Source: Brachionus manjavacas (taxonomy: Eukaryota > Rotifera > Eurotatoria > Ploima > Brachionidae). Taken from it: DNA of 64,000 nucleotides. The stretch covers positions 479,501 through 543,500 of the forward strand of contig JAHQIY010000010.1 in assembly GCA_019054805.1 (NCBI GenBank). The letters run 5' to 3'. Numbering within the stretch: the first letter of the stretch is position 1; the number at the start of each line of letters is the position of its first letter. This document shows positions 1-64,000 of this stretch, piece by piece. The notes under the pieces are model-generated. The model saw only the letters and a list, made by a program, of their open reading frames with translations. It searched no databases and was not told the origin of the DNA. A program made the position numbers and the translations under genes.

Positions 1-1
1 T

Positions 2-82
2 CAATTTACATTAGAAAAATCAGAATCTAATGATGCCGGTACTTGCGAATTACAGGGAGCCAAAGACAACCAACTTTCAAAA
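2..82 (+). CDS. Partial Ig-like (I-set) domain exon, cut by window edge
   Basis: Frame 2 reads QFTLEKSESNDAGTCELQG and continues about six codons. This matches the F and G strands of an I-set immunoglobulin domain, with a DAGxxEL turn as in titin or twitchin type muscle proteins and in many receptors. The frame opens at the window edge and reaches a stop soon after 82, so this is only an exon end. I see no further Ig coding to the right. It could be the last exon of a gene to the left or a gene fragment. Domain type is fairly sure; gene identity is unknown. Confidence 0.4.
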
Positions 83-852
83 AAAAATTTGAATTTTTCT
101 TTTTTTCACGTTTCCTAGAACAATTATCAGCTTGAACTAATACTTTTTTAATTTCTACTGAATTCTTGGGCTTATATTTAATCATTATCTCCTGTTACCA
201 CAATATCATTTTTCATGACGTCAAAGCCCACATCATTAAAATTTCTTTAAAAACTCTTTATTGTATCTAGCTAAACGACAGATGAGGACGACATGCTCCC
301 AATACTCGAGACCCTCTCTTAAAATTTCAGTAATAGCCTCGTATTGGTTTGCAATAAAAGAGTTGTCAAAAATATTTATTGATATTGATAAAACTAATTT
401 ACCAGTCTTCTAAACTTCACATAGCATGGTCTAAGAAAAAAACAGAAGCATTTGGTAGCCAAAATTTAGGTCAAAGCAGACCAAACAAATGGTAAAAATA
501 AATAAATTTTTGAAATGGCTTTTTAGAGTAAATTTTAGTCAAATGGACAACGATAATTTAATCAGGACCAGTGCAGTTTTATGCTTAATTGATTTCAAAA
601 CATCTAGGAACATTTTTTGTTTTACTATTTTAATGAAAAAATATATTATCAATATTTCAATTAATTTTTTTTCTAAATGAGCACGGTTGATTAATTGAAA
701 TTTCGAAATACTTTTAAATGTGCTCTAAATTTTAGCTCAACTTTAGTAAAATATTTAATTGAATTTAGAGCCAAGACAATACTTGGTTAAATTGAATTTT
801 GTTTATTAAGACTTAAAGAAAAGGGTTTATTTTTTTTGTCTTTAGATTGTAA
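83..852. other. AT-rich intergenic DNA and probable 5' UTR of the next gene
   Basis: No convincing coding. The short open frame at 489-680 has no domain character. At 838-845 a pyrimidine-rich tract ending in TTTAG looks like a splice acceptor seven bases before the UBASH3 start codon. The 5' UTR of that gene is therefore probably spliced, with an unseen upstream noncoding exon. Confidence 0.4.
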
Positions 853-3800
853 ATGTCTGATAAGCTGCGTGAAAATCAACCTGCATTGATAAACAATCGG
901 AATGTACATTTATCTGTAAATCCTGCCTATGGAACTTCCAAGACTTTGTCATTTAATACGAACTCCAGTGAATATTCATTTACTAATGAAAATTTAAATG
1001 AACTGAATTCAGTGATTCGGTCAGAAAAGTCAGCTGACGCCCAGTTTAATTCGGAGCAAACCGCTGATTCAAAGTGTCGAAATAGAAAGTCTGTGGTTGA
1101 TACTCTGAATGATTCGGGTTTGAACCGATCTAATCAAAAGCACAGACTTGAGAGTATTGTGTTAAAAGAACTATTGAGCCTAGGTATCAAAAGGGACCGA
1201 CTAGAAAAGGCACTGGCAGCTACTGGATACCAAAATAGCATTGATGCTATCAGCTGGTTGATGAAACATGCCAAAGATCCTATTCTAAACACCGAATCCT
1301 TAGTCTCGACAAGAGATTGTCTTTTGGTTTTGTGTCCAGTTGGAAAGCTTGGAAACCAAATTTCTCAATATTTTCAAATAGTTAAGCAAAAGATTGGCAG
1401 TAATGAAGCCCACTATAACAATCTGCTACCATTTATGAAATTGACTCCTTTTTTTAAAATACCTGATAACCAAATAACAAATCTTCACAAAGCTTTTGAT
1501 AAGTCTTTCAAAAATTTGAATGAATTGGCCACTTTACAGTCAAATAAGTCAGCAAAAATGAATGCAATCAATTTGGACTTGCATTCATCTCATCAAATGA
1601 TACTACTGTATCCCGATGTGGATTCAGAAAATGCAATCAGACAAATTGTGGCAAATTTTAATAAAATAGCAGCTAAATACAGTAAGTGTTTGGAATTTTT
1701 GATCTTTAGAATTTTAATTAAGAAATGCTCTAAATATTTTTTTTCAATTTTTAAGATAAAAATGCTAATTAAAATTCTAATGGCAAAGTCATAATTTAAA
1801 TTCGAATTTAGCTTGTCTAAAAATTAGATAAAATTAAATTAAATAATAATTAAAAATGTTTAAAGAGAAAGTGGTATATTTATACTTTAACACTAGAAAC
1901 ACCAACGAGTCAAAACGACTCTTTTTCGATTTTTGGCCGCTAAAATCTAAGTCAATTTTTGCTATTTGAGCACAATTTTTTTTTTTCAGCATAAAAATAA
2001 GAATAACTTTCTAAATTTACTAAATTCAAATAAAAAAAATATTTGCTTTGTACAAAATCAAGTATATACTACTAGAAGCACCAAAAAGAGTCATTTTGAC
2101 TCGTTTTTTATTTAAAATTTTGAATTTATCTACAAAATCAATGGATGAGTCATAAATTATTTATAAAAAGTATACAAATCTTTAAAAACTGACTTAAATC
2201 CTAATACTTGAACGAAGATAAGTAAATTTAAAGAATGCAAAAATTATAGTTTTCGTATTTTACTTGAAAGACGAAAAATTGGTTCAAAAAGGAATGAATT
2301 CATTAGAAGATAAAATTTTTGCCAGATACTTTTTTTAAGCCAAATTTTTATATTTACTCAATTAAAATTAAGTTTTGAATAGATTTATCCAAATAATAAA
2401 TTATTATCCATTTTTATCCATTAGATTCCATTAAAACAAGTCATTTTGACTCGTTTTGGTGCTTCTAGTAGTTTAAAATTTTGGTGCTTCTAGTGTTAAA
2501 ATAGGGTCTGAATAAAAGTCCTAAAAAATCTTCACATTATAATTTCACACTTTGAACTGGAGTCAGGAGCATGACAATTTTTTTAAACCAAATAAAAAAA
2601 ATTAAAAAAATAATCTCCGAAGCTTTTTAGTTATGTCATCCTCTGGCTATATTATTTATCTGACTTGTTTTTTAAGGTTTTTTATTTTTTTTAAGTATTT
2701 GACTCTTTTTCTCACTTTTAATTTTAATTTTATATTTTAATAGTTTATTTAATAGAGTTAATTTTATATTTTATTTTATAAAGAATAAAAAAAAATTAAA
2801 ATAAAAATAAATAGCGTTTGTAAGCAATTTAAATAAAAAAATAGAAAAAAAAATTAGATTTGGTACCAGAAGCGATTTTAAGGTGGACAACTAATATTTT
2901 TATCTTTCCTACTCATCGAATAGTAGTCTTAAGTTAGGATTATTTTTATCATGTTTTAAATAATCATTGAATAGGTTAATAATCATTGTATTTTGCACAG
3001 AGTAGGTTTTTTTTTTATTTGAGTAGGTTTTTATATCTCTCGACTAGAGTGTTTATTTTAAGTTCTTCATAGATTAGTGACCTGGGGTAAGCAAAGGGTT
3101 TTTTAAGGATCAAACGAAGACAAGAATTTTGAATACCTTGAAGTAGTTGCTTACAATATATCATGAGCAAAAAGTATACTATCGTAAAAAAAGATTGCTA
3201 ATTTTAATTTTGCTGGAATGTTCCATTTTTTCGTTGTTTAAGATTTTTAAAATATCCATTTTTTTAGGCTCTTTGCTCTTATGTATTCGACATAAGGCTT
3301 AAGGCTCATATTTGAGTCTAGGATAAGTCCTTAATATCTTGGATTGTGTTCTCTTACAATCTTTTCTCCAAAGATTTGTGGATTTAGTTCTTCTTTACTT
3401 TTATGATTTTTTTGATATATATTATATGAACATTTTGATCCGGATGTTTTCAGTCTCCACATTTTTAACCAGTTTTCTAAGTTCCTTGAGATAGGATAGC
3501 TCCTTGGGAGGACTCCTGTTTTAATTGACTTTGTTGTTGACCTGAACAAAAAATGTTTTATCTTTTAAGAATTCTTTAATCCATAGAGCTATTCTAGGTG
3601 GGAGTGAGTTGTTGAATTTTATATAAGAGACTTTGGTGCCAAATTTTGTCAAAGGCTCTCTCTATATTAAAGATTTTGGCGCAGCCTTTTTCTTTTCTAT
3701 CAAAAGCTTTTAGACACTTTTCTTTAAAATAAAATAAATTGTCAGTGGCTCTACGATATTGTCTAAAACCTGCCTGATTAGCTAAAAGAAGATTATTTTT

Positions 3801-6800
3801 CTCCAAATTATTTACTAGCCTATTTTCAACTTACTTTTCTTTGAGTTTTATGAAGATGATAAACGTCTTGATTTAAATAAATAAATATTGGCTCGAGCTT
3901 TCGCTCCTTTGCCAAGCTTATATAAAATGTTCCAAAAAAAAATATAAAATAAAATTATTATCTCATAAGTTGTACCTTAGAAAATAACAAAAAAAATACT
4001 TCATTGTTTTTTTATGTCTTTTTTTAAATACGAAAAAATCAAAAAAAAAATTTAAGATTGAGTTAGAAGGTATTTTATATTTAACCCACATTTATTTAAA
4101 ATATTTTTACCAGAAATCTTGTCAACTAAAGTGTAACTACTTAATAGGAGAATTATTATTGCTAAAAAAAAAATAACAATTGGTAAATTTAATTTCCAAA
4201 AAACACCATCTTAATATCTCGATGTGCAATTTAATTTTCTAATCATTAAATTTACCTTAAAAATTGGTAAAGTTTAGTTTAAATTTGTTTGTTTTTATTT
4301 TTATAATAAAAAATAATGCTCCTATTAATTAGAAGACAAGATTTTTGGAAAAATTACTTAAAGATCAAAAATTGTGAATTAAATAAAAGAATCAATTAAA
4401 TTGATCAATTCAAGTAATCAGGATAATTCTACAAATTTCTTATTTTTATTCAAAGTGCTTTAAATTGAAAAATTAAAAGAAAATTTAATTCTAATTTCTC
4501 TAACAAATTATCAATTTTCTTATCAAATTTTTATTTAAGCTTTTGTTTTTTTCATTTGACTAACTAATAAGTTTATTAAGATTAAAACAATGATTAATCT
4601 TTTTTTGCACTAATGCTTAAATATTTGATATTTTCTTGATCTAAGAAACTCAAACTGTGTGAGGCAAGAGATCTGGAAAACCTCGAATTAAAAAATTTTA
4701 AGATTCAATAGTTTAAAATACACGAATTTATAAATTTCGTAAATGTATATAATTTAGATAATTTAGGCAAAGTTTAGTAAATTATAATAAAAAAAATAAA
4801 AGAATTTTTTTAAAATTCCTTAGGTACTTTTGTTAAAAATGTCGAATTAAGTAAATTCAATGAATCTCACAATAAAAAAAATAATCGAGATTCTATTTTT
4901 TTAAATAATTTTTTTTCTGCAAATTTTGAAAAAAAATAAAATTTCAGCTAAATAATAAAACTTTCATTTTTTCATTAAGTATGGTGAATATCAAAAGCCT
5001 TATATTGCGATTATTTATAAAAAGCTCTCAAGACTTCGGAAATAACTAAAATTAATGATAATAATAATATTTTGAATTTTTGGAAAAAAAATTAACACTT
5101 TGATTAATTTTTTTTTTTTTTAACTATTAAAAATATATCTCTGAAGTTTTTAAAAGTTAAAATATGCTATGAAGATTTAAGATAACCTGAAAGGATTATT
5201 AGGTATGCTAAAAATATTTTTAATTTTACTAAAACAACAAACTTTATGGAATAAACTCAATACCTTTGAACTAATTGGAATCATTTAGCAAAAAAAAATG
5301 CATGAAATCAAAATAAGAAAGAATTAAAGTTGTTTTTTCTTTAATAAATACTTAGAATAAACATAGATAATTGTTTTTATAATTATGAAATCAATTAAAA
5401 TTAATTTTTAATTTTTTTAGTTCAAAAAGAGCTAAGCTTTGTTGATAAATTTTGATAACTTTTTTTTTAAAGCCAACTATGAAATAATTCCATACTCGAA
5501 ACAGCTTCACTTAACCCTTGGCTTCGGATACGAACCGGAGCAGAGAAAAATTTTGGTTGACATAGCCAATAACTGCATAAACTATCGCCGTCCGGGAGAA
5601 TGGGAAGTTCGACTCTACTCACGAGATTCAAGAGCCGACAATAAAATGGTTGGTACTGATTCACTATTTATTAGCTTTAAACTTAAAGTGCTTTTTTCGA
5701 AGACTTATAAAGTAATCTCTACTTATAAAGCAAAGATGGACAGTGAACTTGGTCTGAAAATTAACGATTACGTTTATGCAAACATGCCAAGCAAGGACAA
5801 TTTGATGAAAGGTAAAAATAATTGCTAAAAATTCAAACAAAATTTTCCCATAACAACCTAAGCTATTCAATAGGTGTTTGTTTTATTAAAAAATACTTTT
5901 AAACAAACAGAATACTTACTCTGAGGCTGGCTTGTTTAATACTGATCGAAAAAATTCAATTTAAAACTCATTTTTGCTAAATAAAAAGAAATTAGATAAA
6001 AAACATACAAAGAAAAAATTGATTAAATTTTTTAATATTTTGGCAACATACTAACTTAAATCAAACTAAATGCTTGAATGACAAGAGAATTTAGAAGAAA
6101 CAAAACTAGATTGGTTATTAGGCAAAAAAATTATTAGTAAACACAAACAAATTTGCTTGCCAAAACAAAAGAACCTGAGACTTGTGCAAAATTTTTCAAT
6201 TTATTTTATAATATTTAAAATTAGCTATTAGATAACTTTTATTTGTTTTTTTTGTTATTTTCCAGCTTTTGAAGCTACTGCTCTAAATCAACAAGTTTTT
6301 AAATGTTGGGTGACTAAAATCAAGGTATTTTTCATAAAAAAGATAAAGTGTTTTGTAATAACGAAAAGATGATCTCATAAATAGCCACAAATGATTTCTA
6401 TTTATTTTTTTTTCATGCCGATCCATAATCAAATCATTTATTTTGGAAAACTTTAAAACTTTCTCAGGTGGTTTGCTAGAATTTTAAGGTAATTTTAAAT
6501 TAACAAAAAAAAACATAATTGAATGCATCTTCGAAATTGAATTTATCTGTTTGATTACAATTAATTTTGCATGAAAAGTTATGATCCTCATTAGAATAGT
6601 TTAAATTTTAGCTAATCTTTCAAAAACTTTCGATATTTGACTTTTACCAACTAAAATCAACTGATAAACTGAATCAAAATCAATTTTAAATTTGATGCTG
6701 AAAATTTAGTAGACCAGAAAATTTCAGTTTTTGGTTCCATTTTAGCTGAGCTTTTAGCATCAGAACTCAAAAAGGAAAAAATGACTAAATTAAATTTTTT

Positions 6801-9800
6801 GTTCAGATTTAATTTGATTCTAAAATCAGTCCAATTTTTTGTTTAAAGTTAAGAAAAAAATTAAATTAAATAAAATATGAATAAAAATAGTCCCAAAATG
6901 AATCCATACACCACTTCGTCATCATATTCGGCATTGCCTAATTACGACCGATCATCAGGCACTATAGATCCTTTATCTTTTTATCCACCACTGATAAATG
7001 ACACCAAGTCAACTAGTACTTTCAACATTGCTCAATCAGCGCTCAAAAAACAGGAACAAGAAATAAAGTCTCAATTGTCAGCAACATTTTGGGACCGGTT
7101 GAACGAAGCGACAAAACGTGCCACCTCCAACATTAATTTGTATGACTACAATGCCTATTCTAACTATCAGTCCTATGCGCCCACAAAACAGCCTGCATAC
7201 AAATCAAGCGCCTCTTTCAGCCAAAATGGAATAGCACCAAGCCAAACTTCAGATGCATCTAACAAGTTTTCATATGACACATTCTCAACTAGGATATCAA
7301 ATTTTAATCAAATAACTAAGAGTGATTTTACTAAGCCTTCAAGTCCCAAGAGCCGAGTTTTGACAATTAGTGATGCCAATAATGCTCGGAATTTGGAAAG
7401 GCCTAGTTCTAAAGGTTCAATTATAGAAAAGTCCCAGACTTTTGTAAATACGACTTCGAAAAATCGCGCCAACGACAATGAAAATATACTTAGCTATTTT
7501 AAGAATATTCAAATAGGTCGACCTATTCAAAGGACCCAAACGCAAACACTGGCTCAGCCTCCGCCACAAATCTCAGTTCAAACTAAGCCACCATCTCCGA
7601 GCAGGTCGATTTTGCTTTCTTCCATAAAACCGACACTCAGTTCATATGAATCTAATCAAACGAAAAATTTCAGTGGTGATGACCAAACGAGTGCTACATT
7701 AAGAAACAAGAGGCAAACATTTACTGAGCCTACCATTCCGGACAAACTGCCATCTACCATGTCTTCAATTAACATAGCTCAGCCTAGGCAAGACTCCGTG
7801 CAGCGTTCAAAGACAATGACTATTGCTGACAAGGAAAAGTACTCCAAATCCATTGGTGTTAACATCACGGCCACTAATCTTCAAAATGTCCAAAGCAAAA
7901 TTGCCCCGGTATCCGGATCAAAATTGAGAAATTTTCACAAAAGTCTTACGATCAGATCTAGGGTTAACAATTTTTACAAGGATTTTGTTGATGATAAAAA
8001 TGCTTATCTTAGCAGTTTGAGTAGGACTGGTTCGGATTTAAATCTTAAATTGAGTAATAGTAACTTGGCTGGCAAAGAGTCAGACAAAGTTACAGCAAAA
8101 GTGTTTGAAGAAAATTCGAATGAGAAAAATGAGAACACTGAAGAAGATCAGGTTATATGCGAAAATAAAAGTGAAATTCCTGATGGTACTTTTAAATTTA
8201 GGAACTGCTTATTCTTTTATTTTTTTTTAGTTTTATTCCCAATAAAATTTTGGCAATTTATTTTTTTAATAAAAGGTGTTTCGTTTTTTACTGGTGAAAC
8301 GGGATATTTTCCAGCCAAAAATGTGGAACGTGTGGCCGAAACAGATACATGGAAGCTTCACAAGTCTCACCAATTTGTTGGAAGCTCTTCATCTAACAAT
8401 TTGATGGCACAGACAGCAACTTCACCAGGTCTTCAAAATGGTCAATTTTTTGGCACAGACAAAGGCTTTCAAAACAGTGACACCCGATTGAACACTAATG
8501 CTTTTTACTATTCTGAAAATGCTAACATGCAGAAATTTTTTCAACTAAACCCTCACAAATCTATGAAAACTCAAGGCACATTGAGATTTTTTTTTGCCAG
8601 ACACGGTGAAAGAATTGATCTGGCTTTTGGACCCCAATGGATCGAGCAAGCGTTTGACAGAAATGGCAAGTACAGACGCATCAACCTCAACATGCCTACT
8701 GATTTACCCTATAGACCTTCGAAACGAGAATTTATTGGCGACTCTCCATTGACTGAAATTGGACAATTTCAAGCCAGACTTACCGGAGAGGCGCTCGGCT
8801 ACGAAGGCTACAAAATACACTACTGCTACACAAGTCCTGCTTTAAGATGCATTCAAACAGCTACTCAAATATTAGCAGGTATTTGTTTTTTGAACTTTAT
8901 AAATCAGAGTTGGGTAGAAGTCACAAGACACGTGACTTGGCTTTTTATTTTAATTTTTAACTGATCTTTGACTTGAAGTCATATTAATTCTTATCCGTCC
9001 GAAATAGAAAAAATAGCCTTGTCGGCCAAAATGAGTCAATTTTGACCCGACAAAAAAAAGAAAAATATTTTTTAAATTTTTTAAAAAAAAGGTAGATACA
9101 ATCAAATTTTACAAATTACACTGTTAATTTTTTCAAGGTATTTTTTGCAAACAAAACTTTAGTATTGAGAATAAACATTATAATTTTTGTTATCACGCTT
9201 TGATCTATCAGTTGCTTCTTGATACAATCCGCATCGTCCTCTTGAATTTTTTTTTGAAGCTAGCGTCGGGCTCTAATTTTTGAATAAATTTTTGTACCAG
9301 TTCTTTTGAATGCATCAACAATATTAGAACTAAAACCACGGAAATCTTTTTAGGATGCTTTGGCTGCTCTTTCTTCGATCCACGGCCTCGTGCATTTTTC
9401 TCTTCCGTAAAATTTTTGGTCATTTAAGCTGTTAGAGTCATACGTTATGATAGTAGCAGTAGTAGTAGTAGTATTAGTTTTGACTGTAGCTGGCTAGCCA
9501 GCGAGTGTGCTGATAAGGCACACTAAGACAGCTGATTTGATTGATTGCTACTCATCCAGCAATCAATGCCTGCTTTAAAGCTGTTAACATTGGGGGCTTC
9601 AACTAATTGATTTGGCAATGAGTTCCAAATGTTAGCGGTTCTGTTGAAAAAAAAGTTATCTCTATGTTGGAGCCTCGAAATTTTTTTGTGTTATTTGAAG
9701 CAGTGACCTCTTCCTTAGATTTTGGTGATATTAAAATTGTTGCTTTTTTTAACTAATTCTATTCCATGCATGAACTTGTATAATTGAATTAGATCACCTC

Positions 9801-12022
9801 TTTTTGTTCTTTCCACCAGATTTGGAATGTTTAAAGCCTTCAATCTGCTTTCATACGGTTTGTTTCTAATTGAAGAAACAAATTTCGTAGCTCTGTGTTG
9901 AATCCTCTCAAGATTCTTACAATCTTTTAGAAATGGAGACCATACAGGCACAGCAAATTCCAAAAGAGGACTAACAAAAGTTAAATAGAATGATCTAAAT
10001 AACTTACAATAAAAACGAGCGAATGATTTCCTGATGCGACCCAACATTTGATTTGCTTTGTTTGTAGCCTCTATCACTTGATTTTTCCATTTGAGATTTG
10101 TATTGAAGATAACTCCACGATCTCTTTCGATTTCTGACGTTGATAACTCTTTACCATTAATAAAATAAGTGAATTCTTTGTTTTTATGACCGTAATGCAT
10201 AACCACACATTTAAATGTGTTGAAGAGAAGAAGCCAATCTTGAGTCCACTTGAAAATTAAATCTAAGTCTGATTGCAGTTTCACTGCGCTTATTTCTGAT
10301 ACAGTTTGCGAGAATATTTTAGTATCATCTGCATTCATTTTGACAACATTCTCAATTCCTTTTGGTAGATGATTGATATACAAAACGAACAATAGTGGAC
10401 CAATCACTGACCCTTGTGGTACACCGCTAAAAATCTCAACCCAATCCGACAAAATTTCACCTTGAACAACTCGTTGTCTTCTATTTTTCAAGAAAGATTC
10501 AATCCACTTTAGCGTCAGCCCATCAAAGCCATACGCTTTCAATTGAGCTATTAGTCGTCTGTGCGGAACAATATCAAATTCTTTCGCAAAATCTAGCAGA
10601 CTTACATCAACAGGAATACTTTTGTCTAGACTCATTGAGATGAAATCTAGAGTTTCCAGAAGATTAGATGTACATGTTTTTTTCTTGACAAATTCATGCT
10701 GTTCTTTAGATATAATATTGTTCTTAAAAAGATAGTCTTCCATTTTGGTTCTTATTAAAAGTATATTGTGTAAATATTTGTCCAATATTCACCAAAGCGG
10801 GGAATTCCGAATATTTTGAGTGAAGAGGAATGGGCATTAAGTCTTCTTCGCCTAATAAATCGTCTTTGGACTTACTTTCATAGTTTTCGACAAATTCTTG
10901 AAGAATAGGCTGAACATTGCCACTGGCTTGATCTTCTCCCTTACCTGTTAAGGTGAATAGTCGAATGCATTCATAGAATAATAGTTAATTTTTTTTAATT
11001 TTAATTGATTAAAAGATTAAGGTTATATAGACAAAGTAAGAAAACGTTTACTTCAATAGCCCTGTCTATCAATAAGTTTGTCAAAAGATTTTATTTAACT
11101 AAGCGAAATTCAAAATAAGATCAGATTTTGGGTATTTTTATTTTTTGTTCAGAGAAAGACAATAAATTAAACAATAGAAGTCAATTAAATTAATGAATAT
11201 AGTTTTTTTTTTAATTTTTATTTTAAGAAAAAATTATGTAAATTTTTTGTTGGGTCTAAAATTACCCATTTTGGCCGACAACCGAATACTGAATCATTTT
11301 CGACCTAATTTTGGATAGATAAGAGTTAATATAAGGTATAAAATTTCAATAGAAAAATCAGAAATTTTTTAATACCTTCTTGTCTATATATGTTATTGAA
11401 TTATTTTTAACGCATAAATTTTCTATGAAAATTGAAATTAATTTTTAGAAAAGCGACTCACGATTTTGAGTTGAAGTCACATGACTTTAATAAGCTCTGA
11501 AATAAGAATTTTTTTACATTATTTTCTTAAGCCCAAGGACTGGAAAAAGTGGTCAAAATTCGCATTGAGCCATCTATATTTGAATTTTTGGGATGGTACG
11601 ATAAAGGACTGCCGTATTTTGTTAATACAGAATCTCTGGTTGCATTTGGTTTTAATATAGACATAAACTACAAGCCATTGCTCTCGCTGGAAAGACTTCA
11701 ACAAGACGAAAATTACGCAGATTACTATCAAAGAAGTTTTAATGTGACTAAATATTTGTCAAATATTCACCAAAACGAAGGTGGTAACATTTTGGTGGTT
11801 GGTCATGCTGGCACACTTGAGGTGTGCACCCGACAAATAACTGGAATGCCTGTGAGGCCATATGCCGAATTCAACGCAACAATTCGTAAAGTTCCGTACT
11901 TGGGACTGGCAATGATTGAGAAAGAAGCTAGTAGCAATTCATTTGAGATTCAGGGATCAGTAATTCCAGCTCTTGGGCACACTTCTAATTTTAATTTTGA
12001 TCCGATGACGCTCAAGTTATAA
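853..12022 (+). CDS. UBASH3: UBASH3/TULA (Sts) family protein, UBA-2H-SH3-histidine phosphatase
   Basis: TULA/Sts proteins bind ubiquitin and dephosphorylate phosphotyrosine on Syk/ZAP-70-type kinases. Exons by homology and splice sites: 853-1681, 5421-5648, 5703-5811, 6266-6324, 8276-8878 and 11532-12022. In exon 1, UBA is at about residues 102-143, then a 2H phosphoesterase-like region starts with LLVLCPVGKLG. Exon 2 holds its second HxT motif (QLHLTLGF). SH3 starts at VISTYKAKMDSELGL and ends with ETGYFPAKNV in the fifth exon. The phosphatase domain has RHGER, SPALRC and the second catalytic His in VVGHAGTLE; all catalytic residues are present. Oddities: the first HxT motif is PFMKLTPFF instead of PHITLCDFF; exon 2 needs one T fewer in the T-run at 5450-5453; the phase between 6324 and 8276 does not fit (see the exon at 6877). 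Identity is sure; the exact transcript is not. Confidence 0.85.
1891..2495. mobile_element. piggyBac-like MITE, TTAA-flanked
   Basis: The element starts CACTAGAAACACC and ends with the inverse GGTGCTTCTAGTG. TTAA lies immediately outside both ends (1887-1890 and 2496-2499), the target duplication used by piggyBac elements. Subterminal inverted repeats contain ACGAGTCAAAA. The end motif recurs inside (about 2071 and 2455), so the tips are partly duplicated. There is no coding capacity. A close copy lies at 44268-44827. It sits in UBASH3 intron 1. Confidence 0.75.
3040..3880 (-). mobile_element. Decayed jockey-like LINE, reverse transcriptase part
   Basis: The complement strand reads QAGFRQYRRATDNLF, then FNIERAFDKIWHQSLLYKI, the finger/palm part of a non-LTR reverse transcriptase. 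Next come WLKMWRLKTSGSKCSYNIYQ and a downstream piece resembling LQGIQNSCLRLILKKP from the LINE C-terminal region. Frames are broken and the YxDD segment is deleted between the pieces. It is 5'-truncated and inactive, inside UBASH3 intron 1. Confidence 0.75.
3881..5420 (+). other. AT-rich remainder of UBASH3 intron 1
   Basis: Very A/T-rich sequence with no coding, repeats or RNA genes that I can recognise. It ends with the acceptor ATTTTTTTAG at 5411-5420 before UBASH3 exon 2. Confidence 0.5.
6877..8185 (+). CDS. Long Ser/Asn/Pro-rich exon inside the UBASH3 locus, possible alternative first exon
   Basis: One open frame of about 436 codons, rich in S, N, T, P and Q, with no recognised domain, probably disordered. 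It holds basic Ser/Thr patches such as SLTIRSR and ends acidic (ENTEEDQ). It ends at donor G|GTACTT (8185/8186). A 90-nt intron (8186-8275) joins it in frame to the second half of the SH3 domain. That intron is itself open in frame and could be retained. In-frame ATGs are at 6877 and 6898; a stop lies six bases before 6877, and no AG upstream gives the phase needed to follow exon 6266-6324. An alternative promoter with its own start, giving a protein with half an SH3 plus the phosphatase, is the simplest reading. The alternative is inclusion inside the SH3 with a sequence error. Confidence 0.6.
8988..11325. mobile_element. piggyBac-like element, TTAA-flanked, carrying a nested LINE
   Basis: The left end reads TTCTTATCCGTCC and the right end, inverted, reads CTCTTATCTATCC. 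Both are bounded by TTAA (8984-8987 and 11326-11329). Subterminal inverted repeats share GTCGGCCAAAATG, about 50 bp from the left tip and about 65 bp from the right. Inside on the - strand are a short frame at about 10795-10975 (acidic, GEEDLMPIPLHSKY) and a basic frame at 9208-9423. These may be the two ends of a transposase separated by the LINE insertion, but neither was matched securely. It sits in the last UBASH3 intron. Confidence 0.55.
9430..10790 (-). mobile_element. 5'-truncated CR1/jockey-group LINE with most of the reverse transcriptase
   Basis: The largest frame, 9715-10785, encodes 356 residues of reverse transcriptase. It contains DFAKEFDIVPHRRL, FSGVPQGSVIGPLLF and the palm motif NADDTKIF, where the usual first residue is F or Y. 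The C-terminal thumb has SPLLEFAVPVWSPF. A frame change then leads to FFNRTANIWNSLPNQLVEAP at 9600-9670, the usual LINE C-terminus. The 3' end on this strand has a (TAC)n microsatellite at about 9445-9470. No endonuclease is present. It is relatively young, since most of the RT is open, but 5'-truncated and not complete. It is nested in the TTAA-flanked element. Confidence 0.85.
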
Positions 12023-12139
12023 TTTAAAAAAAAGATAGTGTAAATTAAAGATAGAGAAAAAAGATTTGTAAATTTTATTTCAAGAATTTTCACTTGTTTA
12101 GAAATTCAAAGAAGTTTTCATCCCAAAATATACTTTTTT

Positions 12140-12145
12140 AATAAA
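12140..12145 (+). promoter_or_regulatory. Candidate poly(A) signal of UBASH3
   Basis: An AATAAA hexamer lies 118 bases after the UBASH3 stop codon, followed by more AT-rich sequence. Such hexamers are frequent by chance here. Confidence 0.35.
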
Positions 12146-12279
12146 AATAAATCAATACAAATTTAACATTTAATTTAACCATCTTTTGATTTTTAAATAA
12201 GATTTTTATTTTCTAATAGATATTATTAAATTATAGGAAAAATATGGTCTTGCTATTTGACAAGTGACTTATGTCATTT

Positions 12280-12835
12280 TTGTGTACAGGGATTTTTTCT
12301 GACCGATATGTGACCAGTAATAAAGAATTTTAAAAATAAAATTTTTTTATGATTTTATTTTTTTCGTGATGAGGTTTGTGATCATTGTGTAAAATTAATT
12401 TTTTGAAATACTCAATTTCAATAAAAAAAAAAAACTACTCCTATAGGTGTGTTGCTTGACACCACGCTCGTTTTTCATTAATCTATCGCACACTGGACAA
12501 GCCATTGGGTTTGTATGTTTGCTTAGGGCCTTATTTACAGCAAAATGGGTCTTTTCAAAAGCAGTTGGAACTACTAATGCAATTTTTAATACTTCTCTAA
12601 CTTGTTCTTTGTTGGATTTATTTTAAGTTTATTTATAAAATTACATCGTTAAAATTTTTTATTTACTTATCACAAAATTATATGACCAATACCTTTATTT
12701 ATATCACTTGATTACAATAACAAAACCTTTTACTAAGTATTTGGTGACCAGTTCAAAAAAAATATCAGGTCACAAAATCGAAATAAAGTCACTGGTCACA
12801 TAATAGACAAGGCGCGAAAAAGACTCTGTATACAC
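12280..12835. mobile_element. Inverted-repeat DNA element with zinc-finger coding relic
   Basis: The left end has TGTGTACAGGGATTTTTTC and then TATGTGACCAGTAATAAAG. The right end in inverse orientation has TGTGTATACAGAGTCTTTTTC and TATGTGACCAGTGACTTTA. Between them the - strand (about 12620-12440) reads NPMACPVCDRLMKNERG followed by VKQHTYR, a C2H2-type finger, preceded by ALSKHT. The finger may come from a transposase or from a captured LINE ORF. The superfamily is unknown. Confidence 0.5.
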
Positions 12836-12889
12836 ATTATTAGATTCATCAGAATTTTGAATCTTTTGTTTAAATTTAAAATTTAATTA

Positions 12890-13030
12890 ACGTAATTATC
12901 CGAATTTAGTGACATGTCATTAAATTTTTAGTGACATGTCACTATAGAATCATTTACATGTTATAACAGAGTGTCACTAAAATAGAGTACTCTATTTTAA
13001 AGACATGTCACTCAATTCGGATGATTACGT
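12890..13030. mobile_element. Short MITE with ACGTAATNATCCGAATT ends
   Basis: The left end ACGTAATTATCCGAATT is followed by TAGTGACATGTCA. The right end is its inverse, TGACATGTCT-like then AATTCGGATGATTACGT. The palindromic unit GTGACATGTCAC is repeated inside. An interrupted copy lies at 30474-31045 and a partial one near 30332-30405. Confidence 0.7.
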
Positions 13031-13236
13031 CATTTTTAGGAAGCAAAATTTTCTAATCCTAGAAAAATTTAAGAAACATGAAAAAATACTATTTTACTAT
13101 CAATTAGATATGCACATTGGCGACTTTCCATTAACATGTGCTTCAGATCCAAAAAAATCAAAAAATCAACAGAAAATAAAATAAAAGTAAAATAAGCTAA
13201 AATATAATGTTAAAAAATTAAGAAAATACAATGGAC

Positions 13237-16200
13237 CGGGCATGCTTCCGTTTTTTGAAAAAACGTTATTTAACGGAAAAATTTAACGATTTTGAAAAAC
13301 AATAAATTTTTATAAAAAATTTATTATTAGATCATTTTGTACAATTTAATACCTGAAAAACCATTATTATAAAATAGTTATTATCGTTAACGTTATTAAC
13401 GTTTTTTTTTTTCATTTTTATTGACCAAAATTTAAAAACTATAAATTATACTTAATAAATTATTTAAAAAATTCAATATCTTAATACCGTTAACCTTGTT
13501 AACTACCGTTAATTAAAGTTAACGATTATTTTTTCCTGATTTAATCGGTATTTTAAATAAGAAATTTGTATTTGAAATTAGAAATTTCGAACAGTTTAAA
13601 TTTTATTTTATATAGTTAATTATTTTTTTTATTTTTTTATTCGAAATTTAAATTTTTAAATTTTTATTTTTCTCTTAGAATCATTGTAAAACGTAATGAC
13701 TTACTTCCTAACCGCATTCGATTCTGTCTCTGAATATAGCCTGAAATGCTAAAGGCGGATTCAGACGGAACCCTTGAAGAAAAAATTTAAAATTATTATA
13801 TAAGATTAAAAATTTAATTTTTTTGTTGATAGCATACTGAGGTTGCGCATTTGATATTAAATTTTCTCACTAATTTTGACAATTTAGGGAATAAAATTCC
13901 ATGAGTTGACCAAAACCCAGCGAAATCCTTAGAATTTAAACAATATTTTAGCGATTCTTCAAGAGTTTACATTTTTATTGATTACTTGTTTTTCAGTAAT
14001 TATCAAAGTTTGAAAATAAAAACATTCTTGTTTAATATTCGTATCATCTTTTAGCGAATTAGTTGCCTGAAATCCCAGACTATAAACATATCAATATCAA
14101 AAATATTGTCATCATTTTTCTTCTTATCAACTTCATCATTGACTGTTTCCATTGATACAGACGGTTCGCTTTGTTCTCTATTTCGACTACGAAGATTTCT
14201 TCTGCCAGTTGGAAAAGGGTAAAATTTTTCAAATTCTCTTTCAACAAGCTCAATTTCGTCCTTTTCTAAATATTTGTGGGAAACGGGATCAAGATCAGCG
14301 GAAATCTAAGCAAAAAATTTTTTTTTAAAAGTTATCCTAAAATTGTAAAAAGTAAATACCAAACAATCAATTTTATGACTTGCGCTTATTTTGTTCACTA
14401 AATGCATATTCAAATTTTCATTTAAAGCTTTGGTCAATATTTTGATATTACTATTAGTACTTGTTGCAATTTGCTTAGTACACCATTTTCAAAGGAACCT
14501 TTTCAATTATTTTACTTAAGCCAAACATTGTGCATGTTGCTTTCTGTAATTTCAAAGTTGCTTCATAAAAAGGTTTCAAAACACAAACAAAAGACTCAAT
14601 TAATTCCCAATCATTCGAATAAATTCTTAAATTTTTAAATCTTTTCTTTTTGCTTGAATGTTATATTAGGAATTTCAGTCGGATCAAGAGTAATTGAATT
14701 TATGATAAACTTAAATTTGTAAAAACGATCAAGCATAAGATAAAGTGTATTCCATCGCACGTTAAAATCCAAAAACAAATTATAATTTTTCAAATCAGCA
14801 TCAGACGATTTTTTTTTAAAAGTCATCTTAAAATTGTTTGGCTTTCTGTAAATTTTAATAAGCTTTCTAACTTTACAAAGGACAGCTCCTTAATTAAAGA
14901 AATAGTTTTTTTTCTATTAGAAGCAAGGCCTTCTTAGTTTATTAAGTAATTCTTCAATTTCGTCTGCAGATTGACTTTCTTGACTTTCTTCTTCCTCATC
15001 TTCATCATCATCGACTTCACTATTCCCTTCGTTTTCCTCATCAACATCATTGTCTTCATCATTTCGGTCATCCTGTTTGCAAATGGAATCATTGTCTGAA
15101 TCAACAGTCTCACACTCATCTTCATTTTCAAACTCATTCCTAAATGTTTTAAAATTTATCAAATTTTAATAATTAAGAAAAAAATTACGGTTCATTTTTT
15201 TTCCAAAGTTTTAAACCATTTTTTATAACAAGATTTAAGTTATGTGCTTGACAGAATATTCAAGTTGATTCCTTTATTAGTCCATTACAAGCATTTTTAA
15301 CAGCGGGTTCATTGTCAGTCGTGATACTGACTATTTTTGATGTGATATCAAGTTTTTCAACTTCGTTTAAAATAAAGCTTCGAATATCGTTTGATGTATG
15401 AGTTGAGTGAAAGCGTTGAAAACAAATAACCAAAGATTCGTACTGCTTGTCCAAAAATTGACATGTAATTGCCAAAAAGTACTCAAGTTTCTTATTTTTT
15501 AACAAGCCACTTGTAAGAGAAACGTATTCCACTTTAGCCAATGCTTCCTTCAAGTCTGTTTTATATTATTAATAACTTTTTTAAAAAAGAAATAGAAATA
15601 TTTAAAGCATTTAAAATAAATTACTTTTTTTTAAGCATTTTACTAATTGTATTTCTGTTAGGAGCTTTGTATCCTGGTAATGCAAGGCTCAAAAAGTTTT
15701 GGATACCTTCATAAAATTAAAATAAATTAGAGTGAAAAATTGAATTTGATATCACTCGATAGAATTTTTAGTTCAACTTTTTGATTCTAGATATTAGCCA
15801 CATTGATATTTATGTATAATTTTTTTTATTTAGATTGGAAAAAAGAAAAAAAATCAAAATATTTGGTTTGTCATAACTTATCAGCATTAAGATCGTGTTT
15901 TAAGATCAAAAATACCTTAAAATTAGCTTTTGATTAAAAATGTTTTAAAAATTTCTATCTAAAAAAAGTAAAAAATCATAAACCTTCTTTTCCAAAATCA
16001 CTAAAGCTTCGTGAATCAGAAACAATGGCATTTATGACTGCCTGATCAAGTTGTTTTTTTTAATTTAGATGATACACAAGATTGAATACGATCATTTTTT
16101 TTTGAGAATCGCCTAGAATTTCTTTAATATTATGAAAGTGTCTTATGTGTGATTTTAAATTTCCGCAAGATCCTTTGCTTATTCTGGATACTTGTTTTTC

Positions 16201-17099
16201 TTGCTTGATAAAAAAATTAATCCAATTTAATAAAATAAAATAAAATTTTACATCTTCTTTAAGGCAAATTTTGCAACGGTACGTTGAATTATCAATTTTT
16301 TCAAAAAATTCCCAATTTTATTCTTTTTTAACTTTTTAAGCAAATTGACTCTTATTCACTTCTCTATTTTGATAATCCATTTCATAATCCGTGTCGTCAC
16401 TATTTTGTCTATCAACTGGACTCGATGTATAATTGATTCTGTTTAAACTAGTGTTCCGAGTTAAATTTGCATCGACTTCTTTTGAATTACTCAAACTCGT
16501 ATTTCAAAGGATATTTCCTAAAACTTGAGTCGGTGTTTGACTTCTACTTCGAGTACCTCTTAACTCATTTTGAGTTTTTTCAATATTTTTATTTTTCATT
16601 TTTAAAAAAAATTTTCAAATTTTTTTTTCAAGTTGATTTTAAAATTTATCATAGTTTTAAAGAATTTTTATAAGATAGCAATAATAATATAACAAAATTC
16701 AAATATATTTTAACTTTTAATTTAAGAATAATTTATTCAAACAAGAATATTTTTTTTTAGACAATTTAATTTGTATTTATTTATATATATTGAAAAATTC
16801 GAATAATGTAAAAACATAATCGTTAACGCTAATTAACGGTAGTTAACGGTGTGAATGGTATTTAAAATTTGAATTTTTCCAGGAAATTATTTAAAAAAAT
16901 CTGTTATTTTAATAATTGGTCAAAAAAAGAAATGAAAAAAAAACCGTTAATAACGTTAACGAAAAAAACGGTTTTAAATTTGTCATAAATAACATTTTAT
17001 TTTTTTTGTTTTTACTAGTTCAGTTGTTAAATTAAAAAATTTTGCAAAAAAAAAGAATCGTTAGTTTTTTTTTAACGATTGATAACGTTAGCATACCTG
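13237..17099 (-). mobile_element. hAT DNA transposon with terminal repeats and 8-bp target duplication
   Basis: The left end is CGGGCATGCTTCCG and the right end inverted is CAGGTATGCTAACG, the CAGGNATGCT style of hAT tips. Flanking octamers CAATGGAC (13229-13236) and CAATGAAT (17100-17107) agree at 6 of 8 positions and look like an aged target-site duplication. AACGTTA-rich subterminal repeats lie at both ends. A transposase in pieces is encoded on the - strand. The element is about 3.9 kb, close to autonomous hAT length. Confidence 0.8.
13680..16340 (-). pseudogene. hAT transposase, multi-exon and partly decayed
   Basis: In order on the - strand: a BED-type finger region at about 16120-16280 (CGNLKSHIRHFHNIKEILG); the core at 15260-15553 (KVEYVSLTSGLL, FLAITCQFLDKQYE, ILNEVEKLDITSKIVSITT then DNEP); an acidic stretch at 14917-15162; FLDFNVRWNTLYLMLDRFY at 14635-14826; a linker at 14060-14290; and the dimerisation end at 13690-13790 (VPSESAFSISGYIQRQNRMR). 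This matches the hAT order BED, RNase H-like core with insertion, then hAT C-terminal dimerisation. Some pieces may be true exons, since AG/GT sites lie between them. I could not join all parts in one frame, so it is probably inactive. Confidence 0.7.
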
Positions 17100-17534
17100 C
17101 AATGAATAAATTTAAAAAATAATGTAACATGTCTGGGTATTGAACAGTTCAGGAAAGAAACAAGAAACAAAAAGGTAATAATTACATGATGGAGTCGAGT
17201 TTTAGATCTTGAATCGAAACCCGCTTTGTATTCTCCACAAAAGTTACATATTTTTGTCAAGACCCAAATATTTTAAGTTTAAACTGTTTAATTTACACCT
17301 TTTTTGTTATCTTCTCTATTTATTTGTTAAAAATAAATGAAAACGCTTTTATGACTAATAAAGTTCGATATGTATTTATTTAGTTCATATTTTTGTTAAT
17401 TTTTTGGACGATAATATTGAAGTCCTTTGCCAAATTTGGTACTTCATTGTTATATTTTTTTATTTTTCATTTTGACATATTTAACTAAATTTGAAATTTT
17501 TTAAAAATAAATCTTTTGAAATTCATCACTAGCA

Positions 17535-20500
17535 TTAATTTCTTGATTCATTTTCGCAATAATCCTTTTTGACAAATTGTTCTTTGGACTTAACGAAATC
17601 ACTTTCGAAAAAAAGTCCAGTATTTCTTGCTATGATCTTTAAATAAAAACAAATAAATTTTTTTTTTACATTTTCAGTTATTAAAGTTTATTCCATACCG
17701 CACAACCAGCTGACTGTTTAGATTCGTTCTCAAAATATTTGATGTACCTTTGGCTCAATTCTTTTGAAGGCAGAACATTTTTTAAGTGTTCAACCAACTC
17801 GATAGTTCGATTTCTTATTGTTTTTTCGGTAAATTTTTTTTTTAGTGGTGGTATTATCGAATCCCTTTTAAAATAATAATATTATTACTCTTTACTTTAT
17901 TTTTTAATTATTTTCTAATACTCGATAAGTGAATTGTAAAATTCTGCCATTTCATGATCTGTCTTTCTTGAAGCACATCCTATCATATCCATCTTGGGAT
18001 AATAATACATAAAAACTCCACACATTTCTTCTTTTGTTCCATAACCACCCTTTAGGAATTTTTCAGATATTTTTTTTAAAATGATTAATAATTACAAAAG
18101 TAAATTTATTTTTATTCTTTGTACTGTAGAAGCAATCTAGAACCAAAGCATCGCCCTGCAATTAAAAATTTTAAATCCATTAATTTATTTTACCTCAGTA
18201 GCTACTTTTTTAAGAAGAGTTGGCTGAATATAAATGTTTGACTGGTAGTTGAAATCATAGTGCGGATCATCAAACAAGTATTTTATTTCCTTACCACCCC
18301 TAATCAAATGAGTTCTCAATGCTTTTCCGGTTAAATGAGTATGAAAGTTTCCTGCAAAAACAGTTATTCCATCGTTAGGAAAATACTCCTTTTATCAAAA
18401 ATAAAATTTATTAAATTTTAAGGATTAAAAAAAATTTATTGAGTTAGTCAATCTCTATTTTATTTGTCAAAATTTGAATCAATAAGTTTTTTACAAGAAT
18501 TTTTTTTAAAAATCCGAATCTGTTCTCTAGCATAATCCAAATCCTTATTTTAAGAAGTAACCTAAAAGCTTAGATGAATTAGAGTGCTGGCTTTGCAAGT
18601 GTAAGATGAAGATACAAGTTGAAAAGCCTTGTTCAATTTTATTTTCAAAATATGATGTAAAATAAGAAAATTGCAGTACTAAGCCTTAACATTTATAGAA
18701 ATAAAATGATTAAACCAAAAGAAATCATGTTTCTTGATATAAATTTCGATTCTAAATTAAATTTTAATTTGAAGATAGATCTTTGATCGTCTATCTTGTT
18801 TGTAATACTATCAAACGATCGCATCAATGACTGTATAACGGGTGACAACTTAAAATCGAGACGAACTTTAAGTATCATTTGCAATGCTATTTTTATTTTT
18901 TTTAAATCTCTTCCCATATTCTTGTAGTAAATTTAATTTTAAAAGCAATAAAAAAAAAATTATCCAATTTGAATTAAAAATGAGCAAAACAAATTCATCT
19001 AAAAAAGAGGTCCTAAGAATTCGCGTTTTTTAACGTAATTAGATCAATTGGAATGATATTCACTGTGAGGCATTTTATGGCAGAAAAAATTCCAAGGAGT
19101 ACTGTTTACCGAATTTTAAAACGTAGTGAATATTTTGTACCAGAAAGGAAATAAGGATCTGGTCAAACACAGCAAAAAATGACTAAAGTCATTTCAACTC
19201 AACAAACTAAAAAAGGTTTTTGATCTTAAAGACAACATCAGTCAGCGTCAAGCAGCCAAAAAATTTGATATAAATCAGCAAATGGTCTCATAATTGTTAA
19301 AGAAGCTTCAAATAACACCTAGAAAAAAGATGAAAATCCCTGACCGAACCGAAACGCAAAAAAAAGTAGCTAGAGTTAAATGTAGAAATTTGTATTTAAA
19401 AATCTAAATATTTCCTGGATTTTAGACGATGAATCCTATTTCACTCTCAGTCATGATAAATCAATAAAAATGATATATTTTACTCGAGTAACATTGCTGC
19501 AACACCAGCAAGTACAAATATACCTCAGTTAAGAAATTTGAGCAGAAATTACTTGTTTGGTTGGTCATTTCTGAGAGGGGTATTTCGGCGCCAATCATAC
19601 GAAAAAGTTGACTTGCAGTCAACCAAACTGTCTATTTAGACTTTATAAGGCGTGGAGTCATTCCGTTTATTAAAAAGCATCATTCAGACGGCAACTTTAA
19701 GTTCTGGTCCTACTTGGCGAGCTCTCATTATGCCAATACAGTGGTCAACTACTTGATTGACCAAAATATCAAATTTGTGCAAAAATGCGAAAACCCTGTA
19801 AATGTGCCAGAAGTACGACCAATTGAAGATTTTTGGTCCATTTTAAAGGGGAAAGTGTATGAGAATGGCTGGAGAGCAAAAATCTTAAATGAACTAAGGA
19901 ATAAAATACGACTTTGTACAAGAAATATGGACCAAAATCTCGTACTGGACCTTTTGGCCTCTACATCCAAACGACTCAATAATATTCGAAGAAATGGACT
20001 TATTGGAAAAAGATAAAACCATAAATAAAAACTAGAATAAAAATGCTATATTCTCTCAATATTTCGTTTAATTTTGATAAATATTACAGGAGTTATGACT
20101 TTTTAAAGTTCGTCTCAATTTTATGTTGTCACCCGTTACCTCGCACAAATGACTATTTGGAAGCGTGGCATTGCACATTTAGCGGTAAGTTAGTGTCCAA
20201 AAGTATTATTTTTCTTTTTCTCTCGATTAATGTCCATTTATATTCAAAACACTTATTTTCCTAATTGTTTTCTGAAAAGACCATTAAACAAGACTTTTTA
20301 ACTGATTTTGTTACCTTCCTCTTGAAAAGTCATTGTTCAAGTTCACTAGGCTATTTTTCAAAGACTCCTCTTATAAAAAATGAAAAATGCTTATTATTTT
20401 TTTGTTTCATTTGTGAATGTCATTGATAAATTTACTAATCAATAGGGCGCTAATTGCTGAGTCTTGTACAACATCTACAGTTATTTGCAGTGAACCTTTA

Positions 20501-23500
20501 TGACAAAATGATGAACTGGGCGATCAAAACTTGATGCACGATTATGAGTGCGACCAGAACGGTTCTTACTATCAGAAAGAATGTACTTTTTTCTATCATA
20601 TTTTCTCTGGTGATTTTAAATACTAACTTTGGATAATTCATGTATTTTTTTTTCAATAGAGCCAAGTAGTCATCAACTAAATATAAAAAAAAAAAAAATT
20701 TCCAATAAACTATCTCTGATTAAAAATATATTAACAATAAATTAAAAAATTAATTTCTTAAGCTAGGCAAAAATTGGAACCAAATCTTAAAGCACTAATT
20801 ATTTAGATTGGATTAAGTTCTGATCGCACAATTTAGCGAGAAGAATTTTTGATCGCCAAGTGGAGCGATCGTTTGATGGCAAAAACCGTTCACCAAATCA
20901 TCCGCCTAGGTCTGCTCGCGTCCACTGCTTTATAATGGGTGTACCAGGCTTTCAAGCGTGTTGAGACTAAAAAAAACAATATTTTTACCTCAGTACAGAT
21001 AGGATAGCAAATGGAGCTTATTTTCAAAAGATCAGTTTTTGGAGGAATAGTTATATCTAGTGGGTTTGTTCGCGCTGAAATTGCCAATACGCCTAAATCA
21101 TGCTTTCTCAAATTTCTTGTAAGCTTCAATCTCAGACCAGAGTTATCTCTATGACCTTAACAAAAATGAAAAAAATTTGAAGTTGGTTCAAAATGTCTTA
21201 CCTTTTATTAATCTTGAATTATCAAAATGAAAATCAACGAACAACAAGCCTGGTTTGTCCGATTTAGGTATTCTCAGTCCAGTGTTATCTGGAAAGCTTG
21301 CGTTTGTTTTTCCTCCAACAGCCTAAAAAAATTGTCAACAATAAAAACTAAAAAAATTCAATGCACAGTCAATTTTTACCCATGCAAACATTAAAGTTTT
21401 GACATCACAGACATCTTTTAGAATTGAGTTTTTGGTGTCTTCATCGCCGCCTGGCCCGCACTCGTAACCAATATTTGATAATTTTTTTATTTGTTCCACA
21501 TCTTCAGGCTCACAAACATAAGCAGTCAAATGATGAAGAAATTCAATGCTCGATTTATCCATTAATATGTCGTATGCCACTAAGTGGAGATCTGTTTCTG
21601 TTGGCGGCACAGCGAATGTATGGCACAAATAATACGTGTCTTTATTGGGAATTAGATGCTATTTTTATGGAAAATTTATTTATTTAATTTAAAATAATGC
21701 TTCATGTCCACAATGTGATCAGATTTTCAAAAATTTAGTTGAACTTAAAATTTTGGTAATCACTGGAATGTTTTGGGTGGAATGGTTTTGAAAAAATTGT
21801 GAAAATTTTAGAAAAATAAGAATTAATCATTTGGTGCTCAGTGTTGAACTGTGAAAAACACAAATTAGAAAATTTTGATTCCAAGCAGACATATTTTTAA
21901 GTCACAAGTTTTAGTCACTTCTAAAACAAGACTTCGGTCCTACTAAAACACTGATCCCCAGCTGACCACCATTAATCTTATTTTCACGATGTTTCTATTA
22001 ATCTCCTAGAAATATAATTTTCGAGATATTTAGATTAAAAATGATATTTTTAATTTTTGAATATGATATTAGTTTATTGTTTCAGCACACCCTTAAAATC
22101 TAAAAAACACACTCACTTAATAACACCTCTATATCACTGTTCTTCACACTCAAAACTTAAAAAAATTAACTAAATTTTACACTTTTTCAAAGTCTAAATA
22201 TCACACTTTTCTGGCAAAGTAAAATTTTTGATCTAATTTAATTTTTCAAATTTGATCAGTATTTGAAAAATGCGTAGTTAAATTTCATTGCAGATTTTAT
22301 ATTTTATAACATTTCAAAGCTTTATTTTAAAATTTTTGACCTTACTTAAAATAAAATTAACTGAAACTTTTGTCAAAAAAAGTCGACTAAAAAATTCTTC
22401 AAAAGCCCAAGTATACTAATTGTATTTCTTTATCAATTTTATGAACATTAATCTTGTAGAGAATTTTACGAGATTTCCAAAAACGGGTTTAGTTTGCAAA
22501 AAATAAAAATAGAGGAAAAAAAACTATTTTAATTACTGATGAACTATTTTTTTCAAAAGATGAATTAATTTTTTAATTCTTAAATTTTTTGATTAAATTG
22601 AATTTTTCGAAATAAAATGTTTACAAATATAAACTTAAAAATCAAGGTCACATATTTTTAACTCATGCTTCTACTTAGTCTTCTTGACACATCCATTGTA
22701 AATTAAAAGAGATTTTTGTGATTGTGTAAGAATTTTAATAGAATTCAATCATTTGGAACAAATAGTGAATATTCTCTTCTTTTTAACAAGTCTTTGAGAA
22801 ATTCAGTACAAATTGATGAAAAGACCAGAAAAAAATGTAAAAAAATTGAATAATTTTTTTTTAAAGGTTTAAACTTAGTTCTGTAAATGCAACACAGGGA
22901 AACATTCAAAGTTGCATCAAATATCAAAATCTGCTAAATTTGCAGAGTTCAGCAGAAATTAAATTTCAATAAAATCGAGCGTAGTTCATTTTGCAGAGAT
23001 TTTGCACATCATTAGCAGACTTTTACAGTTGATGCAACTTTGAATGTTGCACCATGCTGCACTCACAGAACTAATTTTAGACTTCCAGAAAAAAAGTTAT
23101 TTACTTTTTTTACACTTTTTTCTGTTCTTTTGTACTGGATTTCACAAAACCTTTTAATGCTGGAATTCAAAAAGTACAGAAAATTTCAAAATTAAATGTT
23201 TTAGGAGGACACTTTAAAGGAACGGAGGACTTGTGGCTTCTATGTATTTTCGAGGATGTAGAATACAAATTTTTTCAAGGTCTTATAAAATGCCTAATAG
23301 AATAGAGAAGATTTTACAAGAAAAGTTTTACAGACAAAAATTAACATAGAACCATGTTTTTTTTAATTTCTTTGTTTGATGCAAGCAACACTGATCTACA
23401 TTATCGAATGTTGAGGAATTTCTGAATCTGACAGAAAAAGCCTGAACACCTTCAACTCTGGAAACCTGAGCAGAATTTTCGGGATAAACTAGCCTGAGAC

Positions 23501-25607
23501 ATTTTTGAACGCTGAACTATACACAAGAAAAAATTCAGAGCCATCAAGGCAATGCATTAAGAATAGAAGACTGCGATGTCTTGTACATGTACTTGGAATG
23601 AAAGAAACACGTTTACCAAAAAGAGCTCTTCAATGGACACCTCAAGGGCCATAAAGCTAGAATGACCATGGAGGTCAGCAACACGAAAGAGTTCACCGAA
23701 ATGAGAATGAAATGGGGATAGGTTAGGGTAAAGGTGAAAGATCGACTTTAGAGGAAATCAAAATAATGATCCTATGCTCCAAAAGTAGTGAATAAGGAAA
23801 AAAAAAATTGTGCAGAATATACAGAATTAAAAAGTAAGCTCTAAAAATTTTGAAGTCTTAGAAGTTGTAGATTTAGCAGAAGAATGATCAAATCTTAATG
23901 ATACAGTAGCGGCGATAGATATTCCACGAATTACAATGTCTCAGACAAAGGTGATATAAAAGCTTTATTTTAATGCTTGTAATCAGGAACTTGATCATAG
24001 CAGGAAATGTGTCATTGACAGTCATTCAAAGACTCCAACACATCTAGTTAATTCATGAAACGTAAAGAACTCTGAGAGTGAAAAAAAGATAAATTTAAAC
24101 GGGATTTAATAATTGGTTTCAATTCAGCCAAAATACCTCTCCATCAGCTTCAAAAGAAATTTTTTGGACCATTTTCTTCACGGTATATTCAGATAATAAA
24201 AAAATTATTTAGCTGTTGTTAAAAATCTAAAATTGAACTTAATTTAATTTAAAAAATTAAGCTGAATTTCAAATACCTTCTGTGACCAGCTTGCGATAGC
24301 TTCTGCCAAAAGTATACGACCATGAAATTCATAAAGAAAAGAACATTTTGCCGATTCTAAAGTAGCTTCTCTATGGCAGTAGACTGGGACAATGATTAAA
24401 AACTTTTTTTTCATTTTAAACAATTTTTATCTTAAATTTAATGATATTACTTAAATAATTTGAAATTTAAAAAATAATAATTTAGATAATTTTAAAAAAC
24501 TAGTCATTTTTTATCGAAATTGAATTTAATTAAAGAATTGTCTTGCCAATAAATAAACCAGCTTACAAAAATCAAAAACCAACTATGACTTTGACCACTT
24601 CTGCTATTTTTGGTCACTAAAAAAAAATTAATAATATATAATAATTGTCCCTATTCTATCCTAGTGGATAATCGGGAGGCGCTCATCTCCTTTTCATGTA
24701 CCTTTTTGAGCAACGGCCCCGATCTGACACAGAGGCTCCTGCATCGAGATGATCATCTACACCGCAATTATTACCCAGTTGAAACTGGTCCCCCTATTTT
24801 AATAAACATTCCCCCCCTATTGCAGATTTTTTTACCTACAGCGGGTTTTGAACCCTCGATCCTCTGCTTGCATGACTAACACGCAAACCATTCGGCTATA
24901 CGTGCTCAAAAAAAATTGATATTCACATATTGTGTTAAGATCTGATAAAATTTTAGGCATGATTAATTAATGATATAATAAAAAAATTTTACATTATCAA
25001 TACGGCTCTCGAAAACATGGGTTATTTCCGAATCTGAAATAATGTTAGTCTCGTCCAGAAAATTCAATAGAACAACTGATTTTATTCTTCTATTTCCAAA
25101 ATGGTATGTCCAACCATGTTGGCTTCCAGGATCCGAATCCGACCAAGCGAATATCAAGCGTTGAGTTTCCATTCTGATTTCAATATCATCATTGTCACAT
25201 GTTCTAAGCTTTCTCTTAACCTTCAAAATAGTGTAACCCTTATTCTCTGAAGCATCTAGCAATTCCCAATTTTGAACATCGTCAACTAAAGGAGCTGATT
25301 TGGAAATTGCGTGGGTATCTTTAAGATGTGCATTTCCGTCTGAATCTACCCAACCAATCATTATATCACTTCCAGACATTCCTCCATTTGGAGATATACC
25401 GAAGCCGACCCATCCGGTCGTGCGACAGTGTAATTCAAATTGAATTTCATCATTTCTAAGAATTTTCCAATACAGTTTGTACTGGAGTTCATCTTTTTCA
25501 TCAACATTCAAACTGAATTTATAATCCTCAGTAGGTTGGGTTTGGACAATTACCCAGTGAACAAAATTCAGAAAACAGTATGACAAAACGATTTTACGAA
25601 AAAACAT
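17535..25607 (-). CDS. MOXD1: DBH-like monooxygenase (MOXD1-type copper type II monooxygenase)
   Basis: Members are secretory-pathway copper enzymes related to dopamine beta-hydroxylase and PHM; the MOXD1 substrate is not settled. Nine exons: 24993-25607, 21380-21658, 21202-21322, 20989-21155, 18194-18388, 18096-18155, 17922-18049, 17699-17864, 17535-17636. All junctions are in phase, giving about 610 aa, close to the vertebrate length of about 613. Order: hydrophobic signal peptide (about 1-22), DOMON domain (about 33-175, TTGWVGFGISPNGG), N-terminal copper domain (FLHHL at 246-249, VDFHFDN near 330), C-terminal copper domain (NFHTHL, His near 410 and 412; GGYGTKEEM, Met near 488). All copper ligands I can check are present. 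The intron between exons 6 and 7 is only about 46 nt. The two long introns hold Tc1, MITE, LINE and SINE copies. No GPI or membrane tail is obvious. Confidence 0.9.
18838..20136 (+). mobile_element. Tc1-like DNA transposon, inactive
   Basis: Terminal inverted repeats ACGGGTGACAAC and GTTGTCACCCGT extend over about 35 bp, including GAGACGAACTTTAA, and are flanked by TA. The + strand transposase keeps a readable 3' part at 19714-20016 with ASSHYANTVVNYLIDQNI, RPIEDFWSILKGKVY and a basic end. The N-terminal half (18980-19700) has several stops. It lies in the MOXD1 intron between exons 4 and 5. Confidence 0.8.
20139..20330 (+). mobile_element. Mutator-like (FLYWCH-associated) transposase fragment
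   Basis: The + strand reads PRTNDYLEAWHCTFSG directly outside the Tc1 end. The RTNNxxEGWHxxF motif is typical of MULE-type transposases found with FLYWCH fingers. Only this motif and a short hydrophobic continuation are visible. The Tc1 probably inserted into this older element. Confidence 0.4.
20490..20900. mobile_element. Inverted-repeat MITE next to MOXD1 exon 4
   Basis: The left arm has GGGCGATCAAAA and GAGTGCGACCAGAAC. The right arm, inverted, has TTGGCGATCAAAA and TTGTGCGATCAGAAC. The arms are 50-80 bp and imperfect. There is no coding. The right end lies about 90 bp from MOXD1 exon 4. Confidence 0.45.
22865..23082. mobile_element. Palindromic MITE in MOXD1 intron 1
   Basis: The left arm contains TTAGTTCTGTAAATGCAAC and ATTCAAAGTTGCATCAA. 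The right arm is the inverse (TTGATGCAACTTTGAAT, then GCACTCACAGAACTAA). Arms of about 50 bp enclose about 110 bp. Part of the arm (GGTTCTGTAAATG) recurs near 60260. No coding. Confidence 0.6.
23560..23800 (+). mobile_element. LINE C-terminal relic
   Basis: The + strand reads RRLRCLVHVLGMKETRLPKR followed by ALQWTPQG. This is the conserved end of many LINE ORF2 proteins (R.RW.GHV.RM...RLPK.AL.W.P.G). It is followed by broken frames. 5'-truncated and old. Confidence 0.65.
24640..24907 (-). mobile_element. tRNA-derived SINE
   Basis: The - strand from about 24907 reads GAGCACGTATAGCCGAATGG, with an A box (TAGCCGAATGG). About 35 bases later comes a B box (GGTTCAAAACCC) beside a T-arm-like hairpin. 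No 3' strand pairs with the 5' acceptor-like GAGCACG, so it is not an intact tRNA. The body continues with CTCTGTGTCAGATCGGGGCC, which recurs at 54805-54885. An RNA polymerase III SINE head plus body fits best. Confidence 0.55.
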
Positions 25608-26160
25608 GGTAAAAATTTTTAGATAAGAAGTTTTATTTAAAAAAAAATTGGCAAACTTTAAATAGTGCCATTAAAATTAGGTGGAAAATTTAGTTGATAA
25701 ATTTTATTAATTAAATTTGTATTTCACCTTCTATTTTGCAAATAAAACTGACATTTAGAAAATTTTAAATTTTAGTGTTGTATCGAGATTTATTAAAAGA
25801 CTCGATTTAAGTTGAGTGAGTATAATTTAATGAAAATTTTAAATGGCAAAATATTTTATAAAGAGAAAATTAAAACCGGTTTTGCTTAGAAATGCTATGT
25901 GTAATGTCACCAAAATGTCAGAATAAAATATTTGCTATCAAACAGAACAATACGCTATTTGCATTGAAAATTGGATCTTTTATTATTAATTGATTAAAAA
26001 ATATTTTATGTATTTTTCATACAAAGAATTTATGTATTGACGATCTGAATACAATTCGACTAACTGAATCTTTTGTTGTCCTTTTTTTAATTGATTTAAT
26101 TCAGTGGAATATCATGTTTTAATCATTTTGTTCAATTTCTTGAGATATTTTGGGATGTGT

Positions 26161-27000
26161 ATTAAAATAGCATTGATTAAAATAGCAAAATCCTAATAGC
26201 GATATCATGATAGCAAAAATTACATGTTGTTTTAAAGTTCAAAATAACATTATCAAATTAACATAATAATTTTTGAATACTCAAAATAACACGTTAACAA
26301 TAGCTTATTCAAAATATCAAGTTTGAAACTAAATTAAATTGTTTATTTATTTATTTAAAAAATAATTTAGGCGAGGCCTTGGCCGGATGGAATGGAGACT
26401 TAGTCCTTCCTTGCAGCCACATGATAGATTTTTGATACCACATAAATTAAAAAAAAAATAATACAATTTTTTGAAAAAAGTTAAATTAGTTTTAGTTTAG
26501 TTTTTAAATTTTCCTATATATGTTAAATGAAAACAAATTTACAATTTTCATAAAAAAAAATTAAAATTAAAATTAAATTGTTTGCACTTCATAAAAATGG
26601 AAATTGTCAATATATTATTAAAGCTGAATTAATCGATACTTTGATAAAGGAACAAAATAAAATGGAAACAAATTGGTTGAAGTTTAACAGTGGTTTAATT
26701 GTCAAAAATTCAACTTCATTAAATGATGATTCGTTTGTCAAAGTAATGAAAAAGTATGATCCTTCAAAAAAATTAGAAACATTACACAATTTAGCTTTAT
26801 TACTTGTGTAATTTTTGTTCTAATTGATAAATTAACTGATGCATGCTATTTTGAATTTAATAAAAGTGTCGATATTCTAATTATGTTATTTTGAATTCGC
26901 TAATTTAAACATTGTTATTTTAATACTTTAATTGCTATTCTAAACTTAGCTATTTTAAAATAGCTATTATGACAATTTTATTTTGATCAATGCTGTTTTG
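26161..27000. mobile_element. AAAATAGCATTGAT inverted-repeat element with a small unknown ORF
   Basis: The left end AAAATAGCATTGATTAAAATA and the right end, inverted AAAACAGCATTGATCAAAATA, are followed by further inverted AT-rich repeats with AAAATAACA. A 77-codon frame at 26578-26811 (no ATG at its opening; QYIIKAELIDTLIKEQNK, VKVMKKYDPSKKLETLHN) looks protein-like but matches nothing I know. It may be a transposase remnant. It also contains the LINE/SINE 3' tail at 26345-26445. It lies upstream of MOXD1, between it and ABCB8. Confidence 0.5.
26345..26445 (-). mobile_element. Short LINE/SINE 3'-end fragment with TTTA-type tail
   Basis: On the - strand a GC-richer segment (GGCTGCAAGGAAGGACTAAG and TCCGGCCAAGGCCTCGCC) runs into AAATAAATAAATAAAC. 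A segment with GAAGGACT and a similar AAATAAATAAATA tail occurs at 46195-46290. This looks like a heavily 5'-truncated retroposon. Confidence 0.45.
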
Positions 27001-27209
27001 ATTATTTACCATATTTTGGTTTATTTATTCTTTGATCAAAATCAACAAACTGAATAATTTGAACGATTTATATGTTAGGGCTTTTTTAATAAATTTAGCA
27101 ATCTGAATGTACTAAAGGCAGAACGTGGGATTAAAGGACCGTCGTCATTACCTCAATGGAATAAATAAAATTAATTTTTTTTTTAGAGGAAATTAATTTT
27201 TAAATTTTA

Positions 27210-28070
27210 AAAAACGGGTGCAGAATAAAAAATAGCACAAAAGTTTAGTTTAATTTGCTATAACACTGGACAAGACCTTTCCTAATTTTTCAAAATTTAA
27301 AATCAGGCTGATCCTAGCTTTATAATAAATAGAATTTATATCATAAAGTTGAATCTTCTATAAGTTGTTAGTAAAAAATGTACGAAACCATCAAAAAAGA
27401 TTTGTACAACTTTGTAAAAAGTAACCAAAATTTGCCAAAAGCTGAAGTTGTAAGGCGATTCAGTTTATAGCAGTAACGCTATCAAGACGCCGAAGAGAGT
27501 AAAGAGCAAGTACGTTTAAAAAATTTGAAGAAAAATTAATGGTCTGGTTGGCTATTTTACAACACGGAATAAGCGAACCATATTTTTTACCAAGTGGTTT
27601 AGCTGTCAATTAAGAAACGACTTGAACCAATGATTAAAGAATATGCATGGAAATTATGTATTTTGGCCCGACTTAGCATCTTCTCATTATGCGAATATGG
27701 TACAGAATTATATGTTAGATAAAAATATATGGTATGTTGCCAAAGAAGTGAATCCAGCAAACTTACCATAGGGGAAATTTGAAAGCTAAAGTTCATGAGG
27801 GTGATTGGAAGGCCAAAAATCTAAAGCAACTCAAAAATAAAATTCGCACTTGCCTGTGCAATATGGACCCAAAGGTTGTACAAGACCATGCCAAGACTGT
27901 TCGCTCTAGGCTCGATATCATGCGTCGTCATGGAGTTCAATACCTTAACTGATATTATTTTTTCAAAATAGAAGGATTCAGTTAGAAAAAAAAAATTTAA
28001 AGCCTTTGATAAATAAAAAAATTTTTATGATAAAATAAATTTTGTGCCATCTTTTATTCTACACCCGTTA
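27210..28070 (+). mobile_element. Tc1/mariner-type transposon, inactive, internally shortened
   Basis: Ends AACGGGTGCAGAATAAAAAAT and, inverted, TAACGGGTGTAGAATAAAAGAT form terminal repeats. The + strand has transposase pieces: HYANMVQNYMLDKNIWYVAK, then LKAKVHEGDWKAKNLKQLKN and CNMDPKVVQDHAKTVRSRL. It has several stops and lacks the N-terminal DNA-binding half. Its right end lies 33 bp from the ABCB8 stop codon. A 5'-deleted relative is at 42698-42960. Confidence 0.75.
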
Positions 28071-28102
28071 TTCAAATAATTTTTTTTAAGAAAACAACAA
28101 TA

Positions 28103-31100
28103 TTATTCATATGACTGCAAATTAAAGAGACTATAATAATGTCCTTTAAGAGCCATTAGTTTTTTGTGATTTCCAATTTCAATTATTTTGCCATTGTGCA
28201 TTACCACTATCTTGTCGGCATTTTGGATTGTGCTTAATCTATGCGCCACAATTATTACGGTATGCCCCTTGATCACGTTATTGATTGTTTCTTGTACAAG
28301 TCTTTCTGATTTTGAGTCTAATGCGCTTGTTGCTTCGTCTTGAATCAAGATTTTAGGGTTTTTCAACAACGCTCTTGTTATTGCTATTCTTTGCTTTTGT
28401 CCTCCAGAAAGTGTTGTCCCTCTCTCACCAACTACTGTGTCATATTGTTTTGGAAAACTGGAAATAAAGTCATGAGCATTAGCTAACTTTGCTGCCGCCA
28501 TCACTTCATCATTAGAAGCGTCCGGTTTTCCGTATTTGATGTTCTCATTAATGGAAGTGGCAAACAAAATCGGCTCCTATTATTTCATTTCTTAGATCGT
28601 TTAAGGTCGAAATTATTTGGGAAAAATTTTACTTGACTTATATAGCCGATAGCTTGCCTTCTGAGCCAGTTTGGGCTAAATTCATTAATGTCAATGCCAT
28701 CAATTGAAATTTTCCCGTTATTTATGTCATAAAATCTTTCCAAAAGGGAGCAAACAGTTGATTTGCCACTTCCACTGTGACCAACAATGGCAACTATTTC
28801 TCCTGGCTTTACTTCTAGATTAAAATCTTCCAACACATTCTAAAATGATACTGCTTTAGAAAATCTATTTTTATTCAAAGAAAATAAATCTAACAGCTTC
28901 CTCTCGATTGGGATATCTAAACGAGACATTTTTGAATTTAATTTCTCCTTTTAAATTTTCAATTTTAGCACCAACATCATCAACTGGAATGCTTGGCACA
29001 AGTTTCAAAAACTAAATATTTTTTTAAATCAATTAATTGAAAACGAGGGTTCAAAATTTTTACAAGTTAAAAAACTATGTTTTTTATCGACTATATTAAA
29101 CCAAATTTTGTACAAATATTTAAAGGACTTTAAAGATTAAAAAAATTAAAAAATCTAATTGTTGCTTGATCTGAAAAATTAAAAAGGCCACCCGGGACAT
29201 CTTTACCTGTAAATCACACCTGTTCTGAAAAAAGACAATTTTTTTATGATACATATGATAAACTACATCCTTATTAATTTGAACTTGTGAAAAAAAAAAT
29301 AATTTGATTATTTAAATTAATAATGGTGAAACAATCGTTTGACGTTTTGACTATATTGTACTCAAAGAAGCTAAGATGAGTCCATTGAAATGTTAAATTT
29401 ACTACGTAAATTTGAAAGCAAATTTTATGAAAAAAAACTGTTTTGATTCAAAAAAAATTAAATTCCATCGATTAGAATTTAGATGTTTTGTTATGAATTT
29501 TTTTTATAATAAATTTTTTGAAAATATGTTTTTCGAAGTTGTGAAATATTGATTTTGTGAAATTTTATGTTTACCCAGGTACTTTAAATTGGCCCTGAAA
29601 AGTTGTAGCAAAAAATGACTAAAATTTTACTTTTTTGAATTACTTGAAAAAATGAAGTAGCGTACAATTTTGCAAAATTGTCAATTTTAGGCTATTTTCG
29701 ACATTAGTGACATGTTGTTATCTCAAAATAAAGTGTAAAATAAAACAATAAATGAATTTTTCTAAAAATAAAAAGTGAGGTTTCATTACTTAATCGAAGC
29801 TAAATGCCTTTTACTTTTTTTTTTAAATAAAGCTAATTTTTGAAAGTCATATATTTCGGGAGTCTAAAATTTTGAAAAAATTAACAGATAAAAATTTATG
29901 ATTAAAACCAAAAAATTTCAAATATGACAATTTGGATAACAGACACTGGAAAGAAGCCTTTTTTCTAGAAAACGAAAATCGTCCTTTTAGTCATTGTATT
30001 TATTAGTAAATTTGTATCCTTCAGAATTTAAATATATAAATTAAATAAAAAATAAATCAAAATAAGGTCTAATAAGATAAAATAAAAAAAGAGGATTAAA
30101 TAATGAAAAAATTGGTTTGAATTCATTTTTTAAAGCGACAAATAAAAGTCAAAAGCGGTTGTCCATGAACGACAAAGAAATAAAATTGTTTAATTTGTAC
30201 TTTTTTTTCTGGAATAACTTTGAATTAAAATATATTTTTGTTCGATTCTCTTTGCTCATTTTATTAAAATTAAGAAAGCATAATTAAGCTTACTGACACT
30301 TATTGATTATATCATTTTGAAAACCAGTGTTCGATATTTAACGACATGTCACAATAGTTGGGTATCCGAACATTATGACATATCACTAAAATCGAGATTC
30401 TATTTAATTTTTCTCATATATACCGAAATTTAAGTATAATTCATTCGAAACCTTTAACTTTAATTAATTAATAACGTAATTATCCGAATTTAGTGACATG
30501 TTACTAAATCAAATAATGACATGTCTTAAAAAATGAATAAATTTGACCAATGTTAAAAAAAAAACACCACTACAACATAGTTAAAAAACATAGTTAATTC
30601 ATTTTTTTTTATTTGTTTTCTGTACCGAGCTAGGGCTCCTTCAGAATAAATTTAAAAAATCAAAATCAAAATAAAAAATAAAATTAAAGTTAATAAAATG
30701 AGATAAAAAAATCAAAATAAAGTAAATAAGTTAAAAAAAAAATGAAAGTTTAGAAGACATAGATAGTAACAAATTATTTATTTATTTATTTGTTTTCTGT
30801 ACCGAGCAAAAGCTCCTTCAGATTAAAAAAAAAAAAAAAAAATTTCATTTTTTAATGAATTTTATATAAGCTTTAACAATTTTTAATAATTTAAAATTTT
30901 TTATTATATTTGTTAACTTTCTATTACATGTCACTAAAATTGAATTGTTATTTCTTTTTAAAACAATGCTCAATTTTGAATAACATGTCACTAAAATAGA
31001 GTACTCTATTTTAAAGACATGTCACTCAATTCGGATGATTAAGTTAACTAAACATTGTAATAACAAATTTCCTAATTAAAAATAGAATTGTGTGTACTCA

Positions 31101-34100
31101 CTTCGCAATAGATTATTTCCTATAGAAGTACTTACTTAAATTATTTAAGTAAAGTAAATAATTAAGTAAACTTTAAAAAAAATTATTAAACATTTTGGTT
31201 TAAATAACCACTTGATGAATGGGAAATTGAGGCAACGATCAAAAAGTTGAAATCAGCTCAACATAAAGCTTCAGGATATGATGGGTGAAATGCTGAGATA
31301 CTCAAAGACGGGGGCAAAATTGTGGTTGGATTCCTCAAAAAGCTCTTCCAATCGATTTGGAGGCCTAGAGTGGTACCAAAAGATTGGGACTCGATCCATA
31401 AGAAGGGTCATCAGAGCGATTGTGAAAACTACCGTGGGATGTTTTTACTCAGCTTAAAGTGCTTTAAAAATTAATCTTGAATAGACTGTTCAAGGCCGTA
31501 TACCACCAGCTGTATGAGATTCAAGATGGCTTTCAGAGAAAACCTGGCTGCTCAAATCAAATCTCCACGCTAGAGAAGATCATGGAGATGGAGCGCCGTC
31601 AACAATTACCTACATGTGTGTTTTGTTGACCTTAAAGCGGCAGATGACTTTAACCATTAACCCATGGACAAACAAAATAAATACAACAAAACAAAACAAA
31701 ACAAATAAAATAGACAAAAAAGATGTCAATGACAATGCTGATAATGCAGTACCGGAGAGCTTAATGCTTAAAGAGCATGATTTAGAGCATGTTGACAAAT
31801 TTATCTACCTGGGAAGCCTCGTAACAAAGAATTTAAAATCAAGTGCAGAAATTCGAAGAAGGATAGGCCATGGACATACTTTTGCGTAAGTCTGTCAATG
31901 ACAATTAAATTTTCCTCAAAGTTATTTGACTTGACTTAAGATATTTTAGTGGATTTTTTTAGTTTTGTTAAAGCCTTAAAGAAATTTTTAGTTTCAAAAT
32001 TGACATTTCATTTTAATTTTAAAATTTTATATTTTATATAGCAAAAAATTAAAAGATATTAAAATGATGGCTAGTTAAAATTTTCTTACTAAAGCTTTCT
32101 CTTTTAAAATTCAGCCTATTCTTCAATTAAGTTTTAGTGAAGTCCATTCTCAAAATATTTTTTGCATTTGAAAAATTTTTTTAATTTAATTTAAATTTAT
32201 TATATTAAAGATGGCATTTTAAATAGATTCAAGTCATCTATCAAGTCAATTCAAATGACTTAACTTTAAATAAAAAGATCTTAAGTCTAGTCCCTGACTT
32301 GACTTTGACTTAGTGACTTACGCACAAGTCTGGTCCGGGAGCCCTAAGATTCCAAAGCTTAAATCAGATTTGGAATCAAGCTTCGATCAGAGCCAGAAAG
32401 AAGGCCAAGATTTACAAGGCAACCGTGACTGAGACCTGTAGCCCTGCAGAATTTTCAAAAACTAAACGGGTTTAGCAAGAGGCGCTTGATGCGGATGCGA
32501 GAGGACATGGAAAAAAGAGTCAGCTCTTCGGAGAAAAAGTCGTGGAAAAATTAAACGAGGGAGACCTGAAAGAGATTGGATGGGCTGTCTTAACAATAGA
32601 AGCAGCCGAAATTTTTATACCTAAAAGCATCGGCGATGTCATTTTGACATCTCTTCAATTCTATCTTTTAAATTTTATTTGATTTTTTTAAATAGATTTA
32701 AAGTTTAAATCTTTATTTTAAAATAAATTTTTTTATTTTTGCCTTCAAATCGTTTAAACTCATTCTAAGTTGTCTTAAAAATTAGAAAAAAAATTTAGAA
32801 AAAAATAATTCATTTTTAAAATGATGCAAACAAAGGAAGCTTTTCACTGTAGTCCATTATGAATCATTGCTAATGAAAGAGTCTAAAAAATACAAGAAAG
32901 CTTTCTTTTTTAAAATTCAGGCAGAATTTTTCAAAAAACACTTAACATTTCAATAAATTTTTAATAGATTTTAATTGATGTCAAATGACATATGCTGGTG
33001 CTTCTCAGTACATTGGTCAATTCATCTTGAAATAAAATATCTGAAAAAAATATAGGATCTAATTTTGGTAAATAACAACAAAAAAACCTTTACAAATTTT
33101 CAGTCCTAAAAAAGCTAATTGACTAAATATTTTGAAGAATCAAAACTCGAAATATGTCAAAATGACATCGCTGGTACTTCTAGTGCCAAGGATAACTGTG
33201 AGAGGATTAGAGTTGTATGGTTGAAATTGGTTCATGAGTTGCAGATCAAAAGGAAGCTGGCACGACAAAATCTCGCCCCTATCCTCAAACTGATGAGGAT
33301 CATTATTATTATTGTTAATATTAAACAAAATTTGGTCAAATTTGGTCAAAAAGAACATACTTTTTTTGGTTAGAATTTTGAACAACCATCAAATTAAAAA
33401 TTTAATCAAAATTAAATTAATCCCACTTCAAAAACTCTAGCTCCCGAGCTCAGGCCTCTTAACGCTTGACCAAACAGGATTGACAGCTGAGTAAACGATC
33501 GCTGAATCATTTGGGTGGCAGTCAAATAAGCCATCATTTGACCAGCGTTGATTTCATTGCTTACCAGCATTTGGCCACCAGCATACAACACTCCAAGCAC
33601 CATTCCATTCACAAACAAATTAGACACTCCTTGAAAAATACCTATTCCAAGACTTAACTGTATATTTAATTTTCTAGCTTTTTCCACCTCATCAGCAAAT
33701 ATTCTAAAAAAATGAAAATTTTTTTTTATTTTTTAGCAGAGAAAAGCAATTCTAATTACTCGACTTCATAGTCTTCCATGGCAAATGCGCGCACAGTTCT
33801 CACATTGTTGATGGCTTCGTCAGCCACAGCTGTAGACTTGGAGATTTGAGCCTGGGCTTTTCTTGAATACTTTCTTAAAATGGATCCGAAAAATGAGCCG
33901 ATAGCGATAGCCGTCGGCACGACAAAACTGGTAATCAAGGTCAATTTTGGAGATATTAGATACAAGGACACGCAGCAGCCTATGATTTGAGTGGCAGCTT
34001 TTAGGCCCTGTGAAATACATGATTTAAAAGAGCTTTTGAATTCTTGAATGTCACTAGTCAGCCTATCGATCAATTCACCTGATCTGGACCTATCATAAAA

Positions 34101-34856
34101 AGAGATGTCTTGTTTTATCATTTTGCTAAAAAGATTGTTTTTTAGATTTGATGCCATATTTTCGCCCATAATACCCAGCATGTAAATGTAAGAAAATGTG
34201 AATAAAGATTGTACAATGTACAATTTGACTAAGTTAAGTGCTGGTTTATAGAGAGATTCATAATTTGCCACATTGGATTTGAGCATTTCGTAAACACTGT
34301 TGATCAAATTACCCAAGTCTTGAGGTATTTGAATGTTTAGCATTGCTACCACAAACGCACTCTTTGGTGAAAATCTTCAAAAAAAATAAATTTTAAAATA
34401 AAAATTTTAATTTCTTACAACAACTGCGGCCAAAAAATAAAATTTTTCCTTCCAAACCAATTTAAAAAACTCAGCCCAGTCAAAATTTTCCTTTTTTTTC
34501 TTATTTGTGTCAAAACCAATTGTTTCCTCATAAAAAGCAGTTCGATTTTGTTTGATCCCCGAGTCACATTGCACTCTAAAACTGTCTCGGACACAATCCA
34601 AAAATTCCTGAATTTTCTTCTTTAAAAATTCAATTTGTTGATACTTTTCAAATTCATTCCAGGCAACATAACCAAAACCCGTGGTAACAAGACCAATGCC
34701 AGCTTTGTTTCTTATCTGCTTCAATGCACTCACTCTTGGTTTTATTGTGGAGGAAAATAATGACTTCTGGTTAGCAAAAAGTGAATTTGTGCATCTACGC
34801 GAACTATTTTGAACAATTTTGTTCAAAAGTAGTAAACCAAAAGACATCTTTCTCAA
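28103..34856 (-). CDS. ABCB8: Mitochondrial ABC half-transporter, ABCB8-like
   Basis: ABCB8 is an inner mitochondrial membrane half-transporter linked to iron handling and the mitochondrial KATP channel. Six exons: 34419-34856, 33760-34361, 33427-33703, 28895-29011, 28633-28839, 28103-28576. All junctions are in phase; about 704 aa (human about 735). The basic, Ser-rich N-terminus ([14 protein letters not shown]) fits a mitochondrial import signal. The membrane domain spans about 130-440 and includes [16 protein letters not shown] and [14 protein letters not shown]. The nucleotide-binding domain has Walker [11 protein letters not shown]-loop YISQ, signature LSGGQKQR, Walker [13 protein letters not shown] and H-loop VAHRLST. 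The residue before the Walker B Asp is Q, where a hydrophobic residue is usual. A nearby in-frame second ATG (34847) could also start translation. The 4.4 kb intron 3 (29012-33426) is full of transposons. Confidence 0.9.
30474..31045. mobile_element. ACGTAATTATCCGAATT MITE interrupted by LINE tails
   Basis: The left end ACGTAATTATCCGAATT (30474) and the right end AATTCGGATGATTAAGT (31045) match the family at 12890-13030, including the right-hand TAAAATAGAGTACTCTATTTTA palindrome. The middle is displaced by two LINE 3' ends (30605-30905). Another partial copy lies just left (30332-30405). It sits in ABCB8 intron 3. Confidence 0.6.
30605..30905 (-). mobile_element. Two tandem 5'-truncated LINE 3' ends
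   Basis: Each begins, in + orientation, with TTTATTTGTTTTCTGTACCG then AGC...GCTCCTTCAGA and an A-rich UTR. This is the inverse of the 3' end of the jockey-like LINE at 47660-48700. The first runs from about 30605 to 30770 and the second from 30771. They are dead-on-arrival copies. Confidence 0.6.
31890..32335. mobile_element. AAGTCA-rich MITE nested in LINE
   Basis: The left end has TTGCGTAAGTCTGTCAATGAC and the right end, inverted, has TTGTGCGTAAGTCACTAAGTC. More CAAGTCA and GACTTGACTT units lie inside both ends. LINE coding resumes after it. It is related to copies at 8912-11490 and 45370-45510. Confidence 0.55.
32617..33186. mobile_element. CACTAGAAGTACC-type MITE nested in LINE
   Basis: The right end, inverted, reads CACTAGAAGTACCAGCGATG then TCATTTTGACAT. 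The left end reads TACCTAAAAGCATCGGCGATG then TCATTTTGACAT. The tip resembles the TTAA-flanked family at 1891 and 44268, but I see no TTAA beside it. No coding. Confidence 0.55.
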
Positions 34857-34992
34857 AAAAAATTAAAAAAAAAAAATTTTAAATATATATTTGACTTTTT
34901 TATTAGTCAAAAATGTTTTTGAAAATGAAAAAAAATTTATAATTTTATTTTATTAGATCTAATTTGCTTTGATTTAATTTAGTTTTGATATT

Positions 34993-35435
34993 TCACGAAG
35001 ATTTGGCTAATTGCTGATGAGTTCCATCACAAAATGGTCGATTACTCGATGATTTACACATGCACAAATGAACTGTTCGAGTTTCTTCGCACACGAAGCG
35101 TAGAGGCGCGAATTTGTCTTGACCTTCGGATATGGTATCATTCACTTTCCTATGCGAGCCATCACAGAACGGTTGTTTTTTGCTAGCTCCACAAGAACAC
35201 CACGAATAAGACTTGCCTTTTTCCAATACTATTCGAACAGGCTCAAAAGCCGCAGGTTTCCCAATGGCACTTCTGCCTTGGATAAACTCAACCTTAATGA
35301 AGATGAAATTTTAACTTTCAATAAAGCTCAAAAATTAAAATCATTTGATACTTTGGCTGGAGTGGGATGAATTTTTGTTCTAATTTGATTCAAAAAGCAC
35401 CTACCAAATTGGGGTTTCAAAAATTTACTCGACAT
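34993..35435 (-). CDS. CISD3: CISD3-like mitochondrial protein with two CDGSH iron-sulphur domains
   Basis: CISD3 (MiNT) is a soluble mitochondrial matrix protein binding two 2Fe-2S clusters through two CDGSH motifs. The last exon ends at the stop at 34993. It reads KGKSYSWCSCGASKKQPFCD then GSH, followed by ETRTVHLCMCKSSSNRPFCD then GTH. Each motif has the three Cys and one His used for cluster binding. The second is CDGTH, as in vertebrate CISD3. Coding is clear upstream to about 35292 (VEFIQGRSAIGKPAAFEPVR). The first exon is less sure: an ATG at 35435 gives MSSKFLKPQF and a GTAGGT donor, but the phase to the acceptor near 35293 does not close, so the N-terminus is unresolved. Confidence 0.8.
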
Positions 35436-35689
35436 TTTTATTCTGAGTACAAAAATTATTTTTTTATTTTTTTTTATAAAAAAAAGAGAGGATTTTTTTT
35501 GAATATTGGATGATTATTTCCAATAAATTGGAAAATTTTTAAAAAAAATTTTGTTTCATTTTTTGTTAATTTTATTCATTTAAATTTTATAAATAATATT
35601 AATCGATAGTAAAAAGTGTATAAAATTCGTTGACTATAACTTTAAATTATAAAAATGCTTCATTCAAATGTAGTGGAGTGCTGAATGAT

Positions 35690-36770
35690 TTATCTGATCA
35701 GTGGATGTTGTTTTAATTGGAGTAAAATGGAACGAAACCTGCTCACATCGCGATTATTTTTGTTGCTTTTTGGATTAAAATCGCACAATTTTCCAAGTTT
35801 TTCCCATTCTTTTCCCTTTTCTGTTTCTTGTGGAGTCAACAGATCAGACTCAGCAGTCCTTAAATAAACCTCTTAGAACTAATATCAAAAATAAATAAAA
35901 TTGAGAGTTAGTGGATTAAATGGAAAAAAATTAACAATTTTTTAGTCTTACTTATTATTAACTCTTAAATTCGAATATGATTACAATTTTAAAGATAGAG
36001 CAAAAAAATTATCTTAAATCATACTTGTTGTCTGCATGTTTTTTTTCCAATTGGTCTTGTCGATTTTTGTACCATTCTTCCAATTCTTTTTTGGCAGCCT
36101 CTTTCCATTCATTCTTTTTTTTTTCCTCTTCGGCGTCTTTAATTTCCAGCCTTTTCTTTTGCTCATCGCGCCACAATTTCACTTTTTCTGGCTCATTAAC
36201 AAGTTTGTCTGCAGTCGAGATCGCCGAATATACATCCTGAATAAAAAAAATTAAAATTAAAATTCAGTTCTTGTGCAAGTTTAAATTACTGGGGAGTTTT
36301 CTGGTACAGTTTTATCTACTACAATCCAATCTGAATCGGGACTGGATCGAACCGACTAGCGCGAAAGAATTTTAGCCTAAATAGCCTTAAAAAAAGTGAA
36401 TTACTTTTTGCTGTGGTACTTCATTGGACATAATTTCTGGTTCGGCTGTTGGTTCAGGTTCAAAATTTTGGACAGAAGCTGAAGTCGTGGTTCCAAATGG
36501 ATCTTCTTCTTCAAAGCCACTTGAAAGGACAGCTGGTGGCTGGTTTGAAGATGGAACAGAAGCTAAATCAGTAATTTAAGATTCATTAGTTGTTCTAAAA
36601 AAGTATTTACAGAAATCTCCAAAAGCATCAAAATCGTTATTCTCGATTTTGGCCATTTCAGCTTGTTGTTGGGCGAGAAATTCAGCAGCTGGATCTACAG
36701 CTCCATTATTAGTTTCTGTGGAGCCATTGGTACCCAAAGCGGACTCGAAGGCTTCAAAGGGATCACTCAT
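35690..36770 (-). CDS. CLTA: Clathrin light chain
   Basis: It binds the clathrin heavy-chain hub and regulates coat assembly. Five exons, all in phase, about 254 aa: 36611-36770, 36405-36562, 36290-36355, 36025-36236 and 35690-35858. The start ATG at 36770 gives MSDPFEAFESALG. Next comes DPAAEFLAQQQAEMAKIEND, equivalent to the conserved EDPAAAFLAQQ segment, then an acidic, Pro/Ser-rich linker. The coiled-coil heavy-chain-binding region is in exon 4 (VNEPEKVKLWRDEQKKRLEI, AAKKELEEWYKNRQ). The conserved C-terminus is EWEKLGKLCDFNPKSNKNNR then DVSRFRSILLQLKQHPL. Length and order match animal light chains; CLTA versus CLTB does not apply outside vertebrates. It lies 255 bp upstream of CISD3 on the same strand, but nothing shows co-transcription. 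Confidence 0.92.
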
Positions 36771-37307
36771 TTTTTTTATCAAATTTGAATTGAAAAGCTA
36801 AAATAAAAAAATATCTTGTGAATATTTTATTAGAGTTATGCTAGCAAGATAATTCCAAAAAAGATAAGATAAAAGGTCGTCATTTTTTGGAAAAATTTAC
36901 ATAAGCGGATGACCGACTGAAGCAAAATTGTTTGCTGGTAAACAGCGTACATATACTTATGATTTGTGTTGAGATAATTGTTGCCAGTTGATTTCAAGTT
37001 TTTGTTAAGCAAATTTTAAGAATTTTTTTAAATTGCAAAACTAAATTTTTTTTAATCAAGACCATTTTTCATGTCTAAATTTACTTTAAGTCATTAAAAT
37101 TAATTTAATTAATTTTAGTTGCAGTTTTTTTGTTACTATAACAAAATAAAAATTTTAAATATTCGAATTTTTCTTGGTCCTTTTTTCCTTTTATTTCTTT
37201 TAATAATCAGTTTAAAGGTCAATTACTGTTGACTGAACTCTAATCTTAAAACACATTGTGCTGAAACATGGATCGCACTTGGTTGGCATTAGGAACTTTT
37301 TAAAACT

Positions 37308-37374
37308 CACCCTCTTCATTCTTTTTTATAAAATATTGAATTAAGCTTAATGGATTAATTTTGCGATCAGACAT
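37308..37374 (-). CDS. Possible first coding exon of an unknown small gene
   Basis: From ATG at 37374 the - strand reads MSDRKINPLSLIQYFIKKNE then EG, directly followed by a good donor (G|GTGAGT). Codon use looks more balanced than the surroundings. No partner exon was recognised downstream on this strand. It could be a real small gene or chance. Confidence 0.3.
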
Positions 37375-37463
37375 ATGGAAAGCTAAACAAAAAAATTCTT
37401 TAATTTTCTTCAGTAATTTTTGATCGAATTAAGAGCATTGGGTTAAAAAACAAAAACAAAATA

Positions 37464-37682
37464 TTAAAAACTCCATAGCATTAAATCGCGCTGGCCAAAA
37501 CATATTCTGTAAATTGTAGCATCTGATCTATCCTTTGTATCACCACTTAAAGCCGAGTTGGTGGTCTTGAGTTGATTTTCTTGGGAAATTAATTTTTTTA
37601 ACGAATACTTTTTTTGTATCATATGTATAATTATGTAAACCAAGAAAACATATACAGTACATTTGAGGTTAAAATTAATCAA
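37464..37682 (-). CDS. Hypothetical small protein with N-terminal membrane segment
   Basis: A 72-codon frame. Residues about 8-21 are hydrophobic (VYVFLVYIIIHMI), followed by a basic stretch (KKYSLKK) and a polar tail. No family was recognised. The AT-rich N-terminal half makes chance likely. Confidence 0.2.
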   Translation of the reverse strand: MINFNLKCTVYVFLVYIIIHMIQKKYSLKKLISQENQLKTTNSALSGDTKDRSDATIYRICFGQRDLMLWSF

Positions 37683-39379
37683 TTTTTTTTATTTATTTTT
37701 AATAATTTATAAATTTTAAATTTATAAGAGCCGTTTGAAAATTAGGGTTTTTAATTTTTAATTAAAAAAAAAACCCAGACCTAATTTTGATAAAAAAAAA
37801 TTTAATGAAAACTTCATCTATTATAATAAAAAACATCTAACTTGATAAGTTTAAAAAATTACTTTTTTTGTTGAGTGGCTTGTTGGCTCTATAACAAACA
37901 AACTAACTTCTTTAGCCATTGGCATGTAGCAAGTTGAGCACAATTTATTTTATACATTTTGGGAACTATTTTCCAGTTGCCTTTTCTTCGCATTTGCAGT
38001 AGATTTTAATTTGGAACCATTATTTACTCTATATATTATATTTTTACTTTTTTAATTTAAATTGAGATATATTTATTCCGAGGTGAGTGTTATTGAGTTT
38101 TTATTAAAATATGAGTAAGATTCTTAAATTAGAGCAAATTTTATTAAAAAGCGATTCAAAAAATTGTTTCCTTAAAAAAATAAATTTTGAATTTTTTAAG
38201 CTTTATTTTTACCTCCTCTCTTTTTAAGTCTTAATTTAAATTTTGAGTTTTTTTTTTAATTTTATATTCAAAAGTTCAAAAGCAATAATGTCAAAACCAA
38301 AATTTCGAATTTTAGACCATGGTCGATGGATTAGGGTCTCTTTAGCATGAGATCTATTGGAGAGCCCTTAATTAATTTAAAATTTCGGAGTTTTTGACAC
38401 AAACCAGTTTTCAAGTGTTTACGGTATTTTTAGATAAAATAATTATAATTCAAAAGAAATTCAAAAGATACGAAATTAATTTGAGAAAATTATTTGGTCG
38501 TATTGTAGATTGCATGAATGTGTTTTTTAAATTCAGGTAAAGATTTTTGTTTGTAAAACCTTTTTCTCAATTTTAATAATAATAATAAATTTAACTAAAT
38601 AATAATAAAAAAAAATATGTGACGACATTAATCAAAATGGTCAAAAAACAAAAATTTCCAAATTCTCTGATCTTGAGTAAAAAATCTTTTCTGTTTAATA
38701 TTTTTAGAATTCAATTTTCATTTTCCATCTTCAAAGCCATTCATTTTAAAAAACTAGAAAATTATTACTATAACCAAATTTATTCAATTTTCATGTTATT
38801 CAATTTATTTTATTAAAGAAAGATAAATTTAGTTAAACCTTGAAAAATTATAGATTAACAATTTTATAGTCGTGATAAGTAAAATATTTTGAATTATTAA
38901 TTTAAAGATTTTTCTTAAAGTTCTTGAAAATTCATGAAAAATTATAATTAATTAAAAAAAGAAAGAATAAAACAATTTACTTACTTAAATTAATTATTTT
39001 ATTCTAATATTTCTAGTTCTAAAACATTAAAAGGCGAAAATGAATTAAAAATTTAACAAAAAAAATTAAAGAAGTGCAATTTAAAAAAAAAGTAACTATC
39101 AATTGAATAGAAAATATTAGGCTTTCAATCGATAATTAAGAATCATTTGTTCGTTCCATTTTTAGATTCAAACTCCTGCTTCGCTCCTTTAACTGTTTTG
39201 ATCGACTTTATTCGATTTTAAATGAGCAGATTCTTGGCATGTGTCTGATTTATTTTTATTTTCTTTCACCAAATTCAATTTAGCTTTTTTATCTTGATTG
39301 TAAATTTTCCTTAAAAATTTATTATTCAACTTATTGTTCAAGTTTTCACGAAATTATTAAAATAAAATAGGAAATAAAC

Positions 39380-41946
39380 TTACAATTTAGTCTTTCCACT
39401 TTCTAAAAAATTTAAAAAATTAAAATGCTAATTTCATTGATTAAAAATTTTTCTTACCTTCATTTGAAGTATTTGATTTTGATCGGCGTAATGCCAAAAC
39501 AACTACTGCACCAACAATGACAATTAATCCAAAAACACCTCCAACTACACCACCGACAATTGCTCCAGTATTACTCTTCGAATCTTAAGAAAATCAAATT
39601 TAAAGTTTTATCTTCTAAAATATTTTCCAGCATCATATCAAGTATTTAATTTAATTTGATTTAATAGAATTTGTGGTTGCTACACCACAGACAGTGCAAG
39701 AACAAAGAATGGAATGAACACGTTTGGATAAACTTATTAAAGATTGTTGAACAAACGACACTTTGTATATAGTTTTTAATTTCTAATTAAATTCCAATAA
39801 TCCATTAAATATCAAATTATAGAAGAGAAAAAACTGAATCATTTGATATAAAGATAATTCTTTTAGCACTATCTGTAAGGAAGTTATGAGCAACCGAATA
39901 AGACATACCAAAAATGTAGAAAATTAGAATTGGTTAATTTCCCATTTAATAATAATAATAATTAATAATAATAATAAGCTACAACAGGAGACCTGCGGAG
40001 CGAGACTAGATGTAGTTTCACTATAGTAGCTGTCTGCGAAAAAAAATTAATTATTAAACTAATTATAAAAAATAATTATTAAATTAATTATAAAAAATAA
40101 TTATTAAATTAATTATAAAAATTAATTATTAAGAAAAATTATTTTAAATTAAAAGATATTACAAAATTTTTCAAAACAATATTTGCTATTATTTATAAAA
40201 AAATTTGAGAAAAAATATGGAGCCCGAAGGCTTAATTTTAAGCTGAAAAATTCTTTTCCGGTTTTTGGCATTTTTAACCCTCAGGGTCCCCCTACAACCC
40301 TCAACTTTTATGAGTTCATTTTACTCAGGTTTTTGATTTCTATAGCATATCATAAAATTTGGCCATTATAACCGACTCGTTCCTTAAATCCAACAACATA
40401 GGTTTCTCTTTTACTCTCATTTTACATGTTTTTAATTTTTTAAGAAATTTCAAAACTAAATTCAAATTAATTAGTTACAAAACATTCAAGTCTAGAAAAA
40501 GATTAGCAAATTGTGATTGAAAAAAAAAATCTGAACTTTTTAATATTAAAAAAGATGAATAAATTTAAGCTACATTCGTTTGACTTCAACTTGATTTTTT
40601 TTAAACTGAATGCTTCAAAATGAAATTAAAAAAATTGAAAAAAATACAAACCTTTGCTATTTTTGTCTTGGGCTGTTTGGATTTGAAAAAATTTAAATTT
40701 TTATTAAATTGAAATAGTTGAAATATAATCAAAAAGTACCTTTAATGTTAAGATTAAAAACTACAGCGTCAGAAACTCTATTAACAAGACCTTCGGTTCG
40801 GGCCCTGCATTCAAATTGATAGAAGCCAGCTCCTAAATCTTTTCGTATGAGAAATTCTCTCTCCGAAGGACTGAACTCAGTTTGAGTAAGAAAAATTGCT
40901 TTGGGATCAGTATTATTGTAAAGAACACTTTTAACTCTCCATTCATAAATTGGAAGTGGATTGCTGTCTATAGGGCACGAAAAATGGGATGTTTCGGCCT
41001 GATTCTGATAAACTGTCTTGTTCAATTGCTGCTCACCGTTCAATATGATCTCGGGATCATAATGGACATCTATTGTGTTCGATACACTCTCTAGGACTCT
41101 CAAACTCTGCAATTCAGAGGGGGCTGACTGATTCACCGATTTCAGTTCACACCTAATACTTTTGCCATTGTCTCGTTTATTGAAAACTTGGCTACATCTT
41201 TTGCTAATTTTATACAAATAAATTTTAATATCGGAACTACTATTCAAATATGACTGAACTTCTGATTGAGGAATTGGTTCGATTTTGGTGTCTATTTGGC
41301 AATGGTCTAGTTTGTTTATATCTGACGAAATGACTAATTCAGCAGCTGGAGTAAATAGGCTATTCTGAGCTACAATTATGGAACACTCAATTGGAATGCT
41401 TTTTCCGGAAAGAACTGTCAAAAATCGCCCTGATTCATTGTAAATACAGTCAAGAGAATCGCATTTAAATTCTAAGTGATTCATGTATGCAGAAATATTG
41501 TAGTCGACCAGAAAATTTTTTAGTGAGTTGTGAGCTAATGCTTGGCTTGAATAGGTGCCTAGATATTTAGGACCGAAATTGGGTACGCTTAGGGAATTGC
41601 ATTTGAGTTCAGTAGGTAAACACAAAAACTGGGATTGTATGGTCGAGTTTCTTGCTGATGAATCCACTGCATTGAATAGAGTTGATTTTGGGATTTTTTT
41701 ATCGTCAGATGTGTCATTTTTTTGCTGAATCAAAGACCAGGAAACAATGTTAGAGTCCTTAATGGTATTTAGATTTAATGGTTGATTTAAGTTCACTAAA
41801 AGATTGAGTGAATATTCTTCTATTTCTGTTTTTCGAACTTCGCTTTTAAGTAACCCTGCGGCTGTTGGCAAATCTTTTACTTCATCATCTTGGCAAAAAA
41901 TGCCGCTCACTATCAAAATGGAAATTAAAATTGAATAAAGTCGCAT
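39380..41946 (-). CDS. Ig-like single-pass membrane receptor, short tail (paralogue A)
   Basis: Exons 40740-41946, 40652-40672, 39458-39583 and 39380-39402, in phase, about 458 aa. Signal peptide MRLYSILISILIVSGIFC, then a large ectodomain with many Cys and NxS/T sites. A clear Ig-like domain lies at the C-terminal end of the ectodomain, with SCPIDSNPLPIYEWRVK (B to C strand) and AGFYQFECRARTEG (F strand). A 7-residue linker exon and a membrane exon follow (Gly-rich start TGAIVGGVVGGVFGLIVIVG, then VVVLALRR). The cytoplasmic tail is about 17 residues (SKSNTSNEESGKTKL). The IYEW/FECRA pattern resembles nephrin/Kirrel-type Ig domains, but the N-terminal half is unassigned. It is a paralogue of 49217-53809. 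Function unknown; adhesion or recognition is an inference. Confidence 0.8.
39950..40035 (-). mobile_element. LINE 3' UTR fragment with (TTA)n tail
   Basis: On the - strand a GC-richer end (CGCAGACAGCTACTATAGTG, TCTCGCTCCGCAGGTCTCC) runs into TTATTATTATTATTAATTA. The end layout is like the CR1-type LINE at 47270-47655. It lies in an intron of receptor A. Confidence 0.5.
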
Positions 41947-42697
41947 CGTAATTTTGTATAATAAAATAAAATTTTATGAAAAAAAGCTTTTATAAATTTA
42001 ATCTTTTTATTTTGTTGAGTAATAATAAATTTGTTTTAAAATGTGATAAGATTATGCTTTATTATTAATTGGGGATGTTAAGCATCATATGATAAATGAA
42101 TATTTATTTTTTTCAAAAGCAAGCAGTTATTTATTCATTTAATTAAAAGATTTAACATTATTAATTATTATTCATATAAAATAATCTTTAAAAAGTGTAT
42201 CAAATTGTGATATCTACTAGTCAGATTTGACTTTTCCCATAAAATTTTTATTACAAAATTTTATTAGTAATTTAATTTATCCTAAATTGATTAATTTTTT
42301 TTTCAAAACAAAAAAATATTTTAAATGTTAAAAATCAAACGGATTTTTTTAAAATTTTTTAAAATTCTACTTATTAATGAAATTAAAATTATGAATTTTT
42401 ACAGAATTTAAAAAAATTATGCACCATTAAATATTATCTCAGTCAAATCATTTAAAAAGATTATTTTCGTTATCGAGTTTAAACATATCCAAGAGTATTT
42501 ACTTCTCCTAAAACTATGAAAATTCATCAAAGTTTTTAATAATTTAAAATTAACAAATATTAAAAAATGAAATTGTTGATTGTTGAATGAAAAGGTCAAA
42601 GACAGACTAGACATTTTAAGTAATGACATAGCTTTAATCAAAATTTGAATTTTCGGTTTTTTAAAAACTTAGAAAACTAATTCTCATAGGTAATTTA

Positions 42698-42960
42698 GGC
42701 CAAAAATCTAGAGCAACAGGAAAATAAAATTCGCACTTGCCTGAGCAATATGGACCCAAAGGCTGTACAAGACCATGCCAAGACTGTTCGCTCTAGGCTC
42801 GGTATTATACGTCGTCATTGATTTCAATACCTTAACTGATTTTATTTTTTCAAAATAGAAGGATTCAGTTATAATTTAAAAAAAATTTAAAGTCTATGTT
42901 AAATAATAAATTTTTTATGATAAAATTAATTTTGTGCCATTTTTTATTCTACACCCTTTA
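42698..42960 (+). mobile_element. 3' part of a Tc1/mariner-type transposon
   Basis: The sequence from GGCCAAAAATCTAGAGCAAC to ACACCCTTTA is nearly the same as the right third of the element at 27210-28070, including SNMDPKAVQDHAKTVRSRL and the right terminal repeat. The left side is missing. Confidence 0.75.
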
Positions 42961-44267
42961 TTTCCGATATTTTACGTAAAATATCGTTTTATGCTTTAGA
43001 TATAAAATATTTTATTAAACAAAAAAATGATTTTGTTTAAAGCAAATTGTTAAAATTTCATACTTCTCTTGGCAATATGTTGCACTCATTTACGCCTCGA
43101 TTTGTAAGGAAGTTCAATCTAAAGCAATTTGGGCATGTTTTTTTTTTTAAATATAAATGTGACTTCTTGTTCTATAGTTCTTAGATATTTGAATTTTAAT
43201 TATCAATAAAAAAGTATAGACCCTTGTATTTCTAGATCTTTTATAATTATTTTTGGAATACACCCAATTCTGAGTGTCCATAAAAGAGACTTGACTTGAC
43301 AAACAAATTTCTTTGAAAGATTTTTTTAGCCTTGATATTGACTGACACAAAGAATTTAACTTTTTTAAAATAGAAGATTCCGAAAAACAACTGCAGTTTG
43401 CTTATTTTTTGAGGAACTTATTCAATTTTAGAGAAATACCACTGCTTTGGAAACATACCTTTTTTACTCCACTACAAAAAGGGGTTCTAAACTGTCACAA
43501 AGGAATTCAAAGGACTGTCAAGCGAATGGTCTACTTTTTTAACATTGATAAGTGTCAAGTTTTGCTAATGTTCAAACTAGTAGAAATATGGAGATTGTGA
43601 ATTTCAGAAAGGCTATTAACTATAACTTTAGGCCTGACATCTAAAGGATTTATCTTAGAAGAAACTTGAGGAATTTGTTCCCAGAAAGAGAAAGGAATTG
43701 AAATCAAAAATTTAATTCATTTCCAAACGGAATTGCATACTGAATGACTACTTCATTATATAACAAAAGTCTAGAAATTCTTTTTTGTTAGCAAAAGATT
43801 TTTTTACGTATTTAACAAGTGAGAAAATAAAATAAGCGGCTTTTTTTTTTTAATTTTTTTTTTTCATCGGACCAAAAACATAAAACCAAAAAAAAAATTT
43901 TTTGAAAAAAAAAACCAAAAAAATACAAAAAAGTAAAAAATGAATACAATTAATTTTAAAATAAAAATGGTTTAAATTTTTCCAATTTAGTATATGAAAT
44001 GACCGCCTTTGGCTTTATAACAAGCCAAAACTCTTTTTGGCTGCGATCAGACACAGTACCAGTCTCTTCGTATTGTTTTTAAGTTAAAGTTCACATTTTG
44101 ATAGATTTATCAAGCAGTCTGCTTATCTCATTTTGCTTTTTTCTGCCATGTTAGTGAGCTAGACACATTTTTTGGGAAAATAAAGATTTTTGGTAATGCT
44201 TTTTTGAAAGGACATGAGGAGTTGGAGAGTATTTAAAATTAAGCAGTTTAACAGCTTAATTTACTCA

Positions 44268-44827
44268 ACGAGTCAAAATGACTCTTTTTCGATTTTTGGC
44301 CTCTAAAATCTAAGTCAATTTTTGCTATTTGAGCACAATTTTTTTTTTCAGCATAAAACTAAGAATAACTTTCTAAATTAACTAAATACAAATAAAAAAA
44401 ATATTTCCTTTGTACAAAATCAAGTATTTCTACTAGAAGCAACTAAAAGAGTCATTTTGACTCGTTTTTTAATTAAAATTTTGAATTTATCTACAAAATC
44501 AATGGATGAGTCATAAAATATTTATAAAAAGTATACAAATCTTTAAAAAACTGACTCGAATCCCAATACTTGAACGAAGATAAGCAAATTTATGAAAAAA
44601 TTATAGTTTGCGTATTTTACATGAAAGACGAAAAATTGGTTCAAAAAGGAATGAATTCATTAGAAGATAAAATTTTTGCCAGATACTTTTTTTAAGCCAA
44701 ATTTTTATATTTACTCAATTAAAATTAAGTTTTGAATAGATTTATCCAAATAATAAATTATTATCCATTTTTATCCATTAGATTCCATTAAAACAAGTCA
44801 TTTTGACTCGTTTTGGTGCTTCTAGTA
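44268..44827. mobile_element. piggyBac-like MITE, left tip lost
   Basis: Very similar to 1891-2495 over almost its whole length, from ACGAGTCAAAATGACTC to GGTGCTTCTAGTA. TTAA lies after the right end (44828-44831). The left CACTAGAAACACC tip is missing or replaced. Confidence 0.7.
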
Positions 44828-45369
44828 TTAAAGAAAGTGGAGTACTATCGAAGTTTACCATAAACAAGGTGTCCAGAATTATTGAACTTTACATCAAAAA
44901 GGGATTTTAAAGGCTGTCCATATGTTTCTTGTAACCTGTGAATTAGATTTTGCGGAGAAAAGGGAAGTTATTGGTGAAAGGTGCAAATGAGTCACCAAGG
45001 TATTTTTTCACACTGGGATTTTCATTAAAAGTTAAGATTAAGTACTGATAAAACCAAATAAGACTCAAAATAAAGTTTAAAAAAAATGATAAGATTTAAA
45101 ATAAACTTAAACAGAAAAAAAAATCGTTTTTTTATTTTAATTAGGTCTCAATTAAAAAAAAGTACTAGATCACTTTCCATTTTGTTTTGTTCTAATCTAA
45201 AAAATTCAACAACTTTTCCAACTGTTAAGATACTACATTGATTAGATAGTTTTTTGTTTTTCTATTTTATTTGTCTCTTATATAATTATTCTCTATTTTT
45301 TTTTCGCTATAGGCCATCATAATTTTTATCACCTTATATTTTGAATTTTGTTAAATTTTACTTATTCTT

Positions 45370-45510
45370 GTGCCCAGACTTGTTTTTAAGTCACAAGTCA
45401 ATGACTTAAAATTTTTTTTATTTAATGAAATAAATTTCTTTTATTTTAATTTAGTTCAAGTTATAACTTTGACTTATAACTGCGACTTAAAATCAAGTCT
45501 GCTTCTGCCT
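45370..45510. mobile_element. AAGTCA-rich MITE, short copy
   Basis: CCCAGACTTGTTTTTAAGTC, then ACAAGTCAATGACTT on the left. AACTTTGACTTATAACTGCG then ACTTAAAATCAAGTCTGC, in inverse sense, on the right. It belongs to the same family as 31890-32335. Confidence 0.5.
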
Positions 45511-45549
45511 ATGATGAGGCTTTAAATAACGAAATGACTATTGACACAT

Positions 45550-46579
45550 TATGTGTCAATATAATTTTTTTAAAGACACATATTGTGTTGATATTAAAAT
45601 TTTATTGACACAAAGAATAAATTTCTTTTATTTAATAATATTATTTCAAATATTTGAAAAAAAAAAAATTTGAATAATGGAAAATTTTACACCTGAATAT
45701 TCAAATATTGATATTTTTGATAAAAGTTTTTTATCATTTGAAGAATTAAACGATTATTTATGCAATTGGTGTAATGAAAATTTTATCCCAATAAAGATTA
45801 GAAGCTCTAATAAAATTAAAGAAAAGGACGACGCTTCTAAATTAATCATTTATTCTACAAATATGAACTCACATTCACAATGTCATATTTGTTACCATGT
45901 TGTCACGCTATTTTTATGGCAGAAATGAACTTTTTAATACAACCATGGTTTCACAAAAATTTTTAAAACTATCTTTAAGATCTGACTCGAAAGTGGCTGA
46001 AAATTTTGTATCAAACTTGAATTTGAATTCTATTCTGCACTGGACAACAAGAGAACCCTTAAAACCAACAACTCCGAATCAAAAATTTCAATCAATTAAA
46101 AATGTTTGTCATGATATATCTAGTTTGTTGTGTGTTTCTGGTGAAAAGATTTTTCGAAAAACAAGGAAAGACTAGAAAATTTCCTTACTCAACTTTTATT
46201 TATTTATTAATTTATTTAAATAGTTTAGGGAATACCCCAGGCAGCTCAGAATGGATAAGAGTCCTTCTTACTCAACCTAGCGCCTAGCGTACTCAACTTC
46301 AAACTAATAATAAACCAACTGATAGCCTAAATAGTTCATTAATCCAACAATCACCTTTTGACAAAGAATAAAGTTTTTTTGATGATAATATGACTTTTAA
46401 TACCATCTCAAAACGTGTCCCTTCTCCAATTATTGAGATGACTTAAAATGAAGATTCACATGTTCAGGTATTAGAACCAAATATTATTAATCCAGCGTTG
46501 AATAGAAAAGGCCGTCCAAAAAATAGCTCAAAGCAGTTTGGAATTTTTAACTTAAACAAGAAGCCAAAAAGAAAATAGA
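45550..46579 (+). mobile_element. Mutator-like element relic with FAR1-type N-terminus, core deleted
   Basis: A frame from 45677 reads FLSFEELNDYLCNWCNENFI, like the FAR1-type DNA-binding start of MULE transposases. A further piece (45940-46130) reads SQKFLKLSLRSDSKVAENFV and WTTREPLKPTTPNQKFQ. The end near 46490-46579 reads NRKGRPKNSSKQFGIFNLNK, a basic AT-hook-like C-terminus. The catalytic core between N- and C-terminal parts is absent. A TTGACACATTATGTGTCAA palindrome lies just upstream (about 45540). A retroposon tail is inserted at 46195-46290. Confidence 0.45.
46195..46290 (-). mobile_element. Short LINE/SINE 3' end
   Basis: On the - strand a unique segment (GGTTGAGTAAGAAGGACTC, CTGCCTGGGGTATTCCC) runs into an AAATAAATTAATAAATAAATA tail. 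It resembles the fragment at 26345-26445. Confidence 0.4.
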
Positions 46580-46584
46580 ATTTG

Positions 46585-47110
46585 ATTATTATTTATTTAT
46601 TTGTTTTATCTGTGCCGAGCTAGAGCTTCTTCAAATTAAAAATTTAAAAATAAAAAAAATAAAATTAAAATAAGTTTAAATATAATAAAAAGAAATTTAA
46701 AAATTGATAAATTTAAACAGAATACATTTTTTAAATATCTTAGTTTTTTTTTTTTATTTGTATTTCTGTATCGAGCTTAAGCTCCTTCAGATTTTAAAAA
46801 ACAAAAATAAAATAAAAATCAAAATAAAGTTAAATATAATAGAATAAAAGTAAAAATAATATAAGTTAAAAAATAGGAAAATATTAAAATTAAAAATAAA
46901 TAAAGAAATATTAAGAAATGATAAAGATAGAGAGTTACAGAATACATTTTTTAAACATTTGATGGTTCAGGAAAAAAAGAAGAAATAGTAAGGTAGCAAT
47001 TACACAATGGAGTTGGGTACTCGATATTTCTTGATTCGAAACCTTTGTTATATTCTTCCACCAGTCTGACAACCAGTGGAACAGATTCGACTCCGATTTC
47101 TAAAAAGACC
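46585..47110 (-). mobile_element. Jockey-like LINE 3' end
   Basis: The - strand reads VPLVVRLVEEYNKGFESRNI then EYPTPLCNCYLTISSFFPEP, nearly the same as 48380-48495. It then runs through the A-rich UTR to GAGCTTAAGCTCGATACAG. A second tail (46585-46740) with GCTCGGCACAG follows, so two truncated copies may lie head to tail. Confidence 0.75.
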
Positions 47111-47269
47111 CGATCACAATCTAAAGCTAACTAATTTCTGAAATTTTTTTACAATTTTTTGATATAATTGACTTAAGTTAACTCCAAATTAATTTTTTTT
47201 ATGAATTGTATTCATTTGTATTTTTAGAATAAAATATTGTATATTTAACTTATTAATAATAATATAATA

Positions 47270-47655
47270 ATAATAATAAATAAATAGCTATAATGTGCTA
47301 GGCACATGAAATGAGGGTTTAATCTCATTATAATAGCTCAATCAAATCAATTTTGTCAATTTTGTTTTTAAAAACGTTTATAGAATTAGAATTTACAATA
47401 TCATTATCCAGTTTGTTCCATACATTCACTACTCTATTGCTAAAGAAATTGTATCTTTGTTCACGATTCTTCACCAGTTGTTTCTCCATAACAAACTCAT
47501 GCAGTCTAGAGGAAGGACGGAATATGTTTTCAAGCTTGTTCTTGAACACTAAGGGTACATGCCAGTTAATTTTGTCCAGTCCATTGATTATTTTAAACAT
47601 TTCAATCAAATCGCCTCTTAGTCTTCTTGTCTCTAAAGTGGTCAGAGCTACTCTT
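47270..47655 (-). mobile_element. CR1-group LINE 3' end with (TTA)n tail
   Basis: The frame 47328-47609 reads MIEMFKIINGLDKINWHVPL, then YNFFSNRVVNVWNKLDNDIV and VFKNKIDKIDLIELL, the typical CR1-group C-terminus. The UTR ends in a TTATTATTATTATTA tail at about 47270. 5'-truncated; the kept frame is open. Confidence 0.85.
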
Positions 47656-47659
47656 TAAA

Positions 47660-48700
47660 TAAACAAAAAATAATATTAATAATTAGTCCACTTCTTTTTA
47701 GGATTTTTATAAATGACATACCAAAAAGGAACAAAACAAACTGCCAGTACTCTCTTCTTTTTGCAGATGATTTGGCTACTTTTTTTATTTTCAAAAAGAT
47801 AGGATCTCTTGAAAACGTGATTAATAAGTACCTAAACGAAATTGAAAAATGGCTTTTCAAATGGAAAATGAAAATATCTGTTGAAAAGTCATGTTACATG
47901 ATCTTTGAGAAAAAAACAAAAGTCAAAACCAATCTTAAACTTAAAATTAATGGTAACAGTTTAAATAACGAGGAAAAAGTGAAATTTTTAGGAATCACGT
48001 TAGACTCAAAACTTACATTTAGTCCAATGGTAGATGAATTAAAAGAACGCTGTAATTCTAGACTTAATTTAATAAAATATCTTTCAAATAGGAAATGTGG
48101 TTTAAAACCAAAAAACCTAAGGTAATCTTTACAAATCGTTAATAGGATCAATTTTGGATTATTCTTTTCCTTGTTTAAATTCATTCTCAGAAACTAACAT
48201 TAAAAAAATACAAGTTATTCAAAATTCAGCAGTTCGATCTATTTTGAAGCTTCTATTATGATACCCCCTCCAATATTGTGCACCAAGAAGCCTTCAATAA
48301 ACTTTATCTACTTACAGTCTCGAATCGACTTTTTGAGTTGAGTGAGAGATATGTCAGGGCAGGATTGAGTCATTCTGTCCCACTGGTCGTGAAACTGGTA
48401 GAAGAATATAGAGAAGGTTTCGAATCTAGAAACATCGAATATCCAACTCCATTGTGTAATTGCTACCTAGTAATTTCTTCTTTTTTTCCTGAAACTTGAA
48501 CTATTTAAACATGTGCCACATGTAACAATCTTTTCCAATTTATGTCTTTTCAACTTTCATTTTTTTAGCTTATTTACTTTATTATGATTCTTTTTTTTAT
48601 CTCATTTTATTGACTATAATTTTATTTTTATTTTTTTTTTTTTAACTTATTCTGAAGGAGCTCTAGCTCGGTACAGAAAACAAATAAATAAAATAAAAAT
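47660..48700 (+). mobile_element. Jockey-like LINE, 3' third with RT palm motif
   Basis: The + strand reads YSLLFADDLATFFIFKKIG (palm FADD), then WLFKWKMKISVEKSCYMIFE and VKFLGITLDSKLTFSPMVDE (47772-48125). After a frame break it continues to EEYREGFESRNIEYPTPLCN (48278-48499). The 3' end is CTGAAGGAGCTCTAGCTCGG then TACAG and a tail of AAATAAATAAAAT. This 3' end defines the family of short GTACCGAGC repeats in the window. Confidence 0.85.
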
Positions 48701-49216
48701 CAATAGTTAATACACGCCATTGATTGCATCGAATAGAATAGAGCTTGGTAAAATAAAGACTAAATTTGATGAGAATTTATTTTGTAAAATCATTCAAAAA
48801 AAAAAGTATTATTTAATTATCATTTTAGGCAATTAAGAATTCATATTTAAAAATAATCATAAACAATAAGAAAAAAAATCATTACTCTTTAACAATCTTG
48901 AAAAAAATTACACTGTAACTCAAATCGATTACGATTTTAGTCTTTTTGTTCCTTAAAGTCTCCGAGACCATAAATGTAATTGAAAATAAAAAGAAACTAT
49001 GTTTAAAAAAATTCAACACCATTTGGTGCTGTGATATAAAAAAATACAACAAAATTAGGCTTATAAAATTAGAAAAAAAATTTCTTAAAAAGCATTTTAC
49101 TTTACAAAATCATGACGAATTTACACAAAATTACACATTTGTGTTTTGAATCTAATTATTCTAGAGAAATTTAAACGGCTAAGCTTTGAAAACCTTCTAA
49201 AAATCAACAACAAACA

Positions 49217-49582
49217 TTAAACATCGATTGGGTTCAGCTGAGCCATGGTGGTGTATTGGGTTTGCTGGCCTTCCACTTGGTCGTTCATTCCATTCAATGG
49301 ATTGCGATTGCGCGCCAAATTTTGCACAGTTGTGTACTGCAAATGCTGGAGTGAATTGGCCATACCATTCGGCGTAGAGTTGAAGTTTTGCTGATTAGTG
49401 GCCGTGTAGGAAAGCGAGGCCACGTTCTTTTGGTTCTGGGGCGTATTTGCGCCCTGCATTATTCGTGTACAGGAACCCATGTATTCTTTTTGCTGCTGCA
49501 TTATGTGTTGTGATTGTTGTTGATTTTTAGTAGGCTGGTGAAGAGTCGCATCATACGGCGGTGGCGACTCCAACGGGTTTTG
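49217..49582 (-). CDS. Alternative long last exon of receptor B with tyrosine motifs
   Basis: Acceptor TTCATTTTTAG, then QNPLESPPPYDATLHQPTKN and about 100 more Gln/Asn-rich codons ending AQLNPIDV and stop. Phase 0, compatible with the donor at 49828. It contains PPPY, LQYTTV (fits [IVLS]xYxx[LVI]) and QYTTM (YxxM). Confidence 0.65.
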   Translation of the reverse strand, partial: QNPLESPPPYDATLHQPTKNQQQSQHIMQQQKEYMGSCTRIMQGANTPQNQKNVASLSYTATNQQNFNSTPNGMANSLQHLQYTTVQNLARNRNPLNGMNDQVEGQQTQYTTMAQLNPIDV

Positions 49583-52500
49583 CTAAAAATGAAAAAAAAT
49601 TATTTAATTTTTTTTAAATTAAATTCAAAAAAGAGTAAAAAAACAATAATTAAGCAAGTGATTGACACAAAGATAGCACAAATAGCTTGTGATTTAAAGC
49701 CGAGAGTATTTCAAAAAAAATAAAAAGTCTTCTTTTGTTAATCCAACTTTAGACCGGGTGGGGGGCTATGGGGCCATTCCATCTGAGATTTACTTGCCAT
49801 CCAAATAATTAAAATATTAAAAATTACATTAGTGTAGGAGCCAGTCTCGAAAAAGCCCGGGTTGTTGTACGACTTGGTCAAATTCTGAGAGCTGCCCGAG
49901 CTCGAAAAGTCTATTTGATTGCCTCCAAACTGGTTTCGTTGCTGACTGACGGCAGCAGCGGCGGCCGCATGAGCAATCGCCGCATATGACTGCGCTGTTG
50001 AATTGGCCACCATCATACCAGGGATTGCTTTCTGGCCCGAAGTTCCGTTCGATTGGGACTGTTTGCTCGAAGTGTTGGTGGTCAGACTGGTTCTGGAACT
50101 CAAATGAGGATTGCCATCGTTTATGTCAATGTCTAATCTGTTGGATTAAGGGTAAATTATTATTGAGTAGCAAGATTTGGTAAAATAAAATCTTAAAGAG
50201 CATAAAGCAGAGCACACGATACAGCAAGAGTTAATTTGGTGCAAAAAAATAAAAACATAAAAAATTCTATAAAAAATACATTGAGGAGATTTGCTAAGGA
50301 GTTTAGGTGATGGTAATACTCTAATGCCGCCAGTTATACTACCTAAACTGGAGGATCCTAATTGTTCCTGTTGCTTTCGCACCAATTTGGCAGTAGTGCT
50401 CAAATTGGAATCTTTGGCAGCAGCGTCCTTGATCCGGGCTTCGGCTGTCGATGGTGAATAGAAGCCGCTACCGGGAATGACTCGGTATGAAGTAGCGTTA
50501 ATGTTTGGGTTGGAGTTGGAAAAAACAAAGTCTGTGGCCGAACTGGTCAGTTCGCTGATTCTTTTTGGCGATATTTCGCCCATAGAATGCTTGATCTCGA
50601 GTATTGGCAGCTCGGATTTGGCATCCTGCACTTCATCGCTTGTCGAACTCTCATTTAAGTTGGTGGAATGATTTATTTTGTTGGCTGCCAAAGACGAGGA
50701 CTCGCCGAATCCATGCGCCGCTTCTCCATGTTCATCCACAACATTAATACTACTATTTCTATCATGCTTATTATTACCACTATTTTTTTTACTATTAAGA
50801 AATCAAATTAACAGGTATATTAATTATTTAACAATTTTTTTTTAATAAGCAATCTCGTCCCGTTCTTAACTAACATGCTCTTTTATGGCAACAAAAAAGA
50901 AAAAAATTTCACTTACTCTTTGGCCTTTTCGATTTCTAAATGAAAAAATAAAAATTAGCCAAAAATGTTGCAAAATTTTGGTCACAATTGCTTACCATCT
51001 TTTGGACCCGAGTTCTTTGTTCGTCGAATAATGAACAGAACAAGCAGAACTATGATTACCAATGCGGCAACTCCGCCAATTACGCCTCCAATTATTGCTC
51101 CAGTGTTTGTTTTTGTATCTTAAATTTAATTTTTGTCAATTTGATGAACATTTTAATCAATAAAGAGTGTCTATTTTTAAATCTAATAAAAATCTAATTT
51201 TTTTTTGTCACATAAAAGAACACCTCTGAGTCTAAAACATGCTAATTCAATGAATATAAACTATTATTTCTAATTTATTTTACTTTTTTCAATCGGGTTC
51301 AACTTTTTGCCTAATGTGATAGCTGCAATTCAAAACACAAATTTAATCAAAATGGTTCAGGTAGGAAAAAATTCCGGGAAAAATAAAATGTTAAATAGTT
51401 TGAACTTAGACCAGTTTTCAGTCAATTAATATCGGTCTGGAAAATGAATGAAATAAATTTTCCTATAAATATTCGTCAAGCAATAAAAGTATATAATGAT
51501 GAGAGTTTTCACGGCAAAACACACAAGCGAACAATTGTAAATTGATGCTAAAATAGTTTGATATCATAAAAAAATAATTTAGTCTATTTTTTCAGTGGAG
51601 AATTTTTTGAAAAAAATGTCAGCTTTTGGCTAATTCAAATTTAAACAAAAAACATAGTGAAATTTTCAAGAATTTTAAATTTTTTTAATAGTTCAAATTA
51701 AAAAATTTTTAATAGTAGTAGAAAATTATCATTTGCTTTAGATACAGCAAGTTTTGTCAAGACGCAAAGTCTATTTTGTTATCTTGCCATTATAGAACAG
51801 TAGAAAAAATTCAAATGTCTAATTTAGTTGATGATAAAATTTTAAAAGAGAATTTAGTCAACAGAACATACTTTTGCGTAAATCTTATGAAAAAAAGATG
51901 GATTTTTAGGGAAAAATTCAAATTATTTTTTGATTTACCTTCAGTATAAATAAATAAAAAAATTCTTATTTCTAAGATTTAATATTTTTAATAAAATTAT
52001 CTTAATAACCTCTTTAAAAAGGGTGCTATGAAATTCAATCGAAATTTTCTTTTTCTTGCTGATAAATTGAAATTAAAAATTAAAAGACTTTAATTTATAA
52101 ATCAATCAAATCAATGATGTTTTTTTGTCTTTTTTGTCAAATTATTTTTTTTTTCAATTTGTACAAAACCGCCCTAAAAGAGAAATTTTTCAGAAAATTA
52201 ACTCAATGGAGTAGAATATGAAATTTTGTTCTAGTACAAAGAAATATTGTTCTGCTTGGACCAAAAATTCTCAACCATAAAAAATTTTGCACCAATTTTA
52301 ACTTAGATTTATAAAAATTTTTGACATCAATCTACATGAATAAACTTCCAAGCATTCTGTAAAAATAAAGAAAGCTAATGTTGAAAATTTACGTTTTAGC
52401 ATAAAAATGGTCAAAAATATTGAACCTAAAAACAAAGTACTTTAACCCGGAACTCGAATAACAAAAATTTTAAATAAAAAAAAAATTCACAAAAAAAACA

Positions 52501-53809
52501 TACCTTTTTTTGAGCTGACTGGCGGAGCTAAAAAAAAATAGAAAAAAATTAAAAAAATCCATCAACACAAAATCTATTCAAAACACATACCAATAATGTT
52601 CAAATTAAAGGTGATTATATCAGACATTTTGTTGATAAGACCTTCGGTCTTGGCTCTGCATTGAAATTGGTAAAATCCAACTTCTAGTTCCTTCGGAATG
52701 GAGAAATCTTTGTTCATTGGGCTGAATTCAGATGCACTTAGTGTCAATCGCTTTGAAGAGCTATCAGTTGCGTTGTAGACAACATGTTTGAGTCTCCATT
52801 CGTAAATGGGCGCTGGATTGCTCTCGAACGGACACGTGAAATAGGCTGACACTGTTTGTCCAGCAATCAAAGTCCTATTGAATTGCTGACTGGGACTCTG
52901 GGTATACTCAGGCTCGTAGTGAACATCAATTCTATTAGACAAACTTTCCAGTACATTCAAGTTTTGCATTTCAGCTGGTACCGACTGGTTGACTGGCTTC
53001 AATTCACATCTGTAGCTTTTGCCAATGTCTTCTTTGCCAAAAGTTCGGTCACATCTTTTGCTCAATTTATACAAATGAATGTCAATCTCTGAACTAGTGT
53101 TCAAATACAAATGAGCTTCTGATTGAGCTATTTTTTGAATGTTGGTCTCGCCTGGACATTCATCAAACTGGTTCATGTCCGACCAAATAGCCAGCTGTGC
53201 TGCCGGAGTGTACAAACTGTTCTGAACAACCACTATGGAACATTCTAGCGTAAACTTTTTATCTGACACCACGCTCAACAATCGACTCGACTTGTCATAG
53301 TCACAGTCAGCAGAGTCACATTTAAAAGTCAACTGACCAATGTAGGCGGATATGTTAAAGTCGACAAAAACATTGTTGACAGCGCTTTCTACTTGGGCCT
53401 GGTTTGAATAGACGCCCAGGTAGTCGATGCCAAAACTTGGCACTGTCAGCGTGTTGCACTCTTGCTCTGTGGGCGAACACATGAACTGGGTTCTTATGGT
53501 AGAATTACGAATGGCTGGTTCAATCACATTGAATATTGTGAGCTTGTGGAGGCTTTTCGTGTCTGTCTCTTGCACTGGCATACTCTTGCTCTTGTACTGA
53601 CCAAAAATCCAAAATATCATTTTCCACTTTTCCATTGTTCTAAGGGTGAGCGGTTGATCCATTTTCACTAGAAGATTGAGCGAATATTGTATGAAGCCAG
53701 GCCTACGTGCATCGTTCTGGACAAGGCCTGATGCGGTCACGGGCTCGTTGCTCTGGCAGTAAATGCTGCTCACGGCACACAGTGTGATTAGAAGTGAACA
53801 AAGTCTCAT
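49217..53809 (-). CDS. Ig-like single-pass membrane receptor, long tail (paralogue B)
   Basis: Exons 52591-53809, 52504-52527, 50996-51118, 50917-50935, 50280-50779, 49828-50132, then one of two last exons (49738-49782 or 49217-49582). Both are in phase, giving about 744 or 851 aa. Signal peptide MRLCSLLITLCAVSSIYC. The ectodomain is close to paralogue A throughout, with one clear Ig domain at its C-terminal end (TCPFESNPAPIYEWRLK; GFYQFQCRAKTEG). Linker APPVSSKK; membrane exon NTGAIIGGVIGGVAALVIIV then LLVLFIIRR. The tail is Ser/Asn/Gln-rich with an Ala run. The long last exon adds SPPPYDATL (PPxY), LQYTTVQNL (ITIM-like) and TQYTTMAQL (YxxM). A signalling or adhesion receptor is inferred; the family name is uncertain. 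Confidence 0.8.
49738..49782 (-). CDS. Alternative short last exon of receptor B
   Basis: Acceptor AAATCTCAG, then MEWPHSPPPGLKLD and stop. It follows the donor at 49828/49827 after a 45-nt intron, in phase 0. That intron has no stop in frame, so it could also be read through. The SPPP core repeats that of the longer last exon (SPPPYDATL). Confidence 0.55.
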   Translation of the reverse strand: MEWPHSPPPGLKLD

Positions 53810-56800
53810 TGTTTCAAAAAAATTTTAATTTAAATCTTATTTTTAAGTAAAACAAAGCTTTGCCAATTAAGTTAAATCTAAAATGTAAAGTTGATTAATG
53901 ATAATTATTTCAAAGCGATAAGATTAGGGCAAATTAGTAATTGGTGATGTTGAGCAAAGAATTCGTAATAAAATTTTATTTAAAAAAAAAATTTTTTTTT
54001 CAAATTTGATGAGCTCTATTTAAATGCGCTTTTTATCAGCTTTTTTTTATTCACTTTCTTAGACTAGAGTGGATTTTTCATCGTATTACACAATTTGTTT
54101 GACTTAGAAACTAGCATTAGTAGAAAAAATTTTTCTAGTACTATTGGAGGCGTATAATTCACAACAATATATAAAAAAAGAAACTTTTCAGTTTTAAACT
54201 GGAGTTAAAGTCTTAGATGTTCTTGGGTTTGTCTAAAAGGGAGTCTGGATCTTACATTTTGCTTGGCCAAAAATGAACTGATTATTATGAAATTATAAAT
54301 TATTTCAAAATAAAAACGAATTTTAGTCCGGATTGAGAAAATTCAAAAAATGATGTAATCAGGTGCTTTCTGTCAAAACGAAACAAAATTTTAAATCTGT
54401 CATTTATCTATGCCGAGAAAAGAAGTTGGTCAACGAATCTTTTAATTTTGTTTGTTTTTTGTAGTCTAAAAGATTCTAAGAGAGTTTTGGAAAAAAATTT
54501 AAATTTAAATTTCGGAATTTAATGCCATTTAATTAAAAAAAAATAGGTTTGTTTTTATTAACAAATTTATGTATAAGGGTCCCCCAAGTTATGCGACCAA
54601 TTCAATTTTCAGTCTCTAGTGGTGGTCACAATTAAGTGATCAAGGAAAATGATTAACAGTGTGGTCACGAGATAAAAAATTACAGTTTTTTTTGAAAAAG
54701 AACACAAGTCAAACATTCTAACTTTTCTCTAGAATTTTAAGTAATTTTTTTTAAGTAATAAATTTTAAATAAAATCAAATGAGAATAGATAATTTAAAAA
54801 ATTTATAAAAAACCTCTGTGTCAGATCAGAGCCTTAGCTCAAAAGGCGTGGAAGAGAAAATGAGCGTCTCGCCTACTTTTCTGTTGAAAATCAAAGCACA
54901 AAATTTTTAAAACTGATCACCTATTAAAGTTTATTTCAAAACCAGTTAAAATTTTGGTAACCTATTTTCTTGGTCACCAACTGACCAAATTTAAATTTTT
55001 GGCATAAACTGGCGAACCATATAAAACACTTTTCAATTTTAAAATGGTCGTTCTGGAAAATTAACATGCGAATTGTATGATTCCGATATTAAAACTAAAA
55101 AAGTTTTACAGCTTATTTTACCAAACATTGCTGAAAATTTGAAATAAAAAGAATAAAAAATTTTTTTGAATGAAATTCTAAGATTTAAATTAAAAAAAAA
55201 GCATGTCTAACAAAAGCATTTCAAAAGAATATGTTAAAGAAACCAAGTCTTCTCAGTTTTTGTTTAACAGCAGGTGAATAATGAATTTTGTTGATTCATG
55301 TGTGAGCTATTTGGCAATGAGACAAAAATTGAAATTTCGAAATTAGATGGTCAATACGTGATTTTGCTTGGCAAAGAGCTGGGCGTAATGAATTAAGTCT
55401 AATTCAAAGGGATAAATTAGATAAACAATAAGGAGGGAAAAAGGATATTTGAACAATTACTTTTTTATTTTCTTAATCTATTTTCTTAAATATTTAATTA
55501 ATGCTATTTAGAAAATAAAAAAATTTCGTCTAAACCATCTAAACTATTTTTGAGCACATATCGATCAAAAGTACACCAAAATGGTTTGATGACCTGCCAC
55601 TCTAAATTTATTGAATAGATTTGGACAAGTTTTAAAATAAAAGAAATCTTCATTAAATGTTTATTTATGTGCATTATTAAAAACAAGCCTTAATTTTAAT
55701 TTTCAAATAATTATTTATTGATTAGTAATCGGATATTTGATTTTGGGCAGTCTCACCATTTGACAAAACAACCCTAACATCTAATCACTCTTTTATCATT
55801 TATTTTAAAAAAAAAATTTTCTTAAAAAAATTAGAAGGAAAGAGGAAAAAAAAATTTATTTCTTCCCAAAAGTAGTCTTGATGTATTTCAGGATTAAGAC
55901 TGCTTTGCCGAAAATAAAATCAAAAATATCTCTTTCTTTTATATGATCTTATCTCGTAAATATTTGAAAAATACTTCTCATTTAAAAAATGTTGGCAACC
56001 TTGCATACCTTGTAACCATCAAAAGTGGTTGTCTCTATATAGACGTCCGTGACAGACTGGCAAAAATGAGAAATGGTTTATCTCAGTTTAAGTACCAAAT
56101 TACAATTATACAGCAGTCTAGTTAAATAAGTTCTACTGAAAGGGTCCGAATATCGGACAGTGACGCACAACTTCCTTCTTAGAATCAAAGTATCTGAAAG
56201 ATATTGCTTGTCTTTTGACCAAAGGTGGTCCTGATTTAAAAACGAAACAGAAGAGAATTTTTCATTACCAAAAAGGAAAGATCATTTAATATTACGGACT
56301 GATGTGTTTTTTGTTTCACCCAATGCTTTTATCTGCCATAACTCTGCAAATGAATAAATTAAGATGTCCAAGAAGCTTTTTACCACCAAAGCACAAACTG
56401 TGGCATTTTTTTCTTTATGAATTGAAAATTATATGAAAAAGGAATGCTGAAAGACCAAAATGAATAGACAATTGAGTAAAAGATAAAACTTGCTTGAGGT
56501 CTAGCAGAAATAGAGATCAGTATGGGAGACTTTTTGACTACTTTTGCTTACAGGGTTAGAAAAAACACCAAATAAGAAAAACCAGAAAATAACATACATT
56601 ATTTAATAAATTAATGTAAAAATTCTCTTTTAAATTAAATCAAAAATATAAATAGTTATGATGTGGGTTAAATGGGGTGACATTTGTTTTAGGATATTTT
56701 TCTTCGAAAGTGTTAATAGAAAAATAAATTTTAAGCATCGAAAATTATCCACCAAAAATTAGATAGAATCGATTGATTGATTTTTTATAGAAATTTTTTC

Positions 56801-56990
56801 AACGCTCTTTTTTGTCTTATTTCTTAGTTTTTTTTTAATATAAAATTTTTTTGTTAAATCTGACGGATCTTAAAATCTTCAAAAAAAAAGAAAAAAAAAG
56901 AGTTAATAAATTATTAACTAAAATTGATGGCGTCTTTTTTAATTTCTGAATTATCTCTAGTTAAAAAATTGGCTTCTATAAAAATTTTTC
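53810..56990. other. Gene-poor AT-rich DNA
   Basis: No host gene. A SINE fragment (54805-54885) is listed separately. GGTCACC and GACCA motifs near 54580-54640 and 54955-55015 may be ends of an old inverted-repeat element, but pairing is weak. The frame at 55943-56125 (VGNLAYLVTIKSGCLYIDVR) looks partly protein-like; I cannot assign it. Confidence 0.45.
54805..54885 (+). mobile_element. SINE body fragment
   Basis: CTCTGTGTCAGATCAGAGCC, then TTAGCTCAAAAGGCG and GAAAATGAGCGTCTCGCCT. This matches the body of the tRNA-derived SINE at 24640-24907 in opposite orientation. The tRNA-like head is absent. Confidence 0.5.
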
Positions 56991-56999
56991 TGATGAAAC

Positions 57000-57150
57000 G
57001 TGATAGTATGAGACTTAGGACATAAAGTGAGGTTTTAAGCTCACTGTACTAGCTTTCTCAATTAAGTTTGTCAATTTTGTTTTTAAAACTTTTAATATCT
57101 CTTGAAATTACAGCATCTCTTTGTAGACTGTTCCAAAATGTTGACATTAA
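57000..57150 (-). mobile_element. CR1-group LINE 3' end, short
   Basis: The - strand reads MSTFWNSLQRDAVISRDIKS then FKNKIDKLN and stop, the same C-terminal block as at 47270-47655 (WNKLDNDIV...FKNKIDK). The UTR continues to about 57000. Heavily 5'-truncated. Confidence 0.7.
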
Positions 57151-60100
57151 AAATTCATCCACACCATATCATATTGAAACTCAAATCGCTCAATCAATTA
57201 AGCCACACTATCATGTTCACCTGGCACTCTTAATTTTCTCAACAGAATTGAACAATTTTTAAAATAAAAAAAACTAACTTAAAACCATTTTTTTTTAAAT
57301 ATTAAACTTTTATTAAAAAAATTGAAGAGCGCCTTTAAAAAAAATAAAAAAGAAGACAATTTGTATTACTCTTACTCTAGACACTGTCCTTATATGCAAA
57401 GGAAATGCGGGTAGTTAAGCTTAACCCTTTTTAGTGTAGGGACCAGATATGTGTCCTTTTTGAACCAACAACAGCTTAATGAATTTCAGGGCTTACAGTT
57501 TTAAGAGGTTGTCTAACTTGGTTCAACTTAAATCAAACTAGGGGTCTTTTATAGGCTTCTAAATCAAATTTAAACAAATTGTACAATAAATTCTTTAAAT
57601 TTTAGCATTAATCTAGTCCTTGATTAATCATAGTCATGAGGCTCATGAGCAATTAGGAATATTTGGCTAAGGGCTCTTACGATTCTTCTTGGTCCTATCT
57701 ATCATGGATCTTTGTTTGAACACAAAACGGTTTTTGTTTTTTGTTGTTGAAAACTTGGCCCTTCAAATCTATGCCAAAAGTTTAACCTGTGAAATAAAGT
57801 AGAATGTCATAGACATTCAAGTTTATAGAAAATAATTAATTATCTCGAAGGTCATTGAATCTGCACTAAAACTCGGAAAGTGGTCGAACGTGCGAGGTCA
57901 TGTTTGGATAATCACACTCCAATGAAGACACGTAATTTGTCTGATCGAAATTTTAAATTCACATTTTGTTGTTATTTTAACCTAAATAGTTAAAACGTGC
58001 CCTGTATAAATAATTAATTTATAAAAAATTTGCTGGTTGAGTTATAGCGTAACTTAGTTTATTCTCATTAACTAATTGGCTTCTTTTTTTTATTAATCTT
58101 CCTGTTTATTATTTTGATATCTTAATTGGGATAAAATTTAAAAAAAAATTTTTTTTATCAAGCGTTTAGCAAATATTAAAAAAAAATTTTTTTTTTGCCT
58201 AAAATTTTCTTCTAATTTTTATTTCCGATAATTAGTTTTATGTTTAAAAATAGTCTAACTAAAACCAACTGTGTGCATCGTTTTTAAAATGTTAAATAGA
58301 GCTGTTCGACCATATCTAATTGTTAAAAAAATTTCTATGGGAAATAAAGAGAAAAAATAGGCTACATAAAAATTAATTATTTTGTTGCCTTTAATTAATC
58401 AATAGTCGGACCTTAATAAAATCTTCTGAATAAACTTTTAAGTTCTTATTTTAGTCTAAAAACTCCTCGACACTTGAGAAAAAATTTTATACACAATTTA
58501 ATACTTTACAATACAAATCTGATATCTAAAAGCAAACAAAACTTGGTACTAAAAACAAAACAATGCTTTGTTTAAACTCGTTCCATTTGTACTTGTATTG
58601 ACAATAATCCTAGGAATCTAATGGAAAGTAATGAGCTATAGGATCCAGCATAAAAAATTATCAATCAATTACAAGAGCCACTTTAGTAATAACGAGAAAT
58701 CGCTTTTCATTAGCGAACACTAATCCTTATTTGACTTTAAATAGGCTTAAGTTAAAATACTTTGATTGACCTTATCAAAAAATTCCCAAGATAATGCCCA
58801 TTATTAGCCAATTTCGAAAATATTTCAAATTTTTCTTTGCCTCAGATAGAAAATAAAAATTTTGTTCCCTCTCAAGGAAATATTTTTTTTCAAAATTTAA
58901 TTTTTTTGATCTCATTAACAAAATAATGACTATTTGGTCGCATATACGGCATATTTGTATATCCAAAATTCCATTAAAACAAAAACCTATTAAGGAAATA
59001 CTGCAAAAACACTAGCTCGAATTGTTTGCTTAGCGCAAGCCATACAATTTTGACCAAATTTTAATTAAACTAAAAAAAAGTAAATTTATAACTAAATTAA
59101 AAATAAATTCTAAGCCTCAACGTTGAATAACCACTACAAATCTTCTTGCTAATATTTTTTTTCTTTTGTTTATAAAAAGATTCAATTCTTTTTTTGTATT
59201 CAATTTAAATTCTAAAATAACAAATTTTGCTATGAAGAAAAAAGATTAGACTTTTATTATTTTTCGATTAGCTTGATAATACTTTTAATAAGTTTTCATT
59301 ACAAACTATTTGGCCTAAAGCCTTTTTTGCTTGATTTTAAATCGAAATTTCCGAATAAGTAGTAGAGGTCTCAGATTATTGTCTAATAAAGATTTATTTT
59401 TGATAAAAAAACAAAAAAAATTGTCATTAAATTAATGTAATTAGCTTGTTCAGCATGTTTTAAATTAGTCCAAAGGGTTAAATCTTCATCAAGCTTTTTT
59501 TTTAATTTAACTTCCATTTGACCAAATTTTCAAATCTAATATTCGATTAAACTTAGCTTGATAACTAATTTTACGCTTGAACAAATGAACTTATAGATTT
59601 CAGATCGGATAAGCATAGTTTAAAGATGCTAAAATTATAACAAATTATTTTTAGATATTAATCTTTTGCAATTGTCCGAATCTTAAATTTTGGCAGCAAT
59701 TCGACCGTGATATAGCTAGATCATGCATACATCTCCGTCTTTCTTGCCATTAAACAAATCCATATTTAATAATGTGATTTTTTTTTATATTAAAAGGTCA
59801 ATTGATCTTTTCTCAAATAAATAACTTTTTGAAAAGTAGGAAGAGATTTGGCTTGCATGGTATTTAAAAAATATTTACTCCATATTTAATTCTAATAGAA
59901 TTAAAATAGCTTTTTGAGAACAGAAACTTGTCTTGAATCGATCAAATTTTTAATTAATTATTTTCAAAATACTCTAATTGATTTGGTCTTAATTTTAAAA
60001 TAAAACAAAATTTATCATATATCAAAATTTTTTCATAATATTGATTTATTTTGAAATAACATGCAGGTTTTAGGAAAAAAAATGAAATTTAAATTTTTAC

Positions 60101-60340
60101 ACCAAATTATTTCATTCAAATCATGGTAAAATGAAGTTATTAATCATGATTAAAAATGATTCAATCTTTTTAATTAAAAAATTTAATGCAAAAATGTTTT
60201 TTCTATGCATAGCTTTAAATTTTGAAACAAAAACTAAAAAATTTAACAAACTTTTTAAAGGCCCAAAATTGGTTCTGTAAATGTAATGAGCTTTTACATT
60301 TAGCATTTCATCTAAGTCTATTCTAATCACAAATCTACTA
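57151..60340. other. AT-rich DNA without recognised genes
   Basis: No coding or RNA gene seen. TTAACCCTTTTTAGTGTAGG at 57422-57441 looks like a piggyBac-type tip next to TTAA, but no partner end was found. A piece near 60260 shares GGTTCTGTAAATG with the MITE at 22865-23082. Confidence 0.4.
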
Positions 60341-61905
60341 ACCTCTGACAATCAGGTGGACATTGTATAGACTATTTTCCCAAAGATCTTGATAAAGTTT
60401 CACATCAACTGTTACTTTGAGGATATCAGCTTATGGTTTTAAAGGAAAATTGGGTGAAGATTTTTTTGATTGAAAGAAAGAATAGAGTTTTCCTTGGTAG
60501 CGTAGATTATAATGGCTCAATGTTACAAGTGGTTTTCCGCAAGTATCGGTCATTAATGATTTATCCGAGTCTTTGAGTCTTTAATTAAACAAAAGTCTAT
60601 GGTGGTGCATGGATAGACAATCGAATTAGACTTTTAAAAAACCATTTTCTTTTTTGTATCTTTGTACTTTATGGTTATTGTATTTTACTTGGCGCCATTC
60701 CTTTTGTACTTTATTAGATTTTTATTTTATTTGGCCCTGTTCCTTTTTATACTTTATTAAAAAATTAAGCGGGGTCCAGAGCGAAGGCCTGGTTTAGGGA
60801 TTCGAGTATGCTGAAGGTAAGAGAAATATTAGTTAAAATTTAAAATTAATATTTAAAAGATTAATTCAATAATTAAATTGTCATAGGAAAATAAGTAAAA
60901 TCGTCATGGATAACTAAATTAAAGATTTTAATTCATTAAAAGTTTTATTATTAATTTTAATTTTGACTTATAGTTCCCTAACCTACAACATACCCGAACC
61001 TCTAAACCAGGGCTCTGCCGCGGATTCCATTTGATTTTTTTATCACAATCAATTTTGTTTTTATATGACGATTTAATCATTGAAATGAGTGTTTAATTTT
61101 TTTTCAATATTTAAACTATTGATTAATTGAAATATTTATTTTAATTATCAAAAAGTACAAAATTTAGAAAAATGAAGAGGGTCAAATAAAATAAAATTAC
61201 AATTAAGTACAAAAAGTACACAAATTAATTTACTTTTTTATTATTATCTAATTGTCTATACCTCTACTGGTGATATGAAAATCATCGTAGCAATTCACCA
61301 TTTAAAGGATAACTTAGCTTTAGAAGTGATTAAGATACTGTTTCGAGTTGGATGATTAAATAAATGATTTAAGAGTCGGAAAGTGAAAAGTTATGGATAA
61401 AGGAAACAAACTCCTCAGTTTGACTACACAAGTTTTATTAAACATGGAACAAAGACACTAGACAAAACAAAATTGAAAAAGGACCTGGGCATGTTTTTTC
61501 AAAATTATATGAAATGGGGTGCAAATATGATGGTAGAGCTAAAAGGATTTTGGGAATGATTGGTAAAAATTTAAAATTTGAAAGAGGATAAGAGGAAATT
61601 GGAGAAGGTTCAACAAAGATCAGCGAAATTGATTGCAGAATGTAAGAATCTTGAGAATGAAGAAAATTAAGAAAATTGGAACTTAAGTCTCTAGTTACGA
61701 GAAGAAAAGGCGATTTAATACAAATTTTTAAAATTATTAATGGTTGATGATTGTTGACGGAAAAAATTAAAATTTTATCTTATTAAAAAGTGTTCATCAC
61801 GTTTCAACTTAATCACAAATAAAATTGACTGACTGAAACCGTTTCCCAAAAAATGTTGCTGAAGCAAATTCGTTGAATTCTTTTAAAGCAGTACTCTATG
61901 AATGA
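60341..61905 (+). mobile_element. Decayed CR1/jockey-group LINE split by a fold-back element
   Basis: The left part reads DLDKVSHQLLL, then MVLKENWVKIFLIERKNRVF then LGSVDYNGS (60380-60530), the RT region before the palm, and VYGGAW near 60597-60614. After the insertion the thumb and C-terminal pieces continue: KLEKVQQRSAKLIAECKNLE (61590-61665) and LKSLVTRRKGDLIQIFKIIN (61683-61742), then remnants to about 61900. Many breaks; old. Confidence 0.65.
60613..61260. mobile_element. Fold-back / long inverted-repeat MITE nested in LINE
   Basis: Tips TAGACAATCGAATTAG (left) and CTAATTGTCTA (right). The inverted arms are long, about 200 bp each, imperfect. Left blocks TTTTGTACTTTATTAG, TTTGGCCCTGTTCC, GGCCTGGTTTAGGG and TTCGAGTATGCTGAAGGT have inverse partners in the right arm (GAGGGTCAAATAAAATAAAA, CCTCTAAACCAGGG, ACCTACAACATACCCGAA). 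The AT-rich loop is about 100-200 bp. No coding. It could form a hairpin transcript. Confidence 0.65.
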
Positions 61906-64000
61906 TTTATGGTATGGAAACTGGTGTAATTGTAAAGAACTGCCACAGCCTTACGACTTAGCCGTAACAGTTAATTTTTATTACTACCAAAAAGTTCTAA
62001 AAAGAAAAATTGCCTTTGGGAAAAAAATTCTAAAAAATGCACACATATTAAAACATGCTTTGCGAAGTATTTGCAGAAGCTGAATTTAGGTGATAAAAGA
62101 TCCAGCTAATACGATTTACTGAGCATTTTTGAAACTAAAAAAAAAGCTATCAAATTTTTTCTTTTTGTTCTAAATTTCACAATTCCTTTTGATTAAACAT
62201 TGGCTATAGTTAAGAAAAAAATAATTAAAATTCTTTTTGAATTCTATACAAAAAATAAAAAAAGGTAAATTGGAAAATTACTGATTAAGTTTAGCAAAGC
62301 CGATATTTTTAGCCTATCTTTTTAACTTTTGTATCCTAAATTTAAATTTCCGAAATTAAATACTTAAATACAAACAAATACAATTTTAATAGTCCAATAT
62401 TTAAACAATAGATCTTGTCAGAAATCAAGACAAATTTCAAAAGAAAATACCAGCATTTTATAACTAAATATTTTTGAAAAATACATAGAAAATAAAAAAA
62501 AAGTTTCATAAAAAATTAGATTTTTCGCAAGTCAAAAATTTGAACAAGATTATGTGCTTATGTCAAGTAATATTCAGGATTCTTTTGAACCTGAAAATAG
62601 TGTTGATATCAAAGCAAAAACCTTCAAGAGGGTTTTCATTGCAAGATTAGTTGCTACTATTGTGCAACTCTTCCAAAATATTTATAGACTAAAAGTTTCT
62701 TTTAACTTACCGTTGATAATGTAGATTTTTATTAGGTTTTAAGAGAATTAATGGTCTAAGAGTGTGAAAAACATTAGCCTTTTAGGTGTCCTAAATCAGA
62801 GCGGTAATAGATTTTTCTTTAGGCTAATTTTTGGCTATAAATGAAGTCCAAATCTTGAAAACCAATCTTTTGTGTTAATTTGAAAAAAGCTCCTCAAATG
62901 ACTTAGAATAAAATTGTTTTTTCATCGTTTTCAGTAAACTTTTTCTTTCTAATTCCATATACCATTCTCTATCAGACATCAAACAATTGATAATGAAATT
63001 CTTTCTAATAAAAGACTTGACGAAACATGACTTTTTCGACATTTTAGTTTATCTAAATAATTATTATCGTATTGATAAACTTTTTTTTCTTATATTTAAA
63101 ATCAAGACTTAATACAATTATAACCCGTGTACAGTCTAACTTGAAATTTTCAAAATTTATTTATCGTTAAAGTTGAATGCTTTAGTGGTCGAGAGAAGAC
63201 CTAAATAATTATTTGAATTTTGAATTTTTTTTAAATATAAATGCAATTTTGCAGTTTCAGGATGGAATGAATTTTCAGGAGCCAGTTTGAAAAAAAAATT
63301 GGAGCGAATGTACTCTTAAAAGAATGTTTTTGTACTGAAATTTTCTTCAAAATTTTTCATTATCTGCAAAAAATATTTAATTATTTCAATTTAATTTGTT
63401 CCTTAAATGGAAGAATAAAAAAACTTAAACATGCCTAATTAAGAGAATTGAATGCAAGAAACACTAACTTCACTTTTTACAAATAAGTTTTTTTTTTCTT
63501 TAATCTTATTTTATGTCCAATAAATTATTTACGAGATGAACATTTTTTACTTTGATTTCTTTATCTATTTCATTTGATATTGATTCAAAGTTTATTCAGA
63601 AACTTGCTTCGAAGTTAAATAGAAAAATAAAACCCTATCAGTTGTTATTAATTCCTTTTGGTCACATCAAATTAAAAATATTAATAAAAACTAATTATAT
63701 CTAAATTCATAAAAAATATATGCATAAATAATAATTTGCATCAAAAAAGTCATAAAAGTAAAAAATTATTGATTGATAATTTTCGCATAAAAATTTTCTC
63801 CTCAAATTCTTTTGAATCTATCTGTTTTTGACATGGTCAAAATTTCACTATCATAAATTCATCTTTTTTTGATGAAGATTGAATATTGAACAAATTGAAA
63901 TATTTAAAAAAATTTTTTATAATTAAAGTAAGCAATTCCAAATAGAAAAAAATTTCTTGAAAAGCTAATTAAAATTAAATTTAACTTTATTTAATTTTAA
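61906..64000. other. AT-rich DNA without recognised genes
   Basis: No coding, RNA gene or clear repeat. On the - strand about 63010-62870 a frame reads RKNFIINCLMSDREWYMELE and on to FEELFSN and a stop. It could be a LINE C-terminal remnant, but I cannot place it. Confidence 0.4.

Follow-up and report, generated by a model that had tools for sequence, protein, structure and literature searches.

The tail of a likely immunoglobulin-type receptor of Brachionus manjavacas: a motif-rich last exon and a probably fortuitous short ending

Introduction

Switching of cytoplasmic tails through splicing is already known for immunoglobulin (Ig) receptors, from CEACAM1 and from the FcoRs of Botryllus. The long tail of CEACAM1 carries ITIMs. 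In the excerpted text of the relevant report, CEACAM1-L and CEACAM1-S are described as differing by having exon 7 in or out, with both isoforms measured in tissues (PMC2490704), and excerpts of a study of the horse CEACAM1 paralogues describe, from cDNA cloning, two that lose motifs by splicing (PMC5856374). In Botryllus, splicing of FcoRs swaps ITIM and hemITAM, and candidate genes of the Hydractinia alr locus also bear such motifs, as stated in the available part of one review (PMC12065747). Our literature search for prior reports of a rotifer immunoglobulin/ITIM receptor returned a lectin review alone, and the available part of a review of the invertebrate IgSF makes no mention of rotifers (PMC11999971).

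The DNA analysed here, referred to as the window, is a 64,000-nucleotide stretch of the rotifer Brachionus manjavacas that sits in contig C10 of an AT-rich genome of 114 Mb in 61 contigs. A preliminary description had proposed that an Ig receptor gene in the window (gene A) joins one donor, at 49828, to either of two mutually exclusive last exons and thereby turns tyrosine and PPxY motifs of its tail on or off. Since CEACAM1, the horse CEACAMs and the Botryllus FcoRs all vary their tails in this manner, the proposed switch would be a known kind of behaviour.

Methods

The splice-site models were trained on myosin-head genes, 13 loci of which were spliced-aligned to one intronless copy, giving 73 inferred introns. 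Filtering on length (at least 45 nt), flank score and GC (at most 0.30), and removal of duplicates, kept 43 of the 73 and dropped 30; adding 8 introns of genes A and B gave the final set of 51 (shortest 46 nt, median 59 nt, 9 of the 51 at 46-50 nt). The acceptor model spans 18 bases, with the 6159 AGs in the window as background. The 45-nt floor took out six inferred introns, each 30-39 nt long and divisible by 3, five of which also fail the flank or GC filter and one of which (39 nt, L032) fails the floor alone; because of this floor, the 45-nt length of the intron required by the proposed short form is no argument by itself. Ab initio intron training (1 and 33 introns) was rejected as not credible, and its scores were replaced by those of the myosin-based set. 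As the non-coding reference we used hand-chosen stretches, amounting to 29.7 kb of the window, that are presumed rather than verified to be exon-free.

Results

Gene A is read from the minus strand at a locus with a GC content of 27% across the surrounding 264 kb. Its exons, the proposed alternative ending and the outermost exons of a tandem paralogue, gene B, are as follows.

52591..53809, minus strand: exon 1 of gene A, a signal-peptide-like hydrophobic start and then the ectodomain; 406 open codons
52504..52527, minus strand: exon 2 of gene A (stalk), 24 nt, phase 1 on both sides as in paralogue B
50996..51118, minus strand: exon 3 of gene A, transmembrane segment with a 25-residue hydrophobic run; the paralogue B exon is homologous
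50917..50935, minus strand: exon 4 of gene A, juxtamembrane, 19 nt, matching paralogue B in length and phase
50280..50791, minus strand: exon 5 of gene A, constitutive tail with TSYRVI; 3' end at 50280 or 50343
49828..50132, minus strand: exon 6 of gene A, constitutive tail ending in SYTN; start tentative, own acceptor weak
49783..49827, minus strand: 45-nt interval from the donor to the proposed acceptor, open in frame
49738..49782, minus strand: proposed alternative last exon (putative), MEWPHSPPPGLKLD and a stop
49217..49582, minus strand: exon 7 of gene A, the normal last exon, with PPPY, LQYTTV and YTTM
40740..41946, minus strand: exon 1 of tandem paralogue B, 53% identical to gene A
39189..39309, minus strand: last exon of paralogue B, a short tail without ITIM, YxxM or PPxY

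From these exon lengths, the gene A product comes to 834 residues with the 50343 junction and 855 with the 50280 junction; the coding score of exon 5 stays above zero as far as 50343, and neither option for the exon 5/6 junction scores well in the splice model. The interval 50400-50040 (minus strand) holds no good splice-site pair for this junction, and a small exon may have been missed there. Read from the translation, the protein has a signal-peptide-like start, a single 25-residue hydrophobic run and a cytoplasmic tail, roughly 270-290 residues of which precede exon 7.

Sequence searches give the ectodomain at most a sub-threshold Ig match. The Pfam family Ig_3 matches gene A at E=0.0044, under the family cut-off, with no Pfam match over the cut-off; for gene B no Ig family is listed, and a PDB sequence search gave no chain better than E 0.042. 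Structural comparison by Foldseek, run on a two-sequence AlphaFold model of gene A (mean pLDDT 45) and on residues 149-406 alone (64), returned Ig proteins as top matches, with nectin-like molecule 4, nectin-1, LRIG1, CD22 and MAG in both runs and Rst and SYG-1/SYG-2 among the matches of the second. The best E-values, 8.1e-7 and 2.1e-6, both have nectin-like molecule 4 as target, for models of pLDDT 45 and 64, and among the matches listed the query TM-scores are at most 0.29 and the identities at most 17%. Because the best structural matches are Ig proteins, albeit from low-confidence models and with low TM-scores, gene A is likely to encode an Ig-type receptor.

Gene B, which spans 41946-39189 on the minus strand, has four introns phase-matched to the first four of gene A. 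The likeness extends past exon 4 into the first part of exon 5 and is 53% identity over the ectodomain; the last exon of gene B then encodes a short tail with one tyrosine. With its tail so short, gene B neither supports nor refutes the tail motifs of gene A. The two genes together recall long/short paired receptors. The ectodomain occurs in two copies in the genome, with no third at E up to 10 among the best candidates scored, and the exon 6-7 tail is single-copy; intron 6 DNA is likewise single-copy, except that its AT-rich 3' part gives two partial matches. Exon 5 was compared within the 64-kb window alone. Scans of the viral_contigs and genome_contigs sets gave no relative, as expected for an animal gene.

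Other frames lie in the same window. On the plus strand, 853-1794 and 6874-8964 hold frames in which UBA_7 and histidine phosphatase domains were recognised, which we take to resemble UBASH3 proteins. Retrotransposon reverse-transcriptase frames are found at 9715-10788 (minus strand) and at 47637-48125 (plus strand), the second of them downstream of the gene A 3' end, and minus-strand frames at 24963-25670, 28103-28576, 33756-34376 and 34993-35310 comprise a DOMON-domain frame, ABC transporter exons and a CDGSH iron-binding protein.

The long ending of gene A is well formed. As had been described, the donor at 49828 (AAT/GTAATT, minus strand) joins 49582 in phase 0 and opens a 121-residue last exon, QNPLESPPPYDATL...NPIDV. 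Of the true donors, 75% score at or below this donor, and 1.9% of GTs are as good; GTAATT is the second commonest donor of the training set (6 of 51), so that the site is an ordinary one. The acceptor at 49582 (TTTTTTTCATTTTTAG) scores 7.89 bits, a value that 42 of the 51 true acceptors do not exceed and that 2% of the window's AGs reach, and the coding score of exon 7 is positive. Exon 7 is rich in glutamine and asparagine (31% of residues together). Its LQYTTV fits the ITIM pattern [SIVL]xYxx[ILV]; an ITIM-type motif arises in 10% of exon 7 shuffles, an ITIM together with YxxM in 2%, and PPxY, [SIVL]xYxx[ILV] and YxxM all at once in 0.04% of 20,000 shuffles. The rarity of the three motifs in combination and the Ig matches of the low-confidence models support the earlier reading of gene A as a receptor whose terminal exon is rich in motifs. 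At its C-terminus the long form has IDV (49220-49228, minus strand), which fits a class II PDZ-ligand pattern, where the short form would have KLD.

The tyrosine and proline motifs had been assigned to the long form alone. This holds for LQYTTV, YTTM and PPPY, which are absent from the constitutive tail, but not for tyrosines at large, as five or six of them (by choice of exon 5/6 junction) stay in the constitutive tail, among them that of TSYRVI. The latter fits the form T-x-Y-x-x-[V/I], and an ITIM-or-T-type match occurs in 28% of constitutive-tail shuffles. Given the tyrosines that are kept, a short form, if real, would alter signalling and not turn it off. The genome also encodes sequences of the kinds that could read exon 7: one p85-type gene on contig C6, with SH2, iSH2 and SH2 within one 966-residue frame; two SH2 matches on contig C9, with a phosphatase match some 4.4 kb away on the same strand; and 21 WW matches. 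With such p85-type, SH2-SH2 and WW sequences at hand, candidate readers of the exon 7 motifs exist, and SH2 and WW proteins may bind them, judging from motif and domain sequence.

The proposed short ending does exist on paper, where the join from 49828 to 49782 is in phase 0 and yields the 14 residues of the putative exon listed above. The splice signals, though, give no support to a pair of mutually exclusive last exons, since 49582 is strong and 49782 is at chance level. The latter acceptor scores -0.98 bits. Of the 51 true acceptors 2 score that low, and 70% of the window's 6159 AGs do at least as well; retraining on three subsets leaves 1 of 41, 0 of 25 and 2 of 43 acceptors as low. Restricted to the last 6 intron and first 2 exon bases, its score is middling, with 9 of 51 true acceptors no higher and 46% of AGs equally good, and the 20 bases before its AG contain 8 G/C, against a training maximum of 7. 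The acceptor assigned to exon 6, at 50132, is equally weak (-3.0 bits, with 2 of 51 true acceptors no higher), so a low score at 49782 does not by itself preclude use of the site. It is this acceptor score, and not the intron length, that carries the case against the short exon.

The composition of the short block mildly favours it and is the main reason for not dismissing the short form. Its GC content is 53%, and such a GC-rich block occurs in 26 of 558 non-coding 245-nt windows. Codon usage leans toward coding by 4.56 nats, a value that 0.8% of the 19,725 open 14-codon segments of non-coding DNA attain, as do 16% of the 290 such segments with a GC content of at least 50%; conversely, 30% of the 798 coding segments of matching GC fare no better than the short block. 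A 5-mer coding model gives the short exon -4.5 nats, opposite in sign to the codon-usage model. The open frame itself is commonplace: 1786 of 2214 non-coding 245-nt windows (81%) hold an AG behind which at least 14 codons stay open before a stop, and in 1658 of the 2214 the acceptor also scores at least as high as that of 49782. With base rates this high, most introns as long as this one should offer a short open frame that can be joined in phase 0. Of the 2214 windows, 0 had PPP in a frame of this kind, but PPP goes with the GC-rich block.

The shared SPPP start of the two endings had been taken to suggest exon duplication, a reading against which the DNA comparison speaks. The SPPP blocks (AGC CCC CCA CCC and TCG CCA CCG CCG) agree at 6 of 12 bases, all of them the CC of proline codons, and the serine codons AGC and TCG match at 0 of 3. 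Their flanks agree at 5 of 18 and 4 of 18 positions, and intron and exon align best, in a local comparison, outside SPPP, with a score that 82% of 1000 shuffles reach. A tandem duplication of the two SPPP exons thus finds no support in their DNA.

Discussion

We consider it probable that gene A, as a type I Ig-fold receptor, has one normal 3' end, with 49782-49738 being most likely chance intron sequence. The normal transcript would splice exon 6, up to 49828, to exon 7 (49582-49217), and the encoded tail, going by its motifs, most likely acts through phosphotyrosines, with LQYTTV engaging an SHP-like phosphatase and YTTM engaging p85, and through PPPY with a WW protein. The segment 49782-49738 would then be intron in which an AG and a short open frame fall by chance within a GC-rich patch. 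The short exon may also represent a relic, or else a retained intron that is read now and then.

The competing readings change the end of the tail by different routes. A splice choice at 49828, to either 49782 or 49582, would give a short or a long tail and so set the tyrosine and PPxY motifs of exon 7 off or on; in its favour, each join is in phase 0, the short exon has a high GC content and codons like those of coding sequence, and introns of 46-50 nt are common enough (9 of 51) to make one of 45 nt plausible. An ATTAAA at about 49608 in intron 6 could serve this reading too, but one or other of ATTAAA and AATAAA is found in 1126 of the 1898 comparable 155-nt windows. With the acceptor at chance level, the duplication signal absent from the DNA, and a rival AG 10 nt upstream of 49782 whose use would lead to an immediate stop (although 6 of the 51 training introns likewise carry a second AG no more than 12 nt away), we regard a splice choice as improbable. 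The same C-terminus can be reached by another path, because the interval, 45 nt long, is divisible by 3 and contains no stop: the exon 6 frame stays open for 29 codons beyond 49828, to the stop at 49740-49738, with the GC-rich block in that frame. Were 49828 sometimes skipped and the transcript ended in intron 6, a composite terminal exon would encode the tail VIFNILIIWMASKSQMEWPHSPPPGLKLD and lose the exon 7 motifs with no need for a second acceptor. Frames open for at least 30 codons from the first base are present in 210 of 2214 non-coding 245-nt windows, however, the first 45 nt of the extension score as non-coding (-3.83 nats) and the donor at 49828 is good, which leaves this route improbable as well. 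Least credible, and very improbable, is splicing to 49582 from a different donor, at 49794; the frame would then shift and the tail end in ...VIFNILIIWMATKPVGVATAV. This donor reaches 6.02 bits, close to the true-donor median, and the stop lands in the last exon; yet 5.2% of all GTs are as good, the intron contains several GTs, and nothing else speaks for it.

Taken over all routes, a short form of any kind is doubtful, its support being the composition of the block and the open frame. That a choice of 3' end in intron 6, through the 49782 splice or a composite exon, toggles a tail with ITIM-like, YxxM and PPxY motifs beside a fixed-short sister gene, making up a paired long/short system of separate origin from those of vertebrates and tunicates, strikes us as unlikely. 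A true short form would add a tail-switching Ig receptor outside vertebrates and tunicates; if it is not real, the locus shows how easily an AG and an open intron frame mimic an alternative exon, four of five non-coding stretches of this length containing such a frame.

Among known receptors, the nectins and nectin-like molecules and the Rst and SYG proteins resemble gene A in Foldseek comparison of the models, a comparison that covered the ectodomain. CEACAM1 resembles it as an Ig receptor whose cytoplasmic tail is made long or short by splicing in the excerpted account, but there one exon is in or out and the isoforms have been measured, whereas the short ending of gene A is a predicted last exon behind a weak acceptor. 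The horse CEACAM1 paralogues, vertebrate as they are, parallel the A/B pair as duplicated Ig receptors of which some are without inhibitory tail motifs, going by the portion of that study at hand (PMC5856374). The Botryllus FcoRs, in the available part of their description, differ in having V-type Ig, sushi and two C2-type Ig domains and in belonging to a tunicate allorecognition locus, but they are like gene A in being invertebrate Ig-type proteins with long tails, which in the FcoRs carry ITIM, hemITAM or Y-x-x-I/L/V motifs (PMC12065747).
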